Source: Bryobacteraceae bacterium (lineage in GTDB: Bacteria; Acidobacteriota; Terriglobia; Bryobacterales; Bryobacteraceae). Taken from it: a stretch of 64,000 nucleotides of DNA. The position numbers were made by a program, and so were the translations under genes. The notes under the pieces were generated by a model. It searched no databases, had not been told where the DNA came from, and saw only the letters and a program-made list of their open reading frames with translations. Each line of letters begins with the position of its first letter. Position 1 is the first letter of the stretch. Positions 1-64,000 of this stretch are shown in pieces. The DNA lies in contig JAHCHE010000012.1 of assembly GCA_026129905.1 (NCBI GenBank), positions 124,001-188,000 on the forward strand, written 5' to 3'.

Positions 1-61
1 TGGCAGCCACGACTCATTGTTGACAGCTCGGTCAGCAATCTGTTGCGATGGGAAGAGCAGA

Positions 62-481
62 ATGTTCTCCGTGACTTCCCAGTACGCCCTTCGCGCGCTG
101 GCGTACCTGGCGACGCAGCAGCCGGATGCGATGGTGGGCGGCCAGGAGTTGTCGCGGCAGACTGGCATACCAAAAAACTACCTTTCCAAGATTCTGCTCG
201 CACTTGGCAACGCTGGAATTGTCGAAGCGGTACGCGGGAACGCCGGCGGCTATCGCCTCGCCCGCGCCCCCAACGAAGTTCCGCTGATCCGTGTCGTCGA
301 ACTCTTTGAGCGCCACGTGGCCAAGCGCGCCTGTCTCCTCGGCTTGCGGCGAGTCTGTTCGGACGAGGATCCCTGCATGGCGCATAACTCCTGGCGGCCG
401 GCGAAGTTGGCCTACTTCGATTTCCTGGAAACCACAACCCTCCTGGACATCTCGTCTGCGGGAAAACTGACCGCTCCGTGA
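62..481 (+). CDS. Rrf2-family transcriptional regulator, probable Fe-S (NsrR/IscR-like)
   Basis: A 139-residue winged-helix regulator of the Rrf2 family, to which IscR and NsrR belong. The N-terminus reads MFSVTSQYALRALAYLA, the usual Rrf2 helix 1, followed by a recognition region around PKNYLSKIL (residues 38-45) and a GGYRLAR wing (62-68). Three cysteines at 91, 99 and 105 (C-x7-C-x5-C) sit where NsrR and IscR hold an Fe-S cluster, so sensing of NO or redox state is likely. I start at ATG 62, which opens the family motif and follows the purine-rich stretch GGGAAGAG, rather than at an upstream in-frame ATG at 17. A second Rrf2 protein at 31281 has a different Cys spacing. The targets cannot be read from the sequence; nitrosative-stress genes nearby fit an NsrR-like role by inference. 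Confidence 0.88.
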   Translation: MFSVTSQYALRALAYLATQQPDAMVGGQELSRQTGIPKNYLSKILLALGNAGIVEAVRGNAGGYRLARAPNEVPLIRVVELFERHVAKRACLLGLRRVCSDEDPCMAHNSWRPAKLAYFDFLETTTLLDISSAGKLTAP

Positions 482-932
482 ACCGGTCCAAGCGTCAGCG
501 GACCAGGGTCGCGGTGAGCCGCGTTCGCTAGCGACGCGGAACGGCAGATGAAAGACAACCTCTTCCCAAGATTCACAGATTGCGGTCAAAGGCTACGGCG
601 GGGGAGGTCGCCGACTCTGAGCGCTTCGAGGCTGAGGCAACATTCGCCAGTCTGAGGCTGTCGCTCCCAGTTCGCTACCGAGATGAACCTCGCGGAGCAG
701 CCAGGCAGCTTACCGTAAGAACTGTAAGGCTCACTGATCGGTCGACGAGATCCCACATCCACGTCATCGCCGAGTCGGCATCGGGCAATCCGACCTGGGC
801 AATCGCCAGCACGCCCACGTGGCACAAGTCCTCTGTAGTCAGCCTGATTTCCGGTGCCTTTTGGCTCGCCAAGTGTGCAGTGCCTTCATGACCAGCTCCA
901 GCTGCCCCGGTAGCAGGCAAGCTTGGAACGAC
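482..932. other. Intergenic stretch with no supportable gene
   Basis: About 450 bases between the Rrf2 gene and the converging end of the YwiC-like gene. Short open frames exist on both strands (for example 580-891 plus and 675-920 minus), but none has a recognisable family motif, a good ribosome site or a codon pattern like its neighbours. Part of it may be a decayed gene; I cannot name a parent. Confidence 0.4.
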
Positions 933-1799
933 CTACCACAGAGCGATGACCACCAAGGCAGAGAAGGCGATTGACAGAGCGAGAGCACGCAGTCCGATGC
1001 GGCGAAATGGAACGGTGTGAGAGACCGGCCGGCGCAAGCGCATCAAAGCAGCTAAGTGGACGGCAGCAGCTAATGCCAACGGCAACGCAAGCAAAAAACG
1101 GCCGCAGACCAGGTGTAGGGCTCCTCCCAGGAGTAGGACAACCTGAGCCGCAAGGGCCCAACGAAAGGACTGAACCCATTCGTGGCGCTGTTCGCGCTGC
1201 CGTGCGGCGACTCGGGCACCGAGCCTTGCATGCACTACCAAAACGGCGGCTGCGCTGTATGCGGAATGGACTATCCACACCCACCATGCCGTCGGCTCAA
1301 GTCTCGGCTGAGCGGAGAGCCAGGCTACGAGTGCCGAAGAACTGAGCCCAACCGCACTGACAAGTTGCAGGGAGACAGACCTTTGGCGATTTAGCACCGT
1401 CATCACTACCGCCAACCCGACGAGCACGGAGGCCGAAATACCGAGTAGTGACAGCATTCGCCAGTCCCGACGAGCTAACAGTACTACCCCGCTCGCGGCG
1501 AGAATCATCAGGTTGCCAGCCAGAAAGCGCAAGGCCAGGCGGGACTCGGCCCTTGGTTCCCGCCAAACGAACGACTGGCGTCCCAGCACGACCAGCGGTT
1601 CCCGGACAGAAAAGGCGGCAACTACCGCCAGAGCTGCCGGGAGAATCAGCCAATCAACGTCACGCGCAAGGATGATCGCCGACAGAAACGGCAATGTCAA
1701 CATGCCCCACGCTCCATGCTCCCTCGGCAACATCGACCAGATCGAAGCGCTGGCGCCGCGTGTGTTTGTCAACCGCCGAGTGGACTCGGTAACGGTCAT
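933..1799 (-). CDS. YwiC-like integral membrane protein
   Basis: A 288-residue polytopic membrane protein. The N-terminal motif PREHGAWGM (residues 25-33) is the hallmark of the YwiC-like family. It is followed by about eight hydrophobic segments separated by short basic loops (RRDWR, RQREQRHEW). The biochemical role of YwiC is unknown; in Bacillus subtilis ywiC lies beside fnr and narK, so the family is associated with nitrate respiration, which fits the nar genes in this window. The start ATG overlaps the stop of the upstream amidotransferase gene (ATGA at 1796-1799), so the two are translationally coupled. Confidence 0.8.
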   Translation of the reverse strand: MTVTESTRRLTNTRGASASIWSMLPREHGAWGMLTLPFLSAIILARDVDWLILPAALAVVAAFSVREPLVVLGRQSFVWREPRAESRLALRFLAGNLMILAASGVVLLARRDWRMLSLLGISASVLVGLAVVMTVLNRQRSVSLQLVSAVGLSSSALVAWLSAQPRLEPTAWWVWIVHSAYSAAAVLVVHARLGARVAARQREQRHEWVQSFRWALAAQVVLLLGGALHLVCGRFLLALPLALAAAVHLAALMRLRRPVSHTVPFRRIGLRALALSIAFSALVVIALW

Positions 1800-2515
1800 G
1801 CCCGTCCTCGATCAGAGCGGCGGGCTGCAGCAGCCGACTTCACCATCTCGCACCAACGGCCAAACACGGTCGCTGAAAGGTCGGCCAGCCGGGGGACGTT
1901 CGCGGCAGGATCGATGGGCTCCGCCAAGCCGGCGACATCGGCGCTGTTCACTTCCTGGCTTAGCCAATCGGACACCATCTCGGCCGTCACCTCCAGGTGG
2001 AATTGAAGTCCGTACGCACGGCCAATGCGGAAAGCTTGGTGCCGACACGAGTCCGACCACGCCAGCCATTGTGCCCCGCGGGGTAGGTCAAAGGTCTCAC
2101 CATGCCAGTGAAACACGGTTTCGGGCTGTTCTAGGCCGGAGAACAAGAGATCCTCTCGGGCTGCTTCCGTCCAATAGATCGGCGCCCAGCCGATCTCTTT
2201 CACGGGATTCCGATAGACTGTTGCTCCAGCCGCTTTGGCGATTAGCTGCGCGCCAAGACAAACGCCCAATACGGGCTTGTCCAGCGACAAGGCCTCCTGG
2301 ATGAGATACAGCTCCCGACGAATGTAGTCGAGATTGTCATTGGCCGACATCGGTCCGCCCATCACAATCAATCCGGCGTGCGAATCCAAAGAACACGCCG
2401 CCCTGGGTTCCCGGTACAGATCAAGGGAGGTCCAGTCAAGCCCGCCCGCTTCGAGAGCCTCGGAGATCCTGCCAAGATGCTCAAAAGGGACATGCCGAAT
2501 CGTCAGGATTTGCAT
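1796..2515 (-). CDS. Class I glutamine amidotransferase-like protein
   Basis: A 239-residue stand-alone class I glutamine amidotransferase domain, similar to the GATase half of GMP synthase. The nucleophile elbow GVCLGAQ puts the catalytic cysteine at residue 86, and the His-Glu pair of the triad lies in QFHLE (173/175). An oxyanion-type loop VMGGPMSAND is at 51-60. No synthetase domain is attached, so the acceptor substrate is unknown; such proteins are usually annotated as GMP synthase-like or gamma-glutamyl hydrolase-like. It is preceded by a DUF488 gene 4 bases upstream and overlaps the YwiC-like gene downstream, forming a three-gene minus-strand unit. Confidence 0.85.
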   Translation of the reverse strand: MQILTIRHVPFEHLGRISEALEAGGLDWTSLDLYREPRAACSLDSHAGLIVMGGPMSANDNLDYIRRELYLIQEALSLDKPVLGVCLGAQLIAKAAGATVYRNPVKEIGWAPIYWTEAAREDLLFSGLEQPETVFHWHGETFDLPRGAQWLAWSDSCRHQAFRIGRAYGLQFHLEVTAEMVSDWLSQEVNSADVAGLAEPIDPAANVPRLADLSATVFGRWCEMVKSAAAARRSDRGRA

Positions 2516-2519
2516 CGGA

Positions 2520-2894
2520 TCACGCTCGCTTCCGTTGCCTTATCTGCCCCATCAGGTAGTCCCGCAAGGCAACAGCGTTGTTGTGCTCTGTGTCTCGAGC
2601 CGCGTAGAGCAATGTCACGGTTCCGCTTTGCGCCACCTTCAGGATCGGCTTCCAGGTATCAGGTCGTCGATCCAGCTCTGCGAAGTAGCGATCGCGAAAC
2701 GTCTCCCAGCGCCCGGGGGAGTGGTGAAACCAGCGGCGCAGCGCGTCACTAGGGGCAGCATCTCTCAGCCAACTATCGAGGCGGAGCTGATCCTTCTTAA
2801 GACCGCGGGGCCAGAGGCGATCCACCAGAAGTCGAACACCGTCGTCGGACCCGGGTGACTGGTGAATGCGCTTGACACGTATCATTTGGGTCAC
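2520..2894 (-). CDS. DUF488 (YeaO-like) protein
   Basis: A 124-residue soluble protein of the DUF488/YeaO family. Family signatures are DDGVRLLVDRLWPRGL (residues 17-32) near the N-terminus, a WFHHSPGRWETFRDRY block in the middle and LLYAARDTEHNNA toward the end. The function is not established; DUF488 proteins are often found with stress and nitrogen-oxide genes. It is the first gene of the minus-strand group running to 933, and its 5' end faces the hemerythrin operon across a divergent intergenic region of about 160 bases. Confidence 0.85.
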   Translation of the reverse strand: MTQMIRVKRIHQSPGSDDGVRLLVDRLWPRGLKKDQLRLDSWLRDAAPSDALRRWFHHSPGRWETFRDRYFAELDRRPDTWKPILKVAQSGTVTLLYAARDTEHNNAVALRDYLMGQIRQRKRA

Positions 2895-2931
2895 AACTTC
2901 CCGCTCAGCACCGCTTCCCGCTCAGCACCGG

Positions 2932-2960
2932 TTGACATGGATGTGCAGCCATTATAGAGT
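2932..2960 (+). promoter_or_regulatory. Putative sigma70-type promoter for the hemerythrin operon
   Basis: TTGACA at 2932-2937 is followed by TATAGA at 2953-2958 (15-base spacer) or TAGAGT at 2955-2960 (17-base spacer). It lies about 100 bases before the hemerythrin start in the only non-coding gap upstream of the operon. The -35 context TTGACATGG recurs at 10343. Confidence 0.45.
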
Positions 2961-3057
2961 TGAACATGAACAACTGTAGAATAACACCGTTAGTTTCAGC
3001 CCGCTCCGTGCGGTTCGCCAGTGATGTTGCGAAAGCGGGCGGAAAGAGGAGGCGTCT

Positions 3058-3534
3058 ATGACTCTCATGCAAGAGTTCCACGCGGACCACCAAAAGGTCG
3101 TCGGCGCGCTTTTTGAGTTGCGGCAGGCGATTGCGGCTCTCGACATCACGCGGGTCCGCTCGATCCTGGAAGATGCCGAAGGTCTGATCGGTCCGCACTT
3201 CAAATTCGAGGAACTGTACTTGTATCCCGCCCTGGAGCAGTTCCTCGGCGAGAGTCACGTGAAACGACTGGTCAACGAACATGACGGGATCTTCCGCAGC
3301 GTTCGGCGAATTGCCCAGCTCGCCCAGAAGGAGGCATGGTCTGATTCCGATCGCGCCTCAGCGGAGGCAAACCTCGAATTGATCTACGAGCACCCCATCG
3401 GCTGCGACGGCTTGACTCTTTGGATGGAGCGGCTGTCTCCGACGGAGCAGCAAGAGCTCGACGATAGGATGCAGGAGATTCGGCGCCAGGGAACAAAGTT
3501 CTCGGAGTACTACCTGGAGCGGCAGAACGCGTGA
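3058..3534 (+). CDS. Hemerythrin-like (HHE) protein
   Basis: A 158-residue four-helix-bundle protein with the histidine and acidic pattern of hemerythrin HHE domains: H8 and H11 in EFHADH, H47 and E51 in GPHFKFEE, H75 in NEHDGIF and H112 in EHPIG. These would bind a di-iron centre that handles O2, NO or iron. A ribosome site GGAAAGAGGAGG precedes the ATG. It heads a compact plus-strand operon (CBS protein, multiheme cytochrome, FG-GAP/TPR protein, radical SAM). A second hemerythrin lies at 26156-26590. A role in NO or O2 sensing or detoxification is inferred from family and context only. Confidence 0.85.
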   Translation: MTLMQEFHADHQKVVGALFELRQAIAALDITRVRSILEDAEGLIGPHFKFEELYLYPALEQFLGESHVKRLVNEHDGIFRSVRRIAQLAQKEAWSDSDRASAEANLELIYEHPIGCDGLTLWMERLSPTEQQELDDRMQEIRRQGTKFSEYYLERQNA

Positions 3535-3545
3535 GGAGGCCGTCG

Positions 3546-4034
3546 ATGCGCCTCGAAACGGACAGCATCAGTTATGCGATGACGGGGATGAGCGCCGGGT
3601 CGGTCCGCTCCATTCTGGAAAGGAAAGGTCATCAAATCTGGTCAATTCCCCCGACCGCCTCAGTCTTCGAAGCGATCGCGCTCATGGATGACAGGCAGGT
3701 CGGCGCGTTGATGGTGGTCTCCGACGGCGAACTGGTGGGTGTGATCTCCGAGCGGGACTACGCTCGCAAGGTGATTCTCAGGGGACGGTCATCGAGCAAC
3801 ACCCCGGTGGGAGAAATCATGACGAGCACGGTGATCACGGTCACCCCTGAAAACGACGTTGGCGAGTGTCTGAGGATGATGACAGTTCACCGCATCCGGC
3901 ACCTCCCGGTGCTGGAAGGGCGGCGAGTCGTTGGTGTCGTTTCGATCGGCGACCTGGTGAATTCGCTCATGTCGGCCCAGGCGGACATCGTTCGTCAATT
4001 GAGCGACTACATTGCGGGCAAATACCCTGCATGA
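3546..4034 (+). CDS. Tandem CBS-domain protein
   Basis: A 162-residue protein consisting almost entirely of two CBS motifs: roughly residues 20-75 (VFEAIALMDDRQVGALMV followed by GVISERDYARK) and 85-145 (TPENDVGECLRMMTVHRI then GVVSIGDLV). CBS pairs bind adenine nucleotides and usually act as regulatory modules; with no effector domain this one may control a partner, plausibly in the same operon. I use ATG 3546 because GAGGAGG sits just upstream; an in-frame GTG at 3531 overlapping the hemerythrin stop is the alternative. The stop overlaps the next gene start (ATGA). Confidence 0.88.
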   Translation: MRLETDSISYAMTGMSAGSVRSILERKGHQIWSIPPTASVFEAIALMDDRQVGALMVVSDGELVGVISERDYARKVILRGRSSSNTPVGEIMTSTVITVTPENDVGECLRMMTVHRIRHLPVLEGRRVVGVVSIGDLVNSLMSAQADIVRQLSDYIAGKYPA

Positions 4035-6091
4035 TCGAGCAAGCGGACGCAGCGCAGCCGAGAACGGTCATCGGCGCCACTCGAGACGAGCGGACCGCCG
4101 GAGTTTCGTGGGCGTCCCGCACCGCGGGAATCAGCATGGGGCTTCTGCTTTTCGAAGCCATCACCGGCCTTGCGGTCAGCTTCGCGCCATTCCACGCCGC
4201 CGTGCAGTGGGGGCTGTTGCTCCACACGGTTGGCGGTACCGCGGCTCTCCTGCCGCTGGCCTGGTATGCGACGGCGCACTGGGCCGGTTACCGCCGGCAG
4301 GCATTATCGGACGTTGTTTTGCTTGGTTACGTGGCGGTGGTGGCGCTGTTTGTTTGCAGCCTGTCCGGCGTGATCGTGACTTGGCAAGGGCTGCTGGCAT
4401 TGCGGACTTCACCCTTCTGGAGGACTACGCACCTCATCTCGACGCTTCTGTTGCTGGCGGCTGTCGTACCCCACCTCGTACTTGCGCTTCTGCGCGCTCG
4501 GTGGGTGTTGATCCGGCCGGCTGTGCGTGTGTACACCCGGCGAAGCCTTGTTTTGGCAGGCATCGGCGTCTGTCTAGCGACCGGATTCGGACTTGTACAC
4601 CCGGGCACCCGCTACGTCAACGAGTTTCCCGAGGACTACAATTTTCTCTACGGCGAAGACCGGCCGTTCGCGCCGAGTCTGGCTCGCACGTCCACGGGAG
4701 GGGCGTTCGACGCACGGTCGCTCGCCGGGTCCGCGAGTTGTGGAACGGTGGGGTGTCACGAACAAATCGTTCAAGAGTGGCTGCCCAGCGCTCATCGCTA
4801 TGCCGCGATGGACCCGCTATTTCAAGGGATCCAGCAGGTGATGGCCGAACAGAACGGTCCGGAGTCCACGCGGTACTGCGGCGGGTGCCACGATCCGGTT
4901 TCGTTGTTCTCGGGAACGAAGAATATCTTCGTTGCCGACCTGACCGCGCTCGAAGGGTATAACGAGGGCGTCTCCTGTCTCGCCTGCCACTCGATTCAGA
5001 AGACGGACGTCCAGGGCAACGCCAACTTTGTGGTGAGCCAGCCGCGCGAGTATCTCTGGCAGTGGAAGAGCACCGGCGCCGGCAGGATCGCTCGCGATTT
5101 TCTCATCCGCACTTACCCGGCGGAACACAACCGGTTGAGCAAACGCATGTTCAAGGCGCCGGAGTATTGCGCCGCCTGCCACAAGCAGTTCATCGATCAG
5201 GAGGTGAACCGTGTCGGCTGGGTGCAGCTTCAAAACCAGTATGACAACTGGGCGGCAAGCCGCTGGAACCAGGAAGGTAACGCGAGAAAGACGATCGAAT
5301 GCCGGGAATGCCACATGCCGCTCGTGGACTCGAAGGATCCGGCCGCCGGCGACAGCAGCGACTACAACCGCCGCCCGAACGACGGCAAACACCGAAGCCA
5401 CCGGTTCCTGGCGGCGAACAACTTGATGCCAGCTCTCCTCAAGTTGGAAGGAGCCGAGACACACACGCGGCTGACGGAGCACTGGCTCCAGGGCGGATAT
5501 GTGATCCCCGAAATTCGCGACAAGTGGCCAGACGGTCCGATTGTGCGTCTGACGATCCAGGCTCCTCGGAAGGTCAGTAGCGGGTCGAAGATTCCGTTAC
5601 GCGTGATCCTCACTTCCAATAAGGTGGGGCACGATTTCCCGACCGGACCGCTTGATATGATCCAGAGTTGGGTGGAGCTTCGCGTCACTGACGACGGCGG
5701 CAAGGTGATTTTCGCCTCCGGCCAGCGCGACGAGCGGAACTTCATCGAGCCCGGCACGTTTTTGTTCAAGGCCGAGCCTGTGGATCAGTACGGAAACCTG
5801 ATCGACCGCCACAATCTCTGGGAGATGGTAGGCGTGCGGTACCGCCGGTCCTTGTTCCCTGGCTATTCGGACACCGCTGAGTACGAAGTGCCGGGCGGGT
5901 TGGCTCGGAGATACTTCGTCACCGCCAAACTGCTCTACCGCAAAGTAGACCAGTTCCTGCTCAACTACGTTCTAGGCCAGGATTCCGGTATCACCGCACC
6001 GATCGTGGAGATTTCGCGGGCAACAGCCACGGTTGAGATCGAGCCCGCCGGGAGGGAGCACGGCCTTCACTCAGACAAGAACGAGCCGTAG
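4031..6091 (+). CDS. Cytochrome b / pentaheme cytochrome c fusion protein
   Basis: A 686-residue protein. Residues about 30-175 form four hydrophobic helices with spaced histidines (FAPFH, LLLHTVGG, TAHW, TTHLIST, VPHLVLA), like a diheme membrane cytochrome b. After a linker comes a periplasmic part with five haem motifs: CGTVGCH (CX4CH, near residue 236), CGGCH, CLACH, CAACH and CRECH, of cytochrome c554-like character. A C-terminal beta-rich domain carries HDFPTG, common in large multiheme cytochromes. The likely job is moving electrons between quinol and a periplasmic acceptor or donor; the substrate is unknown. The start at 4031 gives an ATGA overlap with the CBS gene. The unusual CX4CH site could be a special haem. 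It might act on nitrogen oxides, but that is inference. Confidence 0.75.
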   Translation: MIEQADAAQPRTVIGATRDERTAGVSWASRTAGISMGLLLFEAITGLAVSFAPFHAAVQWGLLLHTVGGTAALLPLAWYATAHWAGYRRQALSDVVLLGYVAVVALFVCSLSGVIVTWQGLLALRTSPFWRTTHLISTLLLLAAVVPHLVLALLRARWVLIRPAVRVYTRRSLVLAGIGVCLATGFGLVHPGTRYVNEFPEDYNFLYGEDRPFAPSLARTSTGGAFDARSLAGSASCGTVGCHEQIVQEWLPSAHRYAAMDPLFQGIQQVMAEQNGPESTRYCGGCHDPVSLFSGTKNIFVADLTALEGYNEGVSCLACHSIQKTDVQGNANFVVSQPREYLWQWKSTGAGRIARDFLIRTYPAEHNRLSKRMFKAPEYCAACHKQFIDQEVNRVGWVQLQNQYDNWAASRWNQEGNARKTIECRECHMPLVDSKDPAAGDSSDYNRRPNDGKHRSHRFLAANNLMPALLKLEGAETHTRLTEHWLQGGYVIPEIRDKWPDGPIVRLTIQAPRKVSSGSKIPLRVILTSNKVGHDFPTGPLDMIQSWVELRVTDDGGKVIFASGQRDERNFIEPGTFLFKAEPVDQYGNLIDRHNLWEMVGVRYRRSLFPGYSDTAEYEVPGGLARRYFVTAKLLYRKVDQFLLNYVLGQDSGITAPIVEISRATATVEIEPAGREHGLHSDKNEP

Positions 6092-8621
6092 ACGGAGACG
6101 CCTGCTCTGGACGGTGACTGCCGTCCTTGGAACAGCAGCAGCCACCTCCGGTGGAGGGATCTACTGGTATCTGGCGAGCCGGCCTCAACCCTACCAGCCG
6201 GGCGAGGCGATGCCCGAGATTACCCGCACCCTCGAACGCAAGCTTCCAACCGGCGCTCCGGAGCCCCGCTTCGCTGACGTCACGGTAAAAGCCGGCCTCG
6301 CCGAATTCCGGACATTCGAAGGCGCTCGAACGTCCCAGTTGCCGGAGGACATGGGTTCCGGGGCCGCGTGGGGCGACTACGATAATGACGGAGACGACGA
6401 CCTGTTTTTGGTGAGCGCCGGAGGCCCGCTGAATACCCCGCCCGAGAGACGCGCGCCTTCACTCCTCTTTGAGAATCTCGGGGATGGATCGTTCCGGCAA
6501 CTTCGGGGCTTTCCGGAAACGCGAATCCTCGGAATGGGCGCCGCATGGGGCGACTACAACGGCGACGGCTGGCTGGATCTCGTGGTGACCGGCTACGATA
6601 CGCTACTGCTGTACAGGAATGAGCAGGGCACGTTCGTGCTCGCCCGCGGGATCGCCAGTCTTCCCGGATTCTGGACCGGTGCTTCCTGGGCGGATTTCGA
6701 CCGTGACGGGAATCTGGATCTCTATATCTGCGGTTACGTGCGATATCTTCCGAGCGCCGTCGGCAGCACGGGAAGCACCCTGCAATTCGGACTGGAGGTG
6801 CCGTTCACACTCAATCCCTCTTCCTATGAACCGGAGCGGAACCTATTGTTCCACAACCGTGGCGATGGGACATTCCGAGAGATCGCCGAAGAGATGGGTG
6901 TCGACAATACAAGAGGCCGCAGCCTCAGCGCCCTCTGGCACGACTTCAACCAAGATGGTTGGCTGGATTTGTACGTTGCCAACGACATCTCGGAAAGCAA
7001 GCTTTTCTTGAACCAGGGCGGCGGCTTCATCGATGCTAGTCAGTCGGCCTGGGTGGGAGAGTATCGTGGATCGATGGGGCTGGCCGCTGGAGATTACGAC
7101 CGCGACGGGGACGACGACCTGTTTATCAGTCACTGGGTAGCGCAGCAGTACGCCCTCTATGAGTCGCTGCTCACCGACGTGAAGGATCTGCTGCCGCAAG
7201 CTGCTCGGGAGCTTCATTTCGCCGATGTGGCCGAAATGCGCGGGATCGGACAAGCCTCGCTCCGGTTCATAGGCTGGGGCACTGAGTTTGCCGACTTTGA
7301 CAGCGACAGCTGGCTGGATCTTGCCGTCGCGAATGGCAGCACCTTCGAAACAAACGACAACCCGAGGCGACTCATTCCGATGGAATCCTTCTTGTTCTGG
7401 AACGATCGAGGGCAGTTTTTCCACAACCTCGGGCCGTGGAACAAGGCTCTGTCGACACCGTACGCGAGCCGCGGCCTGGCGATCACCGACTACGACAACG
7501 ACGGCGCACTCGATATACTTCTGGTCGACCATGGTGCTGGTGTGCGCCTGCTGCGCAACGAGATTCAGCAGGGCAACTGGCTGCAACTCCGGCTGATCAG
7601 CCGCGTGGGCACGCCGGGGCAGCCGATCGGTCATGGCGACGGCGCCACGGTGGTGGCCGCCGCGGGAGACTTCCGTCTGCGACGCACCGTCACCAGCGCT
7701 TCGTACCTCTCGCAGAGCAGCCGCAGGGTCCACTTAGGCCTGGGGAAGGAATCGCAGGTTGAAACTTTGGAGGTCCATTGGGCGTCCGGCTACCGGCAGA
7801 CCTTTTCAAATCTGGCCGCAAACACTGTGTGGGAGTTGACCGAAGGCGCTCCCGCGCCGCGGCGCATCGCCCTGAGCTCTCCCACTGAAAAGGCGCCTGG
7901 CTTGGACCATCATGCAGAGCGCGGGTCGGTCGTCAGATTCTGGGCGAAGCAGCGTGCCGCCATGGATGCGATGAAACGGGACGGCGATATTCCACGGGCC
8001 ATCCGTCTTTTTCGAGAGGCGCTGACGCTGAATCCGGGTCATGAGGACTCGCGCTATTACCTGGCGAACTGCCTGGCGGCTCAAGGCGATGTGGAGTCTG
8101 CGCTGGCGGAGCTGACACTGCTACAACGCCAAAACCCGCAGAGTCACCGGGCCTTCCAACGATGGGGGGTCCTGGCCGCAACAACGTCCCGATCAATCGC
8201 GCAATTGGCCCCTGCCGAACAGGCGCTCAATCGAGCGGTCGCGCTCAATCCAGAAGAAACGGGATCACTGTTTATTCTGGGCGAGATCGCCCTCATCCGC
8301 GGCGACACGCGAGCGGCTGAGCAACGGCTGCAATGGGTCTGCCGTACGAATCCCCGTGCCGTTGGCGGGTTCTTTCTGCTCGGATATCTGTCCTGGAAGG
8401 GCGGCGACGTGCAGGCAGCGCGCCGGTACCTGACGGAGGCGCACCGGGCTCGTGGCGAGGAGTGGAGACCCGAAGGCAGCGCGGAGGAAGGGGATGTACG
8501 TGTCCTAATGCACTCGACTTCCACTTGCCTCTCCGCGCTTTGGGATCGCTGGGATGGGTCGCTTGACCCGGACACGGTATTCAGGCAGGTGGAGAAGTAC
8601 TTGCGGGCTCAGTTCAGGTGA
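6033..8621 (+). CDS. FG-GAP/ASPIC-UnbV beta-propeller protein with C-terminal TPRs
   Basis: An approximately 862-residue exported or membrane-anchored protein. A basic N-terminus (RRRRRLLWTV) leads into one hydrophobic segment. Residues about 80-500 hold at least seven calcium-binding FG-GAP/VCBS loops of the form DxDxDGxxD (DYDNDGDDD, DYNGDGWLD, DFDRDGNLD, DFNQDGWLD, DYDRDGDDD, DYDNDGALD). An ASPIC/UnbV domain follows (about 505-590; GHGDGATV, LSQSSRRVHLGLG), then TPR-like helices to the end. No ATG is available near the 5' end; TTG 6033, overlapping the cytochrome gene by 59 bases, is the most upstream start that keeps the anchor. It probably scaffolds or binds a partner on the outer face, perhaps the adjacent cytochrome. 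Confidence 0.82.
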   Translation: MRSSPPGGSTAFTQTRTSRRRRRLLWTVTAVLGTAAATSGGGIYWYLASRPQPYQPGEAMPEITRTLERKLPTGAPEPRFADVTVKAGLAEFRTFEGARTSQLPEDMGSGAAWGDYDNDGDDDLFLVSAGGPLNTPPERRAPSLLFENLGDGSFRQLRGFPETRILGMGAAWGDYNGDGWLDLVVTGYDTLLLYRNEQGTFVLARGIASLPGFWTGASWADFDRDGNLDLYICGYVRYLPSAVGSTGSTLQFGLEVPFTLNPSSYEPERNLLFHNRGDGTFREIAEEMGVDNTRGRSLSALWHDFNQDGWLDLYVANDISESKLFLNQGGGFIDASQSAWVGEYRGSMGLAAGDYDRDGDDDLFISHWVAQQYALYESLLTDVKDLLPQAARELHFADVAEMRGIGQASLRFIGWGTEFADFDSDSWLDLAVANGSTFETNDNPRRLIPMESFLFWNDRGQFFHNLGPWNKALSTPYASRGLAITDYDNDGALDILLVDHGAGVRLLRNEIQQGNWLQLRLISRVGTPGQPIGHGDGATVVAAAGDFRLRRTVTSASYLSQSSRRVHLGLGKESQVETLEVHWASGYRQTFSNLAANTVWELTEGAPAPRRIALSSPTEKAPGLDHHAERGSVVRFWAKQRAAMDAMKRDGDIPRAIRLFREALTLNPGHEDSRYYLANCLAAQGDVESALAELTLLQRQNPQSHRAFQRWGVLAATTSRSIAQLAPAEQALNRAVALNPEETGSLFILGEIALIRGDTRAAEQRLQWVCRTNPRAVGGFFLLGYLSWKGGDVQAARRYLTEAHRARGEEWRPEGSAEEGDVRVLMHSTSTCLSALWDRWDGSLDPDTVFRQVEKYLRAQFR

Positions 8622-8627
8622 CCGATA

Positions 8628-10295
8628 GTGAAAACCTATCCCAAGCAGCTCGACTCGACTCATCCCAAAGGCAGCGATGCCCATGTGTTGCTCACTTCCG
8701 TTTTCGGACCCTATGCTCAGGACGACGAATATGGGAGCCGCTCCATCAACCCGATGGAGCTTTACCACAACCAGGTCACCCGGGTTCAGGGTGAGTTCTC
8801 CCTGAGGATGTTCCATCGCTCCTGGGGCATCATGATGATCCAGGAGAACATCTCCGCACCCTCCACGCTGCTCGACTTTCCGACCCGCGAGCGCTTCGAA
8901 GCAGAGCTGAAGTCTCACGCCTACGATATTGTGGGGATCTCCTCGATCGTCGTAAACATCGGAAAGGTCCGAGAGATGTGTCGCATGGTGCGGAAGATCT
9001 CCCCGCAGTCGGTCATCGTCGTCGGAGGGCACGTGACGGCAATCCCGGGGATCGAGCGTATGATTGACGCCGACTACATTGTGCGCGGAGACGGGATCGC
9101 ATGGATGCGGCGGTACCTTGGCGAAGGTGAGTCAGCACCAATTCGGCATCCACCAATCCGCTCCGGCTTCGGGCACAGAACCATGGGGCTGCGGCTTCCA
9201 CGGCGTCTGTTGTCTCCGGCCGCAACGATTATCTCTTCCGTCGGGTGCCCGCTCGGCTGCAACTTCTGCACGACTTCGGCATTCTTCGGGGGAAAGGGGA
9301 AGTTCCTGAATTTTTACGAGACCGGCGACAAGTTGTACGAGTTGATGGAGGACTTCGAGCGGCGCCTGAGAGTCCATTCATTCTTCATGATGGACGAGAA
9401 CTTCCTCCTGTACCGGCGCCGTGCGATGCAACTGCTCGAATGCATGGAAAGAGGTGGCAAGAGCTGGGACCTGTATGTATTCTCCTCCGCCAACGCCATC
9501 CGCAAGTATGCGGTGGAGGAATTGGTCGCGATGGGTATTTCGTGGATATGGCTGGGATTGGAATCGCCGAATTCCTCCTACGCGAAGCTTCAGGGGACCG
9601 ACACGCGGGAATTGGCCCGCGAGCTTCGCGCCCACGGCATCAAATTGCTCGGCTCGACGATCGTGGGGCTGGAGCATCACACTCCGGAGAACATCGAGGA
9701 AGAGATCGACTACGCCGTGTCGCATGAAACCGATTTTCATCAATTCATGCTGTATACGCCCGTGCCAGGGACACCGCTTTACTCGAAGATGGACGAGCAG
9801 AGGAAGCTGCTCGACGTTGACCTGTCAGATATTCATGGGCAGTTCCAGTTCAACTTCGAACACCCCGCCATCTCGCGGGAGGATTCCAAGAAGTACCTCG
9901 ACCGAGCGTTTTGGCGTGATTTCGAACGCAACGGCCCAAGCCTGTATCGCGTCTGCCGAACCGCGCTCGATGGCTGGAAACGCTACAAGCACCACGCCAA
10001 CGAACGCATCCGTCGCCGGTTCCAACGGGATGCGGCCGCGTTGAAGAGCGCGTATGGCGGGATGCTGTGGGCCATCGAGCGGCAACTGAAATGGTCCAAC
10101 GCCGAAATCAGCCGTCGAGTCCGTGATCTGCGGCGGGAGATCGGCATGGAGTTTGGTATCTGGACACGTCTGGCGTCGTGTGCGGTAGGATCTCTTCTGT
10201 TGTGGACTGCCCGGAGGGAGCGCAAGCGGCTGGAGCGTGGACAGACCTATGAGCCGAAGACGTTCGTCGAGCGGAGGAATTGGGTGTCGGGCTAG
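8628..10295 (+). CDS. B12-binding-domain radical SAM protein
   Basis: A 555-residue enzyme. The N-terminal half resembles a cobalamin-binding Rossmann domain (DIVGISSIVVNIGK, VIVVGGHVTAIPG) as in BchE/HpnP-type radical SAM proteins. The core has the cluster motif C207-x3-C211-x2-C214 (GCPLGCNFCTTS). It lacks a classical DxHxxG loop that I can see, so cobalamin use is not certain. The C-terminal 120 residues are helical and basic. Start is GTG 8628 with AGGTGA six bases upstream; it begins seven bases after the previous stop and so belongs to the cytochrome operon. The substrate is unknown; modification of a peptide, lipid or cofactor of the operon is possible. Confidence 0.85.
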   Translation: MKTYPKQLDSTHPKGSDAHVLLTSVFGPYAQDDEYGSRSINPMELYHNQVTRVQGEFSLRMFHRSWGIMMIQENISAPSTLLDFPTRERFEAELKSHAYDIVGISSIVVNIGKVREMCRMVRKISPQSVIVVGGHVTAIPGIERMIDADYIVRGDGIAWMRRYLGEGESAPIRHPPIRSGFGHRTMGLRLPRRLLSPAATIISSVGCPLGCNFCTTSAFFGGKGKFLNFYETGDKLYELMEDFERRLRVHSFFMMDENFLLYRRRAMQLLECMERGGKSWDLYVFSSANAIRKYAVEELVAMGISWIWLGLESPNSSYAKLQGTDTRELARELRAHGIKLLGSTIVGLEHHTPENIEEEIDYAVSHETDFHQFMLYTPVPGTPLYSKMDEQRKLLDVDLSDIHGQFQFNFEHPAISREDSKKYLDRAFWRDFERNGPSLYRVCRTALDGWKRYKHHANERIRRRFQRDAAALKSAYGGMLWAIERQLKWSNAEISRRVRDLRREIGMEFGIWTRLASCAVGSLLLWTARRERKRLERGQTYEPKTFVERRNWVSG

Positions 10296-10325
10296 GGAGG
10301 GCCGCCGTGGCGGCTATCGGTGTAA

Positions 10326-10349
10326 GTTGACTGGTTGACTGGTTGACAT
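10326..10349 (+). repeat. Short tandem repeat of GTTGACTG
   Basis: Three contiguous 8-base units, GTTGACTG, GTTGACTG and GTTGACAT, directly in front of the halogenase-like gene. The last unit supplies the -35 box of the promoter at 10343-10371, and the others provide overlapping TTGACT boxes. Confidence 0.6.
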
Positions 10350-10371
10350 GGTCTAGGGTTGATTCTATAGA
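10343..10371 (+). promoter_or_regulatory. Sigma70-type promoter for the halogenase-like gene
   Basis: TTGACA (10343-10348), a 17-base spacer and TATAGA (10366-10371): near-consensus with ideal spacing. The predicted transcription start, about 10378, lies downstream of the first in-frame ATG (10374), which argues for translation from ATG 10389. Confidence 0.65.
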
Positions 10372-10388
10372 TCATGAATAGGTATACA

Positions 10389-11672
10389 ATGACGGCGCTT
10401 CTGGCAGGGCAGGGTTTGGAAGACAGGGTTGTCGCGAGTAGCGTTGGTTCCGACTGCTATTGTGACGTCTGCGTCATTGGGGGCGGTCCGGCGGGCAGCG
10501 CTTTGGCCACGTTCCTGCAACGCGCGGGGCACCGCTGCCTGGTGCTGGAACGCTCCAGGTTTCCGCGATACCACATTGGCGAGTCGCTGATTCCGCACAC
10601 CTACGGGCCGCTGGACCGGCTGGGCCTGCTGGCCAAGCTCCGGGGTTCCCACTTTCCGGAAAAACACAGCGTCCGGTTCGTATCGCCTGAGGGGACCGAA
10701 ACCGATCCGTTCTATTTCTCGGAGACGATTGCGGGGGAGGCCTCACGCACGTGGCAGGTCGAGCGTTCCGAGTTCGATCAGATCTGCCTCGACAACGCCC
10801 GGGAAAACGGCGTGGATGTCTGGGTCGGCGTCGGTGCCGAAGAGGTCCTGCTCGACAACGGCCGGGCCGTTGGAGTGCTGGCGCGCTCGGAGGACGGCGA
10901 GCGGCACAAAATCCGCGCCCGGGTGGTGGCCGACGCCTCCGGGTTCGCCACGCTGATCGGCTCGCAACTCGACCTGAAAGAACACGTGCCGGGGCTGCAC
11001 AAAGCCGCGGTCTGGTCCTACTACCGGGGTGGCAAACGCCTCTCCGGGATCGACGCCGGCGAAACCACGGTCTTCATGCTCGCGCAACGCGGCTGGTTCT
11101 GGTACATTCCGCTGCCGAACGACATCGTGAGCGTGGGCGTAGTGGCTTCCCCAGACTACCTGTTTGACGAGAGCGAGGATTTTGAACCAGTATTCCTGCG
11201 TGAGGTCGAGCGCTGCCGTCCACTGGGGGAGCGGCTGCGGCAGGCCGAGCGCACCGCGCCGGTTCGGGGCGTTCGCCGGCTTGCTTACCGAAACCGGCAG
11301 ATCGCCGGCGATGGCTGGGTCATGGTGGGCGACGCGGCCGCGTTCCTCGACCCGATCTACTCGTCGGGCCTCTTCCTGGCACTAACTTCCGCTGAGCTCG
11401 CCGCCGGCAGCATTCACGTGGCACTCCAAGCCGGCGACGTTTCCGCTGCCCGGCTGGGGACATTCCCAGTCCCGCTGACGAAGGGCGTCGGGGTGATCCG
11501 CCAGCTCATCGGCGCCTTCTATGATTCCAACTTCAGTTTCCGCGCGTTTCTCACCCGCTACCCGGAGCAGCGAGGCGCGCTCATCAACTGCCTCGTAGGA
11601 GATGTCATCGACAAGGACATGAGCGGGTTCCAGGCGGCGCTGGCCGAAATGACACCGGCAACCGCGTTCTGA
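10389..11672 (+). CDS. Flavin-dependent halogenase-like FAD oxidoreductase
   Basis: A protein of about 427 residues with an N-terminal FAD Rossmann motif (CVIGGGPAGSALA), a second conserved segment RYHIGESLIP, the motif GWFWYIP (about residues 235-241, matching the GWxWxIP signature of flavin-dependent halogenases) and GDAAAFLDPIYSSG for FAD binding near residue 310. It belongs to the halogenase/geranylgeranyl-reductase branch of the PHBH superfamily. The motif suggests halogenation, but related oxygenases also carry partial forms. No biosynthetic gene cluster is visible; only the upstream radical SAM gene could be a partner. Start chosen at ATG 10389 because the promoter places transcript initiation after ATG 10374. 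A monooxygenase or reductase function remains possible. Confidence 0.72.
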   Translation: MTALLAGQGLEDRVVASSVGSDCYCDVCVIGGGPAGSALATFLQRAGHRCLVLERSRFPRYHIGESLIPHTYGPLDRLGLLAKLRGSHFPEKHSVRFVSPEGTETDPFYFSETIAGEASRTWQVERSEFDQICLDNARENGVDVWVGVGAEEVLLDNGRAVGVLARSEDGERHKIRARVVADASGFATLIGSQLDLKEHVPGLHKAAVWSYYRGGKRLSGIDAGETTVFMLAQRGWFWYIPLPNDIVSVGVVASPDYLFDESEDFEPVFLREVERCRPLGERLRQAERTAPVRGVRRLAYRNRQIAGDGWVMVGDAAAFLDPIYSSGLFLALTSAELAAGSIHVALQAGDVSAARLGTFPVPLTKGVGVIRQLIGAFYDSNFSFRAFLTRYPEQRGALINCLVGDVIDKDMSGFQAALAEMTPATAF

Positions 11673-11762
11673 TACAGGCTCTGGTCCGAGGCTGCCGCGA
11701 TTCACAAAAGAAGGCGGGGGTGCAGCCCGAAGATGTACCGGGAAAGCTGATGGAGGATCAGG

Positions 11763-12207
11763 ATGAGGATCGGATGGATGCTCGTATGAATCGCGCTCTT
11801 CTATATGCTGCTTGGCCTTGTGATGAGTCTTGCGATGGCAATATCCCACGACTGGAGGCTGATGTCGGTGCATTCAACATCCTGTTGCTCGGATGGGTGA
11901 CCATGGCGATTTCCGGTATCGTCTACATCGTTGAGCCACAATGCGCGAATCGTAGGCAGCCGCCTGGCATTTCTGGGGACACAACATCGGTCTTCCGGTG
12001 ATGATGGTCGGTCTTGGCTTTGTCCAGTACGGATTTGACGCTGCCGAGCCGGTGGTTGGGGTCGGTTGTACAATAGTTTTGGCATTCGCTTGCAGTTTTT
12101 GCTCTGAACGTCTATTCCGTCCGCGGCTGTCCGCGGTACACCGCCGGTATAGGGGTATAGGATTCACCAAGAGAGACTTGAAGCGGGCAAACAATGTATC
12201 ACAATGA
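11763..12207 (+). pseudogene. Decayed small haem-copper-oxidase subunit I-like membrane protein
   Basis: Reading across three frames gives one recognisable protein. MRIGWMLV from ATG 11763 (preceded by GGAGG) runs into a TGA, then continues in frame as IALFYMLLGLVMSLAMAIS and LMSVHS. After a frameshift near 11875 it reads LLLGWVTMAISGIVYIVEP, and after another near 11950 AAAWHFWGHNIGLPVMM and VGLGFVQYGFDAAEPVVG. This is the pattern of the roughly 140-residue CcoN/NorB-like single-module proteins. One nonsense codon and two frameshifts make it a pseudogene. Its 3' end overlaps the start of the mobB-mobA fusion. Confidence 0.72.
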
Positions 12208-13261
12208 TCCAGTCCCATGGACCAGCCATCCAGTCTTAGCGGTGTGCGGATGGAAGGACTCCGGCAAGACGACGCTCCTGGAATGCGCGATTCAGCATCT
12301 CCATGCCCGTGCGTTGAAAATTGGTGTAGTTAAGCACGACGCCCACGGTCTCGACATCGACAAAGCCGGCTCGGATTCGGACCGGCTGTTCCGCGCGGGA
12401 GCGGACGTGATTCTTCAGGGCCCCAACGAATCGATGTGGAGATGCCGACAAGGCCCGCTTGGCGGGCTGGAGTTCGCTGTCAATGAGTTGCTGCTCACCA
12501 ATGACTTGGTGTTGGTCGAGGGCCACAAGCAGACACCTCTTCCCAAGGTCTGGTTAACGTCGCCCGCGAATCGGTCTTGTCCCGACGGACTTGTGAGCCT
12601 TCAGGAGGTGTTCCCATGGTCCCCGGAGAGAGTGCCACGGTTTCTCGCGTTTGTTGACCGATGGCTGGATGCGACTTGGCAATGCAGGCCGCGTTTGGGC
12701 GGCGTGTTGATTGGGGGACGTAGTACACGCATGGATGGTCGGCCAAAGCAACTTCTGCAGTATGGCAACAGAAGCTTGCTCGAAATCGCCATCAGTGCGC
12801 TGGAGCCCCTCGTGGACCAGGTCATCTTGCTCGGTTCGGGCGAGATACCGGCTTCTCTCGGCACCTATAGCCAGTTACCGGATATCAGGGGTTCCGGAGG
12901 CCCACTGGCCGGATTGTTGGCAGCGTTCCGGTGGTCTCCCAACGCAGCTTGGTGCATCTCCGCCTGCGATCTGCCGTTGGCGACAGCAGATGCGATGCGG
13001 TGGGTCCTCGATCAGCGCAGGCCGGGCGCCTGGGCGGTTCTTCCGCGCAGATCTCCCAGTCGTGTCGAGCCGTTGTTCGCTGTCTACGAGCCTCAGGCGC
13101 GGCCTCTACTCGAAGCACTCGCTGGCGGGGAAACACGCAGCATTCAGAGGCTCCAGACAGAAAAGATGGTCATGAGCCCGTTGCCCCCAGAGCATCTGTT
13201 TGCCGCCTGGACAAGCGTGAACACGAGAGAAGAGTTCAGGCAATTGTCGAGATCTGCGTAG
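12194..13261 (+). CDS. mobA: MobB-MobA fusion, molybdenum cofactor guanylyltransferase
   Basis: A 355-residue fusion. Residues 1-160 are MobB, a GTP-binding protein with the P-loop GWKDSGKTT (19-27) and the VVKHDAHG segment. From about residue 167 a MobA domain follows, with the nucleotide-sugar-transferase-like signature LIGGRSTRMDGRPKQLL, the conserved GPLAGLLAAF and the CDLP metal-binding motif. MobA joins GMP to molybdopterin to make the bis-MGD cofactor used by NarG- and NapA-type enzymes, both of which occur in this window. The family consensus RMG is RMDG here, a mild deviation. The 5' end overlaps the decayed oxidase-like gene. Confidence 0.88.
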   Translation: MYHNDPVPWTSHPVLAVCGWKDSGKTTLLECAIQHLHARALKIGVVKHDAHGLDIDKAGSDSDRLFRAGADVILQGPNESMWRCRQGPLGGLEFAVNELLLTNDLVLVEGHKQTPLPKVWLTSPANRSCPDGLVSLQEVFPWSPERVPRFLAFVDRWLDATWQCRPRLGGVLIGGRSTRMDGRPKQLLQYGNRSLLEIAISALEPLVDQVILLGSGEIPASLGTYSQLPDIRGSGGPLAGLLAAFRWSPNAAWCISACDLPLATADAMRWVLDQRRPGAWAVLPRRSPSRVEPLFAVYEPQARPLLEALAGGETRSIQRLQTEKMVMSPLPPEHLFAAWTSVNTREEFRQLSRSA

Positions 13262-13272
13262 CTCGCTGCATC

Positions 13273-13467
13273 ATGATGTTGTCGTTCTACCTTGAACGGT
13301 TCACAGCCGACGACTTTCAGAAGAGGCACCCCAAGATCTTGGAGGCGTTCGACAGGCTCGGTGGGTCCGACTTGCGCAGCCCGTATCTGGGGATGATTTG
13401 GCCGACCGTGGCTTCCACCGTACGCACCTCCCCATCAGGATTCAGGGCTGGCGTTGTGGCCAGCTGA
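13273..13467 (+). pseudogene. Truncated carboxymuconolactone decarboxylase-like fragment
   Basis: From ATG 13273 the frame encodes a segment with DDFQKRHPKILEAFDRLG, closely matching the N-terminus of the intact CMD protein at 47664-47987 (EEFQKRYPKIWEAFDKLG). After that the similarity stops abruptly around base 13361 and an unrelated frame continues to 13467. The AhpD-like catalytic region is missing, so this is a 5' gene fragment. Confidence 0.6.
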
Positions 13468-13606
13468 GGTGGTCGCATCATCCGCGCTGCAAACCCTCCG
13501 GAGTCAACCTTGTAGGAGTGCCTACCCGCGCCGTGGCTCGATGATGCTGCATTCGGCTCCCCTTGCGCCGCTACTTGACTGACCTGTGCGTACGGACGGG
13601 AATCCG

Positions 13607-13632
13607 ACGTCTGTGACTTTAGTCACAGACGT
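13607..13632 (+). promoter_or_regulatory. CRP/FNR-type palindromic operator
   Basis: A perfect 12-base inverted repeat separated by TT. The core TGTGACTTTAGTCACA has the TGTGA-N6-TCACA form of CRP/FNR-superfamily sites. Its centre (13619.5) is 41.5 bases before A of ATG 13661, and CATAAT at 13649-13654 is correctly placed as the -10 element. This is the geometry of a class II activator site. A near-copy lies upstream of the RIC gene. Confidence 0.75.
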
Positions 13633-13660
13633 ACATGCAATCCAATTGCATAATCAACTC

Positions 13661-14488
13661 ATGCAGATCTCCACAATTTCGAGGGAAATGCGAATATCTA
13701 GTACTGGAACGCAAATTCCTGTCAACAAACAGCCTGGGCATTGGCTGCTCGCCAGCTTGGGCAAGCGCGTACTCCGCCCCGGCGGATTGGAGCTCACACG
13801 CCAGTTGATCGCACGCATACGCCCCGACACCTCAGATGACGTTGTTGAGTTTGCCCCGGGCTTGGGCGTCACCGCGAGGATGACATTGGCGCGGAGACCG
13901 CACAGCTACGTGGGGATAGAACGCGAAGAGGCCGTGGCCGGGGACCTCGGTTCGAAACTCGGGAGTGATTCAACTCGAATCGTCACCGCATCGGCCGAGT
14001 CGACTGGACTTGCTTCCGAATCCGCCACCGTGGTCTACGGCGAGGCGATGCTCTCGATGCAGACCCCGGAACAAAAGGCACGAATCCTGGCCGAAGCGTT
14101 TCGCCTTCTCAAGCCAGGAGGACGATGCGGGATTCACGAGCTAACATTACTGCCGGACGACATCGATGATCGCACTCGAAAGGCGATCGAGCGTGAGATG
14201 TCGATGAACATCCATGTCGGAGTCAGGCCGGTAACGGTCCGCGAATGGCAAGGCCTTCTGGAGGAGGCTGGCTTCTCTGTCGAGTGGCAGGCCACCGCCC
14301 CCATGCACCTGCTGGAACCGAAGCGCGTGCTGAGTGACGAAGGCGTCACCGGCGTCCTCCGCATCGGCTTCAACCTTTTGAAGAAACCGCAGGCAAGACA
14401 ACGCGTTCTCTCCATGCGCAAGATGTTCCGTCGCTATGCCGCGCACTTGAGCGCCGTGGCCATCGTTTGTAGAAAACCGGGCGACTAG
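13661..14488 (+). CDS. SAM-dependent methyltransferase
   Basis: A class I methyltransferase of about 275 residues with motif I VVEFAPGLGVTARM, an acidic residue after the second strand (YVGIEREE), and a LKPGGRCGIHELTL segment typical of UbiE/small-molecule methyltransferases. The substrate is unknown. The operator and -10 box upstream predict a transcript starting at or very close to ATG 13661, suggesting a leaderless message. Alternatives are ATG 13688, preceded at short distance by GAGGGAA, or an upstream in-frame GTG at 13586. Sharing a CRP/FNR-type site with the RIC gene suggests induction under low oxygen or nitrosative conditions. Confidence 0.8.
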   Translation: MQISTISREMRISSTGTQIPVNKQPGHWLLASLGKRVLRPGGLELTRQLIARIRPDTSDDVVEFAPGLGVTARMTLARRPHSYVGIEREEAVAGDLGSKLGSDSTRIVTASAESTGLASESATVVYGEAMLSMQTPEQKARILAEAFRLLKPGGRCGIHELTLLPDDIDDRTRKAIEREMSMNIHVGVRPVTVREWQGLLEEAGFSVEWQATAPMHLLEPKRVLSDEGVTGVLRIGFNLLKKPQARQRVLSMRKMFRRYAAHLSAVAIVCRKPGD

Positions 14489-14524
14489 ACCCGGTCGAGC
14501 TTCGATTCGATGAGGGAACTACTG

Positions 14525-17500
14525 ATGAAAACAACAGTGTCGAGATACTGGAGCGGATTGCTGCTGGTTTTTGTGGCCGTCCTCAGTTTGAGTGGACCGG
14601 TGCCCGCACGCGGACAGCTCTCTTCCGCCTCCCTCGAGATACGAGTGGAAGATCCGGCCAATCGATCCGTGCCGGACGCACACATAACGGTGGCCGCCTC
14701 AGGGAGCCAGTGGATGTCGGAGGGCGTCACGACAGATACCGGGGTCTACCGGGTGCCACACCTGCCGGACGGGAGCTACGAGATCGTGGTTCAGGCGCCG
14801 GGCTTTGCGTCCTGGCGGCACACAGTTGCGGTCGGTGCCCCGAAGACCACCAGGGTGAGGGTAACGCTGGCGCTGGATCCTCAGAGTGAAACCATCGTGG
14901 TGACGGAGACGTTTCTCGAGCCAGCGTCGGAGGTGCCCGTCCGGACGGTGGGGCGTGCCGAGACTGAGTCTCTGCCGTTGAACCAGCGCAGGCCCCTTGA
15001 CTTCGCCTTGCTCTCCACCCCGGTGAACCGTGACAGCCTGCAAGTGCTCGCCGTTGCCGCGACTTCGGGACTGAGCGTCGCCGGAAACGGTCCCCGAACG
15101 AACACACTGATCGTGGACGGTGTCGAGATGAATGACGAGGTCTCCGGCGCTTTCCGAAGCCAACTCCCCGTGGATGCCGTACAGGAGGTCCAGGTCCGGG
15201 CCGGTGAGTCCGATATCCGGCAGGGCCGCTACCTGGGCGGCGCCGTCGAGATCACTACGCGAAGTGGAGCGAACCAGTTGCACGGGAGTACATTCGGCTT
15301 CTTCCGCCACCGGTCACTCGATGCGTCGAACGCTTTCTCTCCGGTTGACGACCTGGCCTATACGCGTACGCAGTTCGGCGCCAGCCTTGGTGGCGCCGTG
15401 CAGCCGGACAAGACATTCTTCTTCCTCGCCGGCGAAGAGCTGCGCGAGCAGTCTTCGGTGTACCATCGCATCGGGGCCGGGCGCGACCTGTTTGCATACT
15501 CACCACAGCAGCAGCAACTTCTGGGCAATGCCTCCATGGCCCAGTACCTCGCAATGGCCCAGCGCGGCGCCGCAATCGCGAGGACCGGCCAGAATCCCGC
15601 CGGTCAGCCGCTCCCGTACTGCATCGAGCCTCTCGGTGACCTTCCCGATACGTTTCCGCGACGGCTGCGCGGAACATCGCTGAGCGCGCGGCTCGACCGC
15701 CACATCGGCGCCCACCACCGCGTGTCCGCATTGGCGAGTTACGGCGGGACCGAGGACACGGCGCTTGAGGTCCAGAACAGCGATCAGGTTCTCGGCCTGT
15801 CGAGCGGGGAAAGATTCACCCGCATGCACGTGATCGATCCGACGATCTCCGTGGCGCTCGAATCGGCGTGGGGCAGTTCCCTCGTGATGGATTCACGATT
15901 GAGCTGGGCGCGAAGGAACTTCGAGATTCTTCCAACGTCGAATGCGACCCCCGCCAATCTCAGTGGCGTGGCCTTCCTGGGACAGGAACCCTTCTCTCCC
16001 GTTCGGCGCGTTGAAAAGCGGTGGCAATTCTCGCACACAACCAACTGGACACGTGGCGACACACTGGTCCGTTTTGGCGGCGATCTCCTTTACGCGCCGC
16101 TCGACATGGACTTCGCCCGAAGATCCAGAGGGCTCTTCGTTTTCGGGGAACGGCCTGCCCCAGGATTCGCAGACGCTCCTCCCTTGACCACGGTCCAGGC
16201 ATACGGGCTCGGCCTGCCGCTGCAATTCGTGCAGGAGATGGGGCAGACCCGCGCGGAGACCGGCAAGACCAGCTTCGGCATCTTTGGCTCCGTGCGCAGG
16301 CAGTTCGGTGAACGGTTCTCATCCGAGCTCGGCCTGCGGTATGACCAGGAGCGCCCTCATGGCGAGGCCTTGTTGCTACCCAACGAAATCCAGGAAGTCT
16401 ATTCGGCGGTGGATGCCGTACAGAAGCCTCCGGCGGATACGAACAACTGGGCGCCTCGCGTGGGCCTGGCGTATCGTCTCCGGCGAGATGGGAGTCTCGT
16501 GCTGCGCGCCTCCTATTCGATGCACTATGACCGGCTGATCACGCACCCACTCTGGGCGGCCAGGGTCTTGAACGGCGTCACCGTAACGCAGACGACGCTT
16601 GTGGGACCGGCTGCGATCGAAGTCTTCCGTTCCCCGACCCAGCAATTGCAGGAATCCGTTTCTGGCGGGCCGCCAAGCGGATTGTTGGTCTATGATGCCG
16701 ACTGGCGGACTGGATATAGTCAGAATGTTGTGGCAGCGCTGGAGAGCAGCGTGGGGCAAAACGGCCAGTTCACACTGCGCTACCTCGGCGTGCGTGGCAC
16801 GGCCCTGGGCAGATCGAGGGACCGCAACCCTTCCGACAGCATGCGGGCAGCCGCCTTTCTCGAAGCGGGAGGCGCGAATCCACAACTGCTCGCGATGAAC
16901 TTCTTCCGTCCTCATTCCGGAGCCGCCTCGGTGATGACAATTGAAGGAGCTGCCCGCTCCTCCTATCACTCGTTGTCCGCCGAGATTGGAAAGCGATGGA
17001 GCAGATTATCGTGGAGCGGTTCCTACACCTGGGCCAAGGCAATCGACGACGCCGACGATGTCTTTCCCCTGACCCGTGCGCAAGATCAAACCGACTTCCG
17101 CTCCGAACGCGGTTTGTCTCTCTACGATCAACGTCACAGGCTGGTCAGTACTGTCGTGTGGCAGTCTGCCTCGACTGGCAGGGGCTGGAATGCGGTCTGG
17201 GCCAACTGGACCGTTTCTGGAATCGGCGAAGTTGCATCGGGACGACCGTACAATGTCATTCTGGGCTTCGACAACAACCTGGACCAGTTCCCGTCCAGCG
17301 ACCGGCCGGATGTGCTCGTGGCGAACGGTTCCGTTCGATACGTCGTGCCGGATCGAGGCCGGGCAGGCAACCTTGGGCGAAACGCGTTGACCGGTCATGC
17401 GTATGCGTCGGTAAGTGCGCGTTTGATGCGAAGCTTCCCCGTGAACGAACGCGTTTCTCTATCGGCGTCTGTCGAAGCATTCAACCTGCTGAATCGAAAT

Positions 17501-17599
17501 AACATCCGATCGGTCAACACGAACTTCCGAAACGCCGGTCAACCGTTGACCGCTTTCGATCCGCGACAGATTCAGCTCGGCCTGAGAGTCGACTTCTGA
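14525..17599 (+). CDS. TonB-dependent receptor, Oar-like, with carboxypeptidase-regulatory-like domain
   Basis: A 1024-residue outer-membrane protein. A signal peptide (MKTTVSRYWSGLLLVFVAV to about residue 32) precedes a carboxypeptidase-D-regulatory-like beta-sandwich (about 35-120), then a TonB plug region with NTLIVDGVEMND and YLGGAVEITTRSG, and a long beta-barrel ending in the outer-membrane signature LGLRVDF with terminal F. This architecture (Oar/CarboxypepD_reg plus barrel) is expanded in Acidobacteria. Cargo is unknown. Start at ATG 14525 rather than 14510 because AGGGAA lies at a suitable distance. The gene end overlaps the convergent Cys-rich gene by 28 bases. Confidence 0.85.
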   Translation: MKTTVSRYWSGLLLVFVAVLSLSGPVPARGQLSSASLEIRVEDPANRSVPDAHITVAASGSQWMSEGVTTDTGVYRVPHLPDGSYEIVVQAPGFASWRHTVAVGAPKTTRVRVTLALDPQSETIVVTETFLEPASEVPVRTVGRAETESLPLNQRRPLDFALLSTPVNRDSLQVLAVAATSGLSVAGNGPRTNTLIVDGVEMNDEVSGAFRSQLPVDAVQEVQVRAGESDIRQGRYLGGAVEITTRSGANQLHGSTFGFFRHRSLDASNAFSPVDDLAYTRTQFGASLGGAVQPDKTFFFLAGEELREQSSVYHRIGAGRDLFAYSPQQQQLLGNASMAQYLAMAQRGAAIARTGQNPAGQPLPYCIEPLGDLPDTFPRRLRGTSLSARLDRHIGAHHRVSALASYGGTEDTALEVQNSDQVLGLSSGERFTRMHVIDPTISVALESAWGSSLVMDSRLSWARRNFEILPTSNATPANLSGVAFLGQEPFSPVRRVEKRWQFSHTTNWTRGDTLVRFGGDLLYAPLDMDFARRSRGLFVFGERPAPGFADAPPLTTVQAYGLGLPLQFVQEMGQTRAETGKTSFGIFGSVRRQFGERFSSELGLRYDQERPHGEALLLPNEIQEVYSAVDAVQKPPADTNNWAPRVGLAYRLRRDGSLVLRASYSMHYDRLITHPLWAARVLNGVTVTQTTLVGPAAIEVFRSPTQQLQESVSGGPPSGLLVYDADWRTGYSQNVVAALESSVGQNGQFTLRYLGVRGTALGRSRDRNPSDSMRAAAFLEAGGANPQLLAMNFFRPHSGAASVMTIEGAARSSYHSLSAEIGKRWSRLSWSGSYTWAKAIDDADDVFPLTRAQDQTDFRSERGLSLYDQRHRLVSTVVWQSASTGRGWNAVWANWTVSGIGEVASGRPYNVILGFDNNLDQFPSSDRPDVLVANGSVRYVVPDRGRAGNLGRNALTGHAYASVSARLMRSFPVNERVSLSASVEAFNLLNRNNIRSVNTNFRNAGQPLTAFDPRQIQLGLRVDF

Positions 17600-18015
17600 G
17601 CTTCTCGGTCCCCCAAACGCGTCAGGACTTGGCGACCGATCGTGTTGATCGCCCTCTCGACGGCCGCTGTGACGGGAGCCGAGCCCATGTTCAAGGCCGC
17701 GGACGACAATACCGGCGGCCGGAGCAACGCCTCGATCACCATAGCTTCGGTGACCTTGTTTCTGAAGATACAAGTGCCATCGGGCGCCGGGCGGGGGCAC
17801 GTCGAACAAAGCTGCACTGTGATCGCTTGGAACATCTGGCCGAGGTTGCCGTCGCTGGCCGAGAGAATCGCGGTCGCGACCGAACGCAGTCGCTCGTACG
17901 CGCCGCACTCGTGGCAGGCGGCAAGACGGCACCTCCCATCAGAGGGTTGTTCGCCACAGAGGCCACACAACTCCGCCTCGAGTACATCCTGGATCTCGCG
18001 GATCGATCGCCGCAT
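17572..18015 (-). CDS. Cysteine-rich protein of unknown function
   Basis: A 147-residue protein I do not recognise. It has two cysteine clusters: CGLCGEQPSDGRC with CHECG (about residues 17-40) and CSTCPRPAPDGTC (about 70-82), each resembling zinc-finger knuckles or an Fe-S site. They are separated by a helical stretch LRSVATAILSASDG, and the C-terminal half is hydrophobic-amphipathic helix without cysteines. Start ATG 18015 has GGGAGG nine bases upstream; a GTG at 18051 is an upstream alternative. No transmembrane segment or signal peptide is visible. It converges on the TonB receptor and stands alone, so there is no operon context. Confidence 0.6.
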   Translation of the reverse strand: MRRSIREIQDVLEAELCGLCGEQPSDGRCRLAACHECGAYERLRSVATAILSASDGNLGQMFQAITVQLCSTCPRPAPDGTCIFRNKVTEAMVIEALLRPPVLSSAALNMGSAPVTAAVERAINTIGRQVLTRLGDREAQKSTLRPS

Positions 18016-18051
18016 CCCTCGGGCCTCCCAGACCTGGCTTGATTCTAGCAC

Positions 18052-18433
18052 TATTTGTAGAATTCGGACCCGCTATTCTGATTGCCACTCTTTAAACCAA
18101 TCGTGCTCTGTCGTGCCCCCACCTGCCGACGGAACCGTCCCCAGTCTTGAAACTCAGGCAGCGTGGAGGTGTCAATCGGCCCGCAGCCCCGTACTGGTCT
18201 TTGCCACTTCAGGTTCACCGCCGGCAGCCTCTCGTTGAGCGCCCCCCGTAAAGACCTCGGCGACGATGACGGCATCCGACTCCCGCTGTAGGCCCATCGA
18301 AGGCCCAGGGCAGCCGTGAGTCTTTTCAAGGTGGCCGCCGTCTTGAGACGTTGTGTTCGGCCTGCCGAGTCAATACCGTTTTCTCTTGGTCCCGCACCCG
18401 CACGGTCCGGGTGGTAAGCTGTCTCTGCACCAC
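18052..18433. other. Intergenic stretch of about 380 bases, no confident gene
   Basis: This lies between the Cys-rich gene and the TDT transporter. A minus-strand frame reads LKRLTAALGLRWAYSGS and may be part of a decayed gene, but I cannot identify a family. The transporter frame is open upstream to a GTG at 18353, so the 3' part could be an N-terminal extension of that gene. Confidence 0.35.
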
Positions 18434-19546
18434 ATGGCTACCGCTTCCAACTCGTCCGGATATCCACCGCTGACCGCCTCGCCACTGTCGACCTTGAAGA
18501 GGACCCTCATGGGTCTGTCTGCCGCCTATTTCGCCTTGGTGATGGCAACCGGGATTGTCTCGCTAGCCGCTCACATGCTGGGAATGCCCCGGCTTGCGGT
18601 CGTGCTGTTTGGAGTCAACGTGGCCGCGTATGTGGTTCTTTGGGTGCTGAACGGTCTTCGCGTCTTTTGGTTCACCAGTCTGGTAGCCGCCGATCTAATC
18701 GATCATCAGCGGGGTCCTGGGTTCTTCACCTCGGTCGCCGGGTCGTGTGTTTTGGGCAGTCAGTTTATCCTGATCGCGGAGGATTACCGCACGGCGACGG
18801 TCCTATGGATCTTGGGTATCGTGCTGTGGCTGCTGCTGACGTACACGATCTTCACGGCGTTCACGATCAAGAAGGACAAGCCGGCGTTGCAGGAAGGGAT
18901 AACCGGAGCCTGGCTTCTGGCGGTCGTAGCCACACAAGCAGTTGCTGCCCTGAGTGCCCTCATCGCTCCGCACTGGGAACAGCCATACCGGCTGATGATC
19001 AACTTCCTCGGCCTGTGCTTGTGGTTGTGGGGAGGGATGCTCTATATCTGGATGATCTCCCTGATTTTCTACCGCTATACGTTCTTCCGGTTCTCGCCGG
19101 GCGACCTGACGCCGCCCTACTGGATCAACATGGGGGCGATGGCGATCTCGACGTTGGCAGGCGCCCGCCTGATAGTCAACGCTCCAGACGCTTGGTTCCT
19201 CCATTCTCTTCTCCCGTTCCTCAAGGGCTTCACTGTCTTCTACTGGGCGACCGGTACGTGGTGGATACCCATGCTGGTGATCCTGGCCGTTTGGCGGTAC
19301 GTGTACGAGAGGTTTCCGCTGGAGTATGATCCTCTCTATTGGGGCGCCGTCTTTCCGCTCGGAATGTACACCGTAGGAACGTTCCAGATGGCGCGCGCCA
19401 TGGAACTGGATTTCCTGTTCGTGGTCCCTCGCTATTTTGTCTACGTCGCTCTGGCGGCGTGGCTGGCTACGTTCCTGGGTCTCTGTCGCACGCTGGGTCG
19501 CGGTCTATTGGAGCTACTGCGGAAGTCGCCACGCACCATCCCTTAG
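18434..19546 (+). CDS. TDT-family (TehA/SLAC1-like) transporter
   Basis: A protein of about 370 residues with ten hydrophobic helices, typical of the tellurite-resistance/dicarboxylate transporter family, which also includes SLAC1 anion channels. The first helix, LSAAYFALVMATGIVSLAAH, carries the family's YFALVMATGIVS motif; later helices contain FYWATGTWWIPML. Family members conduct anions such as dicarboxylates, sulfite or nitrate; given the surrounding nitrate genes, an anion role is plausible but not shown. Start uncertain: ATG 18434 is used, ATG 18509 has a better ribosome site (AGGA, five bases), and GTG 18353 is the farthest upstream. Confidence 0.8.
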   Translation: MATASNSSGYPPLTASPLSTLKRTLMGLSAAYFALVMATGIVSLAAHMLGMPRLAVVLFGVNVAAYVVLWVLNGLRVFWFTSLVAADLIDHQRGPGFFTSVAGSCVLGSQFILIAEDYRTATVLWILGIVLWLLLTYTIFTAFTIKKDKPALQEGITGAWLLAVVATQAVAALSALIAPHWEQPYRLMINFLGLCLWLWGGMLYIWMISLIFYRYTFFRFSPGDLTPPYWINMGAMAISTLAGARLIVNAPDAWFLHSLLPFLKGFTVFYWATGTWWIPMLVILAVWRYVYERFPLEYDPLYWGAVFPLGMYTVGTFQMARAMELDFLFVVPRYFVYVALAAWLATFLGLCRTLGRGLLELLRKSPRTIP

Positions 19547-19700
19547 ATTCCCGCGTGTCAACCTGCCTTGGCGTCTTCTTGAACGTCATGCATAACCCAC
19601 CTGCCAGCAGGTCGCCTTATGAGGTGCTTCGAGAGACTCACGACAGAAGCTGCAAGTTGAATCCGGCTTGGGCCGCATCTATGAGACCGGTTTCCATTGT

Positions 19701-20234
19701 TCAAGCCGGATTTCGGGCCTTGCTGCCTGCGCCCAAGAACTCCACGAAACGCGCCTCGGTTGCCCGTAGTCTGCGAGCGACCATGCCTGCCAGGTTCCGA
19801 AACACAAGCAAGCCCATCCGAGGATTTTCTTCGCAGGCTCTCATTAAGCGCCTGCCAGGAAGGCGGGCAACAACGCATTCCTCCAGCGCGCGAACCTGAA
19901 ACGCTCGGAACGGTTCATCGACCATCGCCGACCACCCGAACGTCTCCCCTGCTTCGAGCTGTTGAATGCGCACGGTGTATCCAGACGTGCGCAATTCCAG
20001 GGACACCGTTCCCGATACAAGAAGGTACAAGAACTCAGAGCGATCGCCAGATCCGAAGATCTGCTGGTCTTGCTCGAACGACACCACTTCGGCCAGCCGG
20101 GCCAAAATGCCAAGCTGCGGCTTCGTCAGTTCTTGTGTGAAGGGATGCGACCGCAACATTTCCAGCGCACCTGTTCGCGTGATTTGCCCCACCGAGTGGG
20201 TCTGGTGGCTCGCTCTCTCGTTTGGCGTACCCAT
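19701..20234 (-). CDS. Cyclic-nucleotide-binding-domain protein lacking a DNA-binding domain
   Basis: A 177-residue protein with a CRP-like sensory fold: FTQELTKPQLGILARLAEVV, then FLYLLVSGTVSLEL, the GETFGWSAMV phosphate-cassette region and a C-terminal helix NPRMGLLVFRNLAGMVARR that corresponds to the dimerisation helix. The sequence then stops, so the helix-turn-helix of true CRP/FNR regulators is absent; I see none in the following 150 bases in any frame. It is therefore probably not a transcription factor, though an ancestral regulator may have been truncated. Start ATG 20234 is tentative; GTG 20306 and ATG 20159 are alternatives. It follows the molybdoenzyme cluster on the same strand. 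Confidence 0.72.
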   Translation of the reverse strand: MGTPNERASHQTHSVGQITRTGALEMLRSHPFTQELTKPQLGILARLAEVVSFEQDQQIFGSGDRSEFLYLLVSGTVSLELRTSGYTVRIQQLEAGETFGWSAMVDEPFRAFQVRALEECVVARLPGRRLMRACEENPRMGLLVFRNLAGMVARRLRATEARFVEFLGAGSKARNPA

Positions 20235-20502
20235 ATTTCGCGGAGATCCCAGGATCGACCGAGATATTTGCAATTGTGTTGCCAACGCAGGTCGGTACCT
20301 CGGCACTCTTGTCCAAGTTACAGTAGCTTCGCAACGAAAGCAGTCTGGACGTTACTGGCGTAACAGGCGCACTCTTGTCGGACCCGATCCAGCCACAGAT
20401 GCCGCACAGCGGGAAGTTCCGCGTTCGTATGGAAGGCCCGGTGCTGCGATGTCCAGAGTTACGGGATCTTGAGAGTACACGCCAGGGTTCGTGGGCACCC
20501 CT

Positions 20503-20727
20503 TTATTGCATCTGGTGGAGGTACCACAACAACCCGGCGTTGAGTCCGAGACAGAGCGAGCTCGCTAAGGCAGCCGGCAGCACGATGCTGGTGTCTCCAC
20601 CCAAATAGGCGTTCATCGTCGCCGTAAACAGCCATAGTTGGAGCGCAACGATCAGGATCACGAATACGAGGATGCCATTCACGATCGTCATTCGCTGAGA
20701 GCGCGCGAAGCGGCTGCGCCGGCTCAT
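20503..20727 (-). CDS. Small membrane protein, DUF6755-like
   Basis: A 74-residue protein with a basic N-terminus (MSRRSRFARSQR) and two hydrophobic helices, TIVNGILVFVILIVALQLWLF and a segment around VLPAALASSLCLGLNAGLL. It resembles small DUF6755 proteins, which are found beside Rieske and molybdoenzyme genes. Its ATG overlaps the stop of the Rieske gene (ATGA at 20724-20727), so it is the last translationally coupled member of the molybdoenzyme complex and is likely a membrane accessory or anchor subunit. The family call is from memory of the pattern and is moderate. Confidence 0.65.
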   Translation of the reverse strand: MSRRSRFARSQRMTIVNGILVFVILIVALQLWLFTATMNAYLGGDTSIVLPAALASSLCLGLNAGLLWYLHQMQ

Positions 20728-21290
20728 ACTCCTGGCTCCTCCACGCCGGTGGCATAGACAGTTCCTTCCCGTATATCGAGCAGTATCCGGGCGAGAGGGC
20801 GTCTGGGGGGACCGGCGAGGGGCCGGCCAGTTTCCAGGTCGAACCAGCCGTTGTGGCACGGACAATGGAGTTGGCTCCGCTCGACTGCGGGAACAACAGG
20901 ACAAAGGAGATGGGTACACTGCTGGTCGTAGGCGACGAACGTTTCCGGTCCTGTCCGGACCAGGAGCCGGGGTGGGCTTCCTTCGGGATAGTGAAATGTT
21001 TTGGCGCCGCCAACGGGAAGCTCGTCCACGGCTGCTACGGCGGCATCCGCCAGGGAGTCTCCGCCGCCGTCCGACCAACTCTTTACCACGACCCAGGATT
21101 GCCCCGCCGCCAATGCGGCGCTGGTCAGCACAATGAACTTCACCAGCTCGCGCCGCGAGACGTAATCGTCTTCCGGCCAGTCGATTGGAAAATCCTGGCG
21201 CCACCTGGGTTGCCCGGCGGCCGGCGCGCCGTCCGGCGAAACCGCCTCGTCATTCATACTTCCGGGGAAGCCAGTTTCTTCGTGGTTCAT
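20724..21290 (-). CDS. Rieske [2Fe-2S] protein
   Basis: A 188-residue membrane-tethered Rieske protein. A single hydrophobic segment (LVKFIVLTSAALAAGQSWVVV, about residues 49-69) follows a cytoplasmic RREL stretch, resembling a Tat-type or uncleaved anchor. The cluster motif is C-T-H-x15-C-P-C-H, including the extra cysteines of the structural disulfide as in bc1-type proteins. It sits between the 4Fe-4S subunit and the DUF6755-like gene, with no bc1 or b6f cytochrome b alongside, so it is probably an electron-transfer subunit of the molybdoenzyme complex. Three bases separate it from the previous stop. Confidence 0.9.
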   Translation of the reverse strand: MNHEETGFPGSMNDEAVSPDGAPAAGQPRWRQDFPIDWPEDDYVSRRELVKFIVLTSAALAAGQSWVVVKSWSDGGGDSLADAAVAAVDELPVGGAKTFHYPEGSPPRLLVRTGPETFVAYDQQCTHLLCPVVPAVERSQLHCPCHNGWFDLETGRPLAGPPRRPLARILLDIREGTVYATGVEEPGV

Positions 21291-21293
21291 GCG

Positions 21294-21932
21294 TTACCCC
21301 TCATACAAGGATTCGGCGAACAAGCCGTCCAGCAGTTCGCATCCCAACGCCGGCTCGTACATGCTCGAGGTCACATCCACGATGTCTGTGGGTGAATCCC
21401 GGGGAATCATGATGTTGACTTTGGTGCGGATGGTCTGGGCGCCGAACTGGAACGTGTTGGCGGGCCTGGCGCTGGGCCGCAGCCGCGCCATTTCCTCACG
21501 CGTTCCGAACGCAAGAGCCTGGCTGGGGCACACGGACGCGCACATCGGCTTCAACCCGACGGAGGCCCGATCGTAGCACATGTCGCACTTCATCATGAGG
21601 TTCATCCCGGTGTTCATCTTCGGAACGCCGAACGGGCATGCTAACACGCAGTTGTTGCATGCAATGCAACGCGGCTTGCGCGCAGTCTGGACGACTCCAT
21701 CGCCAGTGCGTTTGATCGCGTCGGCCGGGCAAACCTCGGCGCAGGTCGGCGATTCGCAGTGCATACACACGACGGGAACCGTCTGCGTCGATTGCGCACG
21801 ATCCACCCAGTCAAGTTGGATCATCGATTGTCCTTTGTGGGTGTCGCACTCCGAGCATGCCTGGATGCACGCTTGGCAGCCGATGCACCGGCTGGGGTCG
21901 ATGAAGAATTCCAGGTTGTCAGGAACAGGCAT
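21294..21932 (-). CDS. 4Fe-4S dicluster electron-transfer subunit
   Basis: A 212-residue ferredoxin-type subunit related to DmsB/NrfC/HycB proteins. Four cysteine blocks are visible: [39 protein letters not shown] and [16 protein letters not shown]...CP, enough for up to four [4Fe-4S] clusters. It would wire the molybdoenzyme to the Rieske protein and cytochrome b. I start at ATG 21932 because the preceding catalytic gene ends at 21946; an upstream in-frame start at 21989 would overlap that gene by 44 bases. No signal peptide, so it is cytoplasmic or co-exported with a Tat partner. Confidence 0.9.
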
Positions 21933-21945
21933 GAGCAGCACACTC

Positions 21946-24258
21946 TCACTGTTGGGGTTCAAGGAGCCCCGCGTATTCCGGCGGGCCATCGGCCTTGCGC
22001 ACCCGGACAGCGCAGACCTTGTATTCCGGTATCTTCGAGATGGGGTCCTGCGCCGCGATCGTAAGCTGGTTGGCGCTCTTGCGGCCGGGCCAGTGGTAGG
22101 GGATGAACACAGTATCGGGCCGGATCGTGTTCACCACCAACGAGCGGAGCGTGCAACTGCCCCGGCGGCTCTCTACTGTCACCCAATCGCCGTCGCCGAC
22201 TCCGAGGCGTGAAGCGAGCCGCGGGTGCATCTCGACTCTCGGCTCCGGGTAGTGGTCCACAAGCGGTCCGATACGCCGCGTCTGGTTCCCCGACAGGAAC
22301 TGGCTTACCACGCGGCCCGTGGTGAGGATGATCGGAAAGTCGCCGTCGACGTCTTCCGCCGGTCCGGAATAGGGTATGCCGTGAAACCGGGCTCTGCCAT
22401 CGGGGAAATAGAATGGGCCGGCGCCCTTCGCCACCGGATTCCAGGATTCTGGCTCGAAAAGCCGCGGTGTTCCCTGAGGGCCCGGTGTGGGCACGCCCTC
22501 AGGCGTTTCGCTCGGACACGGCCAAAATACGCCGAAGTTCTCCTCGATACGCTCGTAGGTGACACCCGAGTAGTCCGCGACGCCGCCCTTGGACGCGATG
22601 CGCAACTCTTCGAACATCTCCCGCGGGCTGCTGAATGTGAAGCCTCGTTCCCGACCCAAGAACTGAGCAATATCCTGGATGATTTGCCAATCGGGCCGCG
22701 CTTCACCCGGACAATCCACCGCTTTGTTGATTCGGATGATCCGGCCCTCGACCTGGGTGACCGTGCCCTCGTCCTCTTCTTGGAGTGAACCGGGCAGCAC
22801 CAGGTGGGCGTAGCGCGCCGTCTCGCTCATGAAGAAATCTATGGCCACATAGAAGTCGAGTTTCGCGAGGGCTTGGCGGACGAAGTTGCTGTCGGGGAGC
22901 GAGACGACGGGATTGAAGCAGATGCTCAGGAGACCCTTGATCTCACCCCTGTCGATCTTGCGGATGATTTCGTAGGCGTCGGCTCCGCTGCGGGGGAGGT
23001 CCCCGGGGTCGATTCCCCAGACCTTGGCGACATAGGCGCGGTGCTCGGGGTTATCCAGGTCGCGACCTCCGGGAAGCTGATCGCACTTTTGCCCATGCTC
23101 GCGGCCGCCTTGGCCGTTGCCCTGCCCCGTGATGGTGCTGTATCCGCAGTTGGGCCGGCCGATCCGCCCGGACGCCAGTACGATGTTAATGGCGCTCAGC
23201 ACATTCATCACGCCGTGGCTGTGATGCTCGAGGCCACGGGCGTGTAGCAGGAAGCTAGTCCTGGCCGTACCCCACAACTCGGCGGCCCGCCGGATGGCCT
23301 TCTCGGCGATTCCGGTCACCTCGGCTGTCCGGGACGGCGTCCACTCGCGCGCTTGCCCGGCCGCGGCGTCAAAATCCACGGTGTGCTTGGCGATGAAATC
23401 GTGGTCCAGCCAATCATTCTCGATCATCAGGTGCAGAATGCCATTGAAGAGCGCCGTGTCTCGGCCCGGCTTGACTGGCAGAAACAGATCACAGGTTCTG
23501 GCGAGAGGCGTGATGCGCGGGTCGACGACAATGACCTTCGCTCCGTGCTCACGAGCCTGCCACACGTAGTTCGTGGTAATGGGCGCGCACTCGGCAATGT
23601 TGGCGCCGCTGACCAGGATGACCTCCGCGCCAAGAATGTCGCTCCACGGGTTGGCTGCGCGGTCGATGCCGAACGCCTTCTTGTTCGCGGCCGCGGCACT
23701 CACCATGCAGAGCCGGCCGTTGTAATCGATGTTTGCCGTGCGCAAACACATATGGGCGAATTTGCCCATCAAGTAGGTTTTCTCGGTCGTCAGGCTCGCG
23801 CCCGAAAGAACGGCAAAGGCGTCACGGCCAAACTCGTTCTGAAGGCGGTCAATCGAAGCGGCAACGCGACGGATCGCCTCCGGATACGGTATCGGTCGAA
23901 AGCCGCCCGGAGCGACCGAGTCCTTCTCGTAGGCGTGCAGGAGGCGGTCCGGGTGGTCTTGTTGCAGGTAGCGCTTGACGCCTTTCGGGCAAAGCATTCC
24001 CTGGTTGAACGGAAACTCGTACCAAGGTTCGATGCCGATGATGGTGTTGTCCTTAACCTTGAGTTGGAGGCCGCACTGCTGGCCACAGAAACAACAGTGC
24101 GTTTTTACATATTTGTCCGGCTCTACCCCTGTGTCTACTCGGATGTCGTCAGCGTAAGCCCGGAATGGTCCGAAGGTACGAATGCTCTCCAGATCCAGCG
24201 GCGGCGCTGGCGGCGTTTCTTCGCCGCGGTTGCCAGAGATCGTTATGGGTGACTTCAT
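21946..24258 (-). CDS. NasA/NapA-like molybdopterin oxidoreductase (catalytic subunit)
   Basis: A 770-residue bis-MGD enzyme of the nitrate reductase/formate dehydrogenase group. An N-terminal [4Fe-4S] site is formed by C55, C58, C62 and C90 (CCFCGQQC and MLCPKG). Cys184 in NGRLCMVSA is the expected molybdenum ligand, as in NapA and NasA. The block [14 protein letters not shown] followed by LPGGRD resembles assimilatory and periplasmic nitrate reductases. No twin-arginine signal is seen at the N-terminus, suggesting a cytoplasmic protein. ATG 24258 overlaps the cytochrome b stop (ATGA). The likely substrate is nitrate, but formate or another oxyanion is possible; the Rieske plus cytochrome b partners are unusual for an assimilatory enzyme. 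Confidence 0.85.
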
Positions 24259-25406
24259 GGATAAAAATTCTCCGCATCCTCGACCCCCAGCGGCCCCTCG
24301 CCCATACCGCGGTTGACCCGAACCGGCATCGAGATGGCCCGCGCGTCCGCCTCCAGCGGCACTCCCCCACGTCGTCCCCGCCACAGCAGACCCTGAGCGA
24401 TGGCAAGCGAGGCACGGCGGCAGGACGGACAGATCCACTGGTAATGCTCTGCTTCAGTGCCGGGAATCTCGTAGCGATACCCGAGCTTGCGCTCGACTTC
24501 CATCAAGTCCTCGACGTGCATGCGCGACGTAAAGGCGTGCCCACACCCTCTGCAACAAGCCTTGGCTTCGGCCCGTCCGACGTCCTTGTAGAAGCCGACG
24601 CCCATCTGCGCTGGGCGCTGGAAGATGTGGAAGAACTTTCCGAAAGGAAGCCAGAGAAACGTCCCGATCACCGTGATCGCATGAAGGATGGCAATGAATG
24701 TGTATCCGTAGCCCTTCATCCACGTGTAGCTGGCAGTGAGCATGAGTCCGGTGAGACTCACTGCGAACAGCAGGATCAGCGGCATGAAGTCCTCGGCGAA
24801 CCGCTGCAAAGCGGCGGCGCCCTCTTCCCGCATCCGGCGGCGCATCGCCAACATCACTCCCGCAATGACGAGAAACGACGCCCACACCAGTCCATGGAAC
24901 AGAAAGAACGCCACCGCCGATTCATGCGGAAAGCGAAAAACGGGAAAACCGAAAATCACCGCCTCGTACAGCGAAAGGTCGCCGGCCACCGGCTGGAAGT
25001 GAAGCCAGCCGAAGACCAGCGGGAACGTAATGGCAACCGCAATGAGACATCCCCACATGATCAGCAGATGGGTGATCCCTCGCAGCCGGTTGCGCTGAAA
25101 AATGAAGCGGTTCGCGAGGAACTCGGAAACCAGCCGCCGGAACCATGTGCCGGCGTTGCGCAGACGCCACCCACTCCGGAAGAATACTTGCCACCCCCGC
25201 CGCCAGTAGACCGCGGTGGGCGGCCGTTGCAGCCACATCGCATAGCGGTACGTCAAGCCGAACGTCGCGAACAGAATGGAGAACGTGTAGGCGACGAGGG
25301 CCGCGTCAAAGTGTGCGAGATTGCGCGAACCCGCGACGATGAGCGCCCCGAGGGCAAGGGTGAGGCCGACTCCCCAGCTAGTGGCAATTGAGACTTCTCG
25401 AGTCAT
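24255..25406 (-). CDS. Membrane cytochrome b-like subunit with C-terminal zinc ribbon
   Basis: A 383-residue protein with about six membrane helices and histidines at helix ends ([47 protein letters not shown]), like NarI/HdrE-type diheme cytochromes b. The C-terminal 110 residues are soluble and contain CCRGCG and CPSC, a zinc-ribbon or Fe-S knuckle. It would exchange electrons between the quinone pool and the molybdoenzyme encoded directly downstream (ATGA overlap). Start ATG 25406 avoids an overlap with the methyltransferase gene; the frame is open to a GTG at 25484. The zinc-ribbon tail is not usual for NarI. Confidence 0.75.
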
Positions 25407-25458
25407 TATTTCGTGCGTGGGGCTTGGAACACTGCTCCCAGGTTCTGTCTCCAGCGTA

Positions 25459-26115
25459 TCATGGGTGCTTCGGCTTCTCCGCACGGAGGTGAATGATTGT
25501 TCCCAACGGATGAATGCGGGAGCGAAGAGTCTCCAGGCGCTTGAACCCGGCCTCGTGGATAAGACTGGCCAGCCGGCCGGCCGAGTGATCAGCGGTTTGC
25601 TCGAAGCCGTCCAGCAATCGCACCAGCAGGAATCCGAGGGCCGATTTGCCGCAGGGCTTGGTCCAGTCCGCGACGTGCAACTTCCCGCCAGGCCGCAACA
25701 CCCGCCTGGCTTCGGACAGCGCCAGCATCTTCTGGCTGCGGACCAGATGGTGCAGGAACAGGACCGCCGTCACATAGTCGAAAGTGGAGTCTGGGAATGG
25801 GAGGCGCCGAGCAGTCCCCAATACCCATTGGGCCCCCGCCGCCGGAGCCTGACGTACGGCTTGTGCGAGCATTCGGTGGTCGACGTCCAGTCCGGTGACT
25901 CGAACGCCGCAGTGCCGGCTTAGCAGCGCACGAGATAGTTGTCCGGGACCGCACCCCAGATCCAGTACCGAGGAGGCCGGTGCGCAGCGCAGCTCGGCCG
26001 AAACCAGCGCTGGAAGATCATCGAGCGAGAGACGGCGCAGCCATGATTCGTAAGCTGTTACGGAGCGCCAGCGTCCGAGCGCCGGAACCCAACCCTCCCG
26101 AACGCGTCGTTTCAA
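25459..26115 (-). CDS. SAM-dependent methyltransferase (UbiE-like)
   Basis: A 218-residue class I methyltransferase. Motif I is [12 protein letters not shown], followed by [12 protein letters not shown], then [16 protein letters not shown] and [14 protein letters not shown], a regular UbiE/COQ5-like order. The substrate is unknown. TTG 26115 is the only start near the 5' end and has GGAG seven bases upstream. It lies in the minus-strand series between the hemerythrin and cytochrome b genes, with gaps of 40 and 52 bases. Confidence 0.83.
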
Positions 26116-26155
26116 GCAGGGACTCCGTTTGTCAATGGCTGCTCAAACGACCGCC

Positions 26156-26590
26156 TCACCGCACGTTCCGACGGCAAGCCCACGCGGAGCCCAGGGCTTG
26201 CTGTTTGTCCAATGAGAGCATTCGTTCGGAGAGCGGAAAGATTTGTTCCTCTTCCTTCTGGAGGTGCTTTCGTGTCGCCGCGACTGCGTCTCGCAGCAGC
26301 CGGCGCCGGGCCATTCGCTCCGGCGTTTCCGAGACCTCCTCAAGCAGGGCCGCGATCACTTCATGATCGGTCCGGGTATCGCCCCCCGGATCCGGCGCGG
26401 GTAGGTAGTCGATAATCTCCGGCCGCAGGAGCTCATCCTCAATCGACGCGTGCGTGAGCAGCGTCGCGCTGAGCATCTCCGCCTGAAACGCCAGTTCGCC
26501 TGCCGTGGCTCCCTCGAGCCGTCCTTCAATGAAATCCAGCAGTGGCTTGATCGCTCCATGTTCGCCCCGCAACACCTGTGTGATCGTCAT
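26156..26590 (-). CDS. Hemerythrin-like (HHE) protein
   Basis: A 144-residue di-iron candidate. Family residues are seen in LRGEHGAIKPLLDF (H11), LLTHASIEDELLRPEI (His and Glu of helix 2), RTDHEVIAALLEEV (helix 3) and RKHLQKEEEQIFPL (helix 4). Such proteins bind O2 or NO and often accompany RIC and nitronate monooxygenase genes. It lies ten bases after the flavoprotein gene, consistent with one operon headed by RIC. It is a different subtype from the hemerythrin at 3058. Confidence 0.87.
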   Translation of the reverse strand: MTITQVLRGEHGAIKPLLDFIEGRLEGATAGELAFQAEMLSATLLTHASIEDELLRPEIIDYLPAPDPGGDTRTDHEVIAALLEEVSETPERMARRRLLRDAVAATRKHLQKEEEQIFPLSERMLSLDKQQALGSAWACRRNVR

Positions 26591-26600
26591 ATTTGTGCCT

Positions 26601-28142
26601 TCAAGAGTTGCCGCTGCTGAGTGGCTTCATACCGCCCGCCCCAGCCGGGCGCGCGCTCTCGTGACCCAGAAGCTTGGCAATTACGTCCGCCGCCGAGTAC
26701 ACGGTCCCCTCCGCCGGCAGGAACCGCGCGACACCGCTGAGATCGTTACCCGCCGTGATCAGACCCTTCTCGACGTAGCTCCCCGCCCGCATCTGGGGAT
26801 GCCCAATGTTTGCCATCAGTGCGTTGCAGAGGCATTTCCTGCCGACGGTGTTGCCTGCCCTTCCGCCCTTCGACACATAGGTTGCGACTGGCTCGGCGGC
26901 GCATCGATAGCCGATCTGGCCTTCCGCCGTCCGGTAGGGTTCACGCAGGTAGCCAAGATCGCAGACGCGCGATCTACCTGCATAGACATCCTCTTCAGAC
27001 AGCGAGCCTTCGACCGCGACAACCTTGAACGGAAAGCCCGTCGGGGAGGCGAGCGGATCCGTGAATACCCGAACCGCACCGGAGGCCACGCCGTTCAGGA
27101 TGGGACGTCTGTATTCCTCACTCAGGCCCGACTCGGCGCAGAAAGCGAAGGCCGTTCCCACCTGGACGCCGGCGGCCCCCAGGGCGAGCGCCTCGCGCAG
27201 CTTTTCCGGGCTGCCGTACCCGCCGGCAAGCCAGAACGGCCGGCCCAGTTCACGCAGCCTGGCCAAGTCCACCGTGTCACGCTCTGCATAGATCGGTTCA
27301 CCCTCCTCATTGAGCGTCAGCTTCCCGCGTGGCGGGGCATTGTGTCCACCCGCCGTCGGGCCTTCGATCACGAACCCGTCCACCCTGCCATTGGCTTTCC
27401 TCGAGATCGTCACGGCGAGGGTATTGGAGGCGACAATCGCCAGGAACTTCGGGCGCATGAGCGGTGGGATTTCCCGCTCCACGATATCGCGTGGCGCGAA
27501 GCGCAGACTCGTGTCATCCCCGTCACGCGAGCCCGCGATCTGGAGCGGATATGTCGCAGGTTGGTGGTGGGCCAGACGATCGAGCACGCCGGGGATTTTC
27601 AAAGGAATGCCCGCACCCATCAAAACGAACCCGACACCGGCCAGCATGGCGCCATAGATCGAGGGCAAGTGGGGGATCTGAACCTTCTCTAGATAGTTGA
27701 TCCCTACCGGATTGCCATGCCCCTCACGGGCGAGAAAGACCTCGACGAAGTTCGACACGATGCACAAATCACGCGCCTTCGGTGGATCGTCCTTCGAATG
27801 CATGGGCAGCGTCTTGTAGGCCGCACGCGCGGGCTTGCCGCCGGGGACGAAGTAGGCCTTCCAAATACGTTTGGCCATGTCTGGAATAGGGAAATGATCG
27901 AGACCCCGCCGCATGTGTCCGCCGGGGTCGCCGTCCTGAAGCCGTCTGGCGAAGATCTGATCAAGAGCGGTCCCGGATACAACGCCCAACTGGCCCAGCC
28001 GTGAAACTGCCCGTGCCAGCCGCCAGTTGGAGACGCCAACTCCCATACCGCCCTGGATAATCGTTGGACGAGAAGAATCCACACCAGATTTTGAGAGCAG
28101 GATGTTCAACGCCTTACCGGACCCGTGCCAGCACAATCGCAC
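26601..28142 (-). CDS. Nitronate monooxygenase-like FMN oxidoreductase
   Basis: A 513-residue TIM-barrel flavoprotein of the NPD/2-nitropropane dioxygenase family. IIQGGMGVGVSNWRLA opens the barrel; VIEGPTAGGHNAPP carries the catalytic-type histidine region, and GGYGSPEKLREALALGAAGVQVGTAF forms the FMN phosphate site. It is longer than typical nitronate monooxygenases (about 320-360 residues) because of a roughly 120-residue C-terminal extension with several cysteines (CDLGYL, GYRCAAEP, KCLCNALMANIG), which resembles the PfaD/enoyl-reductase-like branch. GTG 28142 is used (AGGG, five-base spacer). Partner to the ferredoxin gene just upstream; it probably reduces or detoxifies a nitro compound or enoyl substrate. 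Confidence 0.8.
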   Translation of the reverse strand: MRLCWHGSGKALNILLSKSGVDSSRPTIIQGGMGVGVSNWRLARAVSRLGQLGVVSGTALDQIFARRLQDGDPGGHMRRGLDHFPIPDMAKRIWKAYFVPGGKPARAAYKTLPMHSKDDPPKARDLCIVSNFVEVFLAREGHGNPVGINYLEKVQIPHLPSIYGAMLAGVGFVLMGAGIPLKIPGVLDRLAHHQPATYPLQIAGSRDGDDTSLRFAPRDIVEREIPPLMRPKFLAIVASNTLAVTISRKANGRVDGFVIEGPTAGGHNAPPRGKLTLNEEGEPIYAERDTVDLARLRELGRPFWLAGGYGSPEKLREALALGAAGVQVGTAFAFCAESGLSEEYRRPILNGVASGAVRVFTDPLASPTGFPFKVVAVEGSLSEEDVYAGRSRVCDLGYLREPYRTAEGQIGYRCAAEPVATYVSKGGRAGNTVGRKCLCNALMANIGHPQMRAGSYVEKGLITAGNDLSGVARFLPAEGTVYSAADVIAKLLGHESARPAGAGGMKPLSSGNS

Positions 28143-28210
28143 ACTGGCCCTGGGTGGACAGGTCGGCTTGGCGGGTGGAAGGTGGTTTCTCCATCAGTGC
28201 CTCGGCCTCC

Positions 28211-28501
28211 CTAATGAATCGCTCCGTCCCAGCTCCTTTCCCGAGAAACCTCATATGGCTTGGCAGTCCGCCACTTGCCGCAATCTTTGCCAACACTCAT
28301 CGGCACCCAGGCCATTTGGATAGCGTCGTCTTCGCAGACGCCAATGCAGTGCTCTTCGCTACCGCAGGTATGAGGACGGACAAGCACAGCGATGCCATCC
28401 ACCAAATCGAGGGAATTCGGACCGCAGGCATCCACGCATAGGCCACAGCCCGTGCAATTCTCCTCCCGGATGACCGGCACCCATTTCTCGGTCAGGCTCA
28501 T
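28211..28501 (-). CDS. Ferredoxin with an irregular second cluster
   Basis: A 96-residue ferredoxin. The first site is regular: C16, C19, C22 and C26 (CTGCGLCVDAC). The second has only C46, C52 and C56 (CGSEEHCIGVC), missing the usual CxxC start, so it may bind a [3Fe-4S] cluster, use another ligand or be structural. It lies 15 bases after the RIC gene and 68 bases before the flavoprotein gene, for which it may be the electron donor. Confidence 0.85.
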   Translation of the reverse strand: MSLTEKWVPVIREENCTGCGLCVDACGPNSLDLVDGIAVLVRPHTCGSEEHCIGVCEDDAIQMAWVPMSVGKDCGKWRTAKPYEVSRERSWDGAIH

Positions 28502-28516
28502 CGACAGTCTCCCGCT

Positions 28517-29242
28517 TCACCGGCGAGCCTTCTCCATCTCGATGACGCGAGGGAAAAGAATGTTGTTCTCCAGGTGGATGTGCAGATGAAGATCCGCTTC
28601 CAGCTCTTGCAGGCCGTCATTCAGAGCCCGGTAGGTAGCACACGCGTATTCAGGGAGTGTATAACCGCCTGTCAGCTCTTTCATCTGGTGCAGCGCCTGG
28701 CCGGCGCTGTCGTGCTCGCGTTCCATTACCGCGATCGGATTGGCGATGCTGCCGAATGGCGACGGAGGAAGCGGCGCACCGTTACGCGAGGCTTGTTCGC
28801 AGCGATCAATGGCCGGAAACAGGATCATCTCCTCCTTGTGCATGTGCTGGTCGAGTTCCTGCCAGAGGCCCAAGAAGACCCGCGACAGGGCTTGCAACGT
28901 CTCAGGGTCCTTGTCGCCATGGGCGTTGAGTACCTTTTGCAGGCGCTGTTTCAATCGCGGGAGCTCGAGCTTCAGGTACTCGTGGTGCGTGGACACGATG
29001 TGGGAGATCAACTCGCGAAGCGACGCCGTGGCCCAGTCGCGCTGCGGCGACGGTTCCGCCGTAATTGCCTGCTCGAGTTGCTTTCGCACCTCGCTCGCAT
29101 CGAGTCCCTGCTCAGCGCAGACTTCCTCCAGAGTTCGGCGGCCGCCGCAGCAGTAGTCGATCCCATTCTTCTCCAGGACGCGAACCGCGCCCAGCGACGC
29201 CGCCGCGAAGTCTCCGACGGTATGAAGTTCCGTAGTAGTCAT
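28517..29242 (-). CDS. ric: Iron-sulfur cluster repair di-iron protein (RIC/ScdA/YtfE)
   Basis: A 241-residue RIC protein. The N-terminal ScdA_N domain contains VLEKNGIDYCCGG with its Cys pair (about residues 30-34), and the C-terminal hemerythrin domain holds the di-iron ligands in ISTHHEYLK-like, QHMHKEEMILFP, MEREHDSAG and HLHIHLENNILFPR segments. RIC repairs Fe-S clusters damaged by NO or oxidants and can reduce NO. It is the first gene of the minus-strand series and is preceded by a palindrome of CRP/FNR type at -41.5 relative to a plausible -10, predicting induction under nitrosative or anaerobic conditions. AAGG precedes the ATG. Confidence 0.93.
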   Translation of the reverse strand: MTTTELHTVGDFAAASLGAVRVLEKNGIDYCCGGRRTLEEVCAEQGLDASEVRKQLEQAITAEPSPQRDWATASLRELISHIVSTHHEYLKLELPRLKQRLQKVLNAHGDKDPETLQALSRVFLGLWQELDQHMHKEEMILFPAIDRCEQASRNGAPLPPSPFGSIANPIAVMEREHDSAGQALHQMKELTGGYTLPEYACATYRALNDGLQELEADLHLHIHLENNILFPRVIEMEKARR

Positions 29243-29285
29243 GTGGTGTCCTTTTGTGGATGGAGTCCCTCTGTTCTGTTTCTAC

Positions 29286-29331
29286 TATCGCCCGAGGGCT
29301 CACGATGGTCTGTGACTAAAGTCACGGACCC
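29286..29331 (-). promoter_or_regulatory. CRP/FNR-type operator and promoter of the RIC operon
   Basis: The palindrome TGTGACTAAAGTCACG (29313-29328) matches TGTGA-N6-TCACA with one mismatch and shares its core with the site at 13607. On the minus strand its centre (29320.5) lies 41.5 bases before a start predicted at 29279, where GATAGT (29286-29291) is correctly placed as -10. The RIC ATG is 37 bases further on. Confidence 0.72.
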
Positions 29332-29761
29332 GGACAGGACTCCAAGAACCTTCTTCCGTACAGGGGAAACCGGGTTGTCCACTTCACAAGAGCCGAGGCG
29401 GCCGGAAGCGCCGAGAGCACCTTCTGAGGGCGAATTCAGGCGGTTCGGTGGAATCTTGCGTCCTAAGCGATTGGTTGGAGTGTCTAATGGAGCCGAATGC
29501 TGCCAATGGTCAACGGCGCTGGCACGTTGGCCTGGAACTGGACAGACGGATGGCGGAATCACACCGGACGTGGTTGGTGCGCAAATCGCGAATCGCGCCT
29601 GCTGCGACGGGTGGCGGAATCTCTGCGAGAAGCCGGCCGGGGACAATACGAAGGATCCCTTGGCGAAGTGGAGCGTCGCTGAAACGTGAAGATATCCATC
29701 GGAGGCTCCGATCAAGCCTTGAGCCAACCAAACGTTCGCGTGGCAAAGAAAGGAAGTGACA
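29332..29761. other. Intergenic stretch of about 430 bases, no confident gene
   Basis: This lies between the divergent RIC operator and the radical SAM gene. Several short plus-strand frames exist (for example 29448-29759), but none has a family signature. The end supplies the ribosome site AGGAAG for the radical SAM gene. Confidence 0.4.
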
Positions 29762-30787
29762 ATGCGCAAGAGGGCAATCCTACCCGCATGGGGCCGGATT
29801 CTCCGTGGATACAGGCCGTTTCTGTCGGTGGAGATCACCAAGGAGTGTCCGCTCCGCTGCCCAGGATGCTACGCATACGAAGCCGGACATCTGAACAGCG
29901 GGGTGACCATACGGGATTTGGCTGATCGCAGGGGTTCGGAGCTTGTAGATGGCGTGGTTGGGTTGGCCAGGCAATTCCGACCGCTTCATATCTCCATCGT
30001 CGGCGGGGAGCCTCTCGTACGCTACCGGGAATTGGGTGAGTTGATTCCACGGCTCAACGCAATGGGGATCGAAGTACAACTGGTTACCAGCGCGGTCCGC
30101 CCGATCCCACTGGAGTGGACCGAGTTTGCGGATCTGCATCTGGTTGTGTCCATCGACGGGCTACAACCGGAGCACGATGTACGCCGGGCCCCGGCGACCT
30201 ATGATCGGATCCTGGACCACATCGAAGGTCATCAGGTGATCGTGCATTGCACGGTCACGAAACAGATGCTCGCCAGGCCGGGATACCTCGCGGAGTTCGC
30301 CGGGTTCTGGTCTGCACAGGCGAGCGTGCGACGGATCTGGTTCAGTCTGTTCACACCCCAGGAGGGCGACGCATCCGATGAGCGGCTGGACAGCGGGAAA
30401 CGCAAGGAGGCGCTGGCGCGGATGGAGGCGCTGGTCTCGATGTTTCCCAAGGTCCATCTGCCAGGACTCGTGGTCAAGGGGTACCGGGAGCCGCCAGCTT
30501 CGCCCGAGGATTGCATCTTCGCGCAGACGACGACCTGCATTTCAGCCGATCTGACGACGCGCGTCACACCCTGTCAATTTGGGGGGAAGCCGGTGTGCTC
30601 GGAGTGCGGCTGCATGGCGTCGGCTGGGCTAGCATCGGTCGGGAGGTACAGACTCGGTGGTGTGGTGAAGGTCGCCGAACTGTTTTGGATGTCAAGGAGG
30701 TTCGGCGCAGCATACCGCCGGCGTCTTGGCGGTGGCGTGGTGAACGAACCGGTTCCGGCGAGGCGTCTGTTGAACGTCATAGAGTAA
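29762..30787 (+). CDS. Radical SAM protein
   Basis: A 341-residue radical SAM enzyme with the cluster motif CPLRCPGC (C-x3-C-x2-C, about residues 26-33), GGEPLV in the second strand and VVSIDGLQPEHD in the barrel. The C-terminal part has further cysteines (CISADLTTRVTPC, then CSECGCM) resembling a shortened SPASM or twitch auxiliary-cluster region. Substrate unknown; SPASM-type enzymes modify peptides or act in cofactor maturation, and no precursor peptide is evident next to it. Start ATG 29762 follows AGGAAG; a GTG six bases earlier is possible. It is a stand-alone gene between a divergent operon and a pseudogene. Confidence 0.85.
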   Translation: MRKRAILPAWGRILRGYRPFLSVEITKECPLRCPGCYAYEAGHLNSGVTIRDLADRRGSELVDGVVGLARQFRPLHISIVGGEPLVRYRELGELIPRLNAMGIEVQLVTSAVRPIPLEWTEFADLHLVVSIDGLQPEHDVRRAPATYDRILDHIEGHQVIVHCTVTKQMLARPGYLAEFAGFWSAQASVRRIWFSLFTPQEGDASDERLDSGKRKEALARMEALVSMFPKVHLPGLVVKGYREPPASPEDCIFAQTTTCISADLTTRVTPCQFGGKPVCSECGCMASAGLASVGRYRLGGVVKVAELFWMSRRFGAAYRRRLGGGVVNEPVPARRLLNVIE

Positions 30788-30844
30788 GCCACCTGTCGGA
30801 ATTCCCATTTGTTGTGTGAGTGCCGGTGCAGACTTCAACCGGGG

Positions 30845-31175
30845 GTGCTACACGCACGCCAGCTGACGGCGGGAGTAGACCCGGTCAGCCGCCGCAAATT
30901 CTGGGACCTCATCTGCGAGCTCTCCGGCAAACCATCTTCGTCACCACCCACTACATGGACGAAGCCGAGTACCGCGACCGGATCGGCCTGATCTATCGTG
31001 GCGAGCTGATCGCTTTGGGTTTGGGCAGTACAAGATGCTCCAAACCGAAGTCATGCAGGACGACCTCTTCGAAGTCCAATGCGACAGGGCCCCAGGACGC
31101 CGTTGGAGATATTGAGAGGCCCGACGGTGTGACAGAGGCGACCCTGTTCGGCAGGGGATTGCGCGTAGACATTCT
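30845..31175 (+). pseudogene. Fragment of ABC-2-type ATPase gene with frameshifts
   Basis: Three reading frames give one recognisable C-terminal ABC ATPase segment: LTAGVDPVSRRKFWDLICELS (D-loop region), then in another frame TIFVTTHYMDEAEYRDRIGL (the H-loop, with YMDEAE typical of drug or Na+ exporters), then KMLQTEVMQDDLFEVQCDRA in the third and QDAVGDIERPDGVTEATLFG back in the second. At least two frameshifts, and the Walker A half is missing entirely. Confidence 0.72.
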
Positions 31176-31208
31176 TCGGCCCAGAACAGGGCAACTTGAT
31201 TTTTCCAC

Positions 31209-31237
31209 TTGACAACCAGCGGAGAATTGAATATATC
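31209..31237 (+). promoter_or_regulatory. Sigma70-type promoter of the Rrf2-nar-act unit
   Basis: TTGACA (31209-31214), a 17-base spacer and TATATC (31232-31237). The predicted start is about 31244, 37 bases before the Rrf2 gene. It is the only clear promoter in front of the long plus-strand run, so the Rrf2 protein may regulate the entire unit, including itself. Confidence 0.6.
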
Positions 31238-31280
31238 TGGATGTTGATGTCAAGAGAGTTGTTCATGTAGAGATCCACAA

Positions 31281-31715
31281 ATGGTTTCCACGACGTCTCA
31301 GTACGCGCTACGAGCCCTCACGGAGTTGGCGGGGATCTCGGGGGGAGAAGCGATGCTTGGGCGAGACCTCGCCGAACTTGCTGATATTCCAGCGAATTAC
31401 CTTTCCAAGGTAATGTTGGCGATGCGGAATGCCGGGTTGGTGACCACGGCTCGTGGTAGCGGAGGCGGGTACAGGCTTCTGAAGAGCCCGAAGGAGATAC
31501 ACCTGATCGAAGTCGTTGGAATCTTCGATGCGCCGCAGGTAAAACCTATTTGTCTACTAGGAAAAGGTGATTGTTCAGACTGCGATCCCTGCTCGGCGCA
31601 CACCCTGTGGCGCGACGTCCGAAACGCCTACATCCAGTTCCTGGAAACCACGACGCTGGCAGACATCGCTTCCGTCCCGAAAGCGTTGAGTGTAGAGGAG
31701 AGCCAGCAGCCGTGA
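31281..31715 (+). CDS. Rrf2-family regulator upstream of the nar operon
   Basis: A 144-residue Rrf2 regulator (MVSTTSQYALRALTELAG; PANYLSKVM recognition region; GGYRLLKSP wing). Four cysteines at 91, 98, 101 and 104 (CLLGKGDCSDCDPC) could hold an Fe-S cluster; the extra CSDC differs from the three-cysteine paralogue at 62-481. Immediately downstream is a cytochrome gene whose GTG start overlaps its TGA stop, followed by narGHJIK, so it is probably the local redox- or NO-responsive regulator of nitrate respiration. Its binding site is not identified, though the promoter region has only a few dozen bases for it. Confidence 0.87.
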   Translation: MVSTTSQYALRALTELAGISGGEAMLGRDLAELADIPANYLSKVMLAMRNAGLVTTARGSGGGYRLLKSPKEIHLIEVVGIFDAPQVKPICLLGKGDCSDCDPCSAHTLWRDVRNAYIQFLETTTLADIASVPKALSVEESQQP

Positions 31716-32562
31716 AGAACAAAGCAACCCCGATGCCCTTCTATCTTGTTTCCCTAATGTTGCTGCTCCCGATCGCCCTCGGCGCCCAGGAGGCGGCTGC
31801 TTTCTTCCAGCAAAACTGTGCCAGTTGTCACACCATCGGCGGGGGCCGGCTGACCGGACCGGATCTCAAGAACGTGACGCAGCGGAAGGATCGGGAGTGG
31901 CTGATCAGGTTCATGGTCAACCCGAAAGGCATGATCGACAGCGGCGATCCCTACGCCCAGCAAATTCTTGAGGAAGCGCGTGGGGTGGTGATGCCCGCCG
32001 TCCCGGGCCTTACGCCGGAAACGGCGGCCAGCCTTCTCGACCTGATTGAGGAGGAGTCGAAACTCCCGGAGTCGGCGTTCAAAGGCTTGCAGATCACGGA
32101 CCGCCCCTTCACCCAGAGGGAGATCGAGCTGGGCCGGCAGATGTTCACCGGTGACCGGGGTTTGACCAGCGGTAGTCCAGCGTGTATCTCGTGCCACACG
32201 ATGAAGGGACTTGGCGGGCTGGGTGGGGGCCGCCTGGGACCGGACCTGACTCGGGTATATGAGAGGCTTCAGGGCCGCCAGGGACTGGGTGCGTGGTTGA
32301 CAGCGCCTGCCACACCGACCATGGGGCCTTTGTTTCGGAGGTATCCGTTGCAGCAGGATGAGGTTCTGCCTCTGATTGCCTATTTCGAGCATTCCGCGCA
32401 ACAGGGCGGACAGGACACTTCCGTTGCCCTCTTGAATTTTTTCTTCCTGGCGCTTGGTGGCACCGCTGTGGCGCTGATCTCGTTTGATGCGATCTGGAAG
32501 TGGAGATTCCGCGCGGTCCGAGCGCCGCTGGCCCAGGGCGGCCGACCGAGAGGTGAAACGTA

Positions 32563-32563
<1 letters not shown>
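31712..32563 (+). CDS. narC: Diheme cytochrome c, NarC-like
   Basis: A 283-residue membrane-attached cytochrome c. A signal peptide ([19 protein letters not shown]) is followed by two class I haem domains with CASCH (about residue 37) and CISCH (about residue 160), and a C-terminal helix [19 protein letters not shown]. In Thermus a periplasmic cytochrome c, NarC, precedes narGHJI; position and architecture fit that type. GTG 31712 overlaps the Rrf2 stop (GTGA) and has GAGGAG upstream; ATG 31733 is an alternative. The stop TAA overlaps the narG ATG (TAATG), so translation is coupled. Confidence 0.82.
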
Positions 32564-36204
<3,641 letters not shown>

Positions 36205-36228
36205 GGACGATTTGACAAGGAGCACGAT

Positions 36229-37719
36229 ATGAATGTTCGCTCACAGATCTCGATGGTGTTTCACCTCGACAAGTGCATCGGATGCCACACGTGCAGCATC
36301 GCCTGCAAGAACATCTGGACCGATCGCAAGGGCGCCGAATACATGTGGTGGAACAACGTGGAGACCAAGCCCGGCACCGGTTACCCGACGCAGTGGGAGG
36401 ACCAGGACAAGTACAGCGGCGGCTGGGAAGTGAAGGACGGAAAGCTTCGCCTGAAATCCACCGGCAAGGGGCGGGTGGTCTTCAACATCTTCCACAACCC
36501 GCACATGCCGAGCATGGACGACTACTACGAGCCCTGGACCTACGACTATCAGGATCTCTTCAACGCCCCGGAGGGCCCGGACCAGCCTACCGCGCGTCCG
36601 GTCTCGATGGTCACGGGCGAGCTGATTCAGATCAAGTCCGGCCCCAACTGGGATGACGATCTCGGCGGATCGCCAGTATACGCCGAGAACGACCCCAACC
36701 TGAAGGGCCTCACGCCGGATCAGCGGCAACAACTGTCGGCCATCGAGCGCCTGGTCTTCTTCTACTTTCCCCGCATCTGCAATCATTGCCTGAACCCCGC
36801 CTGTGTAGCCTCATGCCCGTCGGGGGCGCTCTACAAGCGGGGCGAAGACGGCATCGTGCTGCTCGACCAGGAGCGGTGCCGGGCATGGCGGTCATGTATC
36901 GCGGCTTGCCCGTACAAGAAGGTCTTCTTCAACTGGTTCGCCGGCAAGTCCGAGAAGTGCATCCTATGCTACCCGCGTATCGAAACAGGGCAAGCGCCGG
37001 CGTGCTTCCACTCCTGCGTGGGACGTATCCGCTACTTGGGTGTCCTGCTCTACGACGCTGATCGCATTGAAGAGGTGGCCAAGAGCCCGGACGAGCAGCT
37101 TGTGGAAGCCCAGCGTTCGGTGATCCTGGACCCACACGATCCGGAAGTGGCCGCCGCCGCGCGTCAGAACGGAATTTCGGAAGCGGTGATCGAATCAGCA
37201 CGGAAATCGCCCGTTTACCAGTTCGTCAAGATGTGGAAGCTTGCGCTGCCGCCACACATCGAGTATCGAACGATGCCCATGCTGTTCTACGTTCCGCCGA
37301 TGTCACCGGTGATGGCATCCCAGGATGGTAAGACCGTGAATCACACGTCGGATGATCTCTTCCACGATATCGATCAGGCGCGAGTCCCGATGAAGTTTCT
37401 GGCCAACCTGTTCGGCGCCGGCCACGAAGGCAAGGTGCGCTACGCGCTACGCAAGCAGAAGGCGGTCCGCTGGTACCGGCGGGCGCTGACCGTAGGCGAC
37501 GTCGACATGGCCACGGCGGAGCGCATGCTGCGGGAAGCGGACTGCTCTACCGAAGAAGCGGAAGCGATTTACAGGCTGACTTCTCTCTGCACGTTCTCCG
37601 AGCGCTTCGTCATTCCACCCTCGCACCGCGAGCAGGCCATCGAAATGATGAAGGACCCGCGCGAACATCAATCGTTCGCTGGCTTTGGCTTCCTGACGGG
37701 ACCGGGGAGGGCAATGTGA
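36229..37719 (+). CDS. narH: Nitrate reductase beta subunit
   Basis: A 496-residue electron-transfer subunit with four cysteine clusters: CIGCHTCSIACK, CNHCLNPACVASCPSG, CRAWRSCIAACPY and CILCYPRIE with later cysteines. In the third cluster a Trp replaces one Cys (CRAWRSC), the hallmark of the [3Fe-4S] cluster of NarH. It relays electrons from NarI haems to NarG. Translation of narJ is coupled through TGATG at the stop. Confidence 0.97.
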   Translation: MNVRSQISMVFHLDKCIGCHTCSIACKNIWTDRKGAEYMWWNNVETKPGTGYPTQWEDQDKYSGGWEVKDGKLRLKSTGKGRVVFNIFHNPHMPSMDDYYEPWTYDYQDLFNAPEGPDQPTARPVSMVTGELIQIKSGPNWDDDLGGSPVYAENDPNLKGLTPDQRQQLSAIERLVFFYFPRICNHCLNPACVASCPSGALYKRGEDGIVLLDQERCRAWRSCIAACPYKKVFFNWFAGKSEKCILCYPRIETGQAPACFHSCVGRIRYLGVLLYDADRIEEVAKSPDEQLVEAQRSVILDPHDPEVAAAARQNGISEAVIESARKSPVYQFVKMWKLALPPHIEYRTMPMLFYVPPMSPVMASQDGKTVNHTSDDLFHDIDQARVPMKFLANLFGAGHEGKVRYALRKQKAVRWYRRALTVGDVDMATAERMLREADCSTEEAEAIYRLTSLCTFSERFVIPPSHREQAIEMMKDPREHQSFAGFGFLTGPGRAM

Positions 37720-38249
37720 TGGCAAGGGTTGGTGCGTTGATGGGATTGCTGCTGGCGTACCCGGACAGGGAGTATCTCGACCGGGTGGATAACTGCTGTG
37801 AGCAATGCCGTGAGCGGTTTCCGGAGGTTTGCCGGAGACTGTCGCGTCTGGCCACCGAGCTCCGCGGAAAACCGGTGGTAGAGCTGCAAGAACTGTACAC
37901 TCGGACATTTGACTTGAATCCCGTCTGCTCACTGGAGGTTGGGTGGCAACTCTACGGCGAGGAATATGCGCGGGGACGATTCCTGGTCGCGATGCGGGAC
38001 CAGCTGCGGCAGCACGGGATTCCCGAATCGACGGAACTGCCTGATCACCTGACTCACCTGTTGCCGCTGTTGGACCGGTTGGAACCGAACGTGGCACAGG
38101 AGTTCGCTGCGGAGTTCGCGGGCCCAGCAGTCAAGAAGATGCTGGCGGCGTTCCAAGGTAAGGACAACCCATTCCGGGAACTGCTGCTGGCAGTCGAATC
38201 TTTGCTGCTCGTTCACGCTCAGTCGGAATTGACAGAGGTGACGGCATGA
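37719..38249 (+). CDS. narJ: Nitrate reductase maturation chaperone
   Basis: A 176-residue helical chaperone of the NarJ/TorD type. The N-terminus ALMGLLLAYPDREYLD is the typical NarJ opening, and PVVELQELYTRTFDLNP and LPDHLTHLLPLL match the conserved core. NarJ binds apo-NarGH and helps insertion of the molybdenum cofactor and FS0. ATG 37719 overlaps the narH stop, and its own stop overlaps the narI start (ATGA). Confidence 0.93.
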   Translation: MARVGALMGLLLAYPDREYLDRVDNCCEQCRERFPEVCRRLSRLATELRGKPVVELQELYTRTFDLNPVCSLEVGWQLYGEEYARGRFLVAMRDQLRQHGIPESTELPDHLTHLLPLLDRLEPNVAQEFAAEFAGPAVKKMLAAFQGKDNPFRELLLAVESLLLVHAQSELTEVTA

Positions 38250-38956
38250 CGAACACGCAATCCTATTTCGATCCCCTATTGTTCGCCGTCCTGCCCTACG
38301 TTGTGTTCTTCACCTTCTTTCTGGTAACCATCCAGCGGTATCGGACACGGACGTTCACCTACTCCAGTCTGTCTTCGCAGTTTCTGGAGAACCAACGCCA
38401 TTTCTGGAGTCTGGTGCCGTTTCACTACGGCATCCTGGTGGTTCTGGCCGGGCATGTGGTCGCGTTTCTGTTTCCCCGGGAACTGCTCCTGTTCAACAGC
38501 CGTCCGCTGCGCCTGTACATTCTGGAGGTCTCGGCCCTGATCTTCGGATTGCTGACCGTGGTGGGTCTGACGGCGGCGGTGGTCAGAAGGATTCGGGAGC
38601 CAAAGATTCGCAGGGTCACCAGCACGTCGGACTGGGTGCTTTTCGCACTGCTGCTGTTCCAGGTGGCGAGCGGCGTTTACGTGGCTGTGTTCCATCCGTG
38701 GGGATCGTCCTGGTTCGCGGCGTCGGTATCACCGTACCTCTGGTCGCTCGTGAAGTTGAATCCCGATTTCAGCACGATCGCCGCCATGCCGCTCGCAGTG
38801 AAGCTCCACATTGTGAACGCCTACGTAGTGATTGGCTTCATGCCTTTCACGAGACTCGTACATGTGTTGGTGGTTCCCAACCCGTACTTGTGGCGGAAAC
38901 CGCAGGTGGTCCGGTGGTACCGGCGTCCGGGAACAATGGCGGCATCGAAAGGCTGA
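38246..38956 (+). CDS. narI: Nitrate reductase gamma subunit, cytochrome b
   Basis: A 236-residue diheme cytochrome b with five membrane helices. Haem-ligand histidines are in FHYGILVVLAGH (helix 2) and KLHIVNAYVVIG...RLVHVLV (helices 4-5). It oxidises quinol and passes electrons to NarH. The C-terminal VPNPYLWRKPQ segment is conserved. ATGA overlap with narJ; narK starts seven bases after its stop. Confidence 0.95.
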   Translation: MTNTQSYFDPLLFAVLPYVVFFTFFLVTIQRYRTRTFTYSSLSSQFLENQRHFWSLVPFHYGILVVLAGHVVAFLFPRELLLFNSRPLRLYILEVSALIFGLLTVVGLTAAVVRRIREPKIRRVTSTSDWVLFALLLFQVASGVYVAVFHPWGSSWFAASVSPYLWSLVKLNPDFSTIAAMPLAVKLHIVNAYVVIGFMPFTRLVHVLVVPNPYLWRKPQVVRWYRRPGTMAASKG

Positions 38957-38962
38957 GGAGGC

Positions 38963-40297
38963 ATGGCGGCACAGACTAAAGGCAGCCCGCGCGAGGGATT
39001 GTTCGGAGCCACACTCGGTTTCTTTGTCGGCTTTGCCGCGGTGGCGCTGTTCGGCCCGACCGCCAGGCAGTTCCAGGAAGTGATGCATCTGAGTCCGCTG
39101 GCAGTCGGCTTCCTGGTGGCGATGCCCGCGCTATCGGGTTCGATTCTCAGGATCCCGTTCTCGGCCTGGGTGGACACCACCGGCGGGCGCAAGCCGTTCC
39201 TGGTGCTGCTGGCGCTCTCAGTTGCCGGCATGGTGGGGCTGACCCTGGTTGTGCAGTTCTTGTATCCCGACCGGCTCACGGCGGCTTACTACCCTTTGCT
39301 CTTGTTCCTTGGCGTTCTCTGCGGCTGCGGGATCGCGACCTTCTCGGTCGGCATCAGCCAGGTTTCCTATTGGTACACACAGAAGCAGCAGGGACGAGCC
39401 TTAGCGGTTTTCGCCGGCTTTGGAAACGTCGCCCCGGGTCTGTTTTCCTTTCTGCTCCCGGCCGCACTCGCAGGTTGGGGACTGGGCATGTCCTACGTGG
39501 CATGGTTGTCGTTTCTTGTGGCGGGAACAGTGCTCTATGCCGTGTTTGGACGGAACGCCTGGTATTTCCAGTTGCGCGGTCAGGGCTACTCTGCCGAAGA
39601 ATCGCGGCGGCTCGCGGAGGAGCAGGGACAGTCCCTGTTTCCGGCAAAGAACCTCGCGGACAGCCTGCGGATCTCGGCGCGTGTTTGGCGAACCTGGGCG
39701 CTGGTATGGATCTACTTCACCACGTTCGGCGGCTTCATCGCGCTGACCGCATGGCTTCCGACCTACTGGCAGTCGTACTTCGAGGTGAGTGCGTTGACCG
39801 CGGGACTGCTTACCGGGCTCTACTCCGTCCTCGCTTCGGTGATCCGAATCGTGGGTGGTGTTCTCTCCGACCACTTGCGGGAGGGCGGAGAGAACACGGC
39901 GATCCTGGCGTTGCTGATCACGATGGTCGGCGCAATGGTGATGACCAGCACGGACCAGTTCGAGCTGGCCGTGCCCGGCACAATCCTCCTCGCCGTCGGC
40001 ATGGGTGTCTGCAATGCGGCCGTTTTTAAGCTGGTTCCTCAGGAGGTGCCGCAGGCCGTCGGGGGTGCGGCGGGATGGGTCGGCGGAGTGGGTGCTTTCG
40101 GTGGATTCGCGATTCCACCCATGCTGGGATTCGCCGTTCGGGACCTCGGACGGCCAGGTTATCCAATTGGCTTTGTCGTGTTCATTTTCCTGGCGCTGTT
40201 CTCGCTTTCCATGGCCTGGATTCTGAAGTACACGCGTGATGCGGTCCCTGCCGGAGCATCTGTCGCCAGCGGCAGAACAGAGGGAGTTCAGCGGTAG
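38963..40297 (+). CDS. narK: NarK-type nitrate/nitrite MFS transporter
   Basis: A 444-residue major facilitator with about twelve helices. Nitrate signatures include FVGFAAVALFGPTARQ at the start, an RIPFSAWVDTTGGRKPF loop (A-motif) and GVCNAAVFKLVPQEVPQAVGG, close to the conserved NarK signature 2. It probably imports nitrate or exchanges it for nitrite. It has GAGGAGGC before ATG 38963 and ends four bases before the actA start. Confidence 0.93.
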   Translation: MAAQTKGSPREGLFGATLGFFVGFAAVALFGPTARQFQEVMHLSPLAVGFLVAMPALSGSILRIPFSAWVDTTGGRKPFLVLLALSVAGMVGLTLVVQFLYPDRLTAAYYPLLLFLGVLCGCGIATFSVGISQVSYWYTQKQQGRALAVFAGFGNVAPGLFSFLLPAALAGWGLGMSYVAWLSFLVAGTVLYAVFGRNAWYFQLRGQGYSAEESRRLAEEQGQSLFPAKNLADSLRISARVWRTWALVWIYFTTFGGFIALTAWLPTYWQSYFEVSALTAGLLTGLYSVLASVIRIVGGVLSDHLREGGENTAILALLITMVGAMVMTSTDQFELAVPGTILLAVGMGVCNAAVFKLVPQEVPQAVGGAAGWVGGVGAFGGFAIPPMLGFAVRDLGRPGYPIGFVVFIFLALFSLSMAWILKYTRDAVPAGASVASGRTEGVQR

Positions 40298-40301
40298 GGT
40301 C

Positions 40302-40949
40302 ATGAAGAGTTCCATCGCCACCATCGTCCTGGCCACCGGGCTAGTGTTTGCCGTCCTGACGCTGGCGGCACGGTTGAGTGACGTCCGCCTGCCGGGAAAT
40401 CAGCAGGGCTACGAGCCCGTTCAGCCGATCGCCTACTCACACCGGCTCCACGCCGGAGAGTTGCAGGTCGACTGCCTGTACTGTCATTCCGGAGCCGAAC
40501 AAAGCCGACACGCCGGCGTCCCGCCGGCCGGCGTTTGCATGAATTGTCACGGTTTCGTGACTACGTCGCTGGGTGCGCTGCGGGCTGAGGACGAACTGGC
40601 GAAACAGGAGGGCCGCGAGCCGCGGAAGCTGATCTCTCCGGAATTGGCCAAACTGTACAATGCGATGGGTCTGGACGAGCGGAAGCCCGATCCGAGCCAA
40701 GCCCAGCCGATCGCCTGGACAAAGGTTCACAACCTTCCCGACTTCGTCTACTTCGACCACCGCGCTCATCAGCAGGCAGGGGTCCGATGCCAGACCTGCC
40801 ACGGCCCGGTGGAGACGATGGAGCGGGTCCGACAGTTCGAAAGCCTAAGCATGGGTTGGTGTGTCAACTGTCATCGTCAGGCAAACGAAATCGGCGTCGC
40901 GGGCAAGCCTGTGAATGCATCGATCGACTGCGCCACGTGTCACTACTAA
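40302..40949 (+). CDS. actA: Alternative Complex III subunit A, pentaheme cytochrome c
   Basis: A 215-residue membrane-anchored cytochrome. One N-terminal helix (SIATIVLATGLVFAVLTLAARL) precedes five CXXCH sites: CLYCH, CMNCH, CQTCH, CVNCH and CATCH. This haem number and the c3-like spacing are those of ActA. It is the electron exit or branch module of ACIII, a quinol dehydrogenase that replaces bc1. It starts four bases after the narK stop, so the act genes are probably cotranscribed with nar. TAATG overlap with actB. Confidence 0.92.
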   Translation: MKSSIATIVLATGLVFAVLTLAARLSDVRLPGNQQGYEPVQPIAYSHRLHAGELQVDCLYCHSGAEQSRHAGVPPAGVCMNCHGFVTTSLGALRAEDELAKQEGREPRKLISPELAKLYNAMGLDERKPDPSQAQPIAWTKVHNLPDFVYFDHRAHQQAGVRCQTCHGPVETMERVRQFESLSMGWCVNCHRQANEIGVAGKPVNASIDCATCHY

Positions 40950-43945
40950 TGACCAAGGATACAACAGATCAGTATTGGAAGAGTCTGAACGAGCCGCAGG
41001 CTGCCGGGGATGAGTTTCCCGAGCCGCTGGATGCTACCCGGGTGGGTTTCCGAAGGCGCGAGTTTCTCCGGGCGGCAGGCTTCGTCTTCGGCGGCGCAGC
41101 CCTGTCCGGGTGCGGAAAAGCGCCCGTCGAGAGGGCCATTCCATTCCTGGACAAGCCCGAGGAGATCACACCGGGGCGCGCGGTCTACTATGCCTCCACC
41201 TGCGACGGCTGCACGGCCGCCTGCGGCCTTCTGGTGAAATGCCGGGACGGACGCTCGATCAAACTGGAGGGCGACCCTCAACATCCGCTCTCGCGAGGCG
41301 GCCTGTGCGCCGTCGGTCAAGCGTCGATTCTGGGGCTGTACGACACTCAGCGCCTCCGGCATCCGCTCAGGCGTGGCCAGCCATCCTCCTGGGAGGAGGT
41401 GGACCGCATCGTGATGGAGACCCTCGAACGCGTGAGGGCGGATGGAGGTGCCGTCCGGTTCCTGACGAACACCGTCCATGGCCCGACGATGCGCACCGCA
41501 ATCGGCGATTTTCTTGCTGATTTTCCAGATGCCCGTCACGTGGTGTACGATCCGCTGTCGTCCTCGGCGATTCTCGATGCGCATGAGCGGACCCACGGTG
41601 TTCGTGTTTTGCCACACTACCGGTTTGACCAAGCCAGAGTAATTGTGAGCTTCGACGCCGACTTCCTCGGAACGTGGATCTCGCCCGTAGAATTCACCGC
41701 GGCCTACCAGTCCGGCAGGAATCTCGAAGTTGCGCGGCCCGAGCCGTCCTATCACGTTCAATTTGAATCTCGCTTGTCACTCACAGGGAGCAAGGCGGAT
41801 GAGCGAATCCGAATCGCGCCGGGCGAGGTGGGCGCAACACTAACGCGGCTAGCCGCACTGGTTGCCAGGCGCGCCGGAGTGTCATTCGAAGCGAGTGGCT
41901 CTACGGAGGAACTCGAACCGATTGCCCAGCGCCTGTGGGGGGCCCGCGGCGACAGCCTTGTGGTGTGCGGCGCCCAGGACGCAGACGCACAGGCGGTCTG
42001 CAATTTCATCAACCAGACGCTTGGCAACTACGGCATCACTCTCGACATCGAAGAGCCGTCACACCAGCTTCAGGGCAGCGACCGGGAGTTGGCAACGCTG
42101 ATTCAAGAACTGGATCAAGGCCGCGTCAGCGTTCTGTTCATCGTCGGCGTAAACCCGCTCTACGATCTTTCCGGAAGCGAACGGTTGGAGGAGTTGCTCC
42201 GTAAGGTCCCCCTGGTGGTGAGTTTCGCCGAGCGGCTGGACGAGACTGCCGAAACAGCCCACTTCGTTTGCCCGGATCACCACTACCTGGAGTCGTGGGG
42301 AGACCGCGAGCCGGTTGCGGGCACAGTGAGCCTGCTGCAACCCTGCATCCGCCCCTTGGGTGATACCAGACAGTTGATCGAAAGCCTGTCGGCGTGGCGG
42401 AGCGCGCCGAAGGCCGCGCATGAAGTCGTTCAAGAGCATTGGAGAACACACATCTTCCCGCAACAGGCCGAGCAAGTCAGTTTTCAGTCTTTCTGGGACA
42501 AGACGGTGCGCGATGGCTGCGTGAAGCTCGACCACGCACCGGCGCCAGCTCGGCAGTTCAACGCCGCTGCTGTTCAGCCGATTCCCTCCGCTACCAGCAA
42601 CGAGTTCACCCTCGTGCTCTATCCCAAGGTCGGCTTGCGCGACGGCCGGCATGCATATAATCCATGGCTTCACGAGCTGCCTGATCCGATCACGAAGGTC
42701 ACCTGGGACAATTACGCGTGCCTCTCCCCATTGGCGGCCCAACAGCTGCGTGTAAGCGAGGAAGATGTCATTCGCATCAAAGGCGCCAGCAGCGTCCTTG
42801 AGCTTCCCGTGGTTATCCAGCCGGGCCAGCACGATCGGGTTGTCGCCGTTGCACTTGGCTACGGCGGCAAAATCACGGAACGGTTCGCCGACCTCGCACC
42901 ACGCTGGCTGGAGGCCAAGCCAACGGTCGCGGAGAATGGCCGCGTCGGCACGAACTCCGCTCCCCTGCTGGAACTGAGTGGCGGGACCCTGCGCTATGTC
43001 GCAGCAGTAGAACTGCAAGCTGCCGGCAAGCGTCACCCGCTGGCCTGCACGCAGGTTCACCACAACATTCGAGTGCCGGAGAATCTGGCGCCGCCGGGAG
43101 GCGAGGTTCGGCCTGTCATTCAGGAGACAGCTCTGGCGGAACACCAGAGCAATGTGCGGTCGGGCAAGGAATACTCCGAGCACGAGCACGCCGATCTCTG
43201 GGGCGAGGACCATCCGTTCACCGGCCACCGTTGGGCCATGGCGATCGATCTGAACGCCTGTACCGGCTGCTCAGCCTGCGTGGTCGCCTGCCAGGTGGAA
43301 AACAACACCCCTGTGGTCGGCAAGGATGAAGTGCGTCGCTCGCGCGAGATGCACTGGCTGCGCATCGATCGCTACTACCAGGGTGATGGCAATGACGTCC
43401 GGGTGGCGCATCAGCCGATGATGTGCCAGCACTGCGAACACGCGCCTTGTGAAACGGTATGCCCGGTGCTGGCCACGGTCCACAGCGAAGAGGGGCTGAA
43501 CCAGCAGGTGTACAACCGCTGCGTGGGCACGCGCTACTGCGCCAACAACTGCCCGTACAAAGTCCGGCGCTTCAACTGGTTCGACTACCCGCGAAACAGC
43601 ACGCTCGAAAACATGGTGCTCAATCCCGACGTCACAGTGCGTTCGCGCGGCGTGATGGAGAAATGCACCTTCTGCGTCCAGCGCATCCAGGAGGCCAAAA
43701 TCGAGGCCAGGCGGCAAGGCAAGCCGGTGGAAGATGGTGCGATCCAGCCGGCCTGCCAGCAGACCTGTCCGGCCGGTGCGATCGTCTTCGGCGATCTCAA
43801 TGATCCGGACTCCCGCGTTTCACAACTGCTCCGCAGCTCACGCCGCTACCAGGTGCTGGAGGAGATCAACGTGCGGCCTTCGGTCGGTTACCTGAGATTA
43901 GTCCGGCAACAGTCGCCGGCCACGGAGGGCGAAGCGCATGGCTAG
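40949..43945 (+). CDS. actB: Alternative Complex III subunit B, Fe-S/molybdoenzyme-like
   Basis: A 998-residue fusion. A twin-arginine motif RRREFLRAAGF near residue 32 and a lipobox-like LSGC suggest Tat export and lipidation. Residues about 80-740 are a bis-MGD oxidoreductase-like domain (B1), which in ACIII carries no cofactor. The C-terminal B2 domain has four cysteine clusters: CTGCSACVVACQ, CQHCEHAPCETVCP, CVGTRYCANNCPYK and CTFCVQRI with CQQTCPAG, binding [4Fe-4S]/[3Fe-4S] clusters. Start ATG 40949 overlaps the actA TAA; the end overlaps actC by eight bases. Confidence 0.94.
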   Translation: MTKDTTDQYWKSLNEPQAAGDEFPEPLDATRVGFRRREFLRAAGFVFGGAALSGCGKAPVERAIPFLDKPEEITPGRAVYYASTCDGCTAACGLLVKCRDGRSIKLEGDPQHPLSRGGLCAVGQASILGLYDTQRLRHPLRRGQPSSWEEVDRIVMETLERVRADGGAVRFLTNTVHGPTMRTAIGDFLADFPDARHVVYDPLSSSAILDAHERTHGVRVLPHYRFDQARVIVSFDADFLGTWISPVEFTAAYQSGRNLEVARPEPSYHVQFESRLSLTGSKADERIRIAPGEVGATLTRLAALVARRAGVSFEASGSTEELEPIAQRLWGARGDSLVVCGAQDADAQAVCNFINQTLGNYGITLDIEEPSHQLQGSDRELATLIQELDQGRVSVLFIVGVNPLYDLSGSERLEELLRKVPLVVSFAERLDETAETAHFVCPDHHYLESWGDREPVAGTVSLLQPCIRPLGDTRQLIESLSAWRSAPKAAHEVVQEHWRTHIFPQQAEQVSFQSFWDKTVRDGCVKLDHAPAPARQFNAAAVQPIPSATSNEFTLVLYPKVGLRDGRHAYNPWLHELPDPITKVTWDNYACLSPLAAQQLRVSEEDVIRIKGASSVLELPVVIQPGQHDRVVAVALGYGGKITERFADLAPRWLEAKPTVAENGRVGTNSAPLLELSGGTLRYVAAVELQAAGKRHPLACTQVHHNIRVPENLAPPGGEVRPVIQETALAEHQSNVRSGKEYSEHEHADLWGEDHPFTGHRWAMAIDLNACTGCSACVVACQVENNTPVVGKDEVRRSREMHWLRIDRYYQGDGNDVRVAHQPMMCQHCEHAPCETVCPVLATVHSEEGLNQQVYNRCVGTRYCANNCPYKVRRFNWFDYPRNSTLENMVLNPDVTVRSRGVMEKCTFCVQRIQEAKIEARRQGKPVEDGAIQPACQQTCPAGAIVFGDLNDPDSRVSQLLRSSRRYQVLEEINVRPSVGYLRLVRQQSPATEGEAHG

Positions 43946-45353
43946 TTCCTCTTCTCTCTTGCGGCAGCCCTTGATCGCGGGCGACAAAACGCCCGGCGAG
44001 GTGACCAGCGACATCTGCGCGGTGCTCGACCGCAGGCTCAGTCGTGGTTGGTGGGCCGCGTTTCTGCCGGCGCTGGCGCTTCTGCTTGTGGGCGCTGTTG
44101 CGGTGACGTATCAGGTAGTCACCGGTATCGGCACGTGGGGGCTGAACAACACCGTCGGCTGGGCGTTCGACATCACGAACTTCGTCTTCTGGATCGGCAT
44201 CGGGCATGCCGGGACCCTGATCTCCGCGATCCTGTTTCTGCTCCGGCAGCAGTGGCGCACGTCAGTGAACCGGGCAGCCGAGGCAATGACGATCTTCGCG
44301 GTAATCTGCGCCGGCATCTTCCCGGTGATTCACATGGGGCGGCCGTGGCTGGCGTTCTGGATGTTTCCGTACCCCAATGACCGCGGTCCGCTCTGGGTGA
44401 ACTTTCGCTCGCCGCTTGTCTGGGACTTCTTCGCCATTTCCACCTACTTCACCATCTCCCTGACCTTCTGGTACGTTGGCATGCTCCCCGACCTGGCAAC
44501 CATTCGGGACCGTACCGCGCCCGGCCTCCGCCGGCGAATGCTTGAGATCTTCAGCCTCGGCTGGGACGGCTCCTACCGCACCTGGCAACGTTATGAGACG
44601 GTCTACAAGTTGCTTGCCGGCCTGGCGACCCCACTGGTGGTTTCCGTCCATACGATCGTGAGCTGGGACTTCGCGACATCGGTGATACCCGGCTGGCACA
44701 CAACGATCTTTCCGCCGTACTTCGTCGCGGGCGCGATTTTCTCAGGAATGGCGATGGTGATGACACTGATGATCGTCGCCCGCAAGACGATGGGGCTGGA
44801 GGACTACATCACCCACGCCCACGTCGACAAGATGGCGAAAGTGACGCTCGCTACCAGCCTGATGGTAGGGCTGGCTTATCTGACCGAATTCTTCACCGCC
44901 TTCTACTCCGGCAACTCGTACGAGCAGTTTGTGTTTCTGAATCGCGCGGCTGGTCCTTTCGCCTTCGGGTACTGGATCATGGTCCTCTGCAATGTCTCCG
45001 TACCCCAACTGTTCTGGTTCCGCAAGGTGCGTGCCAACCTGGCCGTGGTATTCGTGATGTCGCTTCTGATCAACGTCGGGATGTGGTTCGAGCGGTTTGT
45101 GATCATCGTAAGTTCGCTGCATAGGGACTACCTTCCGTCCAGTTGGGCCGGCTACGCCCCCACCACCATCGAACTGGCGACCCTGGCGGGGAGCTTCGGG
45201 CTCTTCTTTGCCTGCTTCCTGTTGTTCTGCAAGTTCGTACCGGTAATCAACATCAGTGAGGTGAAGGGCGTGCTCAGCGTCGGCCGGGAGCGGCGAGCCG
45301 CGCCAGAGCCGGAACATGCCGCGCCCGTCCGGCAAGAAGGAGTGACCGCATGA
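43938..45353 (+). CDS. actC: Alternative Complex III subunit C, NrfD-like quinone-binding membrane protein
   Basis: A 471-residue integral membrane protein with about ten helices, NrfD/PsrC family. Conserved segments include WIGIGHAGTLISAILFL and PVIHMGRPWLAFWMFPYPN in the first half, and SVHTIVSWDFATSVIPGWHTT, the ACIII-typical quinol-site region. It oxidises menaquinol and passes electrons to ActB. The gene ends with an ATGA overlap onto actD. Confidence 0.94.
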   Translation: MASSSSLLRQPLIAGDKTPGEVTSDICAVLDRRLSRGWWAAFLPALALLLVGAVAVTYQVVTGIGTWGLNNTVGWAFDITNFVFWIGIGHAGTLISAILFLLRQQWRTSVNRAAEAMTIFAVICAGIFPVIHMGRPWLAFWMFPYPNDRGPLWVNFRSPLVWDFFAISTYFTISLTFWYVGMLPDLATIRDRTAPGLRRRMLEIFSLGWDGSYRTWQRYETVYKLLAGLATPLVVSVHTIVSWDFATSVIPGWHTTIFPPYFVAGAIFSGMAMVMTLMIVARKTMGLEDYITHAHVDKMAKVTLATSLMVGLAYLTEFFTAFYSGNSYEQFVFLNRAAGPFAFGYWIMVLCNVSVPQLFWFRKVRANLAVVFVMSLLINVGMWFERFVIIVSSLHRDYLPSSWAGYAPTTIELATLAGSFGLFFACFLLFCKFVPVINISEVKGVLSVGRERRAAPEPEHAAPVRQEGVTA

Positions 45354-45886
45354 GCCGGCGCACACTGGTGACCTTCTTCCACCACGAGGACGACGTTCTC
45401 GGCGCCACCCGCGCCTTGCGTGAGCGGGGCCTTCGAATCGCGGATGTCTACGCACCCTACGCCGTGCACGGGCTGGACAAGGCGATGGGTCTGACGCCGT
45501 CGAAACTCCCTTGGGTCTGCTTCCTTCTGGGGCTTCTCGGCGCCGCTCTCAAGGTCTGGTTCGAGTTTTGGACCACCGCCCAGGACTGGCCCATCAACGT
45601 TGGCGGCAAGCCGTGGAACTCGCTGCCGGCCTTCGTTCCGGTGACTTTCGAGGTCATGGTTCTGTTTGCGGGTGTCAGCACAGTGATCGCCTTCTTCGCG
45701 GTGTCTCGTCTGGGCCCGACCAGGAAAGCAGTTCTGGCGGATCCAGCCGTCACGGATAACCACTTCATTCTCGTCATCGAGGAGACAGACGCGACGTTCG
45801 ATCCCGAGAAAGTGCACCAACTTCTTAGGCAGTTCCGGGTCATCCGGGTGGAAGAGCGCGTGGAGTCGGAACAGGAGGTGCGCTGA
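45350..45886 (+). CDS. actD: Alternative Complex III subunit D (DUF3341)
   Basis: A 178-residue membrane protein with two helices (LPWVCFLLGLLGAALKVWFEF and TFEVMVLFAGVSTVIAFF) and a YAPYAVHGLDKAMGL segment characteristic of DUF3341. It is a structural subunit at the cytoplasmic side of ACIII. Overlaps: ATGA with actC and TGATG with actE. Confidence 0.93.
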   Translation: MSRRTLVTFFHHEDDVLGATRALRERGLRIADVYAPYAVHGLDKAMGLTPSKLPWVCFLLGLLGAALKVWFEFWTTAQDWPINVGGKPWNSLPAFVPVTFEVMVLFAGVSTVIAFFAVSRLGPTRKAVLADPAVTDNHFILVIEETDATFDPEKVHQLLRQFRVIRVEERVESEQEVR

Positions 45887-46494
45887 TGAGGGGGAAGCCG
45901 CTCAATCTGGTGCTGCTGGCCGGCCTGATACTCGCCGGTGTCCTGAACTGGACGGTCGAGTGGAACACCTCTGAGCCGAACTTCGAGTTTCTCCCCGAGA
46001 TGGTGCGCTCGGTGCCCTTCAACTCGTTTTCTGCAAACCCGAATTTCTCCGATGGAAAAACGCTGCAACGCCCGCCGGAAGGCGCCATACCGCGGGGCTT
46101 TGCGCCAATCCACTACGGCCCAACACCTGAAGAAGCCGTGCGCGCCGGTGAGGAGCTAAGGAGTCCTTTTCCTGCGGACGACAAGGAAGCGCTTGAGCGC
46201 GGGGTGTCGATCTACATGAGTTTCTGCGCACACTGTCACGGCGGATCCGGCGCGGGGGATGGAGCGGTGGTTCGCCGCGGTTATCCCGGGCCGCCCTCAT
46301 TGCTCGCGGAGCAGACACAGACGCGCCCCGATGGTCAGCTTTTTCACATCATCTCCTACGGTCAGGGCAACATGCCCGGCCACGCCGCGCAGATTTCGCA
46401 GGAGGACCGATGGAAAGTCATCTCTTACATCCGCTCGCTACAGCAGAAGAACCAGGTGACGCAGCAGTCAACAGCCGTTCAACCGGAAAGCTGA
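45886..46494 (+). CDS. actE: Alternative Complex III subunit E, monoheme cytochrome c
   Basis: A 202-residue cytochrome c with one N-terminal anchor helix and a single haem site CAHCHGGSGAGDG (about residue 108). The PPEGAIPRGFAPIHYG segment is conserved in ActE. It transfers electrons to soluble or oxidase-bound cytochrome c. Its last 85 bases also encode the N-terminus of ActF in another frame. Confidence 0.9.
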   Translation: MRGKPLNLVLLAGLILAGVLNWTVEWNTSEPNFEFLPEMVRSVPFNSFSANPNFSDGKTLQRPPEGAIPRGFAPIHYGPTPEEAVRAGEELRSPFPADDKEALERGVSIYMSFCAHCHGGSGAGDGAVVRRGYPGPPSLLAEQTQTRPDGQLFHIISYGQGNMPGHAAQISQEDRWKVISYIRSLQQKNQVTQQSTAVQPES

Positions 46495-47660
46495 CTCTGC
46501 AAAGGTTCGAGCCGCCCACGAGCGCTGTCCGGCTGCTGCAACTAATGGCTGGCATGGGAGTGGTGACGCTCGCAGCAGGCGCCCTGATGTCGCCGGATCG
46601 GGCTTGGGCCAACCTGCTGCTGGCCAGCTTCTACCTTCTGGGACTTGGCTTGGCCGGGATGGTGTTCGTTGCCATCCATTACGTGACCGGCGCCGGCTGG
46701 CCAACCGCGTTCCGTCGCGTACCGGAGGCGATGTCGGGCGTCCTTCCGATCGTCGCATTGACCTTTCTGCTGGTGCTGATCGTCAGTCCCCAGCTCTATC
46801 CGTGGTTCGGAGCGACGCATCACGAGGCGAACGGTTCGGCTTGGTTCAGGGAACTTTGGCTGAGCCCGGCGTTCTTCATCGCCAGGTCGCTCCTCTACCT
46901 GTTCGTGTGGACCGGTCTCTCGTACGCGATCATCCGGCATTCACGGCGGCAGGACGAAGACGGTGACGTCTCACACACACGGAAGAACGCCCGCCTCTCG
47001 GCCGGCTTCCTGGTCGCCTTCGGAGTCACCTTCTGGCTCGCGAGCTTTGACTGGATCATGTCGCTCGAGCCGCACTGGTACAGCACGGTTTTCGGCGTGT
47101 ATCACTTCGCCGGTCTGTTTCTCAGCGGCCTGGCCATGATCACCATCGTCGCCATCTGGCTGGAACGGATGGGTCCCCTCCGCAGCGTCCTGACCGAAGA
47201 ACACCTGCACGATCTGGGCAAACTGCTGTTCGCTTTCAGCACCTTCTGGATGTACATCTGGTTCTGCCAGTTCATGCTGATCTGGTACGCGAACATCCCC
47301 GAGGAGTCAGTCTACTTCGTGCAACGGCTGGAGGGATTTTGGGAGCCGCTCTTCCTGCTGAATCTTTTGCTGAACTGGGCAGTGCCCTTTCTGGTTCTGC
47401 TTCACGTTCCCGCGAAACGCAGCCCCAAGCTGCTGCTAACAGTGTGCTGGGTGATCCTGGTGGGTCGGTGGGTGGACCTCTATCTCATGATCTTCCCGCC
47501 CTTGGTTGGGGAGACTCCCGCTTTCGGGATTTGGGAGGTTGGCGTGATGGTGGGGGCCGCCGGGCTGTTCTTTCTCTCGCTATTTCGCGGACTCCGCCAG
47601 GCCCGGGCCGTGCCTGTGCGCGACCCCTACCTCGAAGAGAGTCTCTCCTATCACAACTGA
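46410..47660 (+). CDS. actF: Alternative Complex III subunit F
   Basis: A 416-residue integral membrane protein with about ten helices, related to ActC. Conserved stretches: SFDWIMSLEPHWYSTVFGVYHFAG, FWMYIWFCQFMLIWYANIPEE and VGRWVDLYLMIFPP. It forms the second large membrane subunit of ACIII. ATG 46410 follows a strong ribosome site AGGAGG at five bases, although that places 85 bases inside actE; a later start would avoid overlap but would lose this site. Ends the nar-act unit, converging on the CMD gene. Confidence 0.9.
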   Translation: MESHLLHPLATAEEPGDAAVNSRSTGKLTLQRFEPPTSAVRLLQLMAGMGVVTLAAGALMSPDRAWANLLLASFYLLGLGLAGMVFVAIHYVTGAGWPTAFRRVPEAMSGVLPIVALTFLLVLIVSPQLYPWFGATHHEANGSAWFRELWLSPAFFIARSLLYLFVWTGLSYAIIRHSRRQDEDGDVSHTRKNARLSAGFLVAFGVTFWLASFDWIMSLEPHWYSTVFGVYHFAGLFLSGLAMITIVAIWLERMGPLRSVLTEEHLHDLGKLLFAFSTFWMYIWFCQFMLIWYANIPEESVYFVQRLEGFWEPLFLLNLLLNWAVPFLVLLHVPAKRSPKLLLTVCWVILVGRWVDLYLMIFPPLVGETPAFGIWEVGVMVGAAGLFFLSLFRGLRQARAVPVRDPYLEESLSYHN

Positions 47661-47663
47661 GAT

Positions 47664-47987
47664 TCAGACCGAGTCGGCGATCGTCTCATCAGTCCACTTC
47701 AATGCTGCATAAGCGGCCGGCCAGCCGATTGTGGTGATCGCCAGGATAGCGACCTGCCGGATTTCCTCGGCTGCGAGACCGGCGGCAACGGCATTGCGCA
47801 CGGCCGAATGAACGGCTCCCTCATGTTGGGATCCCACGGCGATTCCGAGCTTGACCAGCCGGCGGGTTCGCTCATCTAACGGGCCGCCGTTCTCGTGGCA
47901 TGCCTCGCCAAGCTTGTCGAACGCCTCCCAAATCTTCGGATACCTCTTCTGAAACTCCTCGATCGACTTCGGTAGTCTGGCTTCCAT
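47664..47987 (-). CDS. Carboxymuconolactone decarboxylase family protein (AhpD-like)
   Basis: A 107-residue CMD/AhpD-fold protein. LDERTRRLVKLGIAVGSQHEGAVHSAVRNAVAAGL holds the helix that normally carries the CxxC pair; here the cysteines are replaced (SQHEGAVH keeps the catalytic-type His). It may be a peroxidase-like or decarboxylase-like protein, with low certainty about function. Its N-terminus is matched by the fragment at 13273. Convergent with actF. Confidence 0.8.
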   Translation of the reverse strand: MEARLPKSIEEFQKRYPKIWEAFDKLGEACHENGGPLDERTRRLVKLGIAVGSQHEGAVHSAVRNAVAAGLAAEEIRQVAILAITTIGWPAAYAALKWTDETIADSV

Positions 47988-48213
47988 CCATAACCTCCTG
48001 CATTGACTGCTATTCCCGCAACAACCGCGTGAGGTCGTCTGCGATCAGCACTGAAAACGTCTCCCTAGTTCCAGTTTCGAACATCCGAAGGTGTGAGCGT
48101 TGGATGCCAAGCGGAGCGGGGAGGATTTCGCTGCGGACGAGGCCGAGAGTGATTAAAGAGCGCCCCGGACATTGGTTGTTTCTGTCCGGTCACCTTGGCT
48201 GGTGACGTGGTGC
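47988..48213. other. Intergenic stretch, nothing recognised
   Basis: About 225 bases upstream of the CMD gene (minus strand) with no motif that I recognise. It probably includes the CMD promoter. Confidence 0.35.
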
Positions 48214-48519
48214 TCAAGATCGCGGGCTCGACCTTGCGGACGAATTGCGCTGTTCCGTTGATGCGCCGCGTCGAGAGCCAACAAGTATGCCCATGTTCGC
48301 GATGCAGAACGGAACGACGCACGTCACCGCACCTTTGATCCATGTCGTGCCGCTAACGTCTCAGCTGAGGACTTCGTCGAAGTGATTGATAAGGAGGAGG
48401 ATCAATCCCACGGTAATGGCCGTCAAGGTTGTCTTCTTCAGAAACGGAGGGTGTCCGACCACTCGCAACGCCTCTTTCCAGGTGGTCCAGATCAGATTGT
48501 TCGGTTGAGACGGCCTCAA
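48214..48519 (-). pseudogene. nrtS: NrtS-like nitrate/nitrite transporter with in-frame TGA
   Basis: From a TTG at 48519 (GGAG upstream) the frame reads TTWKEALRVVGHPPFLKKT, then a first helix TLTAITVGLILLLINHFDEVLS, a TGA at 48361-48363 and, in the same frame, GTTWIKGAVTCVVPFCIANM to a final stop at 48214. The two helices with INHFDE and VPFCIAN are those of the small NrtS nitrate/nitrite transporter family. Apart from the single TGA, where many relatives have Gly, the whole 102-codon frame is intact. Either a recent pseudogene, a sequencing error or readthrough. Confidence 0.68.
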
Positions 48520-48547
48520 GACTTGACTCCAGCACCGAAACGCATCG

Positions 48548-48652
48548 TCACCAAACCGAGATGATCGCACAAGTGCTTGCGCTTCTAAACTTCCGCCTCC
48601 GCACGCACAGCAGGTTGTCCTCCCGCAGCAACCGATACGCTCGCTTGGGATT
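48548..48652 (-). mobile_element. IS3-family transposase fragment
   Basis: A minus-strand frame encodes NPKRAYRLLREDNLLCVRRR followed by KFRSAS and a stop, the conserved HTH_21-type segment of IS3-group OrfB transposases. Only about 34 codons remain, with no catalytic DDE region or terminal repeats visible. It sits precisely between the NrtS relic and the TonB receptor tail. Confidence 0.65.
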
Positions 48653-48654
48653 GA

Positions 48655-49155
48655 CCCCACCGCTTTACCGCGGCGCTCACTTACGAGCTTCCGCATCATC
48701 TTGCTGGCCACCCGAACTCTTTATGGGGCGGCTGGCAGGTGAACGGGATAGTCACACTCCAATCCGGTCAGCCTTTCACACCATTCACCAGCGTCTTCGA
48801 CCCTTACCGCAACGAGGCGTTCAACCGGCCGAACGTGGTTGGCGATCCTTTGTCGAACATTCCCGAAGGACACAGCTTCAGTCCTGCCGCTTTCGCGGCG
48901 CCTGAGCCCGGCAGCTTTGGAAACGCGGGGCGCAACATCATCCGGGGCGATGGATTCCAGAGCGTGGATCTCTCCATCTTCAAGAACTTCCGTTTTGATG
49001 AGCGGTGGACCTTGCAGGTCCGGGTTGAATCGGTCAATAGCTTCAACAACGTGAACTTTCAGGGACCGGTCACGAACCTCGCGTCGACGCCCGGCCGTTA
49101 CATCGCCGCATCGCAGCCTCGGATTCTCCAGCTCGGACTTAAGCTCGGCTTTTGA
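48655..49155 (+). pseudogene. C-terminal remnant of a TonB-dependent (Oar-like) receptor
   Basis: A frame that starts without an initiation codon reads HRFTAALTYELPHHLAG, WGGWQVNGIVTLQSGQPFTP and ends in ILQLGLKLGF, with the C-terminal phenylalanine of a barrel protein. It corresponds to about the last 165 residues of a roughly 1000-residue receptor; the rest has been lost where the IS3 scrap lies. It is only distantly similar to the intact receptor at 14525. Confidence 0.72.
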
Positions 49156-49203
49156 CGGGCTGCCAGACCGTTGTCGGGACCCATCCGCCGGTTCAGGCCG
49201 TGT

Positions 49204-50610
49204 TCAGCCGCCATCTCGTACGAGGGGGATGGTGAATCGGCATCGGGTCCCTTGGCGTGGCTCGCTGGTGATGGCGATTTTGCCGCCGTGCGCTTGGACG
49301 ATCCACTGGGCGATCGCAAGCCCAAGTCCGGTCCCGCCGCTCTCTTTCGACCTCGCTTTGTCCGCCCGATAGAAGCGTTCGAAGATGTGCGGCAGGTCAT
49401 CCTTCGAAATGCCGACACCCGTGTCGCAGACTTCCGCGACAGCTTCACCACTTGTGGTTGACAGCGAGAGACAGATTCGACCGCCCTCGGGTGTGTACTT
49501 GACCGCGTTGTCAATGAGGATCAGGAACAGCCGGCGGATCGCTTGGGGATCCCCGTGGATCGAGACACCATCATCCAGAGGTAGGTCGGCCTGAAAGGCA
49601 GCGCCTTTCAGCCGGGCGAGCATCTCGCCTTGGACGGCGGCTTCGCGGGCGCAGGTCGCCAAGTCCATCGGCTCCCGCTGCAGACCGTCGCTTCCGGAGT
49701 CCGCCCGGGCGAGCATCATGAGGTTCTCGATCAATCGGGAGGTCCGGTCCAGTTCCATGTAGATCTGCTCGAGTGCTTCGCGATATTCCGTTTCGGAGCG
49801 TTCCTTGCGCAAGGCGATCTCGGAGATTGTCCGCATGAGGGTCACGGGCGTCCTGAGTTCGTGGGAAGCGTCGGCGGTAAATTGGGTCACTTTGCGGAAG
49901 GCGAAGTCCAGACGCTGGATCATGTCGTTGAGCGTTTCAGAGAGACGCTGGAGCTCATCGCCCGTAGCCGGAACGGCCAGCCGGGCCGAGAGGTTCTGCG
50001 CGCTGATGGAACGGGCCGTTCGAGTGATCTCATCGACGGGCGCCAAAGCCCGCCGGCTCAGCCAGTAGCCCCCGACGCCAGCGACCGCAAGAAAGACAGG
50101 AACTGCCGCACATAGAGTCCAGAAGAAGTCCGCAATGCCTTCATTCAGCTCGCTGAGCGGCGCGGCAACCTGGACGGTATACTGCCGGCCACTCACTACT
50201 GTGTTCTGCGAAAGCAGACGTAGCGGTGTTCCCTGGATCTCAATAGTCTCAAAGCGTTTTCCAGAGCCGATCTCGGCGGCCTCATAGATGGGCATCCGCT
50301 CGTCGTAGAAAGGATCGGAGCGATAGAGCCAGTTGCCGCCTTCCTCGGCCACTTGAAAAAGGTCTCCTCCTGGCCCAAGAACCGAGTGTTCCCGGAACTC
50401 CAGCCGTAGTGCTTCGAGCGGGAGAGATTCGCCCTGCTGCTCGATGAAGTGGGCAATGCCCACGACGCGGTCACGGAGTGTGTCGTCCACCGCGTGGTAC
50501 AGGCTATTGCGCATGGCTAGCCACATGCCCGCCGCGAACAAAACCAGAGCGAGCGCGAGGACGGCAAAGTACCACAATGTGAGACGGGTTCGGATCGACT
50601 TTGTTTTCAC
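49204..50610 (-). CDS. Sensor histidine kinase, CusS-like
   Basis: A 468-residue membrane kinase. Two helices (about residues 12-34 and 165-188) enclose a periplasmic sensor domain, followed by HAMP (LARRAL-like SRRALAPVDEITRTA), HisKA with phospho-acceptor His250 in DASHELRTP, and an HATPase domain with N-box DNAVKYTPEGG and G-box DTGVGIS, ending FTIPLVRDGG. It belongs to the heavy-metal/envelope sensor group by architecture. Its ATG overlaps the response-regulator stop (bases 50607-50610). The signal is unknown; the neighbouring chromate genes suggest metal or oxyanion stress. Confidence 0.92.
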   Translation of the reverse strand: MKTKSIRTRLTLWYFAVLALALVLFAAGMWLAMRNSLYHAVDDTLRDRVVGIAHFIEQQGESLPLEALRLEFREHSVLGPGGDLFQVAEEGGNWLYRSDPFYDERMPIYEAAEIGSGKRFETIEIQGTPLRLLSQNTVVSGRQYTVQVAAPLSELNEGIADFFWTLCAAVPVFLAVAGVGGYWLSRRALAPVDEITRTARSISAQNLSARLAVPATGDELQRLSETLNDMIQRLDFAFRKVTQFTADASHELRTPVTLMRTISEIALRKERSETEYREALEQIYMELDRTSRLIENLMMLARADSGSDGLQREPMDLATCAREAAVQGEMLARLKGAAFQADLPLDDGVSIHGDPQAIRRLFLILIDNAVKYTPEGGRICLSLSTTSGEAVAEVCDTGVGISKDDLPHIFERFYRADKARSKESGGTGLGLAIAQWIVQAHGGKIAITSEPRQGTRCRFTIPLVRDGG

Positions 50611-51287
50611 TCCGGCGTCTCCTCCCGGATCGAATACCCGACACCTCTTATCGTCTGGATCAACCGGTTGTCGGGCTCTACCCCGATCTTCCTGCGTAAG
50701 AGCCGGATGAACGCGTCAAGGGTGTTGTTCTCGATGTCGCTGTCAAGCCCCCACACAGCATCGATGAGAGCGTCACGGGAGACGACCTTGCCCGATCGGC
50801 GCATCAAGTATTGCAGGAGGTTGAACTCCGTCTTCGTGAGCGTAATCTCGCGCCCGGATCGCAAAACGGTGCGGCTGGACGGATCCAGTTCGAGATCGGC
50901 GACGCGCAGGGTCAGGGGACGATGGTTCGCGCGACGGCGAGCGATGGTGCGGAGTCTGGCTAGCAGCACCTCGAAGGAGAATGGTTTGGTCAGGTAGTCG
51001 TCCGCGCCGAGATCCAAACCGGCGACGATGTCCGAGACGGCGTCCCGCGCCGTCAGCAGCAGTACGGGCGTGCTGTTTTGTGATCCCCGCAATCGCCGGA
51101 CGATCTGAAAGCCATCGAGATTCGGGAGCATCACATCTAGCACCACCACGTCGAAGTCGGAATGGAGTGCCAGTTCCAGCCCCAACTCGCCGTCCGCAGC
51201 CAGTTCCACGGAACACCCCTCCTCCTCGAGACCCTTCTTGAGGGAGGCGCTCAGCTTCGTATCGTCCTCAACGAGCAGTAGCCTCAT
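50607..51287 (-). CDS. OmpR-family response regulator
   Basis: A 226-residue regulator. The receiver has EDD at 7-9, phosphoacceptor Asp51 in VVVLDVMLPN, Thr in LLTARD and Lys in DYLTKPFSF; the C-terminal winged helix (TLTKTEFNLLQYLMRRSG, RRKIGVEPDNRLIQTIRGVGYSI) is OmpR/PhoB type. Such regulators bind direct repeats at 11-base spacing, exactly the arrangement of TTCAG repeats found before six genes here. A weaker version of the repeat lies in front of this gene on the minus strand, suggesting autoregulation. Confidence 0.94.
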   Translation of the reverse strand: MRLLLVEDDTKLSASLKKGLEEEGCSVELAADGELGLELALHSDFDVVVLDVMLPNLDGFQIVRRLRGSQNSTPVLLLTARDAVSDIVAGLDLGADDYLTKPFSFEVLLARLRTIARRRANHRPLTLRVADLELDPSSRTVLRSGREITLTKTEFNLLQYLMRRSGKVVSRDALIDAVWGLDSDIENNTLDAFIRLLRRKIGVEPDNRLIQTIRGVGYSIREETPE

Positions 51288-51297
51288 CTACAAGTAG

Positions 51298-51329
51298 TCT
51301 TACAATATCCAACCTGAAAAATGTATGAA
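51298..51329 (-). promoter_or_regulatory. Candidate autoregulatory TTCAT/TTCAG direct repeat
   Basis: On the minus strand TTCAT (51329-51325) and TTCAG (51318-51314) are 11 bases apart, upstream of the response-regulator start. The -10 position at the regulon spacing is GTAAGA, weaker than in the other promoters. It lies back to back with the plus-strand site at 51337. Confidence 0.5.
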
Positions 51330-51336
51330 ACAAGTC

Positions 51337-51368
51337 TTCAGGGGATTTTCAGATTCGCTCCGTATAGT
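51337..51368 (+). promoter_or_regulatory. TTCAG direct-repeat promoter, site 1
   Basis: TTCAG at 51337-51341 and 51348-51352 (11-base period) and TATAGT at 51363-51368. The second repeat sits in the -35 position, 15 bases start to start before the -10. Drives the DUF5916 gene at 51392. Confidence 0.78.
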
Positions 51369-51391
51369 GGAGCTTTCGGTTCCGTTATCTG

Positions 51392-53542
51392 ATGCTCCAG
51401 ACGCTCCATGCAGCTGCGGCCGTTCTTCTCCTCTGCGCAACAGTCGCTCTTGGAGCACAACAGCCGACGGCAGACGCGCTGCGGATCCAGCAACGGATCA
51501 CGGTGGATGGCGGCCTGAACGAGGCAAGCTGGCGGGACGCGGTTCCAATCGGGGAGTTCACCCAACGCGAACCAATCTCCGGTGCGGCCCCTACCGAGAG
51601 GACCGAAGTTCGGGTTCTGTACGACGAGCACTTCCTTTACATCGGCATACGCTGCTTCGACAGTCGGCCCGGCTCAATTCTGGCGACTCAGATGGAGCGT
51701 GACGCCCAGCTCGATCAGGACGACCGAGTCGAGATTCTAGTCGACAGCTTCCAGGATGGGCGCAACGCCTACTATTTCGCCACCAATCCGGCTGGCGCTC
51801 TCGTGGACGGACGGATCACGGAAAGCAACAGTCCAGCGCTCGACTGGGATGCCGTTTGGGATCTTCGAACACAGATCGATGACCAGGGATGGACCGCCGA
51901 GTTCCAGATCCCCTTCCAGAGCATCGGATTCAACCGGCACGCGACGACCTGGGGATTCAACGTGTCCAGGACGCTTGCGCGGTTGCGTGAAGAGTCCCGC
52001 TGGGCTGCTTTCTCCTACGACGCGAGGTTCTACCAAGTAGCGCTAGCGGGGTCTCTGGGGAAGTTCGAGGGTCTCTCCCAGGGCGTAGGCATGGACGTCA
52101 AACCCTACGGGCTGACCGGCTTCACCCGTGATGTGACGCGCACAGATTCCTTCACCGGCGAGCTGAACGGCGGGGTTGACGTTTTCTGGCGGGTGACCTC
52201 AAACTTGCTCTCCAGCACGACGATCAACACGGATTTCGCGGAGACCGAGGTGGATACCCGGCAGATCAACCTCACCCGGTTCCCGCTGTTCTTCCCGGAG
52301 AAGAGAGATTTCTTTCTGGAGGACGCAGGGATCTTCGAATACGCAGGGAACGACCGGGAGTTCATCCCGTTCTTCTCCCGCCAAATCGGCCTCGTGAGCG
52401 GCGAGGAAGCGCCCATCCTGGTGGGCACGAAGCTCACCGGGAAAGCGGGGCGGCTCGACATTGGCTTGCTCGGTGTCAGAACCCGGGCCTCCGATGTGGC
52501 ACCGGCGGAAACAGTTGCTGTTGGCCGGCTTAAGACGAATTTCTGGGACCAGTCTTATTTCGGGGTGATCTTCACGAGCGGCGAGCCGACTGGCGTGACG
52601 ACGAACTCGCTCGCCGGCGCGGATCTAAGACTGTTCACCTCGGACTTCCTTGGCAGAGGCAAGAACGCCGGCTTCACTGCCTACGGAACAAAGACTCAGA
52701 CGCCGGGCTTGACGGATCGTGACACGGCCTATGGCTTCGAGGTCTCCTATCCGAATGACCTTGTGGACGTGTCTTACCGGTGGCGGAACATTGGCGCGAA
52801 CTACAACCCATCGCTTGGTTTCGTCGGCCGGCGCGGCGTCCGCCTACAGGACCTGAGCACCAGCTTCCGTCCCCGGCCGCACTTCTGGCATATCCGGCAG
52901 ATGAACCATCAGCTCAACTACACCGAGTATTACGACACGGTGGAGCACGCCGTGGAAAGCCGCCGCATCTTCACTGCCCCGCTGAACTGGCGCTTCCACA
53001 ACGGCGAGCACCTCGAGTACAACTGGGTGCCGACGTATGAGAGACTGTTCAAGCCGTTCGAGATCCGTCCCGGCGTCATCATTCCACCAGGGGGTTACTG
53101 GTTTCACCGCCACCGTTTCGAGTTCAACTCGGCACAGAACAAGCGCTGGATGTTCGACATGACCTACTGGGGTGGAACGTTCTACAGCGGCACAAGCCAC
53201 GAGCTTCGTACGGCTGCGCTCTGGAGGAAGGACCGTCATCTGACAACCAGTTTTGAGCTTCAGCAATATTTCGTCGACCTCGCAGAAGGCGATTTCACCG
53301 AGCGCTTGGCACTCCTCCGGATCAATTACGCCTTCTCTCCGAGGCTCACCGTCTCCAACTTCGTACAATACGACACCGAGAGCCGGAACATCGGACTGCA
53401 ATCGCGTATGCGCTGGATCTGGCGGCCCGGCAACGAGATGTACGTCGTGTTCAACCACGCCTGGCAGGAAAATACGCTGGACCGCTTTGAGGCCTTGCGA
53501 ACGAACTTCAGGGTGAAGGTGAACTACACCGTCCGGTTCTGA
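51392..53542 (+). CDS. Outer-membrane protein with CBM9 and DUF5916 domains (1)
   Basis: A 716-residue secreted protein. A signal peptide (LHAAAAVLLLCATVALGAQ) leads to a carbohydrate-binding-module-family-9-like sandwich (about residues 30-205; GGLNEASWRDAVPIGEFTQ, VRVLYDEHFLYIGIRCFDS), then a DUF5916 beta-barrel-like region with RFPLFFPEKRDFFLEDAGIF, ending VNYTVRF with terminal Phe. DUF5916 proteins are outer-membrane barrels abundant in Acidobacteria and Bacteroidetes, often near peptidases or receptors; function unknown. It sits behind a TTCAG promoter and is paralogous in layout to the gene at 53610. Confidence 0.83.
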   Translation: MLQTLHAAAAVLLLCATVALGAQQPTADALRIQQRITVDGGLNEASWRDAVPIGEFTQREPISGAAPTERTEVRVLYDEHFLYIGIRCFDSRPGSILATQMERDAQLDQDDRVEILVDSFQDGRNAYYFATNPAGALVDGRITESNSPALDWDAVWDLRTQIDDQGWTAEFQIPFQSIGFNRHATTWGFNVSRTLARLREESRWAAFSYDARFYQVALAGSLGKFEGLSQGVGMDVKPYGLTGFTRDVTRTDSFTGELNGGVDVFWRVTSNLLSSTTINTDFAETEVDTRQINLTRFPLFFPEKRDFFLEDAGIFEYAGNDREFIPFFSRQIGLVSGEEAPILVGTKLTGKAGRLDIGLLGVRTRASDVAPAETVAVGRLKTNFWDQSYFGVIFTSGEPTGVTTNSLAGADLRLFTSDFLGRGKNAGFTAYGTKTQTPGLTDRDTAYGFEVSYPNDLVDVSYRWRNIGANYNPSLGFVGRRGVRLQDLSTSFRPRPHFWHIRQMNHQLNYTEYYDTVEHAVESRRIFTAPLNWRFHNGEHLEYNWVPTYERLFKPFEIRPGVIIPPGGYWFHRHRFEFNSAQNKRWMFDMTYWGGTFYSGTSHELRTAALWRKDRHLTTSFELQQYFVDLAEGDFTERLALLRINYAFSPRLTVSNFVQYDTESRNIGLQSRMRWIWRPGNEMYVVFNHAWQENTLDRFEALRTNFRVKVNYTVRF

Positions 53543-53565
53543 TGAAAAAGCGCTTGGTCGTCGCT

Positions 53566-53597
53566 TTCAGGTGATTTTCAGACATCCCGGTCACAAT
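53566..53597 (+). promoter_or_regulatory. TTCAG direct-repeat promoter, site 2
   Basis: TTCAG at 53566-53570 and 53577-53581; the -10 position is CACAAT (53592-53597). Upstream of the second DUF5916 gene. Confidence 0.75.
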
Positions 53598-53609
53598 AGG
53601 CGGGAGGAC

Positions 53610-55661
53610 ATGATGACTACACGCCTGCTGGCCGGATTGCTTGCCGTGCTGGCGCTTCCACTCGCTGCCGGGGACTCCCCTATCATGGCGGTGCGGACAT
53701 CGACACCGCCTGTAATTGACGGCCGGATTGAGCCGGACGAGTGGCAGGGAGCAGCCCGTATTGACGGCTTCGTCCAGTTGGAGCCTGTCCGCGGTGCACC
53801 TGCCACGGAAAAGACTATCGCCTACTTCTTCTATGACGACACACACCTGTACTTCGGCGTGCATTGCCTGGACAGTGATCCGGCATCGATCACCGCGCGC
53901 CTGAACCGCCGTGACGACAACCTGAACTCTGACGACTCGGTCACGATTGTCCTCGACACGTTCCACGATCGCCGCACCGCGTACTACTTCAGCACCAACC
54001 CCCTGGGGACTCAGTCCGACGGCCGTGTGCGCGACGACGGCCGGGTGAGTGACAGCAGTTGGGATGCGGCCTGGACGTCGGCGGCGCAACGAGTCGAAGA
54101 TGGCTGGTCGGCGGAATTCGCGATCCCTTTCCGGGAGCTTACGTTCAGAAAGGGCGAAGGCCAGATGTGGGGCTTCAATATCGGACGGACTCGCCGCAGC
54201 AGCCTCGAGACGTCGTTCTGGTACGGACCACTGGAGGGCGCGAACCGGATTTCCCAATACGGCGAGATCACCGGACTGGATTTGACGATGGGAGGCGCGA
54301 AGCGCTACTCCTTCATTCCCTACGTGCAAGGCTCCTACCAACAGGACGGACCAACGCGGGGAACGGCCGGGTTGGATTTTCGGTATGTCGTGCGCCCCGA
54401 AACCATAGCCAACTTTACCCTCAACCCGGACTTCGCCATCATCGAGGCCGACGAGGAATTCATCAACCTGACCCGTTACGAGGCGCGGCTCGAGGAGAAG
54501 CGCCCATTCTTCCTCGAAAGCAACGACCGCTTTCGGCAACGGATTCAGACTTTCTACTCACGCCGGGTTCAGGACATCGATGTAGGCGGCAAGCTGGTGT
54601 CCCGCCAGGGGCCCTGGGATCTGACCGTGCTCTCGATCCGCTCGCCAAACGTGCGGATTCCGGATGCGGCGCCGGATGGTGATCCTCTCGGCGCCGCCAA
54701 CTATACGGTCGCCCGGGGCGAGCTGGGTTTCCTGGGTTCATCGGCCGTCGGATTTCAAGTTGCCAATCGCAGCTTGCGCGGCGACAACACCGGCTCCGCC
54801 AGCGTGGACACGGCGATGCAGCTGACACGGAGGGTGAATCTTACCGCTCAGCTCGTTCGTTCCCATGGGCCGTATGGCGACGGCAACTACGGCTTTCTCG
54901 TACGACCCTCATACGACACCAACACGTTTCACATGCACTACAGGTTCACGAGCCTCGGCGAACACTTCGCCGACAACATCAATGCGGTGGGCTTCGTTCA
55001 GGACGACGACCGGCGGGAGATGGACAGCGATATTGAGAAGGTCTTCTGGTTCGAAACAGGAGCCTTGCAGCGGGTGACGCTCTCGTCCAGGAACAACATC
55101 TTCTGGAGCCAAGCGGGGGAAGTGCGAGGCTACCACAATGGCGTTGGCGGCCAGGTCGATCTCAGAAACCGTTGGTTCTTTGCCACCCAATACACGAACC
55201 TCTACCGGCTCTTCGAGAAGGGCTTTCACAACGACACCGGGTCGGTGGAAGCCGGCTACAACGTGCGCGAGTTCAACTCCATTTCAGCCCAGTACGAGAC
55301 CGGCAGAAACTTCGACTCGGATCTCAGGCAGGTTGGAGCCCGGTTCCGGCGTAAGCTGACCAATCAATTGTCCGCCGAGTACCAGTTCTCCAAGGTGTGG
55401 CTGGACCCGGATCCGGACAACCGGGCAACTTGGATCAACATCCTGCGGGTACAGCAGAACTTCGGCCGCGACCTCTTCCTCAGGGCCTTCTACCAGACGA
55501 ACTCGGTGATCGACCGAAGAAACGTCGAGGTGGTTTTCGTGTGGCGCCACACCCCGCCCTTTGGCCAGATCCAGTTCGCATTCCAGCGCGGGCGCGCGGA
55601 GTTCGGTGAACGGTCGCAACAGGGCAACACATTCTTTGTGAAGATGTCCCACGTTCTCTGA
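53610..55661 (+). CDS. Outer-membrane protein with CBM9 and DUF5916 domains (2)
   Basis: A protein of about 683 residues with signal peptide (TTRLLAGLLAVLALPLAAG), CBM9-like domain (GRIEPDEWQGAARIDGFVQ; YFFYDDTHLYFGVHCLDS) and DUF5916 barrel (RYEARLEEKRPFFLESNDRF) ending FFVKMSHVL. Same architecture as the neighbour at 51392 but clearly diverged. GGGAGG is just upstream of two possible ATGs (53610, 53613). Its 3' end is partly duplicated downstream at 56803 together with the following promoter. Confidence 0.83.
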   Translation: MMTTRLLAGLLAVLALPLAAGDSPIMAVRTSTPPVIDGRIEPDEWQGAARIDGFVQLEPVRGAPATEKTIAYFFYDDTHLYFGVHCLDSDPASITARLNRRDDNLNSDDSVTIVLDTFHDRRTAYYFSTNPLGTQSDGRVRDDGRVSDSSWDAAWTSAAQRVEDGWSAEFAIPFRELTFRKGEGQMWGFNIGRTRRSSLETSFWYGPLEGANRISQYGEITGLDLTMGGAKRYSFIPYVQGSYQQDGPTRGTAGLDFRYVVRPETIANFTLNPDFAIIEADEEFINLTRYEARLEEKRPFFLESNDRFRQRIQTFYSRRVQDIDVGGKLVSRQGPWDLTVLSIRSPNVRIPDAAPDGDPLGAANYTVARGELGFLGSSAVGFQVANRSLRGDNTGSASVDTAMQLTRRVNLTAQLVRSHGPYGDGNYGFLVRPSYDTNTFHMHYRFTSLGEHFADNINAVGFVQDDDRREMDSDIEKVFWFETGALQRVTLSSRNNIFWSQAGEVRGYHNGVGGQVDLRNRWFFATQYTNLYRLFEKGFHNDTGSVEAGYNVREFNSISAQYETGRNFDSDLRQVGARFRRKLTNQLSAEYQFSKVWLDPDPDNRATWINILRVQQNFGRDLFLRAFYQTNSVIDRRNVEVVFVWRHTPPFGQIQFAFQRGRAEFGERSQQGNTFFVKMSHVL

Positions 55662-55714
55662 CCCCGCTTCGGTTTCAGCCAATTTTCAGATGCGTTCGGC
55701 ATGATGGGAGCGAA
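55618..55714 (+). repeat. Duplicated gene-tail plus promoter segment, copy A
   Basis: Covers the last codons of the DUF5916 gene and the TTCAG promoter. About 97 bases match copy B at 56803-56899; the promoter half (from GGTTTCAGCC to GGGAGCGAA) is identical, the coding half diverged mostly at third positions. Confidence 0.85.
55674..55705 (+). promoter_or_regulatory. TTCAG direct-repeat promoter, site 3
   Basis: TTCAG at 55674-55678 and 55685-55689, with CATGAT (55700-55705) in the -10 position. Part of a roughly 100-base segment repeated at 56803. Upstream of the beta-propeller gene. Confidence 0.75.
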
Positions 55715-55724
55715 AGAGGCAACC

Positions 55725-56747
55725 ATGAATAAGAGTCAGAGGATGTCAATGGGGATGCTGGCGGCGTTCACGCTCGGATTGTTCTGCGCTGGCCAAAGCC
55801 CGGCAAGGGCACAGCAGAAGCACGTAATCGCGTATGTCACGAACTTCGGGGGTGACGGTATCTCTGTTATCGATCCGGTCGCCTCCCGTCTCGTTGCGCA
55901 CGTGCCGACCGGCTCCAGACCTCACGGCGTCACCATCGCGCCCGATGGTAACGCCGTCTACGTCTCCAACGAAGGAGACGGAACCGTTTCGATTATCGAT
56001 CCGCGCCGCAACGACGTCGTACACACCATCGCAGTCGGCAAGGAGCCGAACCAGCTCGCTGTGTCGGCGGATGGACGCCATCTCTTCGTGACACTCCACG
56101 GGCAGGACTCGCTTGCCGTCGTCGACATTGAGCGGAAGCAAGTCGTCAGGGTCATTCCCATCGGCCGCACTCCCCACATCGCTCTGCGCAGCCCGGATGG
56201 CAACACCATCTTTGTAACCAGTGAAGGCGATATGAAACTGGTCGCGCTCGATGCCAAGTCCTGGCAGGTACTGTTCGAGATCCCACTCTTCGGCTTTCCT
56301 CGCGTGCTGGCTGTCACGGCCGACGGATCACGAGCCTACCAAACGATGCGCTGGCTCAACGGCGTATTGGTTCTGGACCTGAAACAACAACACAAGGTGG
56401 TGGATCGGATCGCGTTCGAGGAACCGATATTCGCGCCCGAAGGGAAGGACGCGCACGGTCCCGACGTGACGCCCAATGGTAATGAACTCTGGCTCACGAC
56501 ACAGACATCGAACGACGTAGCAGTCATTCGGACCAGCGATCACAAACTACTCGGCCGCGTTCCCGTCGGCCGCGATCCGAACTGGGTAGGCTTCACACCG
56601 GACGGTCGGCTGGCCGTGGTAAGCAACACAGGCTCGAACGACGTCAGCTTGATCGATGTGTCTCTGCGAAAGGTAGTCGCCACGGTTCCTGTCGGTGAGT
56701 CACCGAAACGCCTCGCAGTCGGTTTGGTCGAGACGGGAGCCGAGTAA
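55725..56747 (+). CDS. YVTN/YncE-like beta-propeller protein
   Basis: A 340-residue exported protein. After a signal peptide (MGMLAAFTLGLFCAGQSPARA) it contains about six repeats of the YVTN type, e.g. YVTNFGGDGISVIDP, VYVSNEGDGTVSIIDPRR, HLFVTLHGQDSLAVVDIERK and ELWLTTQTSNDVAVIRTSDHK. These seven-bladed propellers sit in the periplasm or at the surface and may bind metal or proteins; function unknown. Start at ATG 55725, after AAAGAGG. It is the sole gene under TTCAG site 3. Confidence 0.85.
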   Translation: MNKSQRMSMGMLAAFTLGLFCAGQSPARAQQKHVIAYVTNFGGDGISVIDPVASRLVAHVPTGSRPHGVTIAPDGNAVYVSNEGDGTVSIIDPRRNDVVHTIAVGKEPNQLAVSADGRHLFVTLHGQDSLAVVDIERKQVVRVIPIGRTPHIALRSPDGNTIFVTSEGDMKLVALDAKSWQVLFEIPLFGFPRVLAVTADGSRAYQTMRWLNGVLVLDLKQQHKVVDRIAFEEPIFAPEGKDAHGPDVTPNGNELWLTTQTSNDVAVIRTSDHKLLGRVPVGRDPNWVGFTPDGRLAVVSNTGSNDVSLIDVSLRKVVATVPVGESPKRLAVGLVETGAE

Positions 56748-56802
56748 CGCTGAATCACTGACTCTCCTTTGAAGTGAGTCGCCGATGACCTTGCCGGTCA
56801 AG

Positions 56803-56899
56803 AACAGGGCAACACGTTCTTCGTCAAGATGCCGCACGTTCTCTGAGCCCGCGTTGGTTTCAGCCAATTTTCAGATGCGTTCGGCATGATGGGAGCGAA
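56803..56899 (+). repeat. Duplicated gene-tail plus promoter segment, copy B
   Basis: Encodes QGNTFFVKMPHVL then a stop, an orphaned copy of the DUF5916 C-terminus, followed by the same TTCAG promoter as copy A (55618-55714). The rest of the parent gene is absent. Confidence 0.85.
56859..56890 (+). promoter_or_regulatory. TTCAG direct-repeat promoter, site 4
   Basis: TTCAG at 56859-56863 and 56870-56874, with CATGAT (56885-56890) in the -10 position. Identical to site 3 through duplication. Upstream of the LamG-like gene and the ABC operon. Confidence 0.75.
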
Positions 56900-56911
56900 G
56901 GAGTCACAATT

Positions 56912-57553
56912 ATGGTGCGCATGATCACTACCATCTTGATGGGGGCAGCGATGCTCTCGGCGCAAACGATCAATTTCGATTCGGCCGCCGCCGGTTCCGT
57001 GCCGGGCGGCTGGTCTGTGGCAATGACCAGCAAGGGCGGAGCGCCGAAATGGGAGGTCCTGAGGGACGGCCCAGAAAACGTGTTGGCGCAAACATCGAAC
57101 GATCGCACGAGCGGGCGGTTCCCGCTCGCCGTTTATGACAAGGTCAGCACCGCCAACGGCAAGGTCAGCGTCCGGTTCAAGCCGGTTTCCGGCCAAGGGG
57201 ACCAAGCCGCCGGATTGGTGTGGCGTTATCGGGACGCGAACAACTACTACGTTGTCCGGGCAAACGCCCTGGAGAACAACGTCGTGCTCTACAAGGTAGA
57301 GGGAGGCAGGCGCAGTTCCCTGGCTCCGAAGGGCACGGCGGCCGGCACCTACGGGGTAAAACACACCGTGCCGTCGAACGCCTGGAGCGCTGTTAGCGTG
57401 ACGTTTCAGGGGAATCTGTTCACGGTTTCCTTCGACGGAAAGAAGCTCTTCGAGGTGGAGGACGGCACGTTTTCCGGCGCGGGGAGGGTCGGGCTCTGGA
57501 CCAAAGCCGACAGCGTGACGTATTTCGACGATTTCCAGATCGAGGCGCAATAG
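56912..57553 (+). CDS. Secreted DUF1080/LamG-like lectin-fold protein
   Basis: A 213-residue protein with a short signal peptide (MVRMITTILMGAAMLSAQ) and a single concanavalin-like sandwich: INFDSAAAGSVPGGWSVA, AGLVWRYRDANNYYVVRANA, VSVTFQGNLFTVSFDGKKLF, GRVGLWTKADSVTYFDDFQI. It resembles DUF1080/3-keto-disaccharide hydrolase-like proteins in fold pattern but lacks an obvious active site. First gene of a likely operon with the ABC transporter nine bases downstream. GGAG precedes ATG 56912. Confidence 0.75.
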   Translation: MVRMITTILMGAAMLSAQTINFDSAAAGSVPGGWSVAMTSKGGAPKWEVLRDGPENVLAQTSNDRTSGRFPLAVYDKVSTANGKVSVRFKPVSGQGDQAAGLVWRYRDANNYYVVRANALENNVVLYKVEGGRRSSLAPKGTAAGTYGVKHTVPSNAWSAVSVTFQGNLFTVSFDGKKLFEVEDGTFSGAGRVGLWTKADSVTYFDDFQIEAQ

Positions 57554-57562
57554 GCTGAAGGT

Positions 57563-58597
57563 ATGCGAATCACGATCGAAAGTCTGATCGCAGCGGCGGC
57601 ACTCGCGTTCTTCACAGCCGGCTGCAACCGCACCTCGGACAAGCCGGCGGAGGTCGTTGTCTACTCCTCGGTCGACGAGGTGTTCGCCCGGCCCGTGGCT
57701 GAACGGTTTTCCGAAGACACCGACATTGCGGTGCGCCTTGTTCCGGACACCGAAGAGACAAAGAGCACCGGACTGCTGAATCGCCTGATCGCGGAGCGGG
57801 AGCGGCCCCAGGCGGATGTCTTCTGGAGCGGGGATCCCGTTCGTGCTGCAATTCTCAAATCGAAAGGCGTGAGCGAACCGTATCGCTCGCCGAACGCGGC
57901 GGCGCTGCCCGTGCTTTACAGCGACGCGGAGGGACATTGGACCGGCTTCTCGGCGCGCGCTCGAGTGTTGATCTATAACAAGGAGCTGGTGGCGGAGGGC
58001 GAGGAGCCAAGGTCCGTGTTGGATCTGAACGATCCGCGGTTCCAGGGCAAAGCTTGTATCGCGAATCCCCTATTTGGCACGACGTCGATGCACGCTGCGG
58101 CGCTGTTCCAGGTGATCGGCGAAGAGAAGGCCCGCGACTTCTTCCAGCGGTTCATCGAGAATGGGGGCTCCATCGTCTCCTCCAACGGCGAGGTGCGCCG
58201 GCGCGTGGCGGCGGGCGATTTCGCTGTGGGCATCACCGACACCGACGACTTCAACGTAGCGTTCCAGGAGGGGAAGCCGGTGGCAGCGGTGTATCCGGAT
58301 CAGGACGGCATGGGCACGCTGATCGTCCCGAACGCCGCGGTGCTGGTGAGGGGCGGTCCGAATCCGGATGGCGGCAAGCAGTTCATCGATTACCTGCTGC
58401 GGCCCGAGACGGAGAAAGCGCTGGCTGAAAGCGAGGCCGCTCAGATGCCGGTGCGGCCGGGGGTCGCTGTCCCCGATTATGTCCAGCCCTTGGATGAGCT
58501 CCAGCCGATGCAGGTCCACTACGGGGAACTGGCGGACCTTCTTGAGCGATTGAGCGCGGGCTTCTTGAGAGAATGGGTGGAAGCGAGCAGCCGATGA
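57563..58597 (+). CDS. Iron-type ABC transporter substrate-binding lipoprotein
   Basis: A 344-residue lipoprotein with lipobox FFTAGC (Cys about residue 21). The fold signatures VVVYSSVDEVFARPVAERF and DVFWSGDPVRAAILKSKGV are those of FutA/AfuA-like Fe(III)-binding proteins; ARVLIYNKELV, GKACIANPLFGTTSMH and SSNGEVRRRVAAGDFAVGITDTDD follow the order of that family. It delivers ferric iron or a related ligand to the permease. The stop overlaps the permease start (ATGA). The ligand is not certain from sequence, since family members also bind thiamine or phosphonates. Confidence 0.82.
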   Translation: MRITIESLIAAAALAFFTAGCNRTSDKPAEVVVYSSVDEVFARPVAERFSEDTDIAVRLVPDTEETKSTGLLNRLIAERERPQADVFWSGDPVRAAILKSKGVSEPYRSPNAAALPVLYSDAEGHWTGFSARARVLIYNKELVAEGEEPRSVLDLNDPRFQGKACIANPLFGTTSMHAAALFQVIGEEKARDFFQRFIENGGSIVSSNGEVRRRVAAGDFAVGITDTDDFNVAFQEGKPVAAVYPDQDGMGTLIVPNAAVLVRGGPNPDGGKQFIDYLLRPETEKALAESEAAQMPVRPGVAVPDYVQPLDELQPMQVHYGELADLLERLSAGFLREWVEASSR

Positions 58598-60177
58598 TTT
58601 CGGCCGCGGTCCTGGAGCGGCCGGGACGATGGCGCGTTCTGGGGCTGGCGGCCGGACTGGCGGCAGCGCTCCTGCCTGGGGCGCCTTTGGTGTGGGAAGT
58701 CGTGACAGGTGCAGGATCTGCGTCGGTCTTCGGCGGCGACTTTGCGTTAGCCGTGGGCCGCAGCCTGATCGTCGGGGGAGGCGCCGCCATATTGGCGCTT
58801 GTGGTCGGGTTTCCCACAGGGCTGCTGGCTGGCTTGTATCGGTTCCGCGGACGGCGCGTTCTGCTGGCCGGCGTTGCCTTGCCGTTGCTGATTCCGTCGT
58901 TTCTGTGGGCCATCGGCCTGTCGATGCTGCGTATCGAGCTGGGCCTGCCACGGGAAAGTCTTCTCTCGGGTGCAACCGGATGCATCTTCTCGTTCGCCGC
59001 GATCGGAGTGCCACTCGTAATCTTCGCCGTTCTGCTCGCGGTGGGTTCCACCGCGGCGAGCAATCTCGATGCGACACGACTGGCGGGCGGTGAGCTGGCA
59101 GTCCTTCGCTACGCCGGCCGGGCTTGTTTTCCAGCCGCGCTGTCCGCCTGTCTGCTCGGAGGGATTCTCAGCCTGGCCGATCCCGGACCGGGGCAGATCC
59201 TGGGATTCTCCGGCGCCGCCACCCAGGTGCTGGTCAGCTTCTCCGCACTGTATGACTTTGAACTGGCGGCGCGGCAGTGCATCGTGGTTGCCGGTGTCGT
59301 CCTGGCGGCCGCATCGCCGCTCGTCTGGTTCACAGCCGGCAAGCTGGCGGCCGGGCTTCTACCGCGGAACGCAACGCCGATGCGGCCGGCGCGATGGCCT
59401 GCCGCCGAATGGGCGGCGCCGCTGCTGCTGGGACTCGTATTCGCGCTTAGTGTGCTCGCGCCGGTTGCAGGGCTGGTGCAGCCGGTCCTCGGGCGCTTCT
59501 GGCTGGACCGCACCTGGGAAACGGTCGCCAGAACAGGAGCGAACACGGTGGTCTACGCACTCCTCGCGGGCCTTGTGGCGACGGGGCTTGCCACTTGGCT
59601 GGCAGTCTGCGCGGCGCGCGTGGCCTCACTGCGGATCGCATTCGTTGCCGGCCTCATTGTAGTTTTCGTGTTGCCGCCGGCTCTGAACGCACTGGGCACG
59701 GCCTTGGCGGCGAGCGGAGCCCCGGCGTGGCTGGACCCCGTGCTGCGTAGCCGGCTGACCGTCGGGGCCGTACTGGGACTCCGATTGACGCCGTTGGCGG
59801 GGATTGTGCTGCTTCGGGCAATGTGTACAGCGCCAGCTTCGTGGGCGCTTGCGGCAGCCGTTCATGGGGTCCCGTTGGGGACGTACTGCCGACGCGTGCT
59901 TGCGCCGTTCCTTGCCGGTCCGATAGCGATCAGCGTTGCGCTGGTCGCACTATTGGCAACAGCAGACGTAACCACCGTGCTGCTGCTTCAGCCGCCAGGA
60001 CAGAGTTCGTTTCCGGTCGCTCTGTTCACGGTAATGGCGAACGCGCCGGAGTCGATGGTTGGGAGTCTAGCCCTGGCGTATGTCATGATTGCCTGCATCG
60101 CGATTGCGGCTGTACTCTTAGTGAACATCCTGGTAAAACCTCTCGCCTTGGCGCGCGGGTCCGTGAGTGCGACATGA
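58594..60177 (+). CDS. Iron-type ABC transporter permease
   Basis: A 527-residue permease with two homologous halves of about six helices each, as in FbpB/SfuB and ThiP. EAA-type cytoplasmic loops appear as LDATRLAGGELAVLRYAGRA in the first half and AVHGVPLGTYCRRVLAPF in the second. Start ATG 58594 is coupled to the lipoprotein gene by ATGA; an upstream GTG at 58573 would extend into it. Ends with ATGA onto the ATPase gene. Confidence 0.85.
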   Translation: MISAAVLERPGRWRVLGLAAGLAAALLPGAPLVWEVVTGAGSASVFGGDFALAVGRSLIVGGGAAILALVVGFPTGLLAGLYRFRGRRVLLAGVALPLLIPSFLWAIGLSMLRIELGLPRESLLSGATGCIFSFAAIGVPLVIFAVLLAVGSTAASNLDATRLAGGELAVLRYAGRACFPAALSACLLGGILSLADPGPGQILGFSGAATQVLVSFSALYDFELAARQCIVVAGVVLAAASPLVWFTAGKLAAGLLPRNATPMRPARWPAAEWAAPLLLGLVFALSVLAPVAGLVQPVLGRFWLDRTWETVARTGANTVVYALLAGLVATGLATWLAVCAARVASLRIAFVAGLIVVFVLPPALNALGTALAASGAPAWLDPVLRSRLTVGAVLGLRLTPLAGIVLLRAMCTAPASWALAAAVHGVPLGTYCRRVLAPFLAGPIAISVALVALLATADVTTVLLLQPPGQSSFPVALFTVMANAPESMVGSLALAYVMIACIAIAAVLLVNILVKPLALARGSVSAT

Positions 60178-60932
60178 CAGCACCACTTGTCGAGTTGAAG
60201 AATGTCACGATGCGGTACGGACAGGTGGAAGTTTTTCGGGACTTCAATCTGCAGATCGCAGATGGTTGCCACTTTGCGCTTCTTGGTCCCTCGGGTTGCG
60301 GGAAGTCCACGCTGCTCCGGTTGTTCGCGGGCCTGCAACCGCCGGCCGTTGGTGAGGTTTGGGTGGATGGATCGCCGGCTTCGGTTGCCGGGGAAATCCG
60401 GCTCGCGCCACACAAACGCCGGTTCACAATGGTGTTTCAGGACCTGGCGCTGTGGCCGAACCTGACCGTCCTGCAGAACGTCGAGTTAGGGCTCGCCGGC
60501 GCCGGGCTGGACCGGCGGGAACGGAGGGAGCGTGCGCTTTCCGCCCTGCGGGCATGCCGCATCGAGGAGCTGGGCAGCCGCCGGCCGGGCGAGCTTTCGG
60601 GCGGACAGCAGCAGCGGGCCGCACTGGCGCGGGCGTTAGCGCCGCAGCCACGGGCGCTGCTGCTGGACGAGCCGTTCTCGGGACTCGATATCGCCATCAA
60701 GGTTCACCTGTACGCCGAGATCACGCGCTTGTGCCGGGAGTTTGGCGTGACCGTGATCCTGGTGTCTCACGATCCCATGGAGGCGACGGCTTTGTGCTCT
60801 CACGGCGCCGTCATTGAGCACGGCGGCGTCCGCGAAGAGGGCCGGATTCGGGACTTGCTGCGGGCGCCGGTGTCCGAGACGCTGAGGGCCTTTGTGGACC
60901 AACTCCCGCAGGCATCAGGAGGGAACCACTGA
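60174..60932 (+). CDS. Iron-type ABC transporter ATP-binding protein
   Basis: A 252-residue ATPase: Walker A GPSGCGKST (about residues 35-43), Q-loop VFQDLALWP, signature LSGGQQQR, Walker B ALLLDEP and H-loop VSHD. It energises the adjacent permease, FbpC/PotA-like. The stop overlaps a CTG that probably begins the next gene (CTGA). Confidence 0.9.
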   Translation: MTAPLVELKNVTMRYGQVEVFRDFNLQIADGCHFALLGPSGCGKSTLLRLFAGLQPPAVGEVWVDGSPASVAGEIRLAPHKRRFTMVFQDLALWPNLTVLQNVELGLAGAGLDRRERRERALSALRACRIEELGSRRPGELSGGQQQRAALARALAPQPRALLLDEPFSGLDIAIKVHLYAEITRLCREFGVTVILVSHDPMEATALCSHGAVIEHGGVREEGRIRDLLRAPVSETLRAFVDQLPQASGGNH

Positions 60933-61666
60933 CGACTCACTTTCTTGCTCGAACAACCATCGCGCTGGCAATCGGTTTCCTGCATGTCGCGCCGGTCGCT
61001 GCCCAGGACAGCGACCGGTGTTTCTTCCTCTGCCGACCCGAGCTGAAAATCGAACCTACGGTGACGGTGGAGAACTTGTTCAGCCGCCATCGCGTCGCCG
61101 AATTGGACTCGGAAGGGCAGGTGGTTTCCGTCACGCGGGCCACGCGGGAGAAGGTGTTCGAGGTGATTGCCGCGCTGGATGTCCCGACCGAGATCCCCAG
61201 GGTCGGCTTCACCTTCGAGGCGATCTTTGTCCCGTTTGCCAAAGGGTCGCAGAATCCATTCACAGGCATGACCGCGCAAGATCTTGGCAGACGGTCCATC
61301 CGGGACAATCCACCGGAGGTCGAGATCGAGCTCAACCTGGAGTGGCTGCGCACCGAGGACACCAAGGGCTGGGTGGGGAGCCACTTCGACATCGTGGACA
61401 AGATCAGTCCCGCGGAGCGGCCCGGAGACACCGGCGCGTATACCCACAAGCTGAACTTCGAGCTCGACACCGCCGTGTCGGTCTTCAACTGGCTGCCCCA
61501 GGGCAACTGGCTGCGCAATATCGAAGTGGAAGGTTCGCTGGACTACGTCGCCACGGGCCTGCCGCGCGCGGGCGACCGCTTCGGCAATGAAGTCTTCCTT
61601 GACAACGCAAGCGGCTGGTCGTTTTCACTCGTCTTCGTTATCCCACTGGCGCCGCTGAGCCCATAG
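60929..61666 (+). CDS. Exported protein of unknown function, apparent CTG start
   Basis: A 245-residue protein. Reading from CTG 60929, a good signal peptide follows (FLARTTIALAIGFLHVAPVAA), then DSDRCFFLCRPELKIEPTVTVENL. The first ATG or GTG in frame is GTG 61061, which would cut off the signal peptide. A strong AGGAGG lies six bases before the CTG, and CTGA overlaps the ATPase stop as ATGA does at the earlier junctions. The mature part is rich in beta-strand-like alternation (AIFVPFAKG, FELDTAVSVFNWLP, WSFSLVFVIPLAPLSP) and may be an outer-membrane or periplasmic protein. No family recognised. Confidence 0.65.
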   Translation: MTTHFLARTTIALAIGFLHVAPVAAQDSDRCFFLCRPELKIEPTVTVENLFSRHRVAELDSEGQVVSVTRATREKVFEVIAALDVPTEIPRVGFTFEAIFVPFAKGSQNPFTGMTAQDLGRRSIRDNPPEVEIELNLEWLRTEDTKGWVGSHFDIVDKISPAERPGDTGAYTHKLNFELDTAVSVFNWLPQGNWLRNIEVEGSLDYVATGLPRAGDRFGNEVFLDNASGWSFSLVFVIPLAPLSP

Positions 61667-61802
61667 GAGATCTCGGAGATCGGCGTCTACTGTCTCGTCC
61701 GGAGATGCTTGACATGTAGCACCAGCACGATACCGTTCCGGGCCGCCCCCACGCGCATCTATCTCGGACGGGCGATCTGCGGCAGCCTACCCCTGGTGCC
61801 TT

Positions 61803-61834
61803 TTCAGGGAATCTTCAGGCGCGGAGTGTACAGT
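61803..61834 (+). promoter_or_regulatory. TTCAG direct-repeat promoter, site 5
   Basis: TTCAG at 61803-61807 and 61814-61818, with TACAGT (61829-61834) as -10. Predicted start about 61841, 13 bases before the chrA ATG. Confidence 0.78.
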
Positions 61835-61853
61835 TAAATCAAGAATTCTGGGT

Positions 61854-62987
61854 ATGGCTACATCGCCGTCGCTGACCGAGTTTACGTTGTACTTTCTGCG
61901 GCTTGGAGCGATCGGATTCGGCGGGCCAATCGCTCTGGCGGGCTATATGCAACGAGACCTGGTAGAGACCAGGCAGTGGATCTCATCAGAGGAGTACAAG
62001 GAAGGTCTGGCCTTGGCGCAGCTGGCGCCTGGGCCGCTTGCCGCGCAATTGGCGATCTACCTCGGCTGGGTGCGCGGCGGTGTCCTCGGAGCCACGCTCG
62101 TCGGTGTGGCCTTCGTAGTTCCATCGTTTCTTATGGTTTTGGCCCTCGCCGTGATGTATCTTCGGCTGGGCGGGCTCCCCTGGATGCAGGGCATGTTCTA
62201 TGGCATCGGAGCGGCGGTGATCGCGATCATAGGGCGAAGCGCGTACAAACTCGCCAAATCCACTCTTTCGAAGGACTGGCTCCTCTGGGCGATCTTCGCG
62301 GTGTCCGCCGCCTCCACGGCATGGACGGAGTCCGAAATCATCTGGCTATTCGTGCTTTCCGGCATCATTGCGCTCGGCGTGCGGCAAGTGTCGCTTCACC
62401 GCCGTAGTGTCGCTGCTGTCCTACCCGTTTGGTTCATCTCCGGACTCCACGGGCCCGCCGGCGGCACAACGCTGGCTGCTCTGTTCTGGTATTTCGCAGA
62501 AGCTGGTGCGTTTGTATTTGGAAGCGGCCTGGCCATCGTTCCGTTCCTCTACGGCGGAGTCGTCCGCGACTTCCAGTGGCTGACTGAGAGGCAGTTCCTC
62601 GACGCGGTGGCCGTCGCCATGATCACCCCAGGCCCGGTGGTGATCACCGTGGCTTTCATCGGCCACCTGGTGGGGGGACCGCTCGGCGCCACGCTGGCGG
62701 CGCTCGGGGTCTTTCTGCCGTGCTACCTGCTGGTTGTGATTCCCGCCCCATACTTTCGTCGCTTTGCAGGCAATCCTCGTTTGAAGGCGTTCGTTGACGG
62801 TGTCACGGCAGCCGCCACGGGCGCGATCGCGGGAGCCGCCTTCGTGCTCGGCAAGCGGGCGATTGTCGATCTGCCGACCGCACTCATCGCCGCGGCTACA
62901 TTGGTAGTCCTGCTCAAGATCAAACGGTTACCTGAACCCCTCGTTATCCTCCTGGCCGGAGGCGTCGGACTGGTACTTCGCGGGTAG
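61854..62987 (+). CDS. chrA: Chromate transporter
   Basis: A 377-residue two-domain CHR transporter. The first domain has FLRLGAIGFGGPIALAGYMQ and LAQLAPGPLAAQLAIYLG; the second repeats the pattern as FAEAGAFVFGSGLAIVPFLYGG and AVAMITPGPVVITVAFIG. These duplicated FGGP/PGP blocks are the CHR signature. It exports chromate (and may accept sulfate), giving resistance. It is a single gene behind TTCAG site 5 and is followed by DUF1259 and a ChrB-like gene. Confidence 0.93.
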   Translation: MATSPSLTEFTLYFLRLGAIGFGGPIALAGYMQRDLVETRQWISSEEYKEGLALAQLAPGPLAAQLAIYLGWVRGGVLGATLVGVAFVVPSFLMVLALAVMYLRLGGLPWMQGMFYGIGAAVIAIIGRSAYKLAKSTLSKDWLLWAIFAVSAASTAWTESEIIWLFVLSGIIALGVRQVSLHRRSVAAVLPVWFISGLHGPAGGTTLAALFWYFAEAGAFVFGSGLAIVPFLYGGVVRDFQWLTERQFLDAVAVAMITPGPVVITVAFIGHLVGGPLGATLAALGVFLPCYLLVVIPAPYFRRFAGNPRLKAFVDGVTAAATGAIAGAAFVLGKRAIVDLPTALIAAATLVVLLKIKRLPEPLVILLAGGVGLVLRG

Positions 62988-62994
62988 GGGCCGT

Positions 62995-63026
62995 TTCAGA
63001 AGGATTTCAGGTTCCTGAGCGATAAT
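62995..63026 (+). promoter_or_regulatory. TTCAG direct-repeat promoter, site 6
   Basis: TTCAG at 62995-62999 and 63006-63010, with GATAAT (63021-63026) as -10. The predicted start coincides with ATG 63033, so the DUF1259 message is probably leaderless. Confidence 0.76.
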
Positions 63027-63032
63027 CGCAGC

Positions 63033-63935
63033 ATGACTGGGACACCAACCTTTTCTGCACTGGGGCTCGCGTTGCTTCTCGCAACGCCGGGCTTGTCGGC
63101 AATCTCGGAGGCTCAGAGGAACACGATCGATCGGGTGACTGGCGTCCAGGGCGCCTACACGGCCGGCGAGGATGTCTATCGCGTTACCTTCCCGCGCACT
63201 GATGTCAAGGTCTCAGTGGAAGGACGCTCCATGCACCCCTTCCTTGGCCTTACCTCGTGGGCGGCGTTCACATCGCACTCGCAGAATGAGCTGATGGTCA
63301 TGGGCGATCTCGTGCTATTCGAGGACGAGGTGAATCCAGTGATGTCAGCCGCTCTGGACAACGGCCTCGAGGTGACCGCCCTCCACAATCACTTCTTCTT
63401 CGACTCGCCGCGCGTGATGTTCATGCACATCGGAGGCAGTGGCGCGGCGGAACAGCTCGCGACGGCGGTTGCACAGGCAATGGACCAAGTCAAGGAGATT
63501 CGGAAAATGAATTCGGAGCCCGCCGCCAAGTTTCCCGGCCCCGCGGCTCCGGAAACGAATTCCATCACTGCCTCAACCATCGACCGCATCCTGGGAGTCG
63601 AGGGTCAAGCGGATGCGGGTATGTACAAGGTTGCGATCGGTCGTGAGGCCACGATGCATGGCAAGACAGTTGGCAACCAGATGGGTGTCAATACCTGGGC
63701 GGCGTTTGCTGGTACGGATGCCGCGGCGTTCGTGGACGGAGACTTTGCGATGGTGGAGTCCGAGCTACAGCCTGTCCTGAAGGCGCTTCGGAAGGCGGGC
63801 ATCAACATTGTGGCTATTCACAACCACATGACCCATGAAGAACCTCAGTACGTCTTTCTGCACTACTGGGGCAAGGGTCCGGCCGCGACTTTGGCGAATG
63901 GATTGAAATCCGCTCTCGACGCGCAAGGCCGATAG
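63033..63935 (+). CDS. Tandem DUF1259 (LppY/LpqO-like) protein
   Basis: A 300-residue secreted protein with a signal peptide (ALGLALLLATPGLSAIS) and two copies of DUF1259: the first around RITVTGVQGAY-like DRVTGVQGAYTAGEDVYRV to ALHNHFFFDSPRVMFMHIGG, the second around DRILGVEGQADAGMYKVAIG to AIHNHMTHEEPQYVFLHYWG. The conserved HNHxxxxxPxxxFxH motifs could bind metal. DUF1259 genes are frequently beside chromate-resistance genes; the molecular function is unknown. Confidence 0.9.
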   Translation: MTGTPTFSALGLALLLATPGLSAISEAQRNTIDRVTGVQGAYTAGEDVYRVTFPRTDVKVSVEGRSMHPFLGLTSWAAFTSHSQNELMVMGDLVLFEDEVNPVMSAALDNGLEVTALHNHFFFDSPRVMFMHIGGSGAAEQLATAVAQAMDQVKEIRKMNSEPAAKFPGPAAPETNSITASTIDRILGVEGQADAGMYKVAIGREATMHGKTVGNQMGVNTWAAFAGTDAAAFVDGDFAMVESELQPVLKALRKAGINIVAIHNHMTHEEPQYVFLHYWGKGPAATLANGLKSALDAQGR

Positions 63936-63951
63936 GAGATCAGGTGAGGCT

Positions 63952-64000
63952 ATGCGGTGGGTCACTCGCGAAAAAGTGAGAGTCGATCGAGTTGCCTGTC
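63952..64000 (+). CDS. Chromate resistance protein ChrB-like, 5' end only
   Basis: Sixteen codons before the window ends: MRWVTREKVRVDRVAC. This matches the opening of ChrB C-terminal-domain (chromate resistance) proteins, typically RWVTRERxxVDRxACPWLI. AGGTGAGG lies just upstream. The identification rests on this short stretch plus the chrA-DUF1259 context. Confidence 0.65.
   Translation, partial: MRWVTREKVRVDRVAC

Follow-up and report, generated by a model that had tools for sequence, protein, structure and literature searches.

Which enzyme is encoded by the molybdoenzyme, Rieske and cytochrome b genes of this locus, and do these genes belong together? In the stretch analysed here (the window, 64,000 nucleotides from a Bryobacteraceae bacterium), an original prediction had named ten closely packed minus-strand genes with ATGA overlaps at cytochrome b/catalytic and Rieske/DUF6755. 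All ten genes and both overlaps were found in the sequence (Table 1), and the starts of the cytochrome b, catalytic and 4Fe-4S genes were set by alignment to homologues. Five of the genes form a core in the order cytochrome b, NasC-like molybdoenzyme, protein with four [4Fe-4S] clusters, Rieske protein and DUF6755. All 105 loci in which the first four are present (98 distinct loci after removal of copies) show one strand and one order, and DUF6755 is detectable in 102 of them (95 of the 98). This collinearity rules out chance; the core genes are co-conserved, and the five-gene core is a real conserved unit. Core loci bear taxon labels from about ten phyla, and three Deinococcus plasmids are among the core-bearing replicons. 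Judged from their sequences, the five genes together most likely encode a membrane complex for nitrate respiration. The combination of parts appears to be new among the nitrate-reducing enzymes known so far. As had been suspected, it falls outside the definitions of Nar, Nap and Nas; a literature search found no published description of the five-gene complex.

Table 1. Features of the window around the five-gene core.
Feature	Position	Strand	Evidence and remarks
SLAC1/TehA-family anion channel	18353..19546	+	PF03595; strand opposite to core
cNMP-binding-domain protein	19701..20306	-	PF00027, sole Pfam domain found; downstream of core
DUF6755 subunit, 74 aa	20503..20727	-	PF20540; two hydrophobic helices
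Rieske [2Fe-2S] subunit	20724..21290	-	PF00355; N-terminal twin-arginine signal/anchor
4Fe-4S electron-transfer subunit	21294..21932	-	PF13247 Fer4_11; four clusters, 16 Cys
Catalytic Mo-bisPGD subunit, 770 aa, NasC-like	21946..24258	-	PF00384, PF01568, PF04879; ATGA start; N-terminal [4Fe-4S] site
Cytochrome b subunit, 383 aa	24255..25406	-	ORF 24255-25484 (409 aa), start by homology
Class I methyltransferase	25459..26115	-	PF08241; local neighbour outside conserved core
Hemerythrin HHE protein	26156..26590	-	PF01814; local neighbour
NMO-like flavoprotein	26601..28142	-	PF03060; local neighbour
Ferredoxin	28211..28501	-	Fer4 family; local neighbour
RIC/YtfE di-iron Fe-S repair protein	28517..29242	-	TIGR03652 245.1 bits, cut-off 204.7
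Rrf2-family regulator	31281..31715	+	PF02082; upstream of nar operon
Conventional NarGHJI operon, separate enzyme	32563..38956	+	ORFs; NarG TIGR01580 1491.6 bits; H, J and I presumed, assigned by eye
NarK-like transporter of nar operon	38963..40297	+	best TIGR00886, 168.1 bits, below cut-off 311.7

The catalytic subunit of the window carries Cys184-Met185 at the molybdenum site (numbering from the ATG at 24258), and Cys-Met is conserved in all 105 catalytic subunits. A search for Tat-like N-termini in these 105 proteins gave one loose-pattern match (locus L048), which is probably located upstream of the true start. The predicted Cys-ligated subunit without a Tat signal was thus recovered. The subunit scores below the cut-offs of the NasC (NF047855, 763.5 bits vs 1100), NarG (TIGR01580, 62.6 vs 1084) and NapA models (TIGR01706, 251.1 vs 930.55). 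None of 297 Acidobacteriota genomes passes the NasC cut-off, which is a weak test because the NasC gene adjoining nirB in genome G086 also fails it (866.6 bits). In the tree, one branch separates the 47 core rows from all others (SH-aLRT 99), and a second one separates the core, the NasC rows and one NasA from the rest (SH-aLRT 100), with formate dehydrogenase (FDH) and NapA beyond. The catalytic subunit therefore groups beside NasC enzymes, one of which is encoded beside nirB on a Paenibacillus plasmid, and apart from FDH and NapA. The position of FDH His141 is Met in every core, NasC and NapA row shown and in 105/105 core proteins, and that of FDH Arg333 is Thr (96/105) or Val (9/105) but never Arg (0/105). 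This is not the active site of FDH. The Bacillus noncanonical formate dehydrogenase uses formate and has other partners than the core; passages of its description place it in the same broad catalytic clade and link it to menaquinone (PMC8808070). The active site of the core has the character of a nitrate reductase. It shares with Bacillus-type NasC the catalytic domains, Cys-Met, the Thr at the Arg333 position and the stretch GQ(G/A)NGQGGREHG (common to NasC and five aligned core rows). However, the core has clade-specific His339 and His345 where NasC rows have Thr or Ser and Gln, and it adds a four-cluster protein, a Rieske protein, DUF6755 and a membrane cytochrome b. The partners of NasC are cytosolic flavoproteins of the NasB/NirB type. 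The soluble-NasC layout with adjoining nirB or nasB was not seen for the core, which has other partners.

The 16 Cys residues of the 4Fe-4S subunit are each present in 104 or 105 of 105 proteins, in a four-cluster layout; the score with the NarH model TIGR01660 is 36.8 bits, below the cut-off of 524. The Rieske cluster Cys/His are kept in 104/105, the two Arg of a twin-arginine motif in 104/105 and 105/105, and the protein looks Tat-exported. The original prediction was silent on this motif. High-potential Rieske proteins are marked by Ser/Tyr, and other residues at these positions lower the potential. Since Gly148 and Phe150 replace Ser/Tyr here, a lowered potential is predicted by this rule, which would suit menaquinol. 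The predicted DUF6755-like gene was confirmed by its Pfam match (98.7 bits, cut-off 27). It marks the locus, and its product, with two hydropathy peaks, is perhaps a membrane clamp.

The cytochrome b matches no family in a Pfam search. It has six membrane helices, and its AlphaFold model (pLDDT 83.9) resembles NarI in fold. Structure comparison gave NarI chains at Z 11.2-11.8 over 168-187 residues, below the Z of 13 under which the tool warns of a common helical-bundle arrangement, together with EtfD at Z 12.2 and the next unrelated row at 6.9; Foldseek gave no match for the model at E 0.001. A His pair 18 residues apart aligns with NarI H187/H205 (E 0.0014, probability only 18). H113, H242 and H260 (383-aa numbering) are present in 105/105 proteins, and H171, taken as the fourth haem ligand, in 101/105, being changed in four. 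The zinc-ribbon tail that had been proposed holds as a zinc-ribbon-like four-Cys tail, because the pairs C311/C314 and C352/C355 (409-aa ORF numbering) are kept in 105/105; zinc itself is predicted. Lys and Arg are denser in the loops assumed to be inside in all 105 proteins. NarK has 12 helices, and where it is fused to the N-terminus of the cytochrome b, this topology and the Lys/Arg pattern place the tail in the cytoplasm.

In the 97 distinct loci other than the window's own, the 2 kb around the core contain SLAC1 (52), an MFS transporter (30), an HPP protein (5) or none of these (10), without overlap. In five of the 30 loci, the NarK-like MFS transporter and the cytochrome b form one fusion protein. 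When the fetched stretches are taken in full length, SLAC1 and MFS occur together in a single locus (Fisher p 8e-13). Thus, the core has a steady partner in a SLAC1, NarK-like or HPP transport protein, most commonly SLAC1 (57 of 104 other fetched loci). SLAC1 proteins transport several anions. All NarK-like proteins tested, among them only six MFS neighbours, scored below the TIGR00886 cut-off. In the three Deinococcus loci examined, the last gene is annotated as a nitrate/nitrite or MFS transporter, and in three Deinococcus records the cytochrome b itself is named 'MFS transporter'. In Lacipirellula limnantheis, one strand carries the core, a NarK-like gene, an NrfH-like gene (NapC/NirT-type) and an NrfA-like gene; neither NarG nor NapA was found in this genome at E 1e-50. 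Among 42 core-bearing Acidobacteriota genomes, NrfA is present in 28, NarG in 11, NapA in two and NirB in two. NrfA (PF02335) is enriched compared with genomes lacking the core (50/255; p 2.5e-9, kinship ignored), and outside one family (f23) it occurs in 13 of 25 core genomes. NrfA or NarGHI adjoins the core in some loci. The NrfA association suggests nitrite as the product. Against a respiratory role, 13 of the 42 genomes have neither NarG nor NrfA.

Taken together, the core is probably a membrane-bound, quinol-linked respiratory nitrate reductase with a NasC-type catalytic subunit and a cytoplasmic active site; its substrate, direction, complex formation, quinol donor and sidedness are what we infer from these comparisons. 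Nitrate and nitrite would pass the membrane via the NarK-like, SLAC1 or HPP proteins, and the NarI-like cytochrome b and the Rieske domain would together oxidise (mena)quinol close to the periplasmic side of the membrane. Electrons may then run from the b haems over the four [4Fe-4S] clusters to the molybdenum, where nitrate would be reduced to nitrite at the Cys-ligated site in the cytoplasm. Nitrite would leave the cell, often to be reduced to ammonium by NrfA. Such an enzyme would resemble NarGHI in its probably cytoplasmic active site, four-cluster protein, NarI-like cytochrome b and NarK-type partner. However, NarG has about 1200 residues and Asp-ligated molybdenum, and the core has no NarJ among its five genes and an additional Rieske protein, DUF6755 and Cys-rich tail. 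In a simple NarGHI-like path, a Rieske protein that looks Tat-exported is superfluous, which speaks against this reading. It is tempting to speculate that quinol electrons are split, one passing over the exported Rieske protein to a high-potential periplasmic carrier and the other over the b haems to nitrate inside. This is unlikely, but if true, nitrate reduction would be coupled to a Q-cycle-like or bifurcating step, in a kind of nitrate reductase that is new so far.

Potentially, the same quinol-linked chemistry could serve assimilation, with nitrite passed to biosynthesis instead of respiration. The NasC neighbours in the tree, including the one beside nirB, fit this, but both core genomes with NirB carry a separate NasC-type gene adjoining it, and NrfA is enriched instead (NirA-type reductases were outside the search); we regard assimilation as quite unlikely. 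An outer-face complex of the exported Rieske protein with a periplasmic cytochrome c, either for nitrite oxidation or with cytochrome c as donor for nitrate reduction, is slightly less likely still. Its arguments are the almost invariant twin-arginine motif and genes for alternative complex III close to the locus in the window, with homologues near two others (L050 and L060). However, the core contains no cytochrome c gene, the predicted lowered Rieske potential suits menaquinol, and the link to NrfA suggests that nitrite is the product. Periplasmic arrangements are known from other systems. NapA is periplasmic, also with NapGH or Rieske/cytochrome b partners, and carries a Tat signal on the catalytic subunit, which is absent from that of the core. 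The nitrate reductase pNar of haloarchaea (NarA/NarB) likewise has a Rieske protein and a cytochrome b as partners, but its catalytic subunit is NarG-type and on the outer face. In part of a report on Caldithrix abyssi, the nap locus combines genes for a nitrate reductase, a Rieske protein and a cytochrome b (PMC5317091).

In arsenite oxidase (AioAB), the Rieske subunit bears the Tat signal and the molybdenum subunit is exported as its passenger; unlike the core, AioAB is not known to include a cytochrome b of NarI type or a protein with four clusters. The core could be AioAB-like, with catalytic and Fe-S subunits exported in this way, as the Tat-like motif is on the Rieske protein and none is on the catalytic subunit. 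However, the NarK-like proteins fused to or adjoining the core suggest a cytoplasmic active site, and the cytochrome b tail is placed in the cytoplasm. Furthermore, the molybdenum of AioA has no amino-acid ligand, according to the relevant part of one report (PMC10100899), unlike the core with Cys184 in 105/105. We regard such export as very unlikely.

A respiratory nitrate reductase of the favoured kind would matter for surveys of nitrate respiration, which search for narG and napA and would miss a third membrane enzyme spread over labels of about ten phyla; its catalytic gene is annotated only as 'molybdopterin oxidoreductase family protein'. Eleven core genomes, that of the window among them, contain NarG, which would make the core redundant there. 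At the cut-offs used, both NarG and NapA are absent from 30 of the 42 core genomes. NrfA is encoded in 17 of these 30, where the core could provide the initial step of nitrate ammonification that is otherwise lacking. In part of an acidobacterial genome survey, two strains reported as nitrate-reducing had only nasA, and no dissimilatory nitrate reductase was found (PMC5900883).

The original prediction had placed the core inside an NO-stress operon, which did not hold beyond the window. RIC occurs in 20 of 104 other fetched loci (17 of 97 distinct) and Rrf2 in 12 (12 of 97 distinct); one HHE and one NMO match were found among 80 loci, and one methyltransferase and one weak NMO match among another 30. 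The NO-stress genes are thus occasional neighbours. An enzyme for another nitrogen oxide or oxyanion, expressed under nitrosative stress as the RIC, HHE and Rrf2 neighbours in the window might suggest, has almost no probability, since most loci have none of these genes, the stable partners are transport proteins and the active site is that of a nitrate-reductase type. The broader expectation of a quinone-linked oxyanion or nitrogen-oxide enzyme narrows to a probably quinone-linked one acting on nitrate. NO repair genes beside the core are to be expected, because the enzyme would make nitrite.

The original prediction had placed a closely packed row of genes on the minus strand (RIC, ferredoxin, a nitronate-monooxygenase-like protein, HHE, a methyltransferase and the five core genes for cytochrome b, a NasA/NapA-like catalytic subunit, a 4Fe-4S protein, a Rieske protein and a DUF6755-like protein), and open reading frames and domain-family matches found these genes present and packed as claimed. 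Both ATGA overlaps that it had announced, one between the cytochrome b stop and the catalytic ATG and one between the Rieske stop and the DUF6755 ATG, were seen in the sequence. The starts of cytochrome b and the 4Fe-4S protein were taken from homologue alignments. The genome holding the window measures 8.57 Mb.

Core features and neighbouring genes in the window
Feature	Position	Strand	Remark
Cyclic-nucleotide-binding-domain protein	19701-20306		directly downstream of DUF6755; other Pfam domains not found
Rieske/DUF6755 ATGA overlap	20727-20724	minus	
4Fe-4S protein, start	21932	minus	
Cytochrome b/catalytic ATGA overlap	24258-24255	minus	
Cytochrome b, start	25406	minus	
Nitronate-monooxygenase-like protein (513 aa), adjoining small ferredoxin and RIC	26601-28142 and 28211-28501	minus	
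Radical SAM protein	29756-30787	plus	between RIC and the Rrf2/nar genes
Rrf2 regulator, cytochrome c		plus	strand opposite to the core
NarGHJI, NarK-like transporter, alternative complex III operon, consecutive	32563-47660	plus	H, J, I and complex III assigned by eye

The five core genes form a unit. The four-gene set was complete in 105 of 136 sequences, the others being cut by contig ends or serving as reference or outgroup loci, and in all 105 the first four genes are collinear on one strand, with DUF6755 detectable in 102. Seven pairs are copies, which leaves 98 distinct loci, 95 of them with DUF6755. The wider stretches hold a single order (cytochrome b, catalytic subunit, 4Fe-4S protein, Rieske, DUF6755), and in the loci retrieved through DUF6755 a Rieske homologue adjoins it every time (30/30). 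When titled genomes were scanned with the cytochrome b alignment, at least 501 relatives were found; among the best 80 of these loci, the catalytic subunit was found in 78, the 4Fe-4S protein and the Rieske protein in 70 each, and DUF6755 in 66. These 80 are labelled as Acidobacteriota, Planctomycetota, Chloroflexota, Myxococcota and other 'delta' lineages, Gemmatimonadota, Armatimonadota, Latescibacterota, Verrucomicrobiota and Bacteroidota, and Deinococcus plasmids add Deinococcota; the 80 are metagenome bins nearly throughout and several phyla are known from one or two bins each, therefore individual phylum labels may be wrong. Among the 297 Acidobacteriota genomes, DUF6755 (PF20540) was detected at E 0.001 in 40, in 29 of them above its cut-off. 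All 40 were counted as core genomes because a core or NasC-type gene adjoins each match, and together with two genomes whose loci were inspected (G189 and G038) they make up 42.

The active site of the catalytic subunit resembles that of NasC. Cys184-Met185 is invariant in 105 sequences, and the GQ(G/A)NGQGGREHG stretch is as in NasC. At the positions of His141 and Arg333 of E. coli FdhF, the core has Met and Thr (96/105) or Val (9/105), respectively, and the NasC and NapA rows displayed have Met and Thr. These active-site residues rule out a formate dehydrogenase, though the solved structures closest in sequence are formate dehydrogenases. All 105 core sequences carry H339 and H345, positions at which the NasC rows show Thr or Ser and Gln. 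In a 64-row tree, 47 core sequences form one side of a branch with SH-aLRT 99, and the core, the NasC rows and one NasA form one side of another with SH-aLRT 100, FdhF and NapA lying beyond; this was a quick search with a midpoint root for drawing, in which the outgroups NapA, FDH and NasA are long-branched and of unsure placement. Curated cut-offs ruled out canonical NasC, NapA and NarG, the one for NasC being of limited power.

Transport genes accompany the core. Within 2 kb of it, 97 distinct loci (window excluded) have a SLAC1 (52), MFS (30) or HPP (5) neighbour or none of these (10), counts that are approximate since neighbour genes came from a rough codon-usage caller; the RIC, Crp, SLAC1 and MFS families are sequence clusters of which a few members were compared with Pfam or NCBIfam. 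Two transport types never occurred together within this distance (0/97), and over the whole retrieved stretches SLAC1 and MFS shared a single locus, far below chance (p 8e-13), which suggests that the two do the same job. In 48 of 104 loci the first same-strand gene past DUF6755 encodes SLAC1, in 16 an MFS protein, and in five loci cytochrome b carries an MFS domain fused at its N-terminus. Six MFS neighbours were tested, and each had TIGR00886 (NarK) as its first or second family by score, at 176-280 bits, below the cut-off of 311.7. Pfam confirmed two of the five HPP neighbours; in cyanobacteria and chloroplasts, an HPP protein takes part in the transport of nitrite (Maeda 2014, cited in PMC7438415).

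NrfA (PF02335) was detected in 28 of the 42 core genomes vs 50 of the 255 others (p 2.5e-9), a statistic that ignores kinship, one large family (f23) supplying 17 of the 42; outside this family NrfA is present in 13 of 25. NrfA also lies near the core itself in L036/L138 (loci of one genome), L157, L153 and L114. The last of these, from Lacipirellula limnantheis, carries on one strand the core, a NarK-like gene, a NapC/NirT-type (NrfH-like) cytochrome and an NrfA-type gene whose match runs off the end of the locus; neither NarG nor NapA was found in this genome at E 1e-50. The core could instead serve nitrate assimilation, a reading that is less likely, for NirB occurs in only 2 of the 42 core genomes and in both a separate NasC-type gene adjoins it. 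Taken with the active site and phylogeny, the transporters and NrfA, this makes it likely that the core is a nitrate reductase by function. NarG was found in 11 of the 42 core genomes, including that of the window, vs 17 of the 255 others. The enrichment agrees with a shared nitrate lifestyle, yet it reveals redundancy, and therefore the core is not always the sole nitrate reductase. NarG and NrfA are both absent from 13 of the 42. Among the best 80 of the at least 501 loci, two gave NarG-like matches. L068, from a Bryobacterales MAG, has NarG, NarH, NarI, SLAC1 and HHE followed by the core on one strand and looks like a true nar operon. The match in L106 was discounted, as its genome (G235, with the same locus as L035) is without a NarG match.

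The remaining subunits bear on the path of electrons. The 4Fe-4S protein retains the 16 Cys of a four-cluster protein. For the cytochrome b model (pLDDT 83.9), VIA-align gave Z 11.2-11.8 with NarI chains, 12.2 with EtfD and 6.9 for the next row, where a Z under 13 can mean a common arrangement in helical bundles. Foldseek returned no match at E 0.001, with EtfD and NarI at E 0.03-0.3, and phmmer no match among solved structures, so that fold comparison alone pointed to a possible likeness to NarI. H113, H242 and H260 occur in all 105 cytochromes b and H171 in 101; H242 and H260, with a spacing of 18, align with NarI H187 and H205 in a weak hhalign match (E 0.0014, probability 18, two NarI sequences). 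From the helix order, we infer the haem pairs H113-H260 (inner) and H171-H242 (outer). Lys and Arg are denser in the presumed inside loops of all 105 proteins; with the boundaries used, the short loop 4 taken singly has no such excess, and outer loop 1 bears a fair amount of positive charge.

The Rieske protein begins with (A/S)RR(D/E)F-x-K-F, its two arginines kept in 104 and 105 of 105 sequences, followed by a weakly hydrophobic helix. This N-terminus has the form of a putative Tat signal anchor, by which the head should lie outside the membrane. In cytochrome bc1, a Ser and a Tyr raise the Rieske potential. The corresponding positions hold Gly (104/104 without gap) and Phe (103/104) in the core, and these replacements suggest a lowered potential, fit for menaquinol. 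The catalytic subunit has no Tat-type signal. An outer Rieske head together with a cytoplasmic active site is unusual for a simple path of the NarGHI kind and poses a mechanistic puzzle.

By their defining features, the core stands outside Nar, Nap and Nas. Searches aimed at the complex or its parts, at organisms and at transporters found no description of the complex in the literature covered, which leaves out most subscription journals, and none of these papers names DUF6755.

In the window, the set of nitronate-monooxygenase-like protein, ferredoxin and RIC may be a separate NO-related unit; it is rare beside other core copies. Two other genomes (loci L050 and L060) also have homologues of complex III and of NarI genes close to the core. 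A promoter scan gave 0 sites vs a shuffled mean of 3.3 and a terminator scan 19 vs 11.0, results that were uninformative; no tRNA was found.

On three Deinococcus plasmids (L163, L164, L165) the core cytochrome b is annotated 'MFS transporter', a label perhaps carried over from NarK-cytochrome b fusions, and on another (L170) a separate NasA adjoins nirB. One further protein cluster occurs near the core in seven loci (L083, 6520-7131, and six others); the L083 member, the one scanned, has an FmdE domain and a tail with a zinc finger. FmdE genes are annotated near Deinococcus core copies too.
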